Shown piece by piece: positions 1 through 64,000 of a DNA stretch of 64,000 nt. The DNA is from Sanguinoderma infundibulare (taxonomy: Eukaryota; Basidiomycota; Agaricomycetes; Polyporales; Polyporaceae). Made by a program: the position numbers and the translations under genes. Every line of letters begins with the position of its first letter. The first letter of the stretch is position 1. The DNA lies in assembly GCA_032821775.1 (NCBI GenBank), contig JAVLRN010000007.1:868001-932000 (forward strand), in the 5' to 3' direction. Below the pieces are notes generated by a model, which was not told the origin of the DNA, did not search any database, and worked only from the letters and a program-made list of their open reading frames with translations.

Positions 1-560
1 CAGCATCGTCGGCTATGTCACAACAAGCCACGGTCAGGAGTCGCGATGGGGCCATGCTACTACTTTTCAGCCGTCAGCTAAGCTTGCTGAGGGCGAGATT
101 CCGATGTTCAGATCCAGGTATACTCCTGGATGAAGGGTCGCGGTGCTGGGCCGTTCGAGTGCCGTATAATGGATCATCGTCACAGTGCTTCACAAGGATG
201 CCCAGCTCGCCTCCCATGACCGGGGTGCTGCATATGACATGGGCAAATACAGAGTGGATCATGGTATTGATAATACAAATGCCGTTTCTGTCACGCCCTT
301 GTATGCGAGTACGAGTGCAAGCGCTATACTACCCAACCATCATCCTGCTCGCTCGGGCGCCCGACTACGAAAGACGCCGGCCTGCATCGAACCGTTGGCG
401 ACCGGCATGACTCGTCCAATGACTCGCCGTGTTCGCAGGTCCACCAAGGATATGGACGCAAGGAAAAGGATGGTGGCATAAGGCTCGGCATAAAGCATAA
501 GGCATACGACATAGTGGATCATATATTGTACATGTATAGGCCGTCCACCGATGTGGGTTC
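1..560. other. No gene recognised
   Basis: Short open frames exist on both strands but none shows a family motif, splice structure or composition that supports a gene. The stretch holds the 3' side of the zinc-finger gene that follows. Confidence 0.5.
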
Positions 561-1559
561 CTACAACAACACGTCTCGGCCTCCCGGGAACTGCGGAAAG
601 TTGTCGACTGGGCTAGTCTGTTCAGTGGCTAACCCAGTCCGGGAACGCGGCGGGGTAGAGGGTCCGGCAACGGCGGAGGACGCTGGTGGGACAGAGGCGG
701 GCGGACTTGGCCGCGATGAAGAGGAAATGGGGTTTCGGGGTTGCGAAGAAGAGGAAGCGGGTTTTTGCTGTGGTGAGGAAGGGGAGATGAAGCAGTGACG
801 GTTGCGATAATGGGTGAGGACGTCTGAATGATGGCGTCGTGCTTCATCCCTCGGCTGCTCGCCTGCATGGTAGTTCTTCTCGTGCATCGTCATCGCACTC
901 CGATTCTTTGTCTTGAAGGGGCAGTTGGAGGCGTTCCCAGAGGTATTTGAAATTGTAAAAGGGCACTCGAACGAGGGGTCATCGTCGTCCGTGCTGCGCG
1001 TAATCGGTGATTCAGCATGCATGCCATCCGGAAGATCTCGAAGCGGTACTCACTGACAACAGATGAAATGAATGACGACATTGGTGGATTGCAGGTTTGC
1101 AAACTTGCAACCTTCGTGTGCACATCTGTACATACTACGTGTTCGCGTCAAAGTGCAGGGCGTCTCCTGGTGGCGGCTTAACTGAAAGCCGGATCTGAAG
1201 GAACGGTTGCAGGTATCGCATGTGAACTGCTCCAGACTGTGCGTCAACTTGTGGTTGGCCAAATCACATTTCCTATGGAAGGAACGCTCGCAGCCATCGC
1301 ATGCGAATTTCTCCGGACTGTGTATCATCCGGTGGGTCATCAATGCACGTCTCTTCGCGAAGGAACGCGCGCAGAGATCGCATGCGTAACTGTTGTCTGC
1401 CTAACAAATACCATCAGTTGGCGTCACTGCAATCTGGATGGCTGAAAAGGAGCATACCTCTTTTTCCGGTGTCACCGGAGCCACAGGGATTCTTGGCGCC
1501 CGGGGCGTGATGGGGGAAAGGGACCGTACTTTCTTTGCAAGGGTACGATCCGCAGGCAT
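561..1559 (-). CDS. C2H2 zinc-finger protein, putative DNA-binding regulator
   Basis: Three exons are proposed: 1559-1458, 1400-1054 and 993-561. The introns of 57 and 60 nt have GTATGC...TTAG and GTGAGT...GCAG borders and keep frame, giving 293 residues. Exon 2 encodes three consecutive classical fingers of C-x2-C-x12-H type, including YACDLCARSF and FACDGCERSF; the third ends in Cys instead of His. Two more irregular Cys/His clusters follow (YRCAHEGCKF, and one split by the second intron), then a Pro/Ser-rich tail. The start is the first ATG of the short first exon, which encodes a basic Pro-rich stretch. Fungal C2H2 proteins of this kind usually act in the nucleus as transcription factors; the target here is unknown. 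Confidence 0.75.
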
Positions 1560-3364
1560 TGTTACGTGTATACTGGATGTGACGAGAAGATGGCTGAGAT
1601 CAGCGTCGGAAGGGGGCCGGGCAGGGATGCCGGTTTCGAAGCATGGAGCCTCGGCTTTATATATAACGTGGAACAGAAAGCGACATGCAAAGCGGTCCTG
1701 ACAGGGCTTTGAAGTCAAAGAGCAGCATCCGACAGCAGGGCAAAGCGGCCGACTACCAGCGACAACGGATCCCGACTGCAATTGATTACCATACAATGAG
1801 ATTCGCCGGTCCTGTGAATACAACGTGGGTCTCAGCACAACGGAGGGGAAAACGGTACTAACACTTGCCTGGATATGAACAATGCACCCGTCTGGTGACG
1901 AGCCAGCAACAATTGGGCTGCTGCTCACGCGGCGGAGCATAGGCTTTGCAGAGGATGATTTGACGCGATGATGGGTGCCGACATAGTCACAGAGCAGGAA
2001 CGGACTGTCCTTCTCACCGCGCAACGACAACGTCCATAACATAGGTCTGGGCAAGCGTAGTGGTCACCGTTGTCCGTATAAGAAGAGGACACTATTGATT
2101 TAATGGTGTTGGCGGATCATCGTCGTCGCGGATGGGGTTCAAACTCGAAAGCGTGAAAGGAGAAACCCGTGGAAACCACGTGGCACATCTGTCCGTAGAA
2201 GGCAACTCAGACGCTGGGGAGCCAACCCGTGGCCCCCACCTCCTCCCAACCCTCACACAGCCTCCGCTGCACCACAAGTCACACTTCGCGCAATACCACA
2301 GAGAAATGTGCCATATTCCATCTTCGAGTGCAGGCTGGGCAAACACATCAGTATTGAGTGCGAGTCGAAAAGAATCGAGCGCCGACTTTAGGAACGACGA
2401 CATCACTAGATGATTGTAAGTTATCGATCTTCAACGAAGTCTACGATGTGAGAGCTTATCAACGGTACTGGTAGCGATTTAAACGCGTACGAAGGAGGTG
2501 AGTCTTGAGCATTATAGGCCACTCGTCTCGTACAGGGCGCTGTGGCTCGGAAGGCAGTGCGCCTACCACGTGGCATGGGCTCGAAGCCTGCGAGAAGCTG
2601 GGGCCTGTGGCGGGATAGGTGCATCGCCAGTACGAGAGCGCAAGAGATTGTCAGGTATGGGACACGCGGGTGTGGGCGCGGTCCCTTGGCCGCGTGAGGC
2701 ACAATGCGTGTGTTACTTGTGTCGGAGAGCGAGCTTATGATGCGGAAAGGCTAGCAAAGTATACTTGAAAATCAAGCTCGTTCATGCCGTGTGTGGCGAA
2801 GAGTGAGACGGAAGTGCTTGAGTGTGAGTATTGCATTCCGCTTGCACGTTGAGGGCACTACCGAATGATCACAAATTCACGTTGACGACATTGGGATTCG
2901 AACCCATGCCGGAGGTTATTACATAAGGCTGGTCGGCCTTCGCAATTGCCCTGGCCTCAGTTTCTGTCCATATCGTGCACATGAATATCCTCCTAAATAA
3001 AGGCCTCATTCAACGGATTGCACACTCCTGCAGGACACAACTAGGTGAGTATGTACCTCACTCCTCGTATTTCTTCCATGGTAGGCGATGTTCGATTGAA
3101 GATGGAAATGCATCCCATATTTAGATACAGGATCAGGAGAGATGCCAGGGTACCGGTACAAGGGAATAGGAATCAAGATAGGAATATACTCTACTCTATG
3201 TGCCTAGGGATAGAAACGTGACTCGAGCACACGCGCGAGGATGTCCTGGTACGTGGCCTCAGACCAGAAGGGCGAGGGCCGCCAGCAGAAGTGAAGACGA
3301 GATATCGCGCTGCGGAGGGGCCTAGGTTGTGTGGGGTATGCACATCGAAGAATGACTCAGACGT
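1560..3364. other. Intergenic, no supported gene
   Basis: Opposed open frames at 2092-2406 (-) and 2132-2413 (+) shadow each other and show no recognisable domain. A tRNA T-arm-like sequence occurs near 2888-2906 but no complete cloverleaf can be drawn. Nothing else is recognised. Confidence 0.5.
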
Positions 3365-4489
3365 TCACGCCTCGCGAGCCTTGCGCGACAGACGGATGGT
3401 GAACCGATTGCGACGAGGAGGAGAAGCAGCTGGAGACTTATCCGAGTCGAACGACTCAGATGCCTCGGTCCCCGTATCAGCCTCAGTCTCCGTCTCTGTG
3501 TCGCTGCTGCGACGCGAGATCAGGAACTGGAAGCTGGAGCGGAATGTCGACGAGAGCGAGGAGATGGGCAGCACACGCTGCTTCCGGACCGGTTCGAGTC
3601 GCTTCTTGAGCCGCGCGATCTCGGCACCCTGGACATCGATGGTCCTCTTCGCGTTGGTCTGCGGTGATAGGTGTGTATCAGCATGGAACGAGAAACGGAA
3701 GCAGACAGGACCCACCTCTTGAACCTTGAACCGCTCGAGATCCGTGTCGTGGAGTTGACGAACTCGGCTCAGCTCCGCGTCGAGGTTAGCGTTCTTGCTG
3801 CATGCGTCACCGAGCTTCGTCTCGCTCTCCTGGAGCTTTCCCTCCAGCGGAACAACCTGGGCCTCGAGACTAGCGGCCCTGGCTTCAGCGTCGGTGGCTC
3901 GGGTCGTGAGAGCGGTAACCTTGTTGCCGTAGTCCGCGTGAGTTTCAGTGAGCTGGTGAGCGATGACGTCCGCATGTGCCACGGCCGCGTCCCGCTCAGA
4001 AGTGACTTTCCCGATGGTCCGGCGGGCAGTGGCGAGCTGGACATTCAACGCGGCGATCTCCCTGTTCTTCTGCCCGAGCACGATCTTGGAGCTCGCTTGG
4101 ACGAAGTCGAGCCTGTCGATGAGAGCCTGGTTCCTCTCACTCTCCGCCTCGCTGTCGGCGTCGGCGGTGGGTGATGGGCCGGGAGCGGGGCTTGGCGATG
4201 GGGATGGCGCTCCGACGTCTGGGGCGGTCTTCACCTCGACGATACGTGCGTATTCCTCTTCGACACGTTCGTCAAAGGCCTTCTTGGTGGCGGCGAGTCT
4301 GTCTTGGAGGATGGCGTTCTCGTTCTCGAGCGCGGCAATCTGGCGTTTCCAACAGATGATGCGGACGGTGACCAGGGAGAAGACGACAGTCAGGATGATG
4401 CCGAGGAGGAGGAAGATCATCCAAGGACCGATGTGGAAAGTGCGTGATGCATCGAGGGGACGGTGAACGCCAGTCGGAATGTACGCCAT
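3365..4489 (-). CDS. Single-pass membrane protein with coiled coils, function unknown
   Basis: The frame is open from ATG 4489 to the stop at 3365. An in-frame 57-nt segment at about 3660-3716 has GTGGGT...CCGCAG borders and a GCTGATA branch site, so it is probably an intron; removal leaves about 355 residues. Residues 22-46 form a strongly hydrophobic helix (PWMIFLLLGIILTVVF) preceded by a short N-terminus. After it come long heptad-rich segments (AALENENAILQDRL; later ALTTRATDAEARAASLEAQV), a Pro/Ser-rich linker near residue 95, and a Ser/Asp/Glu-rich then basic tail. This suggests an N-terminally anchored membrane protein with a cytosolic coiled coil. I do not recognise a named family. Confidence 0.7.
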   Translation of the reverse strand: MAYIPTGVHRPLDASRTFHIGPWMIFLLLGIILTVVFSLVTVRIICWKRQIAALENENAILQDRLAATKKAFDERVEEEYARIVEVKTAPDVGAPSPSPSPAPGPSPTADADSEAESERNQALIDRLDFVQASSKIVLGQKNREIAALNVQLATARRTIGKVTSERDAAVAHADVIAHQLTETHADYGNKVTALTTRATDAEARAASLEAQVVPLEGKLQESETKLGDACSKNANLDAELSRVRQLHDTDLERFKVQEVGPVCFRFSFHADTHLSPQTNAKRTIDVQGAEIARLKKRLEPVRKQRVLPISSLSSTFRSSFQFLISRRSSDTETETEADTGTEASESFDSDKSPAASPPRRNRFTIRLSRKAREA

Positions 4490-5336
4490 CGTGTACAGGT
4501 CAATCGGAGTGACGGGGTGACTCTGGCGAAGCCGGTGAAGGACAATTGGATGTGGTCTGCGGGACGGTGGACGACAGGTGAAGGGGCCAGCTGGTGGACG
4601 CAGGGTGGTCTAGTTCAAGACGTGCAGCAATCAACCGAAGGATAATGAACCCCGGGGGAGGCTGGCAGACTTTGGCGTCACGTGTGTATGTCGATCGTTG
4701 AACTTCGAAGGCTGGATCGGGATGAGGGTGTCGTGACCGCGATCCAACGCACTACGGGAAGCACCCAGCGATGACCTAGTATAAGTTATGTTAGAAGCCA
4801 TCGGAGTTCATTTGACAAGGCCGAAGTCATACCTGCGTCGTAGCAGAACCCTGGATGAATTTTGTTGACAGCGCAACCCGACCCGCGAAATGCAGGATTG
4901 GGAAGATGGAGTTGGGCTTGATGCCACGATCGTTGGGACGGAAAAACGCATCAGCGAAGTAGAGAGCATACGCGCGGATGTTGGATCATGTCAAAATATA
5001 CACAACATCAACCTATCCCCACGTTGAATGGAAGGTTAGCATGCGATGCCTAGACGGCATACCAGCAGGGGATCTCACATTCGTCTTTTTTGGGGTTGAG
5101 AAGTCAATCGATGACGTAGAAGTGGACCGTCGTGTTCTGTCAGCCGATAAGCAAGAAGAGTACATGTGGACCCACCACTCGCCAAGGGAGATAACGATTG
5201 GACATACAGGGTAACGCAAGGCAAGGCGACCGAGATCAGTAGCACGCGGAAGCGAGAATATTCATGAACACACCCGCCCGGCTCTCGCGTGGTAAGCCTC
5301 CTGATATTACCTCTCCCGGTGGGACATCGCTTACAT
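4490..5336. other. Intergenic, no supported gene
   Basis: Short frames only. It separates the start of the coiled-coil gene from the 3' end of the first FMN oxidase gene. No promoter element or repeat is obvious. Confidence 0.5.
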
Positions 5337-7016
5337 CTAGTCGAATTTGACCATGACCTCATCTGCCTTCCCCCAGATCTCCGCGATGCTCTTGTACCCG
5401 CACAGACCCAGCGTGATCTCGAACTCAGCGAGGATGCTCTTCAACACCGTCTCAACGCCCTCCTGTCCGCCCACCGCCAAACCGTAGACGTACGGGCGGC
5501 CGACTGCAGGACCAGGACGGGGAAGTAAGCGTCAGCCGTCACCTCAACATGTGAACACTTCACGAATGACTGGTACGCACGCAGCACGCCCTGGGCCCCC
5601 ATCGCGATAGCCCGGAAGATATCGGTCCCCGTCCTGATCCCGGAGTCCATCAAGATGGTGAATCGCTCGCTCGCCTGCGCGGCCTTGACCTTGGGCGACC
5701 GGCAGATCTGCTCGAGGGCCCACATCGCCGGGATTGCACCGTCGACCTGCCGTCCGCCGTGGTTCGAAACGATGATGCCATCCATGCCCGCATCCATCGC
5801 GCGCTCCGCATCCTATGTGCACACGGCGCAGTCGGGAGGTCAGGTGTGATTCTGGAAAGAGTGCATGGCGCACGTACCTGCACGCTGAGGATGCCCTTGA
5901 GAATGAGTGGTCCGTCCCAGTGCATCCGGATGAACGCGAGTTCGTCCCATGTGCGGAACACGCCCTCGGAGAGGTTACCTGCCCACTGGGTCCCGAGCCG
6001 GTTCAGCTCGAGCGCCTTCTCGTCGCCCTTGCGCATGCGCTCGTTGAACTCGGCCGGGTCGTACGGGAACGAGTGCGCGAAGTCGTACGGGTATGGCCCG
6101 AGTCCGTTATGCTTCATGAACACGGGGTCGGTGAGCGCGTTTTGCGCGCCGAGCCCGTGGTAGATGGGGTGGTAGGTCGTGTCGATGTCGTGCGTCCGCC
6201 AGCCGAGGAACATGGCGTCGACCGTGACGACGAGCGCGCTGTACCCGGCCCGCTTCGCGCGGTTCAACAGCGAGAGGGTGAGCTCGTGCGCAATTGGCCT
6301 GAATGTCGCCGCAGGGAGTTCATGAGCATGAAACCCCAGACTCGGACGCATTGGCTCTCACCAGTACAGTTGGAACCAACGGCGTCCGGATCCATTCGCC
6401 TCCGCGACCGCCTCCATGGACCGCGACGCGACCGTGCTCTGGATGATGGGAACGCCGATTGCTTGCGCGGCCCTAGCGGTCGCGAGGTCGCCATCAGGGT
6501 GCACGATCGTTTGGACACCGATGGGCGCGAGGAAAAGCGGTGAGGGATAGGTGACGCCGAAGATGGTCGTCTGTCCACCGCGATTCACGAACGTTCAGCT
6601 CCATTCCAATGAACACCGATCCGGATGAAAAAGTGCACAAAGGGGCGTACCTCGATACTCCGATGCGTAACGTCGCGCAGGTGGTTGGGGATAACCTTCC
6701 ACTTGCTCAGCTCCCTGCGGTTCGCGTCGGCCGTCTCGTTCGTGCCCGCGCTGCCAAAGACGAACAAGAACGCGTCTGGATAAGTGCGATATGATTAGAT
6801 CGCGCTGTGCGGAGGGTCCGTGGAATGGAAGCGCACGTGAGTGAGAGACGCACCTTGTCGGTCCTTGAGCTTCTCACGCGCAGCGTCCTCGATCTTCTGC
6901 ACGTCGACGGTGCCGATAGCTGGAGGGCGACGGGTGTGGTAGAGCCCATTCAAGTAGCTAGACCACATCTTGTGCTTGTGCTCGGAGGCTTGACCGTCAC
7001 GAACGTAGTCGCCCAT
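5337..7016 (-). CDS. FMN-dependent 2-hydroxy-acid oxidase, lactate 2-monooxygenase-like (copy A)
   Basis: The gene reads 7016 to 5337 in about six exons with short introns and encodes roughly 450-480 residues. It starts MGDYVRDGQASEHKHKMW. Family signatures in order are the flavin-pocket region [57 protein letters not shown], the active-site block SNHGGRQVDG with the catalytic His, [20 protein letters not shown], and VGRPYVYGLAVGG. The insert after the TVDAM block resembles bacterial lactate 2-monooxygenase more than mitochondrial flavocytochrome b2, and no cytochrome b5 domain is present. The expected reaction is FMN-dependent oxidation of a short 2-hydroxy acid such as lactate by oxygen. 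An ATG at 7097 is in frame, but MGDYV matches the start of the paralog at 9042-10723, so 7016 was chosen. Confidence 0.85.
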
Positions 7017-7119
7017 GTTGAACTGGTATGACAAGACGAGGACTGAGAGGATGTGCGCGATGACGATCGGGATGAAGCGTGCTCGGTGAAGGCACAAGGC
7101 GGACGTGGTCGCCTCCTTC

Positions 7120-7130
7120 GTTATATATAT
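7120..7130 (-). promoter_or_regulatory. TATA box of FMN oxidase copy A
   Basis: A run of alternating T and A (TTATATATAT, 7121-7130) lies about 105 nt upstream of the chosen ATG. A similar box sits about 100 nt upstream of copy B. Confidence 0.6.
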
Positions 7131-7741
7131 GCTTGTCGTCCTCCGATGGTTAGCCCTGGATCAGCCACCTCGGAAAGCAAGCGGATGACAATCCATCCGA
7201 CCCGGACTCCGAGAACTGACTCTCAGTGAACGCCGCAGGGGCTTACAGAGGCTGTCATTGTCTACCTTCCACCGCGTTCCCTATGGCCTGGTGGGAACCT
7301 CTTCACAAGGGTGTTCTGTCAAGTCAGCCACTACCCAGGGGAACGTTCTAGTGAAGGGCAAGGTAGCGGGAGTCGTATGCGGCGGTGTCATCTGTCACCG
7401 GGTTGTGTGCAAAGACCAATGATTCCGTACCTTGCGCCGTGGCCAAGGTGGTTCACAACTCTCAGGCATCAGAACCGCAGGCCTCGAGCTTCGTTGTGCG
7501 TATAATATCAAGGGTTTTCAGCAATCCAGCCCAAGCAAAAACGCACTTTCGCTACGACAAACCGTGAAGTTCGTTAGCGGCTGACAAATCCCCAGCATTT
7601 GACATGGATGGATGTCTTTCGCACAGCGGTCGAAGCGTGTATGACACAGATCATCTGCATTCTGGCTGCCCATCAGCATAGCTTACAACAGCGAGACCCG
7701 CTCTCTGCAGCATTCGGCGTAATAATGGCATTCGCACCTTC
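7131..7741. other. Intergenic, no supported gene
   Basis: No coding signal is seen between the promoter of FMN oxidase copy A and the 3' end of the CCDC25-like gene. Confidence 0.5.
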
Positions 7742-8781
7742 CTACATGAAGTCATCCATCATCTCCTGGACAGACTGCTGCGGCTGACTTTCGTCGTCGT
7801 CGCCGAGGACGTTATCGTATGATCGCGCCGCTTTCTCTGCTTCTCGTGCCCTTGCCAGCTCCGCGTCGGCCTTCTTCTGCATCATGCCAACGCAAAGATG
7901 TGAGAAAGGGGCCCAAAGGAATGTGGGGAAAGTGCCCGAACCTTTTGAGTGACAGCCGCCCGCTTCGCTGCGTTTTCCTGCTTGATGCGATCTACACGCT
8001 CCTGTTCGTGATCGATCTGCCGCTCGACCTTGGTCTTGTTCAGCCGGTTGACGATCACATTCTCGCGCTTAGCAACATGTACTGCAAATGACATCCTGTT
8101 GATGGGTGTTCGAACTGGACACTAAGTGGCAGGGGGACATACTTCGCTTGACCTACGGATGATCAACAAGCGCCGCATACTTCCCGAAGAGGAGCACCTA
8201 CGCGTTGGTCGTTGTGGAACGAGACTTGGCCGACAGCCATGTCGCCGGTTTTCTGTTCGAGAGAGTACAGTGAGAGTCAATTATGGGACATTGAGTTGCA
8301 TGGCGACCTTCAAGTTGTCCGCTGGTGTCCAGATGATTCCCACGTTATCCTTCTTGTTTCCTGGCGACTTATCCGTGTCAGCTGATGACGATACACGAGA
8401 GAGGGCAGAAGTTGAGCTGGATACCTTCGATAGAGTTTGCCTTGACCAGTTGAGCGCAGTCGATGAGGACCGGTTCTGGGATTGCATCCCACGTCATGCC
8501 CTCAGGCATCCGGACGTAGACGTGCGCCGAGGAGAGCTTGTCGACGTGGAACCATACGTCCTGTGGCCATGCATACTTGATCAGGTCCTCATCTTTGCAC
8601 GATATCTACAGGTCAGTTCAGTGTCTCGCAAGGGGACCAGGCCGCTCACTCTCGAACTTGTCCTTGCCCATGTAGATCGTAACAGGTGGGTCCTGGGCTG
8701 CGGTGTGAATAAATGAGTTGGCATGCGATATTCGAGTGCGGTGGCCATAATTTTACTTGTGGATGTAAAGAATAGAACCAT
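7742..8781 (-). CDS. CCDC25/Jlp2-like protein (NFACT-R domain)
   Basis: Spliced from about seven short exons (start MVLFFTSTS at 8781, stop at 7742), giving about 210 residues. Landmarks match eukaryotic CCDC25/yeast Jlp2 in order: MVLFFTSTS; the short exon with [30 protein letters not shown] followed by [58 protein letters not shown]; then the charged helix starting [20 protein letters not shown] and an acidic tail ending EMMDDFM. The NFACT-R (DUF814) fold is shared with ribosome-quality-control NEMF/Rqc2 proteins; human CCDC25 is described as a DNA sensor, but the fungal role is poorly known. The gene is wedged between the two FMN oxidase paralogs on the same strand. Confidence 0.85.
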
Positions 8782-9041
8782 GCAGTTAGTGGGGGGTATT
8801 TCAATGCTAGGCAATAGTACTAAGTCATTCGAGCCTAGGGTAGCAACTACACGGTAATACCAGGGAGCGGCGGATTAGTTGCATCGATAAGGTTTCGGTG
8901 TTTGAACATTTCCTTGAGATGAAGAGATAAGATAACCCCTCATACCCCACCTCATCCACAAACGACCATCATGCCGATGCTCACAGGACGGTACAACGGG
9001 AGCTCCTCGTATTATCTCTCTCGGCGGGACATCGCTTACAT
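8782..9041. repeat. Truncated copy of the F-box gene promoter and start
   Basis: Bases about 8900-9000 resemble 11,655-11,760: both contain AAGAGATAAGATAACCC, then CGAACGACCATCATGCC or close variants, then CACAGGACGGT.CAACG. In the second place this leads into the F-box protein start; here the frame is lost after about ten codons. It looks like the 5' remnant of a duplicated F-box gene, left just before the 3' end of FMN oxidase copy B. Confidence 0.65.
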
Positions 9042-10723
9042 CTAGTCGATTTTGACCATGACCTTATCCGCCTTTCCCCAGATCTCCCCGATGTTCTTGT
9101 ACCCGCACAGGCCCAGCGTGATCTCGAACTCAGCCAGGATGCTCTTCAACACCGTCTCAACGCCCTCCTGTCCGCCCACCGCTAAACCGTAGATGTACGA
9201 GCGGCCGACTGCAGGACAAGGACGTATGTAGATGTCAGCCGTTATCTCATCTCAGTTCACGAGTGATTGGTACGCACGCAACACGCCCTGGGCCCCCATT
9301 GCGATCACGCGGAAGACGTCGGTCCCCGTCCTGATCCCGGAGTCGGTCAGGACAGTAAACCGCCCGCTCACCTGCGCCGCCTTGATTTTGGGCGACCGAC
9401 AGATCTGCTCGAGGGCCCAAATCGCCGGAATCGCGCCGTCGATCTGGCGACCGCCGTGGTTGGACACGATGATGCCATCCGCGCCCGCGTCGAGCGCGAG
9501 CTCGGCGTCCTATATGGCAAAGGTACATGTGCACGCGCAGCGGAGAAGTCAGGTGTGATACTCGAGAGATTTCGATTCCGAAGTGCGTTGTGGACGTACC
9601 TCCACGCTGAGGATGCCCTTGAGGACGATAGGGCCGTCCCAGTGTTTGCGCGTAAAAGCGATCTCGTCCCATGTGCGGTAAACGCCCTCCGCGAGACTGG
9701 CCATCCATTGGCCACCCAGGCGATGCAACTCCAACGCTTTCTTGTCTCCGTCCCTCATGCGCTCGTCGAACTCAGCTGGGTCGTACGGGAACGCAGGTAT
9801 GTCATCGTGCGCATACGGTTCTAAGCCGTGGAGCTTCATGAACGCGGGGTCAGTGAGGGCGTTCTGTGCGCCGACGCCGTGGTATACCGGGGCGTAGGTC
9901 GTGTCGATGTCGTGTGGCCGCCAGCCGAGAGACATGGTGTCCACCGTGACGACGATCGCGCTGTATCCGGCCTGTTTTGCCCGCTTCAGTAGCGAGAGGG
10001 TTATCTCGGGGACGAGTGGCCTGGTCACAGTGTGAAATTCATCAGGATGGATACGGACACTCTCGAGGGAGGAAGCGGTGAATCGCGTACCAATAAAGTT
10101 GGAACCAACGATGTCCCGAGCCGTTCGCTTGCGCGACCGCCTCCATGGACCGAGACGCGACGGTGCTTAGGATCATAGGCACACCAGCTTCCTGAGCGGC
10201 CCTAGCTGTCGCAAGCTCTCCCTCTGGGTGTACGATCACTTGAACACCTATGGGAGCGAGGAAGAGCGGTGAAGGATAGTGGACTCCGAAGATTGTGGTC
10301 TGTCAACCGTCATCCATGTTTTCGAACACATCCGGATGTGAGAGTGCATGGAAAGGGCGTACCTCGATAGTCCGATGCGTCACGTCGCGCAGCTGGTGCG
10401 GTATGACCTTCCACTTGTTGAGCTCCTTGCGGTTTGCATGAAAGGTCTCATGCGTCCCCGCATTACCGAAGACGTACAGGAACGCATCTGGATAATTGGG
10501 ATAGCGTTACATCGCACGATGATCCTGGGTGCACTATGATAGTAAACGCACCCTGTCGGTCCTTGAGCCGCTCACGCGCAGCCTGCTCGATCTTCTTGAC
10601 GTCGACGGAGCCGATTGTTGGGGGCCGACGGGTGTGGTAGCACTCGTTCAGGTACTCAGACCACATCTTGGGCTTGGGCTCGGGCTCGGGGGTGGCATGA
10701 TCATCGGGAACGTAGTCGCCCAT
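9042..10723 (-). CDS. FMN-dependent 2-hydroxy-acid oxidase, lactate 2-monooxygenase-like (copy B)
   Basis: Tandem paralog of the gene at 5337-7016, same strand and same exon plan. It starts [16 protein letters not shown] at 10723 and stops at 9042. It shows [89 protein letters not shown] with the active-site His, [20 protein letters not shown] and a C-terminal AEIWGKAD-like block ([14 protein letters not shown]). No frame break is seen, so both copies look functional. Differences cluster in the N-terminal linker (Pro/Glu-rich here) and the segment after TVDTM. Expected role as for copy A. Confidence 0.85.
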
Positions 10724-10823
10724 TTTGAACTAATATGATGGGCAGAGAGTTGTGTGCTGAGTGCTGAGGATGGGAATGTAGAGTAAGTACTCTGCGGTTG
10801 CACAGAAGTTGTCGTGCTCACGC

Positions 10824-10832
10824 TTATATATG
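10824..10832 (-). promoter_or_regulatory. TATA box of FMN oxidase copy B
   Basis: TTATATATG lies about 100 nt upstream of the ATG, in the same position as in copy A. Confidence 0.55.
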
Positions 10833-10849
10833 CATGTCGTCCCCTAATT

Positions 10850-11654
10850 ATCAGCCGCTCCGGAAGGTAAACGGTGACCGTCCATCCGACTTCGAGATGG
10901 TGCTTGTTTGAGCGCGGCGCCGGGCTGTTATCTTGCGCCCTCTCCGGCGCATTAATAACGGCCGGACGGAAGCCTCGTCAAAAGGGCAGTTCTGTCAAAT
11001 GAGACAGCTCGCGATAGTAAGTCGCAATGAAGTGCGAGCGTAGCTCGCGGTTCCATGCGGGTGCCAATGACCGCAGCGGCAAAAGGACAACGTTGATGAA
11101 CGAGAACGCCTCGTTCATCCAAACATCAAACTTTGCAGAAAAACTGACTGGCATGCTTATCGCGCGGTGATAAGTTGAACCCTTGATTTGTAACTTTTAG
11201 GACCGTGAGCGACTGTCCCTGAGATAAACTTAGAAGTCTGCGCTCCGTGTAGATGGTTACGATCGGACCAACCGTGTACTGGCAGCGGTTTTACTGGCCG
11301 AAAGAGTTGTATCATCATCAGTTCGCAGTTAAACCTAATCATTGGCCATCCACTTACGTCCTCGATGTTCCGAAACCGGGAGCACGTCATGATGTATGTG
11401 GAGAATCAATGTCTAAACAGACAACTCACCTGCGTAGATCAGGGGCGAGACGATGGCCGTTATGGCACCATCTGGCGAACGCTCAAACGCTGATGAGGTA
11501 TTACATGAGCGCAAAGTTGGAATGAGTGCCTGGGGCTGCTGGAGGGTCGACGTCGACGAAATCTCAGTGACTCGGCGACGTCCTTCGCCGTGGCTAGTGA
11601 CTGATAATAAGTTGGTGTCACGGTTGTAACGCTGGCGGAGCAGCTGTACAGATA
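10850..11654. other. Intergenic, no supported gene
   Basis: No coding or repeat structure is recognised between the FMN oxidase promoter and the region duplicated upstream of the F-box gene. Confidence 0.5.
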
Positions 11655-11730
11655 AGGTGTCGGAGTTTCAACATAATCTCACGATCAAGAGATAAGATAA
11701 CCCAACTGAACTCTTCCGCGAACGACCATC

Positions 11731-13408
11731 ATGCCGGTGACCACAGGACGGTGCAACGAGGACGTCCTCTATGTCATCCTTGAATTTATCGACTGGAAGG
11801 AGGACAATTTCTCCAGCTCAGAGCTTGTTTGTCGAACAGCGACACTTACAAATGTGGCTATGGTCTGCAAGAGCTTCAACCGGCCAGCTATCCGGCTCCT
11901 CTGGAGGTACCTCCGGGATATGTTTGTCTATTTTCAGCGTTTACGACGGAGAAGACCGTCACTGATCTTAGGGGCCGAAAATGCGATCTTTACGTGAGTC
12001 ACCCCATCTACCAAATGACTTCCTCCTTGACCGTATGTTGTCCTAGATGCTTGACGGCGATATCCTTCCCGACGAGTGGCAAAGATTCCGCATCTACGCG
12101 GTGTTCGTCCAGGAGTTGGACGACAGCGACTACTTCAAGATACGGTGGATCGACCCTTCTACGTGGACGCACCTCAGTCACCTTGCCGGCATGGAACCCC
12201 TCCTTCCTCACCTGCGTATCCTAAACTGGCCCTTCACGTCACCTCAATGCAGAGGGATTACGTCCTTGATGTCTCCGTCTGTCAAGAGCCTGTCTCTCCG
12301 CACTCCTTTTTTCCCTATTCAGGACGGTCCGGGTTTCACCCAAGAAGACAGGCGAAAATGGCAATGCTGCGTACAGCCGACAATGTCCTTCATCGGCTCT
12401 GATGGAATCCACCTCACCCGACTGTCCCTTACCCTCGATACGGCACGCGTATTATATTCAACGGCTGTATCCCAGCTACGATGTCTCCAGGAGTTCTACG
12501 CCATCAAAGCAGATGCCGACGCCCTCCGCGCCCTCGCCAGTTTGCCGAAGCTCGAGAAGCTGGAACTGAGTCACATCGCGGTGACGGAACAAGACTCGTT
12601 TACAAGGGATGCCGCGGGGTTTCGCTTTCTCCAGATTCTATGTCTGGGAGGCCATCCAAATTCCAACCACTTCTACGACCTTTTCTCCGTCTGCGCCCTC
12701 CGATCCCTGTCCATGACTGCGTACCCGAGGGCCCTCATCCCTATCCTTCACGAAAACTGTTCGCGTTGGGCGAGATGCTTCCCCTCGTTGGAAAGCATGC
12801 ATTTCTCCGTCGACTTCCTCGCAAATCCTGTCCTAGCCCCGACCGGACCTCGGTCCTATTCCGGCTTGATCGAGCCCCTCCTTCAGCTGCGCGCTCTCAA
12901 GTGCATCTCCCTTTCGTCGCCACCCTCTGTCCTGGCCTTGAGCGATACCGACGTTCAGGCTATGGCCAACGCATGACCGGAGTTGACAATCCTACGGTAC
13001 CGAGTCGAAAGTTGGCGAGAGGCATCCCCCTGGTGTCTCAGTCCTTCGTCGTTGGTTTCCCTGGCTTTGGGTTGTCCCCGACTCTCAGAGTTGCGCCTTA
13101 CGCGCCTTGAGGTCGAGTCTAAGGAGCAAGGGGACCCAGAGGCGCTGTCCATTTACCCCATCCTCGACCACGGCCTCAAATATCTCCATATCGACGACCT
13201 ATATTGCGATGACTTGCCGCTGTTCGCGCTCCTACTCGACCGACTCTTCCCGCATGTCACAATAACCGCTTCAGATTTGTCCGACCACACAATTTGGGCA
13301 AAGGTAGCATCCGAACTGCGTGATTGTCAGGCGGCGAGGGGCGGGATTGCACAGCACGGCATTACTCCGCGACGCTTCTCTACCGTCGTAAAGGCTGTCG
13401 AGAAGTAA
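11731..13408 (+). CDS. F-box/LRR-type protein with an in-frame TGA
   Basis: Exon 1 (11,731 to about 11,994) encodes an F-box-like segment: EDVLYVILEFIDW, then NVAMVCKSFNRPAIRLLWRY. Exon 2 (about 12,047-13,408) encodes Leu-rich repeats such as LPHLRILNWPF, LASLPKLEKLELSHIAV, CPRLSELRLTRLEVES and the C-terminal GLKYLHIDDLYCDD. The layout matches the large Agaricomycete families of F-box proteins with degenerate LRRs, which recruit substrates to SCF ubiquitin ligases. A TGA at 12,974-12,976 interrupts exon 2 (AMANA-stop-PELTILRY) where Trp is expected, and the frame stays open and LRR-like for 143 codons after it. The exon 1/exon 2 junction is one base off in the simplest splice. The gene is either a recent pseudogene or makes a shortened protein. 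Confidence 0.65.
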
Positions 13409-14129
13409 CTGCTTGGGAACCCGGGTACGTGATGCTCGTACATGTATCTGCACATCTCTGACTAACCAAAGTCGATTTAGGCCGAACCGTGTTCCTTGAC
13501 TCCACGCTAACACGAGCCGTGCCGTGCTCGGCGATGCTCGTTCATCCTGCAGATCGAGAACTCTCGGGTTGGGAGTAATGTATACTGTTACATGCACTTA
13601 GTGTTGTCTCCACATGACAGACAGATTCGAAGCGAATACCCAGTCTTTCACCTTACTATGTATACCCTTTCTACGGAGTACATCGCTTGCCCCGGGTTCC
13701 TTCAAGTTCTTTGGTATCGGTGATGCGACGACTTTACGCCTACAACCACGAACGACAGGATGTCCCATGCATGGATCTGTGCAGCGCCTGCCGGTCTCGT
13801 GCACGCTCCTCCTCGAGGCTAACTTAAAGGTCGTGAGCCTGCAAACACATCGGGAGATGCGGGCCGGGAAGGCTTTGCCTTATTTGGAATGCGTGCCTGG
13901 TCGTCGATGTCGTCCGCGACGAGCCCGACTCTTGCCCAATGTCTCAGTCGTCGAACAGCCCTCCAGCCGCTACCTCAACATACTTAGCATGTTTAGATTC
14001 AACTGGATTTGGATCCTGCCTCCTGTATGCGCCCATCACGCACTCTGTTTGTCCAGCCGTCATTGTTTGTCCAGACAATAAGACGCCCACGGATTTCGGT
14101 ATTTATCTCCTCCTTTCCCCTGCCGCATC
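13409..14129. other. Intergenic, no supported gene
   Basis: Only short frames without family features are seen, between the F-box gene and the P450 relic. Confidence 0.5.
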
Positions 14130-15941
14130 TGCATCAACTAATAGACTCCCTTCTTGCGACATTGTACAGCGTTCTAGTTGCAGTTTTAGCAGCAGGTGCT
14201 AGTTACCTGTTCTACCTCGGATTCCTTGAGCCCCAATGGAATCCGCTCCAGAGACTGCCAGGTCCGCCAGTGGGCAGTTCTTTGGGAATCACATGGGATT
14301 GGTCCTAAAGTGAGTCCTCTGAGCTCTCTTTAACCACATTTCTCTCTGCGGCTTGTTTTCCGGACTTCCCTGCAACTCTTTGTTCTTCTAGCGATGTCGC
14401 AAGGGGACATTCACGGGCGCCTATGCGTACATATTTCTCTTCAATGATGTCATAACATCTGCCATTGTAGCCCATCAAGGTCACCCCGAGTACACGAAGC
14501 ATTCGTGAAACACTATGGTCGCAACTTGTGGATACGCGGTTTCCTACCAGTGAGTGATCAGATCCACCACATTCCGCTTTGTCCTTAAACACCTCCCGGA
14601 CGCAGTGGGACCAACGTCTGTTCACGCTCGATCCCGTCTCCCCCGCTCACATCCTCAAGTACTCAACCATCTACGAGAAGCCGTGGCAGTCGCGTGTCCT
14701 CATCTCCGGCCGTATAGGGGTCGGCATGCTCGCCGCCGAGGGCCAGATGCACAAACGCCAGCGCCGGGTCGGGACGCCCGCGTTCTCAATCCAGAACATG
14801 CGTGCCTTGGTACCCGTCACGTTCCAGAAGGGCGTAGAACTGAGGGATCGATGGCTGGCGCTCATCGCTGAGGCGAAGGACGGCCCAGAAGGTGGGAAGC
14901 ACGGCGGAGGAGCAAGGCTGGACGTGTGCCATTGGGTTTCGCGCGCGAAGTTTGACGTTATTGGACTTGCAGGTGCGCGTTGCTTGTTGTCAGTTGCCAG
15001 GGATAGGCGTTGATAGCGGCGGCTTAGGCTTCGACTATCACTTCAATGCCATTCATGACGTGTCGAACGGACTGTTCGCCGCATATAAGGAGATGTTTGA
15101 GATCGCTGTCTCCCAGCAAGGCGGGGGTTTATGGGAACTCGCTATTACGTGTGCCCCATTCTTGGACAGATTCGCTGTGAGTCCTCCTCGTTCATGTCAA
15201 AACACATGTTCTGAACTGGCGCTCGCAGCCCGGCCCGCGTTACGGCGTCGTGAAGAAATGCCAAGAAGTCATCAAGAGAGTTGGAGGTCGACTCATCCAG
15301 GAGAAGAAGCGCAAGATCGAGGAGGCCGAGAAAGCTGGAAGCGTGTACGGGGGCAAGGACCTCCTGAGCGCCCTTCGTGCGTGCTCGTCAATTCGGACGT
15401 GGATGGATCTCCCGCTAATCTCATTTACATACGCAGTCCGGTCAAACGTCGCAGTCGATCTCCCGCCCGACCAACGGATCTCGGACGAGGACATCCTCCA
15501 CAACATCAACACCTTCATGTTCGCCGGCTCTGACACGAGCTCGCTCTCCCTCACATGGATCCTCTACCTCCTCTCCGTCTACCCCGCCGTCCAGGCCCGC
15601 CTCCGGGCCGAGCTGCTCGCCATCGCACCCGCCGTGCCGCTCAAGTCCCTCACGCAGGACGAGATCGCGTCGTTATACGCCAAGGTCGCCGCGCTCCCAT
15701 ACCTCGAGAACGTCGTCCACGAGACGCTGCGGCTTATCCCGCCCGTGCACTCCTCGATCCGCGTCGCGACGCAGGACGACGTCGTGCCAACGGCGACACC
15801 GTGAAGCTCAGCACGCCGGATGGCGGGGCCGAGGCGGCGATGGAGTTTTTGATGGCGAAGGGCAGCTGCGTGCACGTCCCCATCGAGGCGTTCAACCTCG
15901 ATCGGGGTGTGTGGGGCTCGGACGGGTGGCAGTTCAAGTGA
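14130..15941 (+). pseudogene. Cytochrome P450 relic, frameshifted and lacking the heme-binding end
   Basis: Exons in order: a membrane anchor (about 14,138-14,310: LLATLYSVLVAVLAAGASYL, then QRLPGPPVG); an exon with HEAFVKHYGRNLWIRGFLP; one starting WDQRLFTLDPVSPAHIL and continuing through RQRRVGTPAFSIQNMRALVP (helix C region); DYHFNAIHDVSNGLFAAYKE; and a long exon with the I-helix AGSDTSS and K-helix ENVVHETLRLIPPVHSS. The frame shifts after LPGPPVG (the expected continuation FFGNHMGLVL is one base out) and again after DVVPTATP. At 15,941 the last readable exon ends at a GTGAGT donor, but no following exon with the PERW or Cys heme-ligand motif exists before the duplicated esterase region. 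The protein cannot bind heme. Family: basidiomycete microsomal P450; the exact CYP family was not assigned. Confidence 0.8.
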
Positions 15942-16469
15942 GTCCTATGTTATCTGTGCTCAGCATCTCGCGTTTCGCTGCGGTCCCGCTCGGTCCTCGG
16001 GCCCGGAGCCGTTTCAGGGGTCCTTGGATCGCGATTGTGTCTGCATGTATGTTAATTTGTGTGGTAGTGACGACAGACGAAGTAAGGGAAAGTCGATCGA
16101 CGTGAAGGAATGACTTGGCGCGACACGAGCACGACGCGCCGCCTATTGGCGTGCTTCGCGGACCCCCCACAGCAGCGGGCGGTCACGTCGACTGCGTCTG
16201 CGCTGCGACCTCCCGTCTCCACGTCGTAGGCGTGCGGTCGTCGGAAGGGATGACAGTCATTTTCAGAATGATAGGCCTTGCGGAAGAAAACTCGTTCATG
16301 TCAGCTGGAGTCGACGTCAATGAGACTCTCCCGTACCCGGACCCCAGTTCCCGGGGGGCGCCGCACCGACCGCGCTAGGGGGCATCTGGGCGGCCGACTG
16401 CCAGATCGGGCACCCGTCGACGTCGGGTTAGCAACTGACCTGAACGTGCTTTGTGCGAAGAGGAAGCAA
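15942..16469. other. No gene; breakpoint region beyond the P450 relic
   Basis: The missing 3' exons of the P450 are absent here. No recognisable coding sequence is present before the inverted duplication that starts near 16,470. Confidence 0.5.
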
Positions 16470-17640
16470 GAGAGATGGGGGAGAGATGACACTGCTTCGA
16501 CGTCGCCATCCACATTGCTTCGCCTCGTCTTGGCCATCCTTTCCATTCTCTCCCCTCGGCCGACAATTCAAAACCTCTTCCTCGTCGCGATCGTCTCGTC
16601 TCTCTCTGGCTTACTTCAACACCTCTCTCAGATCCGATTGTCATCCGCCTGTCCCAGACAATGCCTGAGGGCGAACTGCGGGACGCCTACCTAACGCAGG
16701 ACTCGCGAAGTTTGTAGCGCATGCGCCCGTTGTGGATCATGACCGGATGTTGACTCTGTCGCTCTTGACCAGCATCCGAGGCCGTGGATCCTGATGGGAA
16801 ACCGCTCTCGAACTCTTGGCAATCGAACACGCGGACTCTTTATCACCTGCTCGAGATACGTGGTCCGACGTACAAGGATCTGGAGGCCCTCTCGTCTTCC
16901 CGTCCGCATTGCCCCGATGCTTCTCTTGCTATGGCTCCTCATGCACGGTATTTCCGTGACTACCTTCGCGTACCCATATCTCCACACGAAGCATGCGGAC
17001 GGCTCGCCTACGATTCTGCTCGACAATGGCACCTTCATCGGCACTTCGGACGGCCCCGTGAACAAGTTTTTGGGTATCCCATTCACCAAGCCGCCGTATG
17101 TATCCATCCCCTGTCTCTTGTATGCGCCAGCTGACGGTACCTCTACTGTGGCCGACAGCACTGGAGACCTGCGCTTCCGTCTGCCTGTCCCCAACGACGC
17201 ATACAACGGGACCTATAATGCCACTCGCTTCGGGTCAGTCTGTCCACAGGAGCCTTCGAGCACTGCCCCCGAGTTCTTCATCCTGCCGCCTGAGACCCGT
17301 CAGTTTCTTGCAAACAACTGGTCCTTGGCCGTCACTACCCCGGAAAGCGAAGATTGTGCGTATACGCCCGTCGATGTTCATGTCAGATCACAAATACTCA
17401 CCGCGGCGGACGGTAAAAGGTCTTACTGTCAACGTCCTCGCCCCAGTGGGTACAGAGCCGGATGCAAAACTGCCTGTCGCTGTGGTGAGTCTCTGGAGTT
17501 CTTCGATGCTTCGAGGACATGTTCTCAATCATTGTTCCTCTAGTGGATCTTTGGAGGTACGTGGCATGATGCAATAGCGCCCTCAATGCTGACTAATCCC
17601 ATGACCATGCAGGCGGTTTTGCGTTTGGCGGTTCTAGTGG
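16470..17640 (+). repeat. Inverted duplication arm 1 (esterase promoter plus exons 1-5)
   Basis: Matches 23,965-25,110 on the opposite strand, by eye at high identity across the upstream region, the signal-peptide exon and the next exons. The outermost 80 bases are more diverged. The arm contains the 5' half of the esterase at 16,917-19,301. Confidence 0.8.
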
Positions 17641-19301
17641 GTGAGTATCGCCCGTGTCGGCACTGATCCCAAGCTCACATCCCGTGGTAGAATCAGGTAT
17701 AATGGATCTGTGATAGTGCAGAGGTCTATCGAGCTCGGAGAGCCCGTGATCTACGTCAGCTTCAACTACCGGTGCGCCCATGCATTTTAGTGCGAGATCT
17801 ATCTTCTGATTGGGGCTATCCCGTAGCGTCAATGCGTTCGGCTTTCTCGCAAGCAAGGAGGTGAAGGAAGCGGGTGTCAGAAACCTCGGACTACAAGACC
17901 GTGAGTAAGATGAAACGCCAAATCCGTCCAGTTCTCCTCATTGAGGTCCCCGCACAGAGCGCGAAGCACTGCGCTGGGTACAGAAGTACATTTCCGCGTT
18001 CGGCGGCGATTCCGAAAAGGTCACGATGTAAGTCACATTCGGTTGTATCGCTCAGTGTGAACACGTCTGAATTCGCGTTGGATCCTCAAATCGTACATGA
18101 CCGCTATCCAGATGGGGTCAAAGTGCCGGGGCACGCTCTGTCTCCCTACACATGATCATAAACGATGGCAACCCCGAGGGGCTTTTCCGTGGGGCGTTCA
18201 TCCAGTCTGGCTGGCAGGCCTCCTATGGCGATATTACCGACGAACAGGCCACGTACGATTTCCTGGTTTCCGACACTGGGTGCGAGGGAACCCCGGACAC
18301 TCTGCAATGCCTGCGCGAGGTTTCATACGCAACTCTCAAGGCCTCCATCAAGAAGTATATCCGAGGTACGGACTATGACCAGGTGATTGTTTGCGCCCCG
18401 TCTTTTCTAGATCCTTCTATCGACCAATGAGCGCGATATTGCAGCATTTCTACTGGTCGCCTCGTGTTGACGGTAACTTTTTGCGAGATGACCCGCAAAG
18501 GCTCGTGGAGGAAGGGAGCATCGCCAGGGTGCCCTTCGTTACTGGTGTGAGTAATGTGCGCCTGAAAAATTGTGATCATCCATACTAACTCGCACGCAGG
18601 ACTGCGACGATGAGGGAACCCTCAGCTCGCTCAAAGTCTTGAACGTCACGTAAGTTATATCGATGACCAGCTTAATCGGTTGGCTGAGGTACTCACGGTG
18701 TCTGCAGGATGGAAGCCGCGTTCGCTTCCCTCCTCAAAACCTACTTCCCCACCATCTCGAATTCCAACCTGACCGCGCTGCTGGATTACTATCCCGCGAA
18801 TATCACCCAGGGCTCGCCGTTCGACACTGGCCGTGCGAATGCTATCAACCCCGAGTTCAAGAGGCTCGCCGCCATCAACGGGGACGCTTTTTACCAGGCG
18901 CCGCGCAGGTTGTTCTTAAAGCACACCGCGGCGGAGCAGAACGTCTGGATGTTTTGTACGTTCGCTCGGGCCGTCCGTTCTTCTGCTCCTGGTCTGATAG
19001 GCGGACGTCGGCCACAGTGTTCAAGCGCTTCAAGTATCTGCCCGTGCTCGGCTCGCTCCACGGCTCTGACAATGTCGACATGTACGGCGGCAAAGAGCTG
19101 ACGGACTACCTCGTCAACTTTGCCAACCACCTCGACCCGAACGGCAAGAGCGTCCCCGCTTGGCCGCGCTTCTCGTTGGAGGAGAGGAAGCTGCTGACGC
19201 TCCTCGACGGGGATAGTCGGCACGCGACGATTGGAGAAGACGACTATCGCGTCGATGGCATTAAACTGCTGACCAAACTCCTCATGGAGAATCCGCTATA
19301 G
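16917..19301 (+). CDS. Secreted type-B carboxylesterase/lipase (Candida rugosa lipase-like), copy 1
   Basis: About 13 exons, roughly 540 residues. Exon 1 (16,917-17,095) gives a signal peptide (MLLLLWLLMHGISVTTFAYP) and the family N-terminus GTFIGTSDGPVNKFLGIPF. Splicing then gives TGDLRFRLPV, SEDCLTVNVLAPVG, WIFGGGFAFGGSSG, VIYVSFNYRVNAFGFLASKE, LGLQDQREALRWVQKY, and the nucleophile elbow WGQSAGARSVS across the 18,112 acceptor (catalytic Ser in GQSAG). Later blocks include GLFRGAFIQSG, DCDDEGTL (acid-residue region), ITQGSPFDTG, PRRLFLKHTA and GSLHGSDNVDMYGG (catalytic His in the GSxHGSD context). The frame is open throughout and it ends LLMENPL. The enzyme should hydrolyse carboxylic esters or triglycerides outside the cell. 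An in-frame ATG lies 41 codons upstream, but the signal peptide starts at 16,917. Confidence 0.85.
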
Positions 19302-19971
19302 CCCCTTGAGTGTCGAGAGACGGTGCTGGAACATGACGGCCGTGGGCGTGCCAGTACCCCTCGTGGACGTCGACTACGGCTGCCGGCGACACGGTTGACC
19401 TCCTGTTCATCGCCTCAACGAGCCCGTGAATGTCAGTCCTTGCCGTGATCAAACCCCCATTTGTCCTTTCAGAGGCTACTCGTTTCTACGCATTTCTCAG
19501 TCGTATATCCATCGTTAGATACCCTGTGTCCGGCGGGTTGGCACGATTGAACGTATAGGCTTGCTCCAATGCATATATGCTACTGTTCGCGCGATCGTCC
19601 CAAGTGCCTCCAGAGACGGACGCTCGTTCGCACACTCGGTCCCGGGTCACATCGTGTTCTGCGACGGGGGCCAACTTGTGAACCATCGATTGTTTTCTCA
19701 ATTCGATCACATTGTGAGCGTTGGCAGGATAGGAAAATTACAGATACACTGTATACAAGTACGGTGTACCAGTGTCGAACAACGAGCCCTTGCAACCGAA
19801 CGGCAATGGGGTATTGGGAGATCAGTGCACGACGAGCATGTCCTGGGAGACACCACCTTACGACCGTCCCGGAGCCCCGCAAAGTCGACGCATATTCTTA
19901 CACGGCCGATTCCAGATAAGAAGACATGTGCAACAACATGGAAACCCCCACGTCGGGCGCCGCGGGCTAGT
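19302..19971. other. Intergenic between convergent esterase genes
   Basis: No gene seen. The two flanking esterase genes point toward each other, so this should hold their 3' ends. Confidence 0.5.
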
Positions 19972-20066
19972 AGAGCGGGTATGGGGGAGAGAGGTTGGCG
20001 ATGAGGTTGCAACCGTCGGCGCGGTAGTCGTCCTTCGCGATCGGGTTCAACCTCCCAATCGAACAT
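19972..20066 (-). repeat. Extra copy of an esterase 3' end
   Basis: The minus strand reads DDYRADGCNLIANLSPPYPL followed by a stop, almost the same as the true end of the next gene (DDYRVEGLNFIANLSLKYPL). It is a tandem duplication of about 95 bp, just downstream of the real stop codon. Confidence 0.75.
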
Positions 20067-20076
20067 ACGCTAGAGG

Positions 20077-22721
20077 CTAGAGCGGGTATTTGAGGGAGAG
20101 GTTGGCGATGAAGTTGAGGCCCTCGACGCGGTAGTCGTCGTCCGTGATCGAGAGCGGGAAGAGCGGGTTGTCCTCGAACGTCAGCAGCTCGCGCGAGTCG
20201 AGCGTGTACTGTGGCCAGGGGATGCCTATCGCGGGGCCATTCGGGTCGAGCTTGGTGACGAAGTTGACGAGGTAGTCGGTCATGTCGCCGCCGCCGTACA
20301 CGTTCAGGACGTCCGTGCCGTGCGCGGAGCCGATACCGGGGAGCAGCTTGGAGCGCTTGCTGACTGATTTGCATTGGAAGACCAGACCAGAACTTATCAG
20401 TCGACGGCGGCGGCAGCATTGGTCGTAAAGGACGGAGGACACGTACGGAACGACCACATCGGCTGCTCGTTCGCGGTGGCGGCGTGTTCCAAGAAGAACC
20501 GGCGGGGTGCCTGGAAGACCAGGTCGCCCTGGATGGCTGCGAGGCGCTTGAACTGTGGGGTGATCGCGTTGAAGATGCTCGTGTTGAACGGTGACCCTTG
20601 GGTGATGTCCTGCGGGTACAGTTGCAGGACCCTGTCCAACTCGCTCTCGGTGATACCTTGGACGTAGTTCTCCCTGAGGTACTTGCGCAGGGCTGGTTCC
20701 GTCCTATTTAATTGCGACCGCAACCTCGGTCAGCTCAATCACAGAGTAAAAGCGTCGTGGATGACTCACGAAATATTGAGATTCGAAAGCGAGAAGAGTG
20801 TCCCTTCATCATCACAGTTCTGAAAATGTGATGTTAACGCGTGACAAGCACGTTATCGAAGGCTTGGCCACCTACGCCAGTGACGAAGGGGACGTTGGCA
20901 ATGCTTCCATTCAAAATAAGCTGCTGAGGAGGGGCCGTCAAGAAAACGCCATCGGCACGCGGAAGCCAAGCCAAGCGGAGGGACTAAAAGAATGTGTCAA
21001 GTTATTCGCTCATTTCGCAATAATGAATCAGGGAACCGACCTCGTAAGAGTAGATATTTGGAGTCTTGTCAACAGCCGCCTTGAGCGTGTCGAAGTTAAC
21101 CTTCCGCAGACACTGCAGCGTATCTGCGGCGCCAGAGCAGCCAGTGTCGGCGACGATGCCATCGTACAAGTCTTGGCCGTGGCTGATGTCCCCGACCGGA
21201 ATTGGCGACCCGGACTGCATGAACGCGCCGCGGAACAGACCTTCGGTGTTGCCTCCGTTCGTGACGAGGTGCAGCCCAACAGAGATTGCACCAGCGCTTT
21301 GGCCCCATCTGCGGGAAGGAGCGATAAGCAAGTGTACACACAGAAGGCACGAGGTCGGACGTACATCGTAACCTTCTCGGGGTCACCTCCGAACGCGGAG
21401 ATGTATTTCTGAATCCAGCGAAGGGCAAGGCGTTCTGTGGCACGCAGACGTGAGATAGTGCATGGGATCGTAGGGAAGCGAACAGCACTGACGGTCTTGC
21501 AAACCGAGATTGCCCACTCCGGCCTGCTTAACCTCTTTGCTCGCAAGGAAGCCGTATGCTACGCAAAATTGAGAAGGGATGCAGTATCCCCTCATAACTG
21601 CATCGTCGTACCAGATACTCTGAAACGATAATCAGCACGGACAAGAGTGACAATGATGTTGCAGCGCCTCACCGGTAGTTCATGCTCACGTAGATCACGG
21701 GTGCGTTGAGCTGGATGGAACGCCGCACGATCACACCTCCGTCATATCTGGGAAGATTGTCAGCGACGAGTTTAGTGTCGGTGACAAAGAGAACCGACGC
21801 GTCCGTCCCGCCTGTCTGGAAGCTGCCTTCGGGTAACATTAGTTACAAGAACGGTCCCCCACTGCCGAGACCTACCTCCGTAGATCCACTGTCCCGCCAC
21901 GAGCCTGCTTAAAATAACGACATAAACATGTCAAAATGAGCAAGTACTCACCACTGCGACCGGCAATTTAGTGCCAGGCTTCGTAATCGCGGGGACGACA
22001 ACGTTGATAGAGAGACCTTCGAGTTCGTCACAGTCAGCGCCCAAGAGTTCGAAACGCTGCGCGAAAAACAATCAGCTCACAGTCTTCAGTCGACGGGATG
22101 ATGACTTGATAGCTCCCATCGGCGATGAAATCGGCGGCTTCTTTGGCCAATCCCTTCAGGAAAGGAATGGTGATGGCCTGCTGCGGACACGCAGACCCGT
22201 ATGTCGTGACTGTGTGGGTGCCGTTGTAACGATCGACCATGACAGGCAAGTTGAAACGGAGGTCTCCAGTCCTGCAAGACACGGAATCAGTTGCGTTGGG
22301 TGAACGACAAAGCGACGCAAAGACGACATACGGCGGCTTCGCGAAAGGTATACCGAGAAACTTGTGGACGGTGCCAAACGCGTCCGACGTGCCTATGAAG
22401 GTCGCGTCATCGAGCTTGACCGAGGGGCGTTTGGCCAAACCCTCAACAGAAGGAACGGCGGTGGCCAGCTGCGGACACCCAGGCCCGTATGCCCTACGAG
22501 ACACAGAATGAGCTGTTGGTTGAACAGGATGGCAAGCTGAGGACAACTTACGTCGGCTTCGCGAAAGGTATACCCCAAACCTTCTGGACGGCGCCAATTG
22601 AATCCGTCGTTCCTAAGGTCGCGTCGTCTGGCGTGGTCGAGGAGGGTACACCCTCGATCACTGGAACAGCGAGCGCAGCCCCGGTCATGATGGACAAAGT
22701 ATAGAAGCGAGTGACGAGCAT
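20077..22721 (-). CDS. Secreted type-B carboxylesterase/lipase, copy 2
   Basis: Start ATG at 22,721 (MLVTRFYTLSIMTGAALAVP, a signal peptide), stop at 20,077. The exon plan matches copy 1: TGDLRFNLPVMVDRYNGTH; EDC joined to LSINVVVPA; WIYGG; VIYVSMNYR; YGFLASKEVKQAGVGNLGLQ; LALRWIQKYISAFGG; RWGQSAGAISVGLHL with the catalytic Ser; GLFRGAFMQSGSPIP; CDDEGTL; ITQGSPFNT; PRRFFLEHAA; GSAHGTDVLNVYGG with the catalytic His; and the end NFIANLSLKYPL. The first exon ends with KPT at a GTAAGT donor and is in phase with the TGDLRF exon if the duplicated exon between them is skipped. Neighbouring paralogs on both sides show that the family has expanded here by duplication. Confidence 0.8.
22333..22520 (-). 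repeat. Duplicated first exon plus partial second exon inside esterase copy 2
   Basis: Between the signal-peptide exon and the TGDLRF exon, the minus strand reads AYGPGCPQLATAVPSVEGLA (an exon-2-like end) running directly into RPSVKLDDATFIGTSDAFG and LGIPFAKPP with its own GTATGT donor (an exon-1 copy). It is closest to exon 1 of the split gene at 57,169. Splicing from this copy would also enter TGDLRF in phase. Confidence 0.7.
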
Positions 22722-22860
22722 AGCGAAGCGGTGTTACGGGTGTCGAGCCAGACCCGTTGTTGGAAGTGCAATAGGCTGGTCCGAGGCTCGTCGCAAGTCG
22801 TCGAGCGTAGGCTGTGAGTGGTAGGAGAAAGAACGTGAATACCATGGGTCCAGAGGCCGA

Positions 22861-22872
22861 GCTTATATATAC
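22861..22872 (-). promoter_or_regulatory. TATA box of esterase copy 2
   Basis: TATATATAAGC on the minus strand, about 140 nt upstream of the ATG at 22,721. Confidence 0.6.
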
Positions 22873-22939
22873 ACATGTGAACGCGAACAGAAGAAGTCCC
22901 AATCTGGGACGAGCGACACCAGGCATCAGCAAAAAGGCG

Positions 22940-23090
22940 GCAGCGATGCAGCGCCTGGCAATGAATCCATGCAGTTCCCGGGCCAGGCCAAGTATGAAGG
23001 GGATATGGATACCATTTGCCTCCCGAGGCAAATAGTATCCATACCTCGCCGGCGGTGTTCGGCGTAATTGCATACTACGTCCGTCTCGGT
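22940..23090 (-). pseudogene. Decayed esterase exon-2 remnant
   Basis: The minus strand reads TPPARYGYYLPREANGIHIP, then FILGLARELHGFIA. This lines up with THTVTAYGPACPQQAITIPF and LEGLAKEAADFIA of the neighbouring genes. It is an upstream remnant of a third copy of the exon. Confidence 0.5.
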
Positions 23091-23964
23091 GGCCAAATGT
23101 GCCTAGATCCTGTGAATATCTGATCCCTACCAAGTCGAAAAGCTCCAGTAGAGTGCGTCTTGTGAGCACTTTAATGGCTGCTGTGCTCGCCGTAGTGGAA
23201 GGATGGAGGAGCTTGAGGTTCGGATGTAGGAGAGAAAGCCATCGTCCGGACTCGAACGCACTCCCCAACAAGTCGCCCGATCACGATCACATGACTTGAG
23301 AGTCTTTATCGTTTGATGGGGAACACTGCTTGCCCTCTTACTCTCATCTCCCTCCCTAGCCCAACCTCAGCCTGTCTGCCCTCGCCCAGTCGTCCGTCCT
23401 TTCCAATCTCCAACCTCCTACCTCCAGCGCCGCGTCCTCATGCACGCAGAGTGCCACGCTTCAACAAACTCACGTGTTCGCGCAGCACTTAGTGCTCTCC
23501 CCGGCATCCATTGCAGCATACCCCCATCCTTGCCCCATCCGACGTACAGCCTGCGCTGCGGCTAACATCGCTCTCCACCGCTATGCCATACCGTCCTCGT
23601 CCCATCGTAACAGGCGGTATATACGTCCATCTTGCGAAGGGTGACCAAGGTACGGTCCCTCGATGCTCCGGGCTCCCATATCATTCCGCACATGAGCAGC
23701 ATGGGTCGCCTGTAGGCATGGAGGTGTGTAAAGACATGATACACGGTGTGTTCGTCATACGCCTGTGGCACTGCAGCATATTGAATGGCTGATGATCGGC
23801 TCTTTGAGGCGCATATCCCTTGCAGGGTTTTGTGCGACATCATGAAAATGTTACTTTCGCTCTCTGGTAAGCTTCAATTCTACTCGCCTTTGGGTATATG
23901 ACGCATATACACTCAGTAATGGAATTCTGATACCTTGCAGGGCCAGCCAGAAGTTGGTCCCCGC
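23091..23964. other. No supported gene
   Basis: A pyrimidine-rich stretch at 23,330-23,440 and short frames only. The inverted duplication ends at its right edge. Confidence 0.5.
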
Positions 23965-24671
23965 TAGAACCATCACTGGCAAAGCGGCCTGCGTGGGATG
24001 GGATTGGTTAGCCTTGAGCCTCGCGGTATGGCATCATGCCACATACCTCCATAGAACCACTAGAGGAACTATAGTTGAGAACATGTCCTCGAAGCATCGA
24101 CAAACCCCACAGACTCGCCACAGCGACAGGCACTTTTGCATCTGGTTCCACACCCACCGGGGCCATGACGCTGACAGCAAGACCTTCCGCCGACGGTCAG
24201 CGTAAGCGTCTGTGCAGTGTGGATCCGAAATGGATATGAATGGGCGCATACGCACCGTCCGGGGTGGTGACCGCCATCGACCAGTTGTTTGTAAGGAACT
24301 GGACCGTCTCAGGCGGCAGGATGGAGAAGTCTGGGCCCGAGTCCACTGGCGCGGGCTGCTGCGGACAGACTGGCCCGAAGCCAGTAGCATTGTATGTCCC
24401 GTTGTAGGCGGAAGCGCGAGTCTCCAGTGCTGTCGTCCATAGCACAGGTTCCGTCAGTTGGCACATACAAGACACAGAATATGGATACATACGGCCGCTT
24501 GGCGAACGGGATTCCCAAAAACCTGTTTGCAGGGCCGTCCGATGTCCCGACGAAGGTGCCATTGTCGAGCAGAACCGTAGGCGAGCCGTCCGCGCGCTTC
24601 GTGGGGAAAGATGGGTACACGAAGGTAGTCACGGAAATACCGTGCATGAGGAGCCATAGCAAGAGAAGCAT
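23965..24671 (-). pseudogene. Truncated esterase copy 3 (inverted 5' fragment of copy 1)
   Basis: ATG at 24,671 with the same signal peptide as copy 1 except one residue (MLLLLWLLMHGISVTTFVYP), then GTFVGTSDGPANRFLGIPFA. A deletion of about 22 nt after DSRFRL shifts frame and a second small deletion removes the SEDC codons. Similarity ends at about 23,965, in the exon with a diverged GGSSG block. No catalytic Ser, acid or His exon follows, so it cannot encode an enzyme. Confidence 0.85.
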
Positions 24672-25110
24672 CGTGGCAATGCGGACGGGAAGACGAGAGG
24701 GCCTCCAGATCCTTGTACGTCGGGCCACGCATCTCGAGCAGGTGATAAAGAGTCCGCGTGTTCGATTGCCAAGAGTTCGAGAGCGGTTTCCCGTCAGGAT
24801 CCACGGCCTCGGATGCTGGTCAAGAGCGACAGAGTCAACATCCGGTCATGATCCACAACGGGCGCATGCGCTACAAACTTCGCGAGTCCTGCGTTAGGTA
24901 GGCGTCCCGCAGTTCGCCCTCAGGCATTGTCTGGGACAGGCGGATGACAATCGGATCTGAGAGGGGTGTTGAAGTAAGCCAGAGAGAGACGAGACGATTG
25001 CGACAACGAAGTCGCTTTGAATTGTCGGCCGAGGGGAGAGCATCCAGACGATCATCAAGACGAGGTGAAGCGGGATTGTCGCCGTAGCCGTTACGGCAAG
25101 GATCAACCTT
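23965..25110 (-). repeat. Inverted duplication arm 2
   Basis: Reverse-complement counterpart of 16,470-17,640, including the sequence upstream of the ATG. The two arms flank the intact esterase pair, about 6.3 kb apart. Confidence 0.8.
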
Positions 25111-25401
25111 TAAACATCGAGGAGAAGCCAAGATGTGCGGAGACGGCCGGCTTTGAATTTGACCTGTGGCAGCGGGCGAGGCAGAAGCTACGAATGAAGT
25201 TAACTCTTGTTCGGTGTTCAACATCTCGCCGGTCATGTGCACCAAGAGCTACACGCACTTGTCGTGAGCACACGTCTGCATGTCATGTCAGAGTTGCAGC
25301 TGCCAAGTTGACTCAAATTCTTGGATGGCCCGGGCGTACATATTCATTCCGTAAAAGATTGCGATGTGAAGCAGCATCTGAACTTCCAAGTCGAGCACAG
25401 G

Positions 25402-25867
25402 CTAGAGCGGGTATTTGAGAGAGAGGTTGGTGATCAGGTTGATAGCCTCGACGCGGTAGTCGTCCGTCGTGATCGTCAGCGGCGCGTCGCCCCCGAACGT
25501 CAGCAGCTGGCGCGAGTCGAGGGTGTACTCCGGTCACGCGATGCCCGTCTTGCCGTTCGGGTCGAGGTTGTTGACGAAGTTGACGAGGTAGTCGGTCATG
25601 TCGCCGCCGCCGTACACGTTCTGCAAGTCCGATGACTGGTATGAACCGAGTACAGGCACGGGCTTGAAGCGCCTGCTGACTAGATGGAGAAACCGGAGAG
25701 GATTAGTCGGTGAGAGCATTGGGCGAGCTCGTAAAGGACACATACGGAACGACCACGTCGGCTGCTCGTTCGGGGTGTGCTCCAAGAAAAACCGGCGAGG
25801 TGCCTGGAAGACCAAGTCGCCCTGGAGGGCTGCGAGCCGCTTGAACTCGGGAGTAAGCGCATTGAAG
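25402..25867 (-). pseudogene. 3' fragment of split esterase copy 4
   Basis: Reads from LTPEFKRLAALQGDLVFQAP through PRRFFLEHTPNEQPTWSF, an intron, GSYQSSDLQNVYGGGDMTDY and LTIT.DDYRVEAINLITNLSLKYPL to the stop at 25,402. The missing upstream part is found at 53,762-57,169. The catalytic His position of the family (GSxHG) reads Gln here (GSYQS). A TGA replaces the Trp of the I.WPEYTL motif. The fragment stops exactly where the terminal inverted repeat of the 27.9-kb insertion begins. Confidence 0.85.
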
Positions 25868-25883
25868 CATCAGCAAAAGTGCA
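25868..25883 (+). repeat. Left 16-bp terminal inverted repeat of the composite insertion
   Basis: CATCAGCAAAAGTGCA, followed by a hairpin-forming GTGCA...CCCC...GGGG..TGCAC stretch to about 25,910. Confidence 0.85.
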
Positions 25884-25910
25884 TACCCCCTGCGCTGCAA
25901 GGGGTGCACT

Positions 25911-26480
25911 CGCGCTCGCATGCAAGCGGTCCGATTCAGCCGATTTCGGCGGGACTTGGACTCGGTTGTTGCCAATTGTGGCTGGGGCCGATTTTGGGGG
26001 TCGCAAGCGCGCGCAGAGACACGCAGATGCAGGGCGGTCGCAATTCAAACAGTCAATGGCAGGCGAGCCGAGCAACGTGGAGTGAATGTCTCAGATGTGG
26101 GCGAGTGGCTGACTTGCACTGTGGCGGGTTAGTGCATGAGCAGCCCGAGTAATTGTTAGACTGTATTTGATTGCGCGGGTTACAATACAATGTATGCATT
26201 GTCTCATAAGGGAATCTCCGCAAGCAAAGGGAGTTAGAGAAATCACACGGGCTCAATAGCGAAGATTCCGGGGGATCCTTTCACTTGCATATGGTTGGGC
26301 GCGAAGGGAGACAATCATACTGTAGCCTGTATTTCCGGTCGCATTACCATTTTCGGACAGCAGACAAATGATGGAATGGCAAATAAAATAGATTGTGATT
26401 GGATGCAGACAGGTACAGATGCGCCCAAGCGAAAACCAAAACCCTGCAAATCCCCCGCTGATCCCCCGCTGCTAGAGCCG
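25911..26480. other. Subterminal non-coding region of the insertion
   Basis: No gene seen. It contains scattered CAATTG and GCCGATTT motifs that resemble motifs near the right end. Confidence 0.5.
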
Positions 26481-26499
26481 CCCGCCGAAGAAGCCATGC

Positions 26500-27840
26500 G
26501 CGCCATCCAATCGTCTTCGTGCCCGTGCCGACAACGGACATCTTCGCGAGCGTCGTGGCAGAGATGAGCGGCTTGAAGAGCCAGAAGACCCACATGAGGA
26601 GCGTCGGCACATTGATGAAGAACTTGCGCGACTGCTGACACGTCCGAGGATGCCGAGCATCCATACCGCGATAAGGGCAAAGCATTGAGCACGTGGAGAA
26701 GAGTGGAGCAGTGATACACTATCCCAGGGCCTGTGGACAGTCGGGACGACCGAGGGCTGAGGGAGGCGAGGTCGGAGCGACGTCGCCGGTGTGGAGGGCG
26801 AGTACGGTCTCGAGTTCCCTTTGGTCGCGATCGCAACAAGTGCCGGGGAGAGGGGAGAAACGTCGAATGAAGCTAGAGGACGAAAGTCGCGGTATAAGTC
26901 GCGCGACGAGTCGCTGTTGCAAGGTCGCAGTCGGGGGTCGCTGTCACTGTCGCAAGTCGCAATCGCAGTCGCTAGCTATACCCAGAGGAGGACGATGTCG
27001 AGCCGCGGTCGCTTGCCAGAGAAATGAGAGGTGAAAGGTGGGGGGGATCCAAGATTGTGTGCCCAAACAGCCGTCGACTGGGTTAAGTACATCGAGCCTG
27101 TAACTACGTGCGACAACTATAGTCTAGCCTGCCTCGCAGCGATGAGCGCCCGCGACAACCCATGTCGGAAACCCATCGGAACATCAGCGACCGTCACAAG
27201 GCCGTGACCGGTCGTGTGACTTGGGGTCGGCTCGCCTTGTCGTCGCATGGTCGCGCGATGTCGCTGGTCGTCGGCAATCGCAGTCGGGGGTCGTGACCGA
27301 TACCTGTCACCAAGACCAACTAGTGAGAGACGACTCGCAGACTGTCGCGCGACGTGACTGTAAAGATGCTGAACGACTTAACTTGTGGCCCGCCGCTACG
27401 CTGCCATGCGCGAGGCGCAGACGGGCGGGCCGGGTCGCTGTAGTCACCAGTTCGGGCCGATCGGGAGCTTCGCACCGGCGACGGAGATCGCCGACGTTCT
27501 AGGCCTTTGCCTCGTGCCAAAGGGTCGGTGTGTCGTGCGACCGCCGATGCCGTCGGCGACTCGGGAACTTCCGCAACGTCGCGTGGCGCGAAGTCGCGGT
27601 CGCTGTCTGAAAGGGGTAGTTGCGCCGACTTCTGCGAACAGAAGCGTCAGGTGCGCATCAGCGGCCGGGGACAAGACAGAAATGAAACCATCAGCGGGCG
27701 GACTCTGAGGCAAACAGACAGAGAGACGGACCAGGAACTCGGGGTAGTAGTTCTGGAAGACGGTCGTTGCCTCCTTCGCCGCCGCCTTTTGGGCCATGTC
27801 GCGCTGCGTTAGGCTTACGCCCTCGTAGTCTATAATTGAC
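26500..27840 (-). pseudogene. Captured fragment of a SEC14/CRAL-TRIO lipid-transfer protein gene
   Basis: Minus-strand exon near 27,835-27,722 reads SIIDYEGVSLTQRDMAQKAA, then VFQNYYPEFL at a GT donor. The next exon near 26,645-26,540 reads SRKFFINVPTLLMWVFWLFK, then PLISATTLAKMSVVGTGTKT. These are successive parts of the CRAL-TRIO (Sec14) lipid-binding fold. The intron between them contains the 0.95-kb repeat at 26,711-27,660. Exons for the N-terminus and the rest of the domain are not recognised, so this is a non-functional gene piece carried by the insertion. Confidence 0.65.
26711..27660 (+). repeat. 0.95-kb GTCGC-rich repeat, left copy
   Basis: Near-identical reverse complement of 52,619-53,573. 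Dense GTCGC/GCGAC motifs occur at about 26,825-26,985, 27,230-27,300 and 27,570-27,605. Edges read TGATACAC and GCGCATCA, a weak inverted match. It interrupts the intron of the SEC14-like fragment, which suggests an independent insertion. No coding signal. Confidence 0.85.
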
Positions 27841-28354
27841 GTCGTCCATGAGCTCGGAGGACGATACGCCTACAACGATGCGATGCAGACACCAAGATAA
27901 GGAGACGCACCGTGAATCTGGACCATCTGGTCGACCGTCTTGAAATCTCTCGATGATGAAGACCCTCTGTCACAAACTAGTCAAAGGGATCCAAGCTGAA
28001 AGGCATGGGAGGGTACACCCATCCAGCAAAGGCACTGCACTTGTGAGCGAGCCAAGCCCTGATGATGTCAACATCGTAGTCCATGTCGAACGAGACCCGG
28101 GTGATGTGGTCGGCCCACGTCCATGCAGTGCGTCTCCGGTGGGAGGATTGCTTGAGTGAGCAGGGACGACCGAGGAGGAGGGGACCTAGGCTGTCCGTAG
28201 GAAATGAAAAGATGGGAAAGGAGATATGCACAGGTGCCGACATCCTTGCCCTCCTCCACTCTCGATGCCCTGAATCTCATTCTGACCCTGTCCATTGCGC
28301 AACCTTCACGGGCCCCCCACAACACAATACACCAAGCAAAAGTGCACCACTCAC
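27841..28354. other. Captured gene pieces of unclear origin
   Basis: Minus-strand stretches look exonic (DFKTVDQMVQIH before a GTGCGT donor near 27,910; [20 protein letters not shown] near 28,110) but no family could be named. They lie between the SEC14-like and SEC61-like pieces and may be parts of the former. Confidence 0.35.
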
Positions 28355-28634
28355 GTTTCTGAGCCCCACTAAACAGTGCGCGGTCCTCCTTGAGAAAGAA
28401 GTCGACCTTAATCAAGTTCGCGCCGGCCAACAGCTGGATGATCATGCCAGAAGTGACGATGGGCATGATGCCGAGCTCCATAAGTGTGCCACGGTTCGAG
28501 GTGAGGATGACACGCACCCAGTAGAGGGGATCCGCTGAGTCCGAGGACATGATGCCGTACAGGGGGACCTGGGAGCAGACAAGGAAGATGAGGAGCGTGA
28601 CGGCGGTCCATAGCACCTTTTGGTTGAATGGGAC
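28355..28634 (-). pseudogene. Captured single exon of SEC61 alpha (translocon channel)
   Basis: The exon reads [76 protein letters not shown] and ends [13 protein letters not shown] at a GTGAGT donor. This is the first transmembrane region, plug and second helix of eukaryotic Sec61 alpha. The first exon (MGFRFLN type) and all later transmembrane exons are missing. An exon-like piece upstream (about 28,805-28,775, LTGRSLQFDFFQV) does not belong to Sec61 and I cannot name it. It is a transposon-carried gene fragment, not a working SEC61 gene. Confidence 0.85.
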
Positions 28635-30182
28635 CTGTCGTGCGCCAGTCGGGAGGGAAGATGTGAATGACAGGTGAAATAGACGAGAAGGCGAGTGACT
28701 GCATGCTGGCTAGGTGCATAAATAGCATCAGCAGACGGCTGCTCGCTGGCTGCCAGCCCCCCAAGTGGACTCACGTGACCTGGAAGAAGTCGAACTGGAG
28801 GCTGCGCCCGGTGAGGGTGATGAGTCACACAATTCCAACGTAGTACACTGTATATGCTGGTCAGCCGGCGGGGATAAAATGATATAAGTGCTGTTGGGCC
28901 GGTCGGGGCTGGCCTTTGGACTGTAGTCGAGACTGTCTACCGGCCGAGCAGTTCTGATATTATCAAGACTATCCACTGGCCGAGCAGTACTGATATAATC
29001 CATGTTCTAGGGGTGTACCGTCGCTGTTTTCACCCCTGATAGGTGCCAATTAAATCTACCATTCAAATTTGCTTCAGTGCGCATTGATATGAGGAGCAGT
29101 TACCCGACTATCGGAGATGCAATAGGGGCCCTAGGTATGGAAACATCTGCCCATATCTCCACCAATTCTTCACATAATTGTGCGCTGAAGGGTGGGTTGG
29201 AATCGTGATTTTTATCTGGTGCCAGCGAGCCCTTGATTGTAATGATGCTACTGTTGGTTGCCCAGATATTGCGATCCTGTCCTCCCCGGGAGGAGGAGGG
29301 GTCGCCATATCTCAGCAATCAGACCTCAGATCGCCTTGTTTTTGGTTCCTGCTCGTAGTTACTGATGTCTAGTTTATGGGACCATTAATGTTGCCTCGCT
29401 GCATTCGCTGTATGTATGTCAGCTATGCGGGCAAATACTGCTTTCCGGCCGGGTGGCATAGCCATACACATGCATCGGCCGGCCGGCATGCAACTGTTAA
29501 TGCAGGTATACTTATCGCTTTTTGCAGAGCCATACTAATATTTCTGTGGCTGGGTTCCATCCATCGGAGTTCACGAACCTACATGGATTCTCCGGAGTAC
29601 TATCCGCGGCACCGCATACCAGGCGAGTAGTGACGTCCGGCCGTGCAGCGTAGCCCCGTACATGTACTCACCGGCCGGAGTGCAACCTTTAATACAGGTA
29701 TGCATCTCTTCCAGGGCGCCGGAGCGCTTCTGCTTGATTGGTGTACTCCGGCTGAATGACATTATGCTCTGTTGCCGTTAGGCTTGCTGGCAGTAGGCAT
29801 CACCTTCCTCAGTCCGCCATACCTCAGGCATTCCCTCTCCGGTGACCGGCCGCATGGCATTTCCCATGACTGGTTAGCCACGGCCGTGCGGCATCGACAT
29901 TCGCACCAGCTGACCGCCCGGAGTGTGATGTATTATTTAAAGTAAGTATTCATTGGAAGTCGCATGTTACATAGCAGTGCTACACCGGGGAGGGTCCGGG
30001 ACTGGATCTGCCCACTCCGGAGCACATGTCAACTAACATTGAATTTCTTCTCGCCCATTTCATATACATGCTCATGCCTGTCACCCATCTGAGCGATATT
30101 CATCGTGGTACAAACCGCCTGGCTATCGAAGTCTGTTGACACATTTCATAATGTGCGTGACTTAATAGTGTTACTGCTACAA

Positions 30183-30265
30183 GCTGCCGTGGCATAGTGG
30201 TCTACGCATCTTCATGAGCGCTACCTGCACTCGTGAAGCTCTGGGTTCGATTCCCACCACGGTCC
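30183..30265 (+). other. tRNA-like module in the left arm
   Basis: A box-like TGGCATAGTGG and B box GGGTTCGATTCC are 40-45 nt apart. CCGTGG near the start can pair with CCACGG at the end, and CTTCA/TGAAG frames an oversized anticodon loop, as in an intron-bearing tRNA. Two more copies lie inverted in the right arm. It could be a tRNA gene, a pol III promoter from a tRNA-derived SINE, or a relic. Confidence 0.6.
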
Positions 30266-30419
30266 TGAACCACAATTGTAGCATGTTTTTTTCTAGATGA
30301 ACCGTGCTCAATAGCATGACCGGGGTGTCCGCTCTGCAATACCCTCGGTCGCATGTTTGATTACTAGGGTCCATTTGCACAATTATTAATTTGAGCAACT
30401 CAATAGGTCTTTAATAGTG

Positions 30420-31290
30420 AGGCGACTGGTACTTGCAAATGTCACCCGCCCTGGATGCGACGTCCCAAAACAGGTATGTGCGCACGTCGACTCTCCGACT
30501 GACATTTCATTTTTCTGAACACATGTATTGCTGCACACTAGGTCGTGCTGCCTGATGGGAGGGGGGGCCGGCCGGATGGCGTTCGTGGCGGCTGTCTGTG
30601 TCCGGCCGTGCGTGGTTCGTACACACAGATGTCACCCGCCCGGGTTGCGATCTCGTATTCCAGTTATGTGTGCACCTCGACTCTCCGAAAATTCTCTGTG
30701 TGCTCTGACCGCTCAAGTTACTGATATTTTATTCATCCGGACACGTTTATTGCAGTACAGAAGTTCGTGATCCCTCATCGGGGGGGGACCGGCCGGATGG
30801 CATTCGTGGGTGCCCTCTGCATCCGGCCGTACACGGTTCGTACTGGCAAATGTCACCCGCCCGGGATACGACGTCGTATTACAGGTATGTGCGCACCTCG
30901 ACTCTCCGAATATTTTTTCTGCGTTGTCTGATGGCTCCGACTAACTTTTTATTCTTCCAGACACGTTTATTGCAGGACAGCAGTGTGCGATCCCTGACCG
31001 GGGTGGGGACCGGTCAGATGGCATTTGTGGCGGCTGTCGGCGCCCGGCCGTGCACGGTTCGTACACACAGATGTCACCCGCCCGGGATGCGAGGTCGTAT
31101 TACAGGTATGTGTGCACCTCAACTGTCCGACCTTTGTCTGCGTCATCCGACGACTCCAACTGACATTTTATTCTTCCGGACACGTTTATTGCAGTGCAGT
31201 AGTTCGTGATCCCTCACCCAGGTCGGGAGCGGTCGGATGGCATCTGTGGCGGCTGTCTGCGCCCGGCCGTGCGTGGTTTGTACGCACAAA
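30420..31290 (+). repeat. 219-bp tandem array, left arm
   Basis: Four units, each with TGTCACCCGCCCGGG, a TTACAGGTATGTG.GCACCTC block, TTTATTCTTCCGGACACG, TTATTGCAG, and GTGATCCCTCACC followed by GGTGG..ACCGG. Units start near 30,438, 30,632, 30,849 and 31,072. Confidence 0.85.
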
Positions 31291-31500
31291 CGTACTAATT
31301 CTTCGCTGGACATAAGTAGATACTGGGGTGAGATGTAAGTAGTAGCGCGAGGTGGAACGCAAATAAAATCAATCATCAGTTGCCAGCCATGGTCACATTG
31401 GAAACAGAAGGAGTCCGGAGGTGGTAAAAACGTCCACCCCCCACGTGCAACATTGTAATATAGGTAGCTATGCATGTCAAGTCCGCGATGCTCCTCTGTC

Positions 31501-32698
31501 TCAGCGATCTTCTCCATCCTCTGCCAACCCCATCTCCAATGTACTCCAGATGGTCATGGCTATGTGGGCTCTCGACGTAACGATAACGCCGTATGCTCCC
31601 CAGTGTTCAGGTGCGTAACTGAGGGCTGCAGAACGAGCAGTGCGCATCCGAGTATCGAGCGCTTCCAACTTGGCAACATCAGCGGATAGCTCTGCCTGCT
31701 GCTCCCGAAGATACCGGAGCACATCGTCCCTATGTCTGTCCATGTACCCCTCTTGCGCGAAAGGCTCCAGAGCAACACCGGTGGCCGGAAGTTCCGGATT
31801 CGATATCTCCTTTGGAGATGACATATTACCTAAAAGCGAAAAGCTAGGCCTCCTCGGGTCACTGACATGGTGACAACCTAAAACGCTTAATGATCACATA
31901 CCTAGCATCTATTCCTTGGCTGGGAGCCCCATCCAGAGCTCCGGGGCATACGCTTGCAGTATCTGTTGCGCCGGCATTCTCGTCGAGGTCTTCATCCGTC
32001 CCGTAATCCACCAACATTGATGTCGCGAGCTGAGGGTCGCAGCTGTCTTTGTCACGCAACACGCCAGCCAAGCTATCACACCCGTAATCCACGAATGCGG
32101 ATTGGCGGTCTGTTGTCGAAGCCGGGGGCTCCGAAGGAGAGCCGTCGCCGTCACCCGGGTCGGAGTCTGAGCTGTACATGACCATCGCGGATATGTTGGC
32201 CCACTCCTCACTGTCCATGAACAATACAAATTATAATCCCGCCGTCTCATGAATCAGAACGCATATTTACCTAGTTTCCCCATGCACACAGCCGTCGCCG
32301 TCACCCGGGTCGGAGTCTGAGCTGTACATGACCATCGCGGATATGTTGGCCCACTCCTCACTGTCCATGAACAATACAAATTATAATCCCGCCGGCTCAT
32401 GAATCAGAACGCATATTTACCTAGTTTCGCGACCCGACGACTGGCCATCCGGTATGTTCAGTCTGTCTTCGGTATCTTCGACCACCACAGTGTCCGGGCG
32501 CATGCGGGGGGGTGTGGGCAGTGTCAAACGCACGCGCTTGACAGACACCCGACTTTCTGAGCCTATAGATTAATTCACGTCATAAATCAGTCAGTAACGA
32601 AGCACCGGTGACCACGAACCCTCTGCAGCTGGGCCTTCGTCAACGTCCCCTCGTGGGCGCTTTGAATGGCGTCGTTTACTCCCCATGTACGGATCGAG
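31501..32698 (-). CDS. KDZ-element cargo gene, function unknown
   Basis: Exons read on the minus strand: IRTWGVNDAIQSAHEGTLTK with QLQR (32,698-32,621); RPDTVVVEDTEDRLNIPDGQ (about 32,505-32,430); a duplicated acidic exon with WANISAMVMYSSDSDPGDGD (two copies); SAFVDYGCDSLAGVLRDKDS; and a final exon with MSSPKEISNPELPATGVALE, a helical DVLRYLREQQAELSADVAKL and a stop at 31,501. A splice from ...GIDA to FSLLGNMSSPKE keeps frame. A further exon upstream (ESKFAWSVYQ near 32,790) is likely, so the 5' end is open. No known domain; mostly acidic and disordered, ending in a coiled coil. Confidence 0.45.
32141..32428 (-). repeat. 138-bp tandem exon duplication
   Basis: 32,141-32,278 and 32,291-32,428 differ at about one position and are separated by 12 bp. 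Each carries the MDSEEWANISAMVMYSSDSD exon plus its upstream intron, so the duplication adds an exon to the cargo gene. Confidence 0.9.
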
Positions 32699-32959
32699 CT
32701 AAAATATACGATCAGTACGTCATCGCATTGCTTGAAAGTTCCGAAGTTAACTCACCACTCTGGTAGACCGACCACGCGAACTTCGACTCACACGAGGAAT
32801 GGCAACAGGCAGAACACAGAACAGATATCCTGGTCGGATGTGCCACCGGGACCGGCGTCCGGGAGGCCCCGGACCGTGGCGGACCTGCAGACCACCATGC
32901 TCTGATCGCCAGGCAGTTTGCCTGCACCTCCACCCCATCCCACCACATATCTTGCCATC

Positions 32960-35900
32960 ATGTCCACTCGCGGAACCACTCAGAAAAAACAACCGCCTCC
33001 TGCGCCGACTCCGGAAGAGATTCAAGACATCCGGAGGCTCGCAAGTGAATTGCACTTCGCATGGGCCGCAAAATCCTGCCTTGATTCCCCTCACCGCCAG
33101 AGCTGGGACACTCGCTTTCGCCACACTCTCGCTACTCTTACCCAGCGGCTTGCAAGGTCGCGCTTCAGTCGCCTTCCGAGGCTCGCGATGGGCGCCATCT
33201 GGGAGAGTAACTCCGCCCATCGAGAACGTCGCGCGCTCATTAACATTGAGTCCATCGCACCCGTCGATGTCAGCCACCCATCCCTCAGCCCCCCCCCGGG
33301 TCTTCCCAAGCTTCCCTTCACACCGGATGATCAAGGAGACGTTGGGCTTCTCCGCGAGGAGGAGCTACCAAACAGGTGGTGGGTTTATGAGGCCTCAGGT
33401 GCGCACCTCGTCTTTTCTGGTGATAGAAAAAACACTCACGCCCGCGCATACCCCTCATCAGCCCCACCTGTGACATCGGGCGCGCCGCAGATGAAGCAAG
33501 CCGCCGCACAGCCATCTACGGGCCATCAAGAGCCTATCCAGCGGCCCAATCAGTCTGCAACGTCCCTTGATCAACGTATGGTCCCCGGAGGTATGAAGAA
33601 GGCCAACAGTACGGGGAGCCCATACGTTTTGCTTCCCGTTCGAGTCCCTCCCAGGCCGACCTCGCAGTCGCCTGCTAGCGCTGTGGCGGAGCCCAGTGCA
33701 GCTCCAGCCACCTCCATCGGAGGGAACTCCACGCCTCGTCGCACTCGATCTGCAAGTCGCGCTCGATCTGCAAGTCGTGTGCGAGGTGCAAGTAGTGCGC
33801 CCCGCGCAGCCGTGGCCGTCGACGTCGACATCGCGCCTCTCGCTCCCCCGTCTCCGAAGGCTACCTCATCCAAGGCCAAGGGCAAGGGGAAGGCCGTTGC
33901 GGCAGTGGCTCTCAAGGCTCCGGAGCCATCGATCGCGCAGACGAAGGGAAAGGTGACAGAGCGCACTCAGCCTCAGTCGTTCCCGGACAAGTACGTCTTG
34001 CCGGAGGAGAAAGTGCGCTGGGAATGGCTTCTGCATGTACGTCATGTGCTATCATCATATATACAACTGCATCTTATCATGTTCCTCCAGCCTGCTTCAT
34101 GTAAAAGCTGCTCCACCGCATCTCGCCCGTGTTATCTCTGTCCTCTCGTGTCATCCAGCTGCCATGCGTGCCACAAGGGCAGGACTAAGTGCTCCCTTAC
34201 TGTCCATGCTTCTCACCCAAGCACCGCGGCCTACCTCGCCTGGGTCTACTGGCGCACGCTCAACGATCCCCAGCAATACCCTTCACCTCCCTTCTCCCCC
34301 GGGGAAGAGGCTCCTTCCCAGTATCCTCCGCAGTGGTTCTCCGACCAGTACAATCTATATGATGCAAACATGCGCAAAAAGGGTCCCCCTCCACCTCGTG
34401 ATCCCCCCTCCCCTCGTGCTGGGACTGCTCTGGCCTCATTTCCAATTGGGGGAGCCCACTCGCACTCGCCCATGCTGTCTGTTGGTCCTTCCGCCATTGT
34501 ATCATCTCCTCGCCCCATGAATGTTCCGAGTTCCCTGCCCCCGACCCTCTCTTCTGCCGCGCCCCCTCGAATCACGTCCGAGGTCGACATGGATGTTGAT
34601 ATGGCAGATGATACTTTCGCTATGGAGCTCACCGTCGACGTCGATCGCATCTCACATGCGTTGGATATCGAACAACCGGAGGTCTCCATGCAAGATGCTC
34701 CGAACGACCTTGTCGAAGAGAGCGGGTCTCATGGGCTGCCGGATACGGACCGTCATCTGCAAGCTTCCGGCTCTGAAGTTCCAATTCATTGCGGATCTCA
34801 GCTCGACGACGACGGGCCCTTGATGAATGAGGCTCCGGTGGCCCACTCCCCGTCTCGGTCCCGCAGCCTGAGGAAGGACGATCGCCCAGTAAGGTACGTC
34901 AACGCTAGCACCATGCCATCGGAGTTCGTGCGCGCTGATACCGCGCGTGTACCCCCTGAAGAACTGGACTCCGGCTCGGAGCGTGGGGAGGCTCTCCTCC
35001 CGCAACAGGTTCCCCCATTGTCAGATATGTTACTCGAGACCTTTAATCTGATTATATGCCTTCGTCCTCTTTGTTTTCACATGTACAACCTGTCAACGTC
35101 GTACGTGTATCTTCCGGGCACGCTGCAGCTGCATTCTACTTCCTCCCGCTTGCCCTTGTGTGTTTGCTTGGTGCCTTTTGTCGTCCGAGTTCCAGTTGCA
35201 GGGCAATTGATTTATTCACACTGTTCTAGGAACATGGTGGGATCTCCCTTGGCTTACAGGGGACGCAGATCGTACCCGTTGCGCTCGCCCCGAAGCCACG
35301 CCGGAGACCCTTGAAGAGTTTCTGCGTCTTCGCGGACTTCCCCTTGAGGCGCCGGAGGGTCCCTCAAGCAACCCCTTGAGTCGTCCCTCCACTCCACCCT
35401 CCAAAGCGTTCTATCTCGGATTGGAGACACTCAAGTTGGTGGATGACGCGCGTGAAGGTTTTGCAGACATCGAGGGTCTCCCGGAGGCCTCTCAACGTGT
35501 TTCAAGCCGCCTCCGGAAGCTCGAGGACGGGGTTCGCACAGCTCGGCGCAATGCGATGCTCACCGCAAACGAAACGACCAGCTTTCAAGCGTGTTATGAG
35601 CAGTTGTTCTTCCAGATGCAAGACACCGCAAAGGACCTTGCCGAGACCGCCGCGACGGTCGCCACCGTCTCCGACAACGTCGGGCGACTCGCCAAGGCGT
35701 TCCGTCACGTCCCTACGATCCCTATTCACTGGCCTGCGCTCCTCGAAATGCTGGAGGTGCTGCAGCGGCTCCACAGCTTGTACCATGAGATGTGGCGTCG
35801 ATACAACTCTTTGCGCGAGGACATCCGACCCATCCGACCCGACATCGCCCGCGTCGACCAGCTGTTGTTCAAGATGGGACTTCAGTTCACCGAGCTCTCA

Positions 35901-36629
35901 GTCGACGCCAAGTACATGTTGGCGCCCGAGCTTGAGTCGCTGAAGGCCAAGCTCATAGAGGAGGTCAGGGGTGTTGGCCGCTCCGCCGCAACATCGCTTC
36001 AATGCATGGCCGACGCGCTTGCCGATGGTGGTACCGCCTCCCAAGAGGCTTCGGATCGGCTCCGGCAGGTGCTCAAGACAACACTTACTTCGTTCCAGCA
36101 TGCGGCCGGACGACTCAACGCGCATATCTCGCAAACTATGCACTCGGCATTCGAGGAGATTCCTGGTTGGATCCGGGACCTCGAGGGGCGCGTACGGGTC
36201 CTCGAGAGCCTCCATTCATCACCTCCCCATGATGCCGACATCCTTCCAACCAGCCCGCGGGCGTCGACATCAGCCCTCCCAATGCCCCCGCTCGGCGGCA
36301 CTTCATCCTTTTCGATTCCCGCCCGGAATCTGGCCCCGAGTGCCTCTCGAACCTCTGAAGTCGTGGAGGCCCTGCGCAGCCTCACGGAGCGTGTGGCGGC
36401 CCTCGAGACTTCACGAACAGATCAGTTCAATGCAAGCGTGGACGCACGGATTCGGGAGTTTTTGGGGCAGTTCAATCTCGGAGACCGTGCGCTTCGCCTG
36501 CTCGGAGATCCGGTGACGCAGTCCCATCTTGCATGGGGCTCCGGAACCCCAACTGGTGGGAAGGTGGTGCCAGACACCTGCAGCGGGACTGGATTTTTGT
36601 TTGGCATGTCTCATTCCTCAGACGCGTAG
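32960..36629 (+). CDS. KDZ-element cargo gene: Cys-cluster and coiled-coil protein, function unknown
   Basis: Starts MSTRGTTQKKQPPPAPTPEE at 32,960. Exon 1 runs to YVLPEEKVRWEWLLH at a GTACGT donor (about 34,034). Exon 2 opens with a Cys cluster, CKSCSTASRPCYLCPL then SCHACHKGRTKC (probably zinc-binding), followed by an acidic, Pro-rich region with DMDVDMADD. A third exon from about 35,231 reads TWWDLPWLTGDADRTRCARP and continues into a long helical region (GRLAKAFRHVPTIP, LEMLEVLQRLHSLYHEMWRR) ending at 36,629. The second intron junction is one or two bases uncertain. Predicted length about 1,100 residues. No named family; proteins of this layout recur in large basidiomycete transposons, so a role in transposition or DNA binding is a guess. 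Confidence 0.55.
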
Positions 36630-36732
36630 CTACCATGCATGTCCTATATCATCCAATCAAATCTGTTCTGCTCACACTCAACCTCAGAGATACACGTCGA
36701 TGCCATTGCTTTAGAGTCCATACAAAAAAAAC

Positions 36733-39700
36733 CTACGATTTCATCGATGCCGCCCCTCCCTTCTTGGATGCCCTCCGTGCTGCCCTCGGGGCAGGAGCCG
36801 CTGGCTCCGTAGCGGTCACTTTGGCCTCCGCGGCCCTTTGCTTACAGGTGCGGATGACCAGGTCGGAGCTGGCTGACGTCCGGGCCCGCTTGGTGTTCAT
36901 GTCCCGATCTCCAGACTCTGTCGGTGTACCGTCCACCGGAGCTTGCACTCCTCCGGTTGCAGCCACGCCATCTGTTGCAGAGCGGGGAACGCGAGAGGGG
37001 CCAGCATTTGTGGACCGCGTACGCTTGCGCGGGCCATTTCCCCGCTCCTTGCGACCTCCCGATGAGTTCCGCTCGTCGACGTTCTCCGGACTGTCCTCCA
37101 CGTCTCCCGGGTCCTTCTCTTGCCCATCCTCGAGATCCGGAGGCGCTCCGGTTGGCGAGGTATGCGTCCCCGTGGACGGTGGCCCCGTTTGCCCTGCGCT
37201 CGGGGCGGCGTCATTCGCCGGAGATGGGGCGGTGATCGGGACACCGTTCCCTTTCCCGGCGGCGGCTCGTTTCACCGGACGAGGCACCACAGCTCCCTGT
37301 TTCTTGCACACAGTGAGCAGTTCGCCCACGTTGGTAAAGCTCAGGTGAGTGCCCTGAAGGTAGTGGGGGATCTCGTCGGGGAGCAGTTCGCCGTCTTCAA
37401 TGAAGTGCGATACGTGGATATCTCGCAGGGCCATGCCCATGGCCAGACAGTACCGCTGACAGTCCTCGGTAGTCGATCCAGGCGGGATACCATCGGCGAG
37501 CCACTTCATGAGCTTTGCAGCCCCGTCCGGATCCTCATGAACGTCGACGGGCATGTGCGGGGTGGAAGTCGACCAGCTTGCCCATCGGAGCCCGTCAAGA
37601 GGCGGAACTACAACCGGAAGCTCAAGCTGTAGGGCACCATCGATTAGCACTCTATCAGCGGGCCGCGGGACATGGCCTACCTTGCCGCGGAGCCTGTCGA
37701 GCATGGCAAGATACTCTGCAAGGTTGCACAAACCTTGCAAGAACGCGAACCGGGCTGGCCCGCTGGCTCCGACGGAGGATGGGGAGAGATGCTTCGGGGT
37801 GTGAGCCACGTCGGTGTCCGAGATGGTTGTCGCCTTCGCCTTCCCTTTATTCGCGCGGGCGGCGTGCTTCGCAGAACGGCCAGCCAACGGCTCTTCGGCT
37901 TCATCATTGGGGAACTCACCACCAGAGCCCTCGTCGTCCATGCCACCAAACAGCTGCTCGAGCGCGTCCTCCTCCTCCTCTTCCTCGTCCTCGAAATCCC
38001 CGTCCAAATCGTCCGGGAATGTGAACTCCTCCCCCTCCTCCGTCTCCGTCTCCGTCTGCGTCCACTCCCCCTCCTCCTCCTCCTCCTCCTCCTCCTCCTC
38101 CTCCTCCTCCTCCTCCTCCTCCTCCTCCTCCTCCTCTTTCTTCTTCCGCCTGCCCTTCTTCTCGCTCGTTCCCTTGCCCTTCCCCTTCCCCTTCTTGGCC
38201 GGCGCCCTCCCCTTTCCGGCCTTCTGCCGGAGACTCTTAAGCGCACGATCAACCGAACCCCGTCTCTTCCGCATGGCTGTCGTTGGCGCGCCGAAAATAG
38301 GACGGCGAGAGGACGAAGACGAAGAGGGTTCACCAGCCATGCCGATAGTGTCCGCATCGGGAGAATCCAGGAAGGTCGGCGGGCGAACGGTGCGGCACTC
38401 ACGCCGAGGACGCCACTCTCCCGGGAGGCCATTATAGATCGCGTCGTGGAAGACGTCTTGGCCGTTTTCATGGGTGAGATACGCTTTGAAACGGAAGCGA
38501 ATCGCTGGTACCTCATCACCCCCTTCGACGGGATGTTCGAGGGCGTGGATGTGTTCGAACAATCCACGGAGGGGTGTGTCGTTCAGCTTTTCAGGGTCTG
38601 CCCACATAAACCCCTCCGGAAGCATTCCGTCGTCGAAGAACTGGTCTGGATAGGTGCGCATGCCAGCCCACGGGGCCCCCTGAACCTGGTGCCCGTTGGC
38701 GAAGCCTATTCACATGTTAATAGGGGTCCTCACCCACATACATACTGAGCACCAACCGTAATGGATCCTCATGTATTGACGAAGGATTGCCTGGCGCTCG
38801 GGGTGCGTGAGCGCTCTGTCCTTCTCCACTGGGTGGTTGAGGGGAAGGATCGGGGTACCGTCGTCGTATAGGGAAAACGCAAAGGGAGCGGGAGGCGCAC
38901 GCCGTGTAGCCTTGACGGCCTCCAGGTTCTCTGTGGGGGCAGACTCGGGGTACAAGACGGTGGAGAAGAAGTTCCAGAACTTCCGGCGGACGTTCACATC
39001 CCACTCGTCTATCTCTCGGAAACGAGGGAAGGTTTTGTCCCTCTCCGCGAACAACTGCGACGAGTCGTAGCTGCAATGATCACACAATTGGGATTCAACC
39101 ACCCGTGTACGCATTGGTAGTACTAAACGCGTGACGTACATGACCGCGTTGATTTGCTTGTTCTCATTTGGGAAAACACCGTACATGAATAAGGGCATCC
39201 CGAATTCCCGCCAGAAGAGCATGGAGATCTTCCGCATCCACGCCCCCGCACGCTTCCGAGCTTGTCTATCAAGACCAGGCATGAGTACAGCAGAACGTAC
39301 AGTAGACATGCATCACGCACTGAGGCTTGTTGGTATCCTTTGGACCTTCCTCATTCCACGTCCTCGCCAGCTCGACCCACTCACGCTGCTCGTCCTCCGG
39401 CATAGCCTCCCAAAGCCTCTTGCACGTCGCGTTCCACGTCGCCAGGTAGTCTTTGTCCTTCTTGCTTTTTTCTGGAGGCATCGCCGCCTTGATGGTATGT
39501 TGATTCCGCCGGCTCCAAACCCGTTCGCCATTGGTCATGCGCCCGGGATTGACAGGCCCCCGTGACGATTTTTTTTTGGCGGTGTTGTTTCCGAACCAAG
39601 TCCCAACTTTCTACAGCGTGCGTTAACAGGGAAGCTGTTGGCCTCCGATAAACAGGCCACATACTTTGCTTAGAAGGCTGACCGCCAACGGGGTCTCCTG

Positions 39701-39844
39701 CTCGCCGCGTTTCTTGATCATCCACTTCGCGATTGCCTCGCGGAACGCCGTCTTGTTTTTGGCACTCGTCCTTCGATACTCTGCGTGACGAGCCTCGAGC
39801 ATGGCTTCGTCCTCCTCGGTGAAATCATCAACGTTGGTGGTCAT
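36733..39844 (-). CDS. KDZ-element cargo gene with long acidic tract, function unknown
   Basis: Starts MTTNVDDFTEEDEAMLEARH at 39,844. Exons then encode a basic helical region, KDKDYLATWNATCKRLWEAM followed by PEDEQREWVELARTWNEE (weakly HMG-box-like), MLFWREFGMPLFMYGVFPNE, RKFWNFFSTVLYPESAP, and PDQFFDDGMLPEGFMWADPE. The last exon (from about 38,680) has Lys/Gly-rich and Glu-rich tracts, ALRDIHVSHFIEDGELLPDE, and a basic Ala-rich end (APAPRAARRASKKGG) at 36,733. Predicted length over 900 residues. The mixture of charged tracts suggests a nuclear nucleic-acid or chromatin-associated protein; nothing in it identifies an activity. Confidence 0.55.
38070..38136. repeat. CTC/TCC trinucleotide microsatellite
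   Basis: About 22 uninterrupted CTC units that encode a poly-Glu tract in the minus-strand cargo gene. Length variation here would change the protein without shifting frame. Confidence 0.95.
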
Positions 39845-40302
39845 GCTGCCGGCAGATGGTGGGGACACAGGGAGCCAAACAGGAAAAACCGGAAGTGAGG
39901 AGAGAGCGGCGACCAGCAGATAGCAACCCGGTAAAGAGCTAGAGGCAAACGCCGCCGCAGGGCCACAGTGAGGAGCACAGTGAGAGAGCGAAGGGGACAT
40001 AGGCTCCAAGTGATTTCTTCTGCGGAGCTCACCGGGCGGAGAGCAAATGGTAGGCACAATTTTCATTCGGCCGCGACCACGAGTCCGCCTGCGGGTTGAG
40101 TACAAGATGACCGACCGGCCGCACGGCAGATGTAACCACAAACCTCCCGGACCGCTCCGTCCGATGAGCGCCAAAGGCTGTGCACGATCGAAACACACCG
40201 GTGCGCCCCCGCTGGTCTCGCTTCTAACCTCCCCGCCGCACCCTCTCTGTTTCCTGCTTCTCTCTGGGTGCCGGGACCGACCTCGCATTGGAATTGTCGA
40301 CG
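39845..40302. promoter_or_regulatory. Divergent promoter region of the KDZ element
   Basis: The 458-bp gap separates the start of the minus-strand acidic cargo gene from the start of the plus-strand dioxygenase. Both ATGs face away from it, so it must carry both promoters. No TATA box stands out. Confidence 0.5.
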
Positions 40303-41618
40303 ATGGACGATGCAGGGCCGTCGGGCCTGCTTCCACCCTTGTTTCAGCGTCGGGCACATGTGGCGCAATACATTCTTGCGCTATTCCATTTCCATCGCAA
40401 CCGGGCGATGTCCGACAAGTCGGTCGGCTGGTCTCGCCCCACACCGCCACCCATATCTTTCGCGCTAATGGAAGAATCCGATGCTATCGCTCGAACGCTG
40501 GCCCGCGCTGCCGAGAATAAATGTGAAGATTTTTGCATACCTTGGAGGGCTTGTTGCTGATTTTATTCAGATGCAGTGACGTGGACGGCGGAGGAATACG
40601 CCATGGCCCTCCCGAAGAAAGCCTTGCTCGGAGAGGAGAGGGAGAACGAGCTGCTGCAACGCTTTCCCCCCTTGATCCCATCTGAACAAGTTATCGGACG
40701 CACAGATTCCCTTCCGGTGGTGCCAGATCCCGCCCTCTTTACCGACAGTAAAGGGAATATTCTAGCGTGGTCCCTGCCCGGAATCATTTCCCGATCGCGT
40801 CAGGTACGGGTACCCTGATATGACAAGAGCTCCGCTTGATTACAAGTCCCGTAGGACATCATTCTTCGGGCCACAGAGTATCTCAAGCCTTGTCTCCAGG
40901 CCAAGAAGATGCCCGAAGATGATGCGCCCACAAAGAACTGGCGGAACTCTGACCGGTTCGTGTCCAAGACGCCCGAGTGGGGTGAAGGGACGTTATTGCT
41001 CTTTCCGGCAGGATTTCAGCAAGGTCATACGGTATGACACGCGACTCCGGTTGATTGTCGCGTGTCTGATCTCTTCTGAAACAGGGTAAACACTTTGAGC
41101 CCATGCCTTTGAAGAACTGTGAGACTGATCAGTGCCGCGAGTGGATGGCCGCTTTGGAAGAGTCTAGCGGCTTGCTCGATGGGATTCTCGCGGTAATGCA
41201 CCCTCGGCTGTACATTGCGGCGCAGGCACTTATTTCCAAAGTCCTCGTTCATGGTGGTCGATCCGGTGCAGCTATGGCTCACTGGCCATCATTGTACAAC
41301 TCCGTCCATCTCCTTGTCAACCGTTCGACTCTGCGTCATCGCGACGTCGGCGCATTGCCCGGTTGGTTGGACATGCTTCTGACATTGGGGGATTATGACC
41401 AGCGAGGGGTACTGGAGCTCCGAACGTTCGGAGTGTGCGTGCCATATGATAGTGGGACGGTATGCATGCTATCATCTCGGGTCGTGCAGCACGGTGTTCC
41501 CACTGTCCCCGGTGACAGGATTTGCTATGCATTCTACATGGTTGCGCATGTTCATGCATGGTTTGATATACCTGATCCGGGCATGGTGCAATTGGATGAT
41601 GTACATCGTATCGCATAG
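40303..41618 (+). CDS. TET/JBP-family 2OG-Fe(II) dioxygenase, KDZ-associated
   Basis: Four exons: 40,303 to about 40,521 (MDDAGPSGLLPPLFQRRAHV); about 40,571-40,803 (WTAEEYAMALPKKALLGEER, PDPALFTDSKGNILAWSLPG); about 40,854-41,029 (IILRATEYLKPCLQAKKMPE); and 41,086-41,618. The last exon holds the double-stranded beta-helix core: NRSTLRHRDVGALPG with the HxD iron ligands (codons at 41,337-41,345), LTLGDYDQRGVLELRTFGV, CVPYDSGTVCMLSSRVVQHG with the distal iron-ligand His (41,490), and GDRICYAFYM with the Arg expected to bind 2-oxoglutarate. This pattern is that of the fungal TET/JBP group, whose studied members oxidise 5-methylcytosine in DNA. All ligand residues are present and the frame is intact. 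An alternative splice after FYM would replace the last 20 or so codons. The KDZ transposase starts 92 bp downstream on the same strand. Confidence 0.8.
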
Positions 41619-41710
41619 AATCTACAGCCGCCCAGATTGTTTGATTACATCCAACGTCGGTGTGCCTCTCCTCAACGCCACCAACCTCTCCACTGACATC
41701 AACATTGGAG

Positions 41711-44700
41711 ATGTCCAGACGTCGGTTTGAGGTAGTGGAGCCATACGAGGAACTTACCGTTCATGTACGCCACTCTTCCCGCCGCGGAGAGCGGGTGATC
41801 ACCAAGAAGGCCCGCCTCGAACTGCCCAGAGTTTTGCAACACGGGGAAGCCTCGTCCGAGCCAGCAGCCCAGCCAGGACAGACTACCGAAGGACAGAGGG
41901 CGGAACCACATGCGCATCCATCGCAACAGGCGATTTGGTTGCCTGAGGTTGGCGATGGCCAGCAACTCGGGTTTGAAGAGATTACCTTCGAACCACAACG
42001 ATGGAAGGGCAAGGTAAGTGGAACACTATGTGCCCCACGCCCGCCTGAACTCAGGCCTATTTCTTAAACGGTATTGTAGTCTCAAAATGACTTCCAGCGC
42101 AAATTCCTGGCAGTCAGGGACGAATATATGCACCGGACGATCTCTCTGGAAGCCCTGCCTTTGGACGGCATTGGAACGTGCGGCCATCCAGCGATATGGC
42201 ACTGTATGACATGTCATGGCAAGCCGACGTTCTGCGCGGTCTGCTGCCATCATCGCCATCTGGACCAGCCTTTGCACCGGGTCGAATACTGGCAGGGTGC
42301 CTACTTTCAAACCGGCTGGCTCCGTCAGCTCGGCATACAGATTCACGCAGGCCATGGTGGTCAACCCTGCCCATACCTAGCAACATATCCCCTTGCTGCC
42401 CACGACCCCCCCCTGAGACGCATGCCGGAGGCTCCGGAGCTCGACGAGGAAGGAGAGCAACTGCCATTCCTTATCGAGGACAACCTTTCCGACGTAGACG
42501 ATGAAGATGGTGACCTGTACTTTGATCCGGATGATGAGACCTCTGCGCATGACACTTCCGACCTACCGTCGTTCGAACATTGCGAGCCACCACTCGGAGC
42601 CACCGTGGCTCAGGCCGCAATGTATAGCGGGGACCGTATGATGGTCGTTGTCGACGCGGACGGCATTCACGAAATATCAGTAACGTTCTGTGCGTGTCCG
42701 AATGCTCCGCGCGAGGACCTGCAGCTTCTGGACCTCGGCTACTATCCCGCGTCCACCATCCGGCCTCGCACAATGTTCTCGCAGAAACTCTTAGACGACT
42801 TTCTTCTGGCCAACAAAGAGTGCAAGACTCCGGCGCGGAACTATTACAACAAATTGCGAAGGACAACCAACCCTGCATTTCCGCATTTGGTACCGGTGGG
42901 TCAACATTGATTAAGGCTTCCGGAGACCGCGAGATTCATACCGGAGCCACAGGATCGATACAAGGAGCTGCTCCGAACGTCCAGACAATGGCGGAATCTC
43001 CGCCTTCGCCGCGATGCGGGATTCGGTCACCGCTCAGACCCCGTGGGCCCCGGAGACCTCGCGGTGCGATGCCCCGTATGTGCGCAACCGGACATCAATC
43101 TACCGGAGGGTTGGGAGAGTGACCCGGAACAGTAAGTAGTTAGGTTCTTAGCGTACAAGCATTTGCTATACACCTCCGAGCGCACTAGGTTCAAGTACAT
43201 GCGGTCGGTGGTTCTTGATGGCAACTTCAGCGCGCAACACCGTCACATGCGACGTCTGGAGGACGACGTCCCACTGGCGGATGGACATGGCTTCATGGTA
43301 GAAGACGCCCCATACAAGGAACATCTGAAGACAGCAGCCGAGTTTGCCGAGGTGCGGTATACGACGTAAGGCTCCGGAGGGCATAGCTCACAATAGACAG
43401 TAGAAGATCACATGCAACGACCATCGTGCGGTCCTCAATGCGTCGGTCAGGCGGGCCAAGCTGGAAGCCACTGGTATCGGGGCTGCCGCATGCTCCCGGC
43501 ACAGTTTCTTTGCTCCGCACGCATGTGTGGACTTCCAACTAGGTGAAAGGTAGGTTCGCATCCGAACCCATGGTGGAAGGTGGCCAAACTCACTCCCGTT
43601 CACAAAGACAGAGAAACATGGACTACATTCTGCACTGGATATTCGCCAACCTCAATGGCCTAACATGCGTACTCGTGATCTACGATGTCATGTGCCAATA
43701 CTTCATTCATCTCCTCGACCGGTTCCGTGAAAGCCCCGGCCTGCGAATGCCTCTTGGCTTGAACATCTTGCGGGGCATTGGTCAGTTTCACGTACATGGT
43801 CATGTCCCACGATGCTTTCCACAATTCTCCTGCAACTTCATCTCCGGAGCCGGAGTACAGGATGGGGAAATTCTCGAAACCCTCTGGAATAAAATCAATG
43901 CAATCGCTGACTCCACTTGGGGGATGTCGTCAGCACACCGGAGGGAGGTTATCGACGACACGATGAATGATTCAAACTGGATGAAACTAACGCGAATAAG
44001 TACGCAAATCAACCAAGAAGTCGTGCCGGTCACTGATTACATACAATGACAGCGAGTACGCTCATACGGAAGTGGCGGCAGGCTTGCAAGGAATGGCAGC
44101 CAGTCGTGGATGCGTTCAACAGGTTGTGCGAGGCGAGTGGGCCCACACAATGCGAGGAGTGGAGACAGGAAGCAGTTGCGGCCGATGAGGCTCGAACAGA
44201 AGATCCCAGTGCAATGGACATATATGATGTGACGAAGCAGCCCCGTGAGTCACCCTTGCGTTGTACTCACCGTAGAATACTGACCGGTAAATCAGTACCC
44301 AGCCGGAAGGACAAGGAACTTGCACTCACCCAGGAGGAGACAGGGGCAGACGAGTCAATGGTGGGTGCGGCCTCGTGGATCTCTGCGGGAATCCGTCTGG
44401 AAGAATGGAAGTGAGTGCCTCACTATCCTAGGAGCAGCATAGAACTGACGGCAACGGTTGGGATAGGATTGGGATTGCGTATACTGCGCGCGCCATGATG
44501 GCTACCTCCGGTACCAATGCACGATTGAGCCTGGAGACTCACCGGCAGAAACTCGCCACGGGGATTAAGGCCTTCCACAAAGCGTCAGACAAGCATCTGA
44601 ACATTTCCATCAGCGCAAATGATGTCCCTGTGACGGCTGATGTGACTGAGTTCGGCGAGCAATGGGACGACGAAGAAGTGCGCCAAGCACGGGCAAGGTC

Positions 44701-45396
44701 CGGGGATATCGAAGACTTGCTTCAGCCGGAACATCAGCTGATCGCCCTTCCGTCCACGCTGGGCTACCCCTACCTCAAGCAGCGGGGGCTACTGTCGCTG
44801 GCGGAGACGGAGCGGGAGCTCCGAGAAGGTCAACTCAATGACTGCCTCCAGGGCATCCGGACGGAAATTGGATACAAGTCCCTTATTTATCGGAAGAAAG
44901 TGCGGAAGGCAACCGCGTACCGCAAGAAGCTCCGAAGTTTCGACGAACTCAGGGTGACCGACGAGAGCCTGATGAAGCACGTACGAGTCTACGCCCACGC
45001 CTGCAAATGCTTACAACGTCTATTCGACACGGACCCGGAGAATCGCGAGGATGCGCAGCTCCGGGAAAGGCTGACAGATAGATACAAGGAGATCAAACGC
45101 GAGGACCTGCGCACCAGCACCACGGTCCTCGAGCAGTTTACGCAGGGCCTCCGGGATGTCCACGCCTCTTGGATATGGCAAGTAGAGGACTCCGATGAAA
45201 CTGATGGGCCGGGATGGCTTCACAAGTGTGAGTGAAATGCCTCCGGTGGAGTACGTGTGCGTGCGGACTAACCACTTCTATTTTACGAATAGTCCGTCGC
45301 ATGCTCTGGCTCCGGGCATACTCCAGAAAGTGCCGTTGGGAAGAGGAGATCAAGCTGGTTCCTTTCGAGATGGAAAGTACCGTCCGGTCTTTCTAG
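41711..45396 (+). CDS. KDZ (Kyakuja-Dileera-Zisupton) transposase with CxC2-type zinc cluster
   Basis: About nine exons; exon 1 is 41,711-42,013 and exon 2 begins at 42,080. The N-terminal part has the Cys/His cluster CGHPAIWHCMTCHGKPTFCA followed by VCCHHRHLDQPLHRVEYWQG, then LRQLGIQIHAGHGG (CxC2-like cluster typical of KDZ transposases). Next come FCACPNAPREDLQLLDLGYY, PASTIRPRTMFSQKLLDDFL, DRYKELLRTSRQWRNL, CPVCAQPDINLPEGWE, FKYMRSVVLDGNFSAQHRH, ITCNDHRAVLNAS, ATGIGAAACSRHSFF, LVIYDVMCQYF, QFHVHGH and GAGVQDGEILETLWNKIN. The Asp of LDGNF, the Asp of IYDVMC and a Glu of DGEILE are candidate catalytic acids of the RNase-H fold. It should cut and join the element's ends in the nucleus. Every intron keeps frame. 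A TAG at 45,394-45,396 ends the frame where related proteins usually continue, and a further 50 codons stay open after it. Confidence 0.85.
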
Positions 45397-45677
45397 ACGG
45401 CCTCGGAGCGTTGGAAAACTTGGGCGGAGGCAAGCAAGACTAGGGGGCATCGAGCATTTGCTTTGCGGCAAGTCTCCTTGTGGAAGGGACTCCGTGAGCA
45501 CGCAACGGCGGCATTTGCGGCGGCGCAAGGGAGAGATCAACCATACTAAGCGCCCATAGCTCTTATCTGATTGCCACTGTAATATTTGGATGCCGGTGTC
45601 GTTCTCTTCCATTGTGCCATCAACCGTCGTGCTAGTTATTTGCTGGAGCATCTTCCCGGCCGGGTACAGTCGTGACT

Positions 45678-46413
45678 ATGAACACGACACAACCACCATT
45701 GCAAGCGTCTACCACCCTGTGGGGGTGTCGAGCGGAGATTCTGCTTACGTTGGGACGCATCCGGAAGGCACTGGTAGCCTTTCCTTCCTCTCCGGAGGAG
45801 ATAACGCTGAGGCGATGGAACCATGGAATTGCCCGGGAACTCGTGAGTCTGACTTTGGCCGGGAGGGCATGAGTTTGCTGATGTATCGTGTTGCCAGTGG
45901 AGCACGATACATGCGACAGGAGTCGAGGCCGCCGTGGTGTTCGACGAGAACAAATCGAATCGCGGTTCTCAGTCTGTTCAGCTGCCCGCACCACTGCAAG
46001 CCCTCCTTTCCGGCGTGACGTGGACGGACGGCCGGATGTCGTTTGATATCACGCAGTTAGACCGAGAGTCCTACCTCCGGATGACCGCAGGCCTGGACAA
46101 TGTCGCCGGAGATGTTGAACATGAATGGGGCTTCGCGCAGTGGTGGCTCTGGGATGAACGTGGGGCCCCGAGGGGACGCCCGAGCTGGTGGAGGGATCCC
46201 GAGAAGTTTGTGGTAAGAAATTGTGTTTGAGAGAGACGGGGCGCTAACTCCTGCTTCCAGGCTGCTCCGATCCCGATGTTCGAGCAAGATCTAAATGACT
46301 GGAAAATGGGCATGGAACGTGTGAGCAACGGGATCATGAGGACTATCGACCAAAAGGAACAGTGGATGAACGCACTTACGAGCCAGATGGCCGAACTCGG
46401 AGAGGACAAGTAG
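45678..46413 (+). CDS. Small KDZ-element cargo gene, function unknown
   Basis: Three exons splice cleanly: 45,678-45,842 (MNTTQPPLQASTTLWGCRAE to RWNHGIAREL), about 45,900-46,212 (WSTIHATGVEAAVVFDENKS, SFDITQLDRESYLRMTAGLD, WWLWDERGAPRGRPSWW) and about 46,261-46,413 (PIPMFEQDLNDWKMGMERVS to MAELGEDK). Protein of about 210 residues, Trp-rich in the middle with an amphipathic C-terminal helix. No family recognised. It follows the transposase on the same strand and may be co-expressed with it. Confidence 0.55.
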
Positions 46414-46499
46414 AGGTTTCGGAGTCGAAATGGGCATATGGGATAACCATAGAATAAGTCCATCAGATGTGTTTGTAATTTTGCAGAGACTCCGGAGCT

Positions 46500-46740
46500 T
46501 GAAGAAACTGTTGCGAAGGTGTTGCCAGGACTGCAGCGCGGCCGGACGGCGGATGTGTGCATGTATGGCACGCGGCCGGGCACTCTGGGATAGGATGTGC
46601 CCACTCGGGAGGAAATGTCAACTAACATCGATCCATGCTCATGCCCGCTACCCGGCCAAGCGATATTCATGGTTGTACATACCACCATGCTCTCGAGGCG
46701 TGTTTACCCATTTAATGATATGATTGCAACCGTGGGGGCG
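46500..46740 (+). repeat. Internal fragment of the terminal arm
   Basis: Contains GTGCCCACTCGGGAGGAAAT, GTCAACTAACATCGATCCATG, CTCATGCCCGCTACCC, AGCGATATTCATGGTTGTAC and CATTTAATGATATG, matching the block just upstream of the tRNA-like module in both arms, in left-arm orientation. The cargo at 47.0-49.3 kb therefore sits between two arm-derived sequences. Confidence 0.75.
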
Positions 46741-47038
46741 CGTACGTCCTTGCCGAATGCGCGCGCACGTATTGTGCGTTGCGCTGGGATTTGGTTTCTT
46801 TTATTTTCGGCATCAGCTCGTGTTTTGGATTCAGTTTTGTTCCGTACGGAACCCTCGCTGTTCGTCTTTCAGCGGGGGGGATGCAGACTTCACTCAGTGT
46901 TTCTTTCGACTTAATTGACGCGGGTTGAATCTCACTGCAAGACGGGGTTCGACTGGCTACGCAATTCGACAAGAAAAACGTTCGGTCCACGACCTTTTAC
47001 CTCGCGCATCCTTTGCGCGAGTCTTCCCGCGACGCTCC

Positions 47039-48401
47039 CTACTCCATCTCGACATCGTCCTCGCCCTCTGCGTCCTCGTCACCCCACTCGCCCTCCTCTT
47101 CGTCCTCCTCCTTGACCGTAGGCGCGTTCGGCCCCTCGCCGGCGCACCAGTACTTGCCGGTCACCATGGACCGGACCACTGTGCAACCTTTTGAGTGGTC
47201 AGTCAGGCGGGGAGAACGGACATTTACTTACAGGCGTACTCCGCGATGGACAACGCGTCCAACGCGGCCTCCAGCCGGTCCTTGGCGGTGCGCAAGCGGT
47301 CGGCCACACCGACGGCGTAGCCAGGGTTGGTGTGCGCGAGCGACTGCGCAATGGAATGGCTGTGGAGCTCCCGGGCGGTCCGGAACTCGTCGCTCGCGCG
47401 GTCGAACTCCTTGCGAGCAGCGGCGTAGCGTTGTGTCCGGGTGTACATCGAGTACATGGCGGTGAGGTCGTAGATTGCGCGGGGGTCGTACAACCGGTCA
47501 TTTTCGAACGCACGAAGGCCGCTGAGGAATTCGTGGAAGAGGGGGTCCGCGTCGGCGTCGGTGGGAAGGCGCCGCACGACGGACATGAAGTTGGCGGCGA
47601 CGGAGACGACTTGGTGGTGGTGGGGGCCGAGCCGGCCGTTCGCGCGGATGGTGCCAAGCACGTCGTCGACGAGCCTGCGCAGGAGGGCAGTGGCGACGGA
47701 GTCTACGTTGGCGTCGGTGAGCGCGGGCATGGTGGGCGGTGGTGCGGGGGATGGTGTGTGTGCGAGGATGGGCGGTGGGCAAACTGACAAGCTATCGTTC
47801 GGCCCCTCGCCGGCGCACCAGTACTTGCCGGTCACCATGGACCGGACCACTGTGCAACCTTTTTAGTGGTCAGTCAGACGGGAAGAACGGACGTTTACTT
47901 ACAGGCGTACTCCGCGATGGACAACGCGTCCAATGCGGCCTCCAGCCGGTCCTTGGCGGTGCGCAAGCGGCCGGCGACGCCGACGGCATAGCCAGGGTTG
48001 GTGTGCGTGAGCGACTGCGCGATGGATTGGCTGTGGAGCTCCTGGGCGGTCCGGAACTCGTCGCTCGCGCGGTCGAACTCCTTGCGAGCGGCGGCGTAGC
48101 GTTGTGTCCGGGTGTACGTCGAGTACATGGCGGTGAGGTCGTAGATTGCATGGGGGTCGTACAACCGGTCGTTTTCGAATGCACGAAGGCCGCCAAGGAA
48201 TTCGTGGAAGAGGGGGTCCGCGTCGGCATCGGCGGGAAGGCCCCGCACGACGGACATGAAGTTGGCGGTGACGGCGACGACCTGGTGGTGGTGGGGGCCG
48301 AGCCGGCCATTCGCGCGGATGGTGCCAAGCACATCATCGACAAGCCTGCGCAGGAAGGCGGTGGCGACGGAGTCTACGTCGGCGTCGGTGAGCGCGGGCA
48401 T
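47039..48401 (-). CDS. Tandemly duplicated cargo gene, possibly read as a two-domain fusion; function unknown
   Basis: Two copies of a helical domain start MPALTDADVDSVATAFLRRL (48,401) and MPALTDANVDSVATALLRRL (47,730), 671 bp apart and almost identical through LHSQSIAQSLTHTNPGYAVG and LEAALDALSIAEYAC, where a GTAAGT donor follows. The spliced second exon reads CTVVRSMVTGKYWCAGEGPN. In the downstream copy it ends in an acidic tail (EEGEWGDEDAEGEDDVEME) at 47,039. In the upstream copy it runs in frame through SLSVCPPPILAHTPSPAPPP straight into the ATG of the downstream copy. The pair may therefore encode one protein with two domains, or two separate proteins. No family recognised. Confidence 0.6.
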
Positions 48402-48629
48402 GGTGGGCGGTGGTGCGAGGGATGGTGTGTGTGCGAGGATGAGCGGTGGGCAAACCGACAAGCTATTTTGTTCACGGGCTACCTACAACACGCAGGGTCT
48501 AACTGCAACCTCGCGCCTTCGCTTCCGACAGGGTCCAAACCTAGCGTCGAACTCGTCCCTTTTTGGCAATCATCATCCTTCTTACCTGCGTCCTCAATCT
48601 TCCTCAACGACTTCGCCGAGGCCTTCTTT

Positions 48630-49267
48630 TTAAAGATAGTAGTCCTCGCGGTCGGTCACTTGGAAGTTCGTCGCGCTGAACGCGCGCGCCGTTTCGATTT
48701 CGGCAGCTGCAGTTTGGGCCACCAGTTCGTTCACGTCTGCTGCAAATCCGGGGTTCGGAGGATCGAGCCGCGAGACCAGGTCCCGTAATTCGATGGCGTT
48801 CGCTCGGTCCCGACGAACTCGCACAAGGCGATCACGAGTGCTTTCGATCAGGATGAGGTCCTGCGCCTGCCCTACGTAGCAGCGCATGGTCCGGGCCACC
48901 TCGAAAGCCGGTGGAGTGAGTTCCACGATGTCGCGCAATCACGTGAACAACGCCTCGACACCGATGGGAGTGCTTCGAAAGCACCCCAGGACCCCGCGTT
49001 CGCAGCCAGGTACATCTTCCGGTGTGGTTCAGTAGCTGTCAATCAACCTAGGCGCTGCGGGCGTACCAAGTCTTCGACGATGGTCTTTACCTCATGTTCC
49101 AACACTGGCCGTGCGTCGCCGGACGCGATTCTGTTCCCCAGCCCGTCCAGCCGTCGTTGGACTTGGTTTTCGAGCGCACTGTTCAGGCCGAATGAAGTCC
49201 GACGGAGCTCCTGGGCGCCCGCGAACGAGTCCTGGAAGGGAGGCAGAACTTGAAGAACCAGCGGCAT
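48630..49267 (-). pseudogene. Diverged third paralog of the duplicated cargo domain, probably broken
   Basis: Starts MPLVLQVLPPFQDSFAGAQE at 49,267. The 3' part reads LRDIVELTPPAFEVARTMRC, RVRRDRANAIELRDLVSR, DPPNPGFAADVNELVAQTAA and ends QVTDREDYYL at 48,630. The segment from NPGFAADV onward lines up with NPGYAVGVADRLRTAKDRLE of the neighbouring duplicated gene. A TGA lies directly before LRDIVEL in the same frame, where Trp is plausible. Without RNA evidence it could also be an intron-containing gene. Confidence 0.45.
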
Positions 49268-49919
49268 GATGAGCGTTACGGAATAATTGGGCGCTCGTGT
49301 GGTTCTGACTTCTTCCTTTAAGCTTCTCGGAATGTTCTCCTCTCGCGGCGTCCATTACGACACCAGCTCCTTTGGTATCCACTCAGGTTGGGCCTCGTGT
49401 TCAAGCCCTAGGCCCTATTCTTCCTCGAAGGCTCCCATGCCCCTCCTCAACTTCGCCCGAACCGCTTTTGGACGCGTTCGAGTGGGTCGCACGACCGCGT
49501 GACCGTGTTAGCCGATCAAAACCTTCGTCACCGGAGATCACTTTCGAATTCCTTCCCGGATTACACGGAGCTGTGCTATTCGTACACGATGACGATCCTT
49601 ACGTCATTCCTCGTCGGAACCGGCACCATACTCGTATTCGTCGGTCTTCAGGGCGTCACCGATGCTCATGTTACTCTCGCGTCGGCTTCCCCGGACACGC
49701 TCGTAGCGCTGTTGCACGTTCCGGTAGTGGTTCAATTTGACTTCCGGGTTTCTTCGACGATGTGGTCAAGGCGCGCGCTGCACGACGGCACGGGGACTGG
49801 CACGTGCGAAGCGGCAGGGTCCAGCGTGTGTGCGCGCACGAGGGCGACTGTTTGCACGTTCACCCGTCATTTCTGGAGCCCACCGCGCGAATATAAATGT
49901 ATTACATGTCAACTGCGTG
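49268..49919. other. Non-coding region inside the right arm
   Basis: No supported gene. It separates the cargo genes from the inverted terminal arm. Confidence 0.5.
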
Positions 49920-49939
49920 TCGAGAGGAATATGGAATGT

Positions 49940-50600
49940 GTATCACGAACTACTGGACTGCAACAAATGTGTCCGGAAGCATAAAATGTTAGTCAGAGCC
50001 GAAGGACAACACAGAAACAAGTCACACAGTCTAGGTGCGCACATACCTGTAATACAACGTTGCATCCCGGGCGGGTAACGTTTGTGGGTACGGTCGGTAC
50101 ACGGCCGGACGCAGAGCGCAGCCACGAATGCCATCCGACCGGTCCCCACCCCGGCGAGGGATCACGAACCGATGTACTGCAACAAATGTGTCCGGAAGAA
50201 TAAAACGTTAGTCGGAGCCGAAGGACAACACAGAAACAAGTCACACAGTCTAGGTGCGCACATACCTGTAATACAACGTTGCATCCCGGGCGGGTGACGT
50301 TTGTGGGTACGGTCGGTACACGGCCGGATGCAGAGCGCAGCCACGAATGCCATCCGACCGGTCCCCACCCCAGCGAGGGATCACGAACCGGTGTACTGCA
50401 ACAAATGTGTCTGGAAGAATAAAACGTTAGTCGGAGCCGAAGGACAACACAGAAACAAGTCACACAGTCTAGGTGCGCACATACCTGTAATACAACGTTG
50501 CATCCCGGGCGGGTGACGTTGGCGAGTACAACACGCGCACAGCCGGTCGCAGTGTGCCACCACGAATGGCGTCCGGCCGGTCACCGCTCCGGTGAGCGCA
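49940..50600 (-). repeat. 219-bp tandem array, right arm
   Basis: Three units with an exact 219-bp period (repeated blocks start at 49,943, 50,162 and 50,381), inverted relative to the four-unit array in the left arm. Units here are more alike than those in the left arm. Confidence 0.9.
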
Positions 50601-50698
50601 ATGGCCCTCTTAAAAATGTTTTGAATTGTTGAAGTTAATAGTCATGCAAACAGACGCAGCACAGTTATGTGGGGAAAAAAGACCTGTTGCTCGTGCAT

Positions 50699-50783
50699 CG
50701 ACCGTGCCGGGAATTGAACCCAGGGCTTGACGAGTGCTGGTAGCGCTCATGAAGACGCGTAGACCACTACGCCACAGTACCTT
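50699..50783 (-). other. tRNA-like module 1 in the right arm
   Basis: On the minus strand it has TGTGGCGTAGTGGTCTACGCG, near-identical to the A-box region of the left-arm module, the long loop with GAGCGCTACC, and B box GGGTTCAATTCC. Confidence 0.6.
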
Positions 50784-51042
50784 GTACCAGTACTGCTACC
50801 AAACGCCTCTAGTACTCGCCTCGATGGCCATAATCTTTACATCATTCCGTGGGCTCCGGTCGGGTGGCATCTTGGATTATTGCTGTTCCGGGCTGGCAGT
50901 ACACTGTGGCAGGGCCGGAAGGTAGTGGCAGAATGAACAGAATACTACTTGTGCAAATGGACCCTAGTAATTGGGTGAACACCCCGGTCGTGCTATTGCG
51001 CACCGTTCATCTGAAAAAAAAAACTTGTTACAACTGTGGTCT

Positions 51043-51127
51043 AGGACCGTGGTGGGAATCAAACCCAGGGCTTCACGAGCAGCGTAGCGCTCAAGAAGAC
51101 GCGCAGACCACTACGCCACGGGAGCTT
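51043..51127 (-). other. tRNA-like module 2 in the right arm
   Basis: Minus strand CCGTGGCGTAGTGGTCTGCG, GAGCGCTACG loop and B box GGGTTTGATTCC. Followed downstream, as in the left arm, by an oligo-T stretch, GATGAAC.GTGC, GACCGGGGTGT and TAC TAGGGTCCATTTGCACAA. Confidence 0.65.
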
Positions 51128-52323
51128 GCACCAGTATCACTATCAAATCCCTATTGACTCACGCACATCATTAAATGTGTAAATGCACTTGCATAACCGG
51201 GTGGCATGTACGACAATAAATATTGCTCAGAACAGGTGACAGGCACGAGCATGGATATGAATTGGGCAAGAAAACATTTAATGTTAGTGGGCATGGGCTC
51301 CGGAGTGGGCAGATTGAGTCCCAGACAGGCCCCGACGTGGGATGCTACATGCGACTGGGGTTGGATAGTTACCTTAGAGAATACATCACGCACCGGGCGG
51401 TGAGCAGGTGCGGGTGTTGATGCCGTACGGCCGTGGTGAACCGGTCGGGGGGAATGCCATGCGGCCAGCCACCACAGAGGGAATGCCTCAGGTATGGCGG
51501 ACTGAGAAGAACGATGCCTGTACACTGTCGCGGGGCTGGATGGTAGCTGCAGAACGAACAAAACTCCCGCCGGATGATGTCCATAGTCATATGTTCGAGG
51601 GGCCGGATGGTACACGCACTGACCGATGGCGACCGGCCGGACATCAGATGACGACTCCAGAAGACAAGCACACATTGGTCGGACAGTAGGTGTCAAAGGG
51701 CCGGGATACATTTGTAGGTATGTGCGCTGACCGGCCGGGTGGCACCAGGTTTAACCGGTGTGCATAGGTGCCGAATTGACATGATGGGTGGCATGTACCC
51801 ACCATGTGCTGACTGCGGAAGAAACGATGGAAAAACTGGAATATGTGTAAGGGAGGGCGAGCAGCGGCCGTACGATAGTACCGGCGACCATGATGCCCCG
51901 GCCGGATGGTAGCCACAGCTACCACGGGTTCGCGCGCGGATGGTGGCAGCAGCTACCATGCTGAACCGGCCGGTCGGCAGCAGCAGCTACTATCACAGCC
52001 CGGCCGGACGGCATTAGTAGGCACCATCCGCCACCGGCCGGCGATCATCTATGGTTTACACGTTAATAGCACCCCCGGTCATTCACACAGGGAAGTGGAA
52101 TCAATGAGTACACCATGACCTGTATGCAGAAATCCAATCTAAAAGTAAACACGGACGGTAGACAGCCACCGTTGGATTTTGAAGCCCACTGGCCGCATGG
52201 CAGAATAGAGGACGAAATTGACAGCGGCCGGGCAGCACTTGCGGCAAAATCACAGGCCCCGGCCGGCGGCAGCTCGACAGCAATTATGGCATTTTCTCCC
52301 CTCCGGCTACCTTACAATTGTGG

Positions 52324-52618
52324 TGATTTTAGTGGAATGGTCTGGATGAGTTGGACACGGCGCCGCAGTCAGATGAGGAATCGGAGGATGGTAGCCGGGA
52401 GAGTCCTCGGACGATGAGGACGATCTCGGGGTGGAGGATGGGGAGGACGGGGATGGTGGGGGTGACTACGAGTATGCTCGCGCCGGCTATGCACCCATGT
52501 AAACACTACATACACTTGTCTCAATCGCATACTATGATTTCGGACGGGGATAGCGAGAACTTTATCCTATTACTAACTATCTATATACAGGGCTCAGAAG
52601 TAAACCTCAGGGCATGCG
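52324..52618. other. Spacer with an acidic reading frame
   Basis: After a possible acceptor at about 52,398, the plus strand reads SSDDEDDLGVEDGEDGDGGG and ends in a stop at 52,501. It may be the C-terminal exon of a captured gene; nothing upstream confirms it. Confidence 0.3.
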
Positions 52619-53573
52619 CGCGCTGATGCGCACCCGACGCTTCCATTCGCAGAAGTCAGCATGACTACCCCTTTCAGACAGCGACCGCGACTTTGCGCCA
52701 CGCGACGTCGCGGAAGTTCCCGAGTCGCCGACGGCATCGGCGGTCGCGCGACGCACCGACCCTTTGGCACGAGGCAAAGGCCTAGAACGTCGGCGATCTC
52801 CGTCGCCGGTGCGAAGCTCCCGATCGGCCTGAACTGGCGACTACAGCGACCAGGCCCGCCCGTCTGCGCCTCGCGCGTGGCAGCGTAGCGGCGGGCCACA
52901 AGTTAAGTCGTTCAGCATCTTTACAGTCACATCGCGCGACAGTCTGCGAGTCGTCTCTCACTAGTTGGTCTTGGTGACAGGTATCGGTCACGACCCCCGA
53001 CTGCGATTGCCGACGACCAGCGACATCGCGCGACCATGCGACGACAAGGCGAGCCGACCCCAAGTCGCACGACCGGTCGCGGCCTTGTGACGGTCGCTGA
53101 TGTTCCGATGGGTTTCCGACATGGGTTGTCGTGGGCGCTCATCGCTGCGAGGCAGGCTAGACTATAGTTGTCACATGTAGTTACAGGCTCGATGTACTTA
53201 ACCCAGTCGACGGCTGTTTGGGCACACAATCTTGGATCCCCCCCACCTTTCACCTCTCATTTCTCCGGCGAGCGACCGCGGCTCGACATCGTCCTCCTCT
53301 GGGTATAGCTAGCGACTGCGATTGTGACTTGTGACAGCGACAGCGACCCCCGACTGCGACCTTGCGACAGCGACTCGTCGTGCGACTTATACCGTGACTT
53401 TCGTCCTCTAGCTTCGTTCGACGTTTCTCCCCTCTCCCCGGCACTTGTTGCGATCGCGACCAAAGGGAACTCGAGACCGTACTCGCCCTCCACACCGGCG
53501 ACGTCGCTCCGACCTCGCCTCCCTCAGCCCTCGGTCGTCCCGACTGTCCACAGGCCCTGGGATAGTGTATCAG
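52619..53573 (-). repeat. 0.95-kb GTCGC-rich repeat, right copy
   Basis: Reverse complement of 26,711-27,660, nearly identical by eye, with the same GTCGC/GCGAC clusters. It ends 173 bp before the right 16-bp terminal repeat. Confidence 0.85.
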
Positions 53574-53745
53574 CACACCCAATCGCCGTCCAAAAATCCC
53601 AACTGCTCTTAATTGATACAATCCGTCCTCCCAATTGCACTCAATCTGCGCTCGAATGCCGCACGATGGGCCCAATTGTGCTCACGCGCAAACCGGGCCA
53701 TTTGGGCGTCTCATTGCCAACCGGCCCAAGTGGGGCCGCGCGTTT

Positions 53746-53761
53746 TGCACTTTTGCTGATG
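53746..53761 (-). repeat. Right 16-bp terminal inverted repeat of the composite insertion
   Basis: TGCACTTTTGCTGATG, exact reverse complement of 25,868-25,883. The next base resumes the split esterase gene. Confidence 0.85.
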
Positions 53762-56700
53762 AGATAAGCGTGTCGAACGGGGACCCTTGGGTAATGTCTG
53801 CCGGGTACAGTTGCAAGACCCTGTCCAAGTCGCTCTCGGAGATGCCTTGAACGTAGATCTCCCTGAGGTACTCGTGTAGCTCTGATTCGGTCCTGTTTCA
53901 TTGCGACTGCAACCCTGGTCAGCTCGATCACAGAGCACAGGGGTTGTGGAAGACTCAACACTCACGTAACATTGAGATTGGAAAGCGAAAATGTAGTCCC
54001 TTCGTCATCACAGATCTGGAATACAACATCAATAGGCTGAAGGGCATGGTTCGTGGCACCTACTTACTCCAGTGACGAAGGGCACGTTGGCAATGCTTCC
54101 TTGCTGAACAAGCTGCTGAGGAGGCACCGTCAAGAATACGCCGTCAGCTCTGGGAAGCCAAGCCAAACGGAGGGACTACAGTAATCGGTTAAGCCTGTGC
54201 TCCGTTCGCAAGAAGTAGGGCCGACCTGATAAGAGAAAATACTCGGAGTCTTGTCGACAGCCGCCTTGAGCGTGTCAAAGTCGGCCTCCCGCAGGCACTG
54301 CAGCGTATCTGAGGCGTCAGAACAGCCGGTGTCGGCGACGATACTGTCCTGACCATTGCTGATGTCCCCGACCGGAATTGGAGCAGCTTCAGTACACCGG
54401 ATGCATCCTCAACGGTGCTCAGCCACCCATTGGATGCATCCAAACACGGATGACGGATGCATTCCACGGCGTAGGGTGTCAGTTCTCTCTGCAAGCGCCC
54501 ATTCAATTAATGGTTTTTATCAAAAGCATGACCAGGATTCAAACCCCGGCAGCCAGAGGAAGCACCTAGCGCGAATTACCACTAATCCAACAAGCCTTTG
54601 TATGCAAGCAGTAATGGCTTACTCTGTGTCATGAAATTGCCGCCCTAAGTTGGTATGTTGCCCCTTGCTCAATGGTGTACTTGTAGTCGTACTGCACTCA
54701 AATTCCCGCCACACCGCTTCCCAAACCTGTATGTTGGGCAATTCTGCCTCGATCATCATGGTTTTGGCCTTGTTTGAAAGCAGTCACTTTATACATTGTA
54801 ATGATGGATAATATGTCGCATTTTGGGGGTATCTAATCGACTAGTGGGCAAAACATTGAGCACTGGAGGGGTGGGAGAAAGGATGGCCATTAGCATGTGT
54901 TCTAGGCATAGGATCAGGGTGATATGGGTATCGTTCGAAATCTATGACTGCCTGCTTTCAAACGATGCATAGAAAATGGAGGGGACGCCATGGGGGACAG
55001 GGATATTCAGGTGGAAATGCCATAAGCGCTGGCTGGCACAACTTAGCTTCCTGAACTGAGTACAAGCTACGCTCAGGTGACGCGTGGACCTCCCCAAATT
55101 TTAGAATACTACAGCTATAAGTAGAAGTAAAAATGACCCCAATTGGAGCCCCCAGTCCCGAGATATGGCTGCCTGCCCTCCTCTCAGGAGAAGAGGGTCA
55201 GCATATCTCGGGAACAACTTATCATATAAAAACGATTAAGATCTCGTTGGAATCGCACAACATTGGAGATTCAAACGAGCCCCTACGCGCCTGAATCTGC
55301 TAAGAACCACTCGAGATATCAGCTATTTCTTGCCCATCTGAGGTGACTATTCTATATCCCATATAGTAGTAAGTAACGTACCATTTGATACGCACTTAAG
55401 TGCGTTTTCAAGGCTATAATAATGCGAATAAAACGAGCCTATAACAAAGACAATTGAGTCAGTATTGGCCTCAGGACAACAGAAGGAAAGGCCTGTGTGC
55501 CGGTGCAGAAGCACCAGCTGAGGGTGGTCATTTCATGACATACAGCAAGCCAATACAGGCTACATCAAGGCTTGTTGGAGTAGTGGTAAGTTGCGCTGTG
55601 TGCTTTGTCTGGCTGCCAGGGTTTGAATCCTCGTTGTGCTTTTGATAAAAACTATTAATTGCTTGGGCGCTTGCACAGATACATCTGTAACGCGGACGGA
55701 AGATTGGCGCTGTGTCTGGATGCATTTATTCTGCTTGACTTACTGTGCATAATGGATGCATCCAATGATACACGGTAAGTTGAGTAGAACGGATGCATCC
55801 GAAGGGTGGATGAGCACCGTGTAGGATGCATCCCTACTACTGAATACCTACGGAATTGGCGACCCGGACTGCATGAACGCGCCTCGGAACAGACCTTCTG
55901 TGTCTCCGCCGTTCGTGAGGAGGTGCAGCCCAACAGAGATGGCACCAGCGCTCTCGCCCCATCTGCGGGAAGGAGCGATGAGCAAGTGTACACACAGACG
56001 GAAGAGGTCTGACGTACATCGTAACCTTCGCGGGGTCGCCTCCGAACACGGAGATGTATTTCTGGATCCAGCGAAGGGCGAGACGTTCTGCGGCACGCAG
56101 ATGTGAGACTGTCGTAGCTTTGCATATACGGAAGCGAAGAGCACTGACGGTCTTGCAACCCGAGGTTGCCCACTCCGGCATCCTTGACTTCTTTGCTCGC
56201 GAGGAAGCCGTATGCTGACCAACGGTAAGAAGAGACGCAGTTTCCCCTTACAACTCCGCCGTCTTACCAGATACTCTGAAATGATAATTAGCATGGACAA
56301 CAGTCGAACGTTAGCGCAGCGGCTCACCGATAGTTTATGCTCACGTAGATCACGGGCTCGTTGAGCTCGATCGACCGCCGCACGATCACACCTCCGTCGT
56401 AGCTGAAAACGATGTCAGCTACGGGTGTAAATTCAAGGACGAAAATTCAAGGACGACGAGTGCCTACTTGTTTGTCCTACCGAACTCAAAAACACCTTTG
56501 GATAACATTAATTATGTAAAAAGAACGGTCCTGCACTCCTGAGACGTACCTCCGTAGATCCACTATCCCGCCACGAGCCTGTTTAAAACAACGATATGAA
56601 CATGCGAAAATCAGCAAGTACTCACCACTGCGACCGGCAAATTTGCGCCAGGGTTTGTACCCGCGGGGACGACCGTAACGCTAATGGAAAGACCTTCGAG

Positions 56701-57169
56701 TTCGTCACAGTCAGCGCCGGAGAGTTCGAAACGCTACGCGAAAAACAATCAGCTCACAGTCTTCAGCCGACGGGGTAACAACTTGAAAGATCCCATTGGC
56801 GATGAGATCAGCGGCTTCTTTGGCTAAGCCCTCCAGGAAAGGAATGGTAATGGCCTGTTGGGGACAAGCAGGCCCGTATGCGGTGACTGTGTGGGTGCCG
56901 TTATAACGATCGACCATGACAGGCAAGTTGAAGCGAAGGTCCCCAGTCCTGCAAGACACGGAGTGAGCTGTGTTGCCAAGGACAACGTACGGCGGCTTCG
57001 CGAAAGATATACCCAGAAATTTATCGACGGTCACATTGCCAAGCAAATCCGACGTGCCTATGAAGGTCGCGTCATCGAGCTTGACCGAGGGGGGTGCCCG
57101 CTTCGTCGCTGGAGCGGCGAGCGCAGCCCTGACTATGATAGAGAAAGTGTAGAACCGAGCCACGAGCAT
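53762..57169 (-). pseudogene. 5' part of split esterase copy 4
   Basis: Start MLVARFYTFSIIVRAALAAP (57,169; signal peptide), then PPSVKLDDATFIGTSDLLGN, GISFAKPP, TGDLRFNLPVMVDRYNGTH, YGPACPQQAITIPFLEGLAK, WGESAGAISVGLHLLTNGG with the catalytic Ser, and GLFRGAFMQSGSPIP. At that point a 1.47-kb element is inserted (54,382-55,851). The gene then resumes with the helical segment matching LKAAVDKTPNIYSY, and exons reaching the ITQGSPF region, then stops at the 27.9-kb insertion. Its end lies at 25,402-25,867. Coding exons are otherwise similar to copy 2, so the gene was probably functional before the two insertions. Confidence 0.85.
54382..55851. mobile_element. hAT-like non-autonomous element, 1.47 kb, with 8-bp target duplication
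   Basis: The esterase target GGAATTGG is present on both sides (54,374-54,381 and 55,852-55,859) and only once in the intact paralog. Inverted ends of about 250 bp align, including TTCAGTA, repeated GGATGCATCC palindromes, ACGGTGCTCA.CCACCC, TGCAAGCGCCCA..CAATTAAT, TTTTTATCAAAAGCA and GGATTCAAACCC.GGCAGCCAGA. No transposase frame is seen inside, so it would need one in trans. An 8-bp duplication is typical of hAT elements; the family is inferred from that alone. Confidence 0.8.
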
Positions 57170-58520
57170 AGCGACGTAAGGAGCGGTTTTAGGGGCTTAG
57201 AGGCAGACGCGTGAGGTGTCGGAGGCCCTCTGAGAGATGTCCTGTCAATCCATGTGGGATATTTAAATCGGTGTCCGGCTCAGAGGAGCACTGTGGTTTC
57301 CGTCGCCAATACGAAGATCGGATCCTCGCCGAGGAAGCATGACGCTGAATCATGTGCGAGGGCACAAGACTAGTGACATTACGTCGATTCTGGGTCGATG
57401 CGAGTTGCGGTAGAACGCTTGGGGTGACGGCAAGTGGAGCATAGATGCAGATCGCCGAGGGAAGGGCGACACTGCGTACGAAGTCGCCCAAACTGAGCAA
57501 CGTTCCATGATTGACTGTCGCAGCCTCTTTGTCCGACCCTAACCAGTGCTTGCTGAGAGCTGGCGGTGGCGGTTAGGATGAGTCTTGGCGAGAAGGAATG
57601 GCTCACCTGGGAGCCAGCGAAGCAGCGCGTAAACCGCCTGGGTAGCAAGCAATGCGGAGGCCAACGAATGGACCAACGTCCTGATATATCTGCTCAACCG
57701 TAGATCTCTATCAATTCACGCGGTTGCACTAGCAATATATCGACAGAAGCAGTTACTTGATCGGAGGTCTTGCACCCGCCAAACAAATCGTCGCTGATCG
57801 GTTGGTCAGGACCTGGAGGGCCTGGAGTCCAGTCGTACTTATCAAGTTCCCGCGAAACTGGCGAGTCCGACGCAGGACACCATACAGCTAAAGAGAGACG
57901 GCTCGTCCTAGGCCTAGTATGATCTTGCTTTAAAAGCGCGAACCCTGGAGCTGTTCCTGAAATACAGGATGCATTCCCTCTTCAATTGAGCATCGCCTAC
58001 CATAGGAATAGAAGGAGTGAGCAACATACTCACCTAGTTGTTACCTGTAGGACTGTGCACGACCTTCAACTTGAAGTTTCTTCAGGAGACTGGACGTCCG
58101 CCGGCAAATTCGCTGGCCCGGGGCAAAGTGAACCACCGCAGACAGACCAGCATTATGTAATCACGTCCGAATGGGCTTGGATTCGAATCCTCGCGGTCCA
58201 TTTATTTTCCTTCAGGGAAGTTAACTCGAGTCGGCTCAACTGAAAAATCCACAGCATGGAACCCGAGGGGTTCGCGATTCCATTATTGCATCGTTGCGAT
58301 CGAAGCTACGTGTCCACGATGGCATAGTGAGTTGGCTCCTGCACTACTCATGGCGTTCCACGAAATTGACAATGCCACATGTACGGGTACTGTCATAGGC
58401 CTGCGCATCATGCCCTCACATCACCCGACAGCGCCCTTGCCGTACACATCCTAGCATCCAGTTCGTTCTCGGAAACACAACTCGATCCACCAACGATTTT
58501 CGCATGAGAGGCGCACGAGC
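57170..58520. other. Intergenic, no supported gene
   Basis: Holds the upstream region of the split esterase (an A/T box ATATTTAAAT near 57,260) and the 3' side of the P450-reductase. No other gene recognised. Confidence 0.5.
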
Positions 58521-61500
58521 CTACTCAAAGATATCCGTGGCGTAGCGGCCGTTCATGATCTTGTCAAAGATCTTGACAGCCCCCTCGTCGTCGACGTCGC
58601 GAGTCTGCTTGATGAACGTGACGATCGTCTGCTTCACGCCCGCCGCGATCCTCCCCGCGCCGCAGACGTAGATCTGGGAGCGAACACGAACGTGGAGTCA
58701 GCACACTACAAGCCACAGATCGTGAATCTGAAGTCCCTCACCTTGCCACCCTGCTGGAAGGCCGCAGCGACCTCGTCCTTATCGTGCCAGATACGGCTGC
58801 CGGAAACGTCAGATGTCATCAATGCAAAAAAACAAAACGTGCGACATACTCTTGCACGTAGCGACAATCCTTCGAGTCCCCAGACGACCTCGAAAACGCC
58901 GGGCGCACATCGACCACACCGAGCTCCGCCCACTCCTTCAGGTCCGAGTCCCCGTAGATGAAGTCCTCCTTCGGGTTCCGGCACCCAAAGAACAGCAGGT
59001 TTTTCGCCACCTCGCGACCGGCGCGCTTCTGCATCGCACGCTCCTGCAGGAACCCGCGCATCGGCGCCAGCCCAGACCCAGCCGCGACCATGACGAGCGG
59101 GATGGTCGGGTCGCTAGGGGGGTGGAACTGCACGTGGGACGCCCGCACAGAGATCTGGACCTTGTCGCCCCTCTGGAGACCCGCGAGGAACGTAGACGCG
59201 ACGCCGAGGAAGGCCTCGTCGCGACCGGAGAGCGCGGGCGCGTCGAGGACGCTGATGGTGAGCGAGACACGCTGGGCGTTCCAGAGCGGGGAGGACGAGA
59301 TCGAGTACTGGCGGATGCGCATCGACGGGAGCATCTGGAGGAAGGTTGAGAGCGGGAGGTCGATGTCTTTATTCTCTTCGAGAATGTCGAGCACGCTGAG
59401 ACGCGGCTTGAAGACCTTCTCGGCGTAGTTAGCAGAAAGATCCTTCATAGCGTTGGAAGACGCCTCCGAGTTCTTCGCTTTGAGCAGGATGTCCAGGTCG
59501 CGCTGAGTGGCCGGCTGCTGAAGCTCCACGTATCCCTTGAGGAGGTTATGAATGGTAATCGCTTTTCCGACTGGGAGGGGAGTAGGGACGGAAGAGTTGA
59601 TCTCGATCTGTTAATGGTCGATCAATACCGTCGATAGAGTTCGCAAGTGCCTTCTTCGCCACCGCTTACCTCTTGCTCGATAGACAGCCCGAAGCGAGCA
59701 ATCGCCCTGCGCACAACGCGCTCGGGGTTAATAGGCAGACTGTTGGCCTCCGTCAGTTTATACCATTTATGAAAATCAAAAACATTACGAACATGGCCAG
59801 ATAGTCACCCGCCCTGTAAGTCATGCCCTCGGGCAGATCGAACTCTGTCCCCGCTCAAGTCAGGAAAAGAACGCTTGGTAAGTGCTAGTAAACGCACCAA
59901 TGTGGCGCTTGCTAGGAGCATTGGGGCCGCTGAGGACCCTGTTCTCAACGACCGTGCCGAGCGCAGTGTCCTTCTGGCGGAGGATCTCCGCGCGCGCGGT
60001 CCCAGCCGAGACCGTCTGCACAGCGATGCCTGCAGCCTCCGCGCTTGCGCTCGTGTCGTATTCCTGCAAGACGTTGACGTTGAGCAACCACTGCCCAGCC
60101 ACACCAGAATAGAAGTACTCACTGCCGTCAACTTCTCCCACAAGCCCTTCTCCCACGCATCGAACGAGTCGAAGAACTCTGCCGCGGCCGCGTCGCCCTC
60201 CCCGCGCGCCACGAGTCGGTGCCCCCCATGGGCCGCAAGCTGATCGTCGACGAGCCGCGGGATACGCTGGTACGTGTTCACCCAGTCGCGGTTCCCGCAC
60301 CCGAACACGGCGAACTTGACGTCTGCGAACGCGCTCGCGTCCTGGACGTTCTCGAGCCAGGAAACGAAGTGCGCGGCGTTGTCGGCCGGTTGGCCCTCGA
60401 AGGACGAGGTCACGATCAGGATCGGCCCGCCCTTGGGCAGGTTAGCGGTGACGGAGTCGAGCGTGCCGATTAAGGCGCGGAAGCCTGTCAGTCAGGGATG
60501 AGTTGGAGTTGAAGTGCAGTAGGAGTGTAAGTAGGGCCTACCGTGTGCAGGCGCTTGGGAGGCGAGGCGTTGGGCGAAGGACTCCGAGTTGCCGGTGTTC
60601 GATCCGTACAGGATGTACAGCTGCTGCAACTTCGACGCGTCCACGTTCACCGTCGTGTCCGGGCCCATCGCGGCCGCGGGGCCGGCGGGCGACAGTGTCG
60701 AGGAAGGGATCGCGAGCAGGCGGGGTTTGTTCTTGCGGGGCATGGCATGAATGAGGAAGTTGTGGGGCTTGATGGTGAGCGTCTGCTTGAGCTCGAGCTC
60801 GTACGACGGGTCGTCCATGACGAGGTCAAACCGCTGGAGGATAGTGACAAGCACCATCTGTGCTTCTTGCCAGGCGAAGGGGCGACCCTGCAAAGGTGAA
60901 GGCGTAGTGAGCGGATAACTGACAGGGACGACGCCAGAACCACTCACGATGCAGCCACGCATGCCATACCCAAACGGTTGCCAGGCGTTTGGCTAAGTCA
61001 CGGCCATGTCATATGAGCCCATTGAGTAACATTAACGTTAGTAGAGGGCGACTCACCGGCAGCGCCTCGAATTTACCGTCGAGCATACGTTCAGGTCGGA
61101 ATTTGTCAGCCTACATTCTATATGTCAGTGGTTAGCCCCATGCTCAAAACAAATAATCGCTCACATCCTCTCCCCAGACCTTCGGGTCCCGATGCATAGT
61201 ATACGTGTTCACAAGCACTGCCGTGCCCTTCTCAATAGCGTACTTGCCACCGATGACGGTGTCCTCGGCTGCTCCAACCGTTCGTTGGGGGGCAGTGGGA
61301 CCCAGGCGAAGGCCCTCGCGCATGACAGCTGAACGACAATGGTCAAAACCTGGGACGACTGTTGGCAGAAGATATTGCCACACTCACCCAGAAGGTAGGG
61401 TAGTTTACCAACATCATGAACGGTCATCGGGCGATCGCCGATCTTGGCGTCGATCTCCTCGCGAAGCTTTCGGTAGGCCTCAGGGTTCTTGACGAGGAAG

Positions 61501-62955
61501 TACGTGATGAACGTGAGCATTCCTAGCACTGTGTTAGATGGATTCCTTTTTTTCGAGCAAGGGGAATGGCTAACCGGAAGTGGTTTCGTGACCTAGTAAA
61601 GTGGAGGGGTCAGCGCTTAGTTTCTTCACGCACGTCAGTGCACCGAAGAGTACATACCGGCAATGAGGAAGGTGAGAAGCTATATATAATTGTCAGAATG
61701 GCCGCGTGGCGGTTTTAAATAAGACTAATACGCACGTTGTACTTGATGTTCTGGTCGGAAAGGCCAAGACCGGTCTCCTTGTCGCGCCCGGTCAGCATGA
61801 CCTGTACCAGGTCGCTCTTCTCCGGCGGGTTGGCCTTGTGGTCTTGCAAGACTTGTGGGAGTAAAAGTACGAAATCAGTGAATAGAAGTCACTGTTATCC
61901 GCCGAAAACTCACTTTCTTCCACGAGCGCACCGAGCGTGCGTATGTCCTCCTCGTACTTCGTGTTCGTTCCGCTCATCACCGCCTGAACGAGCGACGGGC
62001 GCGAAGCACGGCGTCCGCTCTCGATCAAGAAGTCGGCCATCGCGATCGCGAACGGATGTGGTTCCTCCTTTACCAAATGTCAGCTTCCCTGCGTCTCGTG
62101 ACTCTATAGATGGTTATCGTGCAGGGAACCTACCCGATAGAAGGAATTCAGACTGTATGATTGATGAAAGAAGTGCTGCTGGTCAGTTCCTGACTGCCTA
62201 TGTGAAGCTCAGAAGGGCTGACCGGTACGACATGGCACACAGGGCGATAGCATCGATGGTGAGCTTCGTGAAGTCCTTGGACGGGTCGATTTTGTCACGC
62301 GGTCCGAAGCTGCCAGGCGAGCGACGGTGAGAATCCAAGCTCTCAAAGAGGGTAGCTGCGTGCCCGAGCATCCACTCACCGCTCCCACTTCAAGACCAAC
62401 TGGTGGATGACGTCCATCATACCGTCAAACATGTTGTGGACAGCGGCTGGCCCGAAACACGGCATGAGCAGGCGATCTGTAATGCATGGAGGGGTCAGAT
62501 CTGAACATCGCGTTCGTTTGGAGCGTGCCGTCCGGGGGAGCACGTACGCGCAATGCCCCAGTTCTGTTCTTCGGGTCCTCGGGCCTAGGTGATCGTCAAT
62601 ACGGAGCCCCTTGCAGACGGTGGTTAGCTCACGGTGAAAAGGCCATCGCCAGCGCCATTGCGCACTTCGTTGAGGCCGCCGGAGACCTTCTTGGGGAACC
62701 GTTTGTCGTCGGACACCTCGTTTACCAGTTCCTGCGTGTTGACCCAGACTTTCTTTTCACCTACACGGACCGAGCTAAGTTCGTCGACATATGCAATCGA
62801 GAAGCAGTAAAGAACGTACCGAAGATGTTGAGCTGAAAGATCTCGCCATACTGCTGAGCAAGGAGGTTGATGGACCTGGTGGGGAGGTCTTTGTCCAAAG
62901 TGTTGATGTGACCGAAGAACGGCACAGCCGGGGGACTGGGGATAGGGGTGGTCAT
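58521..62955 (-). CDS. Self-sufficient cytochrome P450-reductase fusion, CYP505 type (fatty acid subterminal hydroxylase)
   Basis: Many short exons, about 1,060 residues, read from 62,955 to 58,521. P450 part: PSPPAVPFFGHINTLDKDLP, WGIAHRLLMPCFGPAAVHNM, AMSYRFNSFYR, I-helix AGHETTSG (partly on a tiny exon near 61,575), ExxR in MREGLRLGP, FRPERML, and heme-ligand loop FGYGMRGCIGRPFAWQEAQ. Reductase part: FMN-binding YILYGSNTGNSESFAQRLA, VTSSFEGQPADNAAHF, VFGCGNRDWVNTYQRIPR; FAD-binding RIRQYSISSSPLWN and AAGSGLAPMRGFLQERA; NADPH-binding FFGCRNPKEDFIYG and IYVCGAGRI; end YATDIFE. The layout is that of fungal P450foxy and bacterial P450BM3, which hydroxylate fatty acids at subterminal carbons using NADPH. 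No membrane anchor, so soluble. All key residues are present. Confidence 0.9.
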
Positions 62956-63006
62956 GACGATCGAATCGTGGGTGGGATGAGGAGCTGATGGGCCGAACGA
63001 GCTGCG

Positions 63007-63014
63007 TTATATAC
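63007..63014 (-). promoter_or_regulatory. TATA box of the CYP505-type gene
   Basis: GTATATAA on the minus strand, about 55 nt upstream of the ATG at 62,955. Confidence 0.6.
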
Positions 63015-64000
63015 GGACGGAGGCAATCGGTAGAGAGCGGGTACGAAAGCATCCCGCCACCCATCAAGATTCGGTTCCTATCGCCCATCTTGGGACACAT
63101 GGATGCCAACCTTGAGCAACCGGGGCAGACGCGGGTGAAGACGTGGGTCATGCTGACGTGCAGCGCCGGTTCGAACGTTCACGGACGACCGCACAACGTA
63201 CGCCTCGTCGTCGGCGGCAAATCCAGAGGGATGTAGCGCACGAAATTCCACGTAATTAGGCACGGATATGGTGGATTACCGACGCCGGAAGAAGTTGGCG
63301 CTGCGGTCAAGCTTTGCAGAAGACCCCCGGGACGCTGGTCGAAGAAGCCGGTATTAACCTACAATGTCCAATGCTCGGTTACCGGAAAAACCGGATTGGC
63401 CGGGGTCTAGAGGATCTGTCGGGATGCGGCCATAGGTGGATTTGAAGGGACCGTCAGCACGCAAACTCAGGGCACCGATAATGTCGGGCGCGTGTTGTAC
63501 GCTAACCTTAGTTACTTTCATTTTACTCATCGAACGCTTGAATCTTGCATGATTTTTTTCGCTAGTCAAAGTGCGCCAAGCAGACAGACAAGCAGGGATG
63601 TTGGGGGTGAGATGAGAGCGGGAGTCTGAGAATCGGATCGGCCGTTGACACGACACGATTTGCAATAGACGCCCGACGCTCGAATGGGGTCTCGATGGCT
63701 GTGCTACCACTCTCCGGAAACCTCGGATTCAAGCGTTGAGCCGGACTTCTCATTTGTCTCAACAACATCTCCCGGTCCCCTTACGATTGCACAATGCCTC
63801 AGACATCGTTGGCTTCGGACTTTAGTGCTTGCTCGACTCGCAGCCTCGGGCGGGCTTCCACCGACCGAACCTGCCAGTGAGTACAGTTGATCACGTTAAC
63901 CTCGTGTCGGACGCCAGATGTACGTGGACGACAGCTGGACGCCGCACTGAGAGCGGGGTTTCGTTAGGAGCGGGATGACTTTAGAAAGAATCCGCAGCGG
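63015..64000. other. No supported gene at the right edge
   Basis: Short frames only; upstream region of the P450-reductase. A gene could begin beyond the window. Confidence 0.5.

Follow-up and report, generated by a model that had tools for sequence, protein, structure and literature searches.

Iyer and colleagues are said to have proposed in 2014 that the pairing of TET and transposase genes in fungi frees transposons from host cytosine methylation. Whether transposon TETs do this for their carriers has been a matter of proposal ever since, and the copies in the genome studied here bear on it. In the sections considered here, the survey of Kojima 2025 (PMC12730594) describes TET+ Kyakuja DNA transposons from Agaricomycetes, Polyporales included, gives CA..TG ends, 7-bp target duplications and the lack of terminal inverted repeats as the Kyakuja signature, and states that transposon-borne TET function is not experimentally validated. 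It also reports Gly or Ser at the Gly331 position of Kyakuja TETs, as an observation and not as a defining trait. This numbering is that of CcTET from Coprinopsis cinerea (PDB 7vpn, 7w5p, 8jkk), which oxidizes 5-methylcytosine (5mC) according to parts of PMC11040006 and PMC12730594. The portion of PMC11040006 used here describes Asp337 as essential for 5mC oxidation, and N6-methyladenine (6mA) as a further substrate, for which Gly331 makes room.

We analyzed a stretch of 64,000 nucleotides from Sanguinoderma infundibulare (the window). It probably holds a complete 23.5-kb TET+ Kyakuja transposon that is likely cut and pasted at 7-bp targets and whose dioxygenase is predicted to act on 5mC. Judged from the sequence, the ends, the 7-bp duplication and the gene pair match the published description of the TET+ Kyakuja (KDZ) kind; Kyakuja-1_LB and Kyakuja-2_LB, as presented in the same sections of PMC12730594, have the KDZ transposase, the TET/JBP gene, the CA..TG ends, the 7-bp duplications and the lack of a long terminal inverted repeat in common with it. 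The window family differs from TET+ Kyakuja as described there in the imperfect match of its termini over 11 bp, in its long subterminal inverted repeats, in additional open frames and in the Ala that takes the place of Gly331. Of the AG-type TET traits of Kyakuja, Asp is found at the Asp337 position, and Ala stands where Gly or Ser is reported. The element is a new family member of the already described TET+ Kyakuja, with an unusually testable copy set.

Extent and Termini of the Element

The bounds of the transposon were taken from a comparison of copies, as the points where matching stops (Table 1). An earlier note on this DNA had given positions 40303-45396 as the element, which is only its core. 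The element ends in CA..TG, its terminal match is just 11 bp long and imperfect, and subterminal inverted repeats are present besides; the window copy is flanked by a perfect 7-bp target duplication. Judged by probe positions, the right subterminal zone is apparently one unit of about 219 bp shorter in two copies. A possible tRNA within the subterminal repeats was rejected (Rfam, 24 bits against a cut-off of 29, E 0.53; none by ARAGORN with the bacterial code).

Table 1. Positions of the transposon and its parts in the window.
Feature	Positions	Strand	Remarks
Left 7-bp target site duplication, GATGAGT	28819..28825	.	identical to 52345-52351
Complete transposon, 23,519 bp	28826..52344	+	7 left and 7 right ends genome-wide, 0 mismatches
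Left terminus, CACACAATTCC	28826..28836	+	9/11 match to right terminus reverse complement (CAGACCATTCC)
Left subterminal repeat zone	29795..31293	.	inverted relative to 49942-51519, about 69-79% identity
Pair of long open frames that overlap (802 and 472 aa)	32906..36629	+	no Pfam family above cut-off
Divergent gene, 960 aa, five exons	36733..39844	-	no Pfam family above cut-off
TET/JBP dioxygenase gene of four exons with open frame, 387 aa	40303..41618	+	exons 40303-40522, 40571-40803, 40855-41031, 41085-41618
Ten-exon KDZ transposase gene with CxC2 cluster, 1054 aa to in-frame stop	41711..45396	+	
In-frame TAG	45394..45396	+	window copy only; 0/6 other near-identical copies
Remainder of transposase frame, 50 codons and TAA (45547-45549)	45397..45549	+	conserved in related elements
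Small third gene, open frame	45853..46230	+	relatives at 27-35% identity in 7/9 diverged TET+ loci
671-bp tandem duplication with open frame (212 and 195 aa)	47125..48466	-	unit number varies among copies
Right subterminal repeat zone	49942..51519	.	units of about 219 bp
Right terminus, GGAATGGTCTG	52334..52344	+	
Right 7-bp target site duplication, GATGAGT	52345..52351	.	

Several open frames lie outside the gene pair. In the other TET+ loci that were inspected, relatives of the divergent-gene exons adjoin the dioxygenase. A structure model for one relative of this gene had a mean pLDDT of 33.6, too low to be of use.

Transposase Gene

The transposase starts 92 bp 3' of the dioxygenase, and its introns are all GT..AG. 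It hits Pfam KDZ with 148.3 bits (cut-off 26.6, 3.4e-43), and its Cys cluster hits CxC2 with 80.1 bits (cut-off 27, 1.7e-22) and CxC1 with 30.2 bits (cut-off 26.9). The start, the spacing, the Cys cluster and the lack of a frameshift in the window copy were thus read correctly in the earlier note. The motifs VVLDGN, VIYDVMC and GEILE, which we take to be the candidate catalytic acid motifs of the KDZ transposase, start at residues 438, 557 and 620.

The claim that the element is apparently intact does not hold, because the in-frame TAG removes a conserved stretch of about 50 residues from the C-terminus of the transposase. Nine related KDZ loci match 42-47 of the 50 residues, with 41-55% identity. 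With its transposase cut by this stop, the window copy makes a poor candidate for an element that is active by itself.

Near-Identical Copies

A genome search gave six further near-identical copies of 22.5-24.3 kb with exactly the same two ends, which brings the count that the earlier note had called for to seven, window included. Each of the seven has a perfect 7-bp target duplication, different for each copy. The reading of the element as single-copy, which came from a search with the core DNA that returned only diverged relatives (64-78% identity), is wrong; that search skips very common words, and the near-identical copies surfaced through a KDZ profile search and tblastn.

Raw divergence between copies is about 2%, whereas non-CpG divergence in the 7.2-kb core is 0.13-0.57%. 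Because most of the divergence consists of CpG transitions, the copies are younger than their raw identity suggests. The dioxygenase frame is open in six of the seven copies (the window and five of the six others), and the remaining copy has a stop in this gene and a lost iron ligand. The transposase carries lesions in 5/7 copies, the window stop counted, and its frame is open in 2/7; neither gene is lesioned in two of the seven. Activity at present or in the recent past had been suggested for the window copy. Recent mobility is supported for the family, with its seven copies, their own duplications and the low non-CpG divergence, but the truncated transposase of the window speaks against autonomous activity of the copy itself.

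The lesions could also belong to a recently dead or dying family, with the dioxygenase as a mere passenger, the last burst in the past and the remains decaying by CpG mutation. The broken transposases, the one broken dioxygenase, CpG decay in all seven copies and the loss of the 2-oxoglutarate Arg in 2/9 diverged TET+ loci of the same genome would all agree with this. We nevertheless regard it as doubtful, given the open dioxygenase frames, the two open transposase frames, the low divergence outside CpG and the HxD..H..R residues kept in 7/9 of the diverged loci.

A 14-bp deletion is common to three of the seven copies and has a short direct repeat on either side; one of its carriers has two non-CpG variants in common with copies that do not have the deletion. 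We rejected this deletion as a sign of broken copies mobilized in trans, since the flanking direct repeats and the shared variants make repeated slippage equally possible.

Dioxygenase Gene and Its Predicted Substrate

The dioxygenase hits Pfam Tet_JBP with 50.1 bits (cut-off 34.9, 2.3e-13), so that the profile check proposed earlier came out positive for both genes of the pair. The HxD...H iron ligands and the 2-oxoglutarate Arg that had been noticed before are all present, as His295, Asp297, His346 and Arg355. The only solved structures matched are those of CcTET (8jkk, 2.2e-18; 7vpn, 2.5e-18), which has these residues and the Asp337 equivalent in common with the window dioxygenase; however, phmmer gives 69 bits only between the two, and Ala replaces Gly331. 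In the other TET+ loci of the same genome this position is Ala, Thr or Gly. The Ganoderma boninense protein P0001 (Tet_JBP) is 46% identical across 97% of the window dioxygenase, but, counted from the first iron-ligand His, it has Gly at +5, and at +11 Glu replaces Asp.

The enzyme is predicted to oxidize 5mC on DNA, its own element included. It might instead make 5hmC or 5fC as a regulatory mark, or act on 6mA, rather than remove 5mC; functions other than removal are raised in the sections of Kojima 2025 considered here (PMC12730594), and CcTET acts on 6mA too, by the portion of PMC11040006 used above. With the Asp needed for 5mC kept and Ala in the place of the Gly that makes room for 6mA, this alternative seems unlikely.

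CpG Decay and Probable Methylation

In the core, 342/1209 CpG columns are variable among the seven copies vs. 64/6000 other columns (Fisher, 8e-214), and CpG transitions make up 275 of the 341 single-copy changes. A single-copy transition occurs at 24% of CpG positions, compared with 0.6-1.8% for C elsewhere. At CpA, where classical RIP acts, C shows no increase (14/968). The excess is found in every copy, one of which has about twice as many changes as the others. The decay is also uniform over seven core regions, with 24/91 CpG columns variable in the divergent promoter region and 25-31% in the other six; a promoter spared from CpG decay, sought in the core as a trace of demethylation, was not found.

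This pattern suggests that the host likely methylates the element copies at CpG, and thereby points to the existence of a likely substrate for the dioxygenase; C5-methylase-like stretches were found in the genome in four rows at three places. The idea of self-demethylation would thus gain indirect support. The same bias appears in a related KDZ pair in which no TET gene is detected (L007/L008; variable CpG 22/554 vs. other 4/2815). Together with the unspared promoter, it means that lasting protection is not supported; what the copies record at CpG is already an argument against it. By observed/expected ratios, lower CpG in families without TET than in TET+ families was not found (1.03-1.05 for the TET-less pair; for TET+, 0.96-1.05 in the two young families and 0.64-0.91 in diverged loci).

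An active mutator (RIP-like at CpG) or error-prone repair after TET oxidation, rather than spontaneous deamination of 5mC, could also raise CpG transitions so far above those in other C contexts. TCG hypermutation is reported for Pucciniomycotina in Kojima 2025 (PMC12730594), but the same sections state that hypermutation is not detected in Agaricomycotina. The unraised CpA and the spread of the changes, over all seven copies and evenly over the core regions, speak against these alternatives, which we think improbable.

Proposed Mechanism

Under the reading as a complete TET+ Kyakuja transposon, the transposase likely moves the element by cut-and-paste, with 7-bp targets. The family would have moved recently by its own transposase, and copies in which this gene is broken, such as the window copy, may have been served in trans. 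CpG methylation of the copies would come from the host. The dioxygenase may act when it is expressed or when the element transposes, or shortly afterwards, leaving resident copies without lasting protection. More tentatively, it is possible that the TET serves as a launch enzyme and not as a shield, opening a brief methylation-free interval when the element is expressed and transposes, after which every resident copy is methylated over its full length and decays at CpG. If so, TET+ families would persist only through unlesioned copies that re-launch faster than CpG decay proceeds, and broken and shortened relatives would be mobilized in trans. For this question the genome has seven copies whose ends are known, some with a broken dioxygenase or transposase, beside two comparison sets: a second TET+ family and the KDZ pair without a detectable TET.

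Genomic Setting

Segmental duplication or an assembly artefact, which the long repeat, near-identical where compared, might suggest, is already contradicted by seven different perfect target duplications around ends that are the same to the base, and is extremely improbable. The second TET+ KDZ family has five near-identical copies (L038-L042) and has its genes in the same order as the window element, from the divergent gene through dioxygenase and transposase to the small third gene; its dioxygenase core is about 48% identical to that of the window. Genome-wide, a KDZ row lies within 5 kb of 16 of the 29 Tet_JBP rows and within 30 kb of 26 of them, after manual merging of the KDZ rows into 55 loci and omission of a single weak row.

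Extent and Identity of the Element

The earlier note had marked the transposon at 40303-45396, but comparison of copies placed it at 28826-52344, with GATGAGT at either side. When the 12-kb core served as DNA query, only diverged relatives were found, but a KDZ profile search plus tblastn on the fetched loci revealed six further copies (95–100% protein identity in many single-exon matches). Similarity between copies reached the end of each 9.5-kb stretch compared. The limits were set by probes (left 22–31.6 kb, right 49.3–56 kb), narrowed by probes in two copies (left 28.0–29.9 kb, right 51.9–52.5 kb) and fixed from flank stretches, on the left with five of the six copies (the sixth was seen later) and on the right with all six. 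The element starts with CACACAATTCC, finishes with GGAATGGTCTG and contains long subterminal inverted repeats. Rfam listed one of the tRNA-like stretches in these repeats, but its tRNA score of 24 bits fell short of the cut-off (29).

We found the exact left and right ends seven times each, without mismatch, in the 48.9-Mb assembly. They were invariably paired (22.5–24.3 kb between them), and every copy was flanked by perfect 7-bp target duplications, all different from one another. The proposed count of near-identical copies gave six besides the window copy. These six are probably whole between their ends, judging from their core stretches of 9.5 kb, a 500-bp probe placed near 32 kb, the ends themselves and the spacing of each pair. 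The window element is a genuine TET+ Kyakuja transposon, complete and far larger than the first description had it.

According to Kojima 2025 (PMC12730594), TET+ Kyakuja elements, known from Polyporales among others, end in CA..TG, lack terminal inverted repeats and are flanked by 7-bp duplications. Because our element agreed in the features tested, it was filed as TET+ Kyakuja by agreeing features rather than by a transposase tree. Relative to that description it differs in its long subterminal inverted repeats and may differ in its further open frames.

Features of the element and its surroundings (window positions)
Feature	Position	Remarks
Transposon	28826-52344	23,519 bp
Divergent gene	36733-39844	960 aa; exon relatives adjoin the dioxygenase in 9/9 diverged TET+ loci examined
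TET/JBP dioxygenase	from 40303	four exons, 387 residues; rebuilt by hand from splice signals
KDZ transposase	start 41711	92 bp downstream of dioxygenase; ten exons, GT..AG at all introns; rebuilt by hand from splice signals
In-frame TAG in transposase	45394-45396	
TAA, same frame	45547-45549	after 50 further codons
Tandem duplication	47125-48466	671 bp, open frame; unit number varies among element copies
tRNA-like stretches	30172-30264, 50700-50792, 51045-51147	in inverted subterminal repeats
Left-flank stretch	26712-27663	952 bp; inverted copy on right flank, 53572-52621, 97% identity, outside transposon
SEC61-like fragment	28071-28709	minus strand, adjoins left end; Plug_translocon 56.6 bits, SecY 32.8 bits
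Target duplications, seven copies		GATGAGT, TATACAT, TGATTCG, CGAGTCC, GGAGAAT, ATTGTAA, GGGTTTC

The SEC61-like stretch looks like a gene fragment, since a scan across the window for nine short SEC61 motifs gave no match.

Dioxygenase and Transposase

Pfam search of the translated exons placed Tet_JBP (50.1 bits) in the dioxygenase, and KDZ (148.3 bits) and CxC2 (80.1 bits) in the transposase, each above cut-off. The iron ligands and Arg claimed for the dioxygenase are present (His295, Asp297, His346 and, further along, Arg355), and the ten-exon model bore out the position of the transposase. Three of the four database relatives of the dioxygenase came from Ganoderma boninense, Ganoderma sinense and Cerioporus squamosus, and CcTET, from Coprinopsis, provided the only solved structures that matched it. 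At the position of CcTET Gly331 the window dioxygenase has Ala, whereas Kojima 2025 (PMC12730594) gives Gly or Ser; other TET+ loci of the genome have Ala, Thr or Gly. It also retains the particular Asp that CcTET requires for 5mC oxidation, as stated in PMC11040006. From these two residues, 5mC is the likelier predicted substrate and 6mA a less likely one.

The transposon had been called apparently intact, but the in-frame TAG truncates its transposase. Of the 50 residues beyond this stop, 42–47 aligned in nine related KDZ loci of the genome (41–55% identity), and none of the six other near-identical copies has the stop. A conserved C-terminal part has thus been lost from the window copy.

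Mobility of the Family

In the core (39512-46740), the dioxygenase frame was open in six of the seven copies; in the remaining one a stop interrupts it and HxD reads HxN. Transposase lesions comprised a 14-bp deletion common to three copies, three stops in one and the single stop in the window copy, leaving two copies with no lesion. The earlier suggestion of an active or recently active element fits the family, which is recently mobile; the window copy, with its truncated transposase, is itself a poorer candidate.

Four more end pairs (2–3 mismatches in the ends, 4.1–5.1 kb spacing) were flanked by 7-bp duplications, perfect in three and 6/7 in one. The first 920 bp of one had 80% identity to the big element's left end. 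These pairs appear to be shorter members of a related family. For a further right end on contig C6, no left-end partner was found at ≤3 mismatches.

Companion Genes and Other TET+ Loci

Relatives of the small gene downstream of the transposase occurred in seven of the nine diverged TET+ loci (paired stretches counted as one locus), and were absent from L035/L036 and L037. HxD..H..R was kept in seven of the nine and the Arg lost in two. Neither companion gene matched a Pfam family above cut-off; the three database matches of the divergent gene came from Ganoderma leucocontextum and Cerioporus squamosus. Together with the sources of the dioxygenase relatives, this makes a polypore the probable host. 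Genome-wide, a KDZ row lay within 5 kb of the Tet_JBP row in 16 of 29 cases and within 30 kb in 26. In a further group of five loci (C2, C3, C10, C12 and C18) some 19 kb separated the Tet_JBP row from the nearest KDZ row, suggesting one more large TET+ element whose genes are ordered differently.

CpG Decay and Methylation

Pairwise identity of the copies in the core was 97.5–98.8%, and divergence outside CpG was 0.13–0.57%. With gapped columns left out, 342 of 1209 CpG columns were variable, against 64 of 6000 others. CpG transitions made up 275 of 341 single-copy changes and hit 24% of CpG positions; the figures were 0.6–1.8% at C outside CpG and, for transitions at A and T, 0.3% (columns with fewer than six copies agreeing omitted, direction set by majority). 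Read most simply, in the light of established 5mC chemistry, this pattern points to probable CpG methylation of the resident copies.

A promoter kept free of methylation in the long term would be expected to retain CpG between the divergent genes. However, this region was not spared (24/91 CpG columns variable, against 25–31% in the other six regions). The same bias was found in three older loci (L002-L004), in the second TET+ family (L038-L042) and in L007/L008, a single control pair of KDZ loci whose 30-kb surroundings contain no Tet_JBP row (CpG 22/554, other sites 4/2815), where a TET gene could be missed as rows were detected exon by exon. We prefer the reading that dioxygenase action is short-lived, at expression or transposition. 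With this set of copies, the demethylation hypothesis can be tested directly.

C5-methylase-like stretches above cut-off gave four rows at three places in the genome, with one clear catalytic stretch (DNA_methylase, 47.6 bits). The C5-methylase-like gene at L096 (C5:752-754 kb) lies in a strongly CpG-depleted stretch (GC 44%), whose observed/expected CpG of 0.27 was the lowest among 39 stretches compared.
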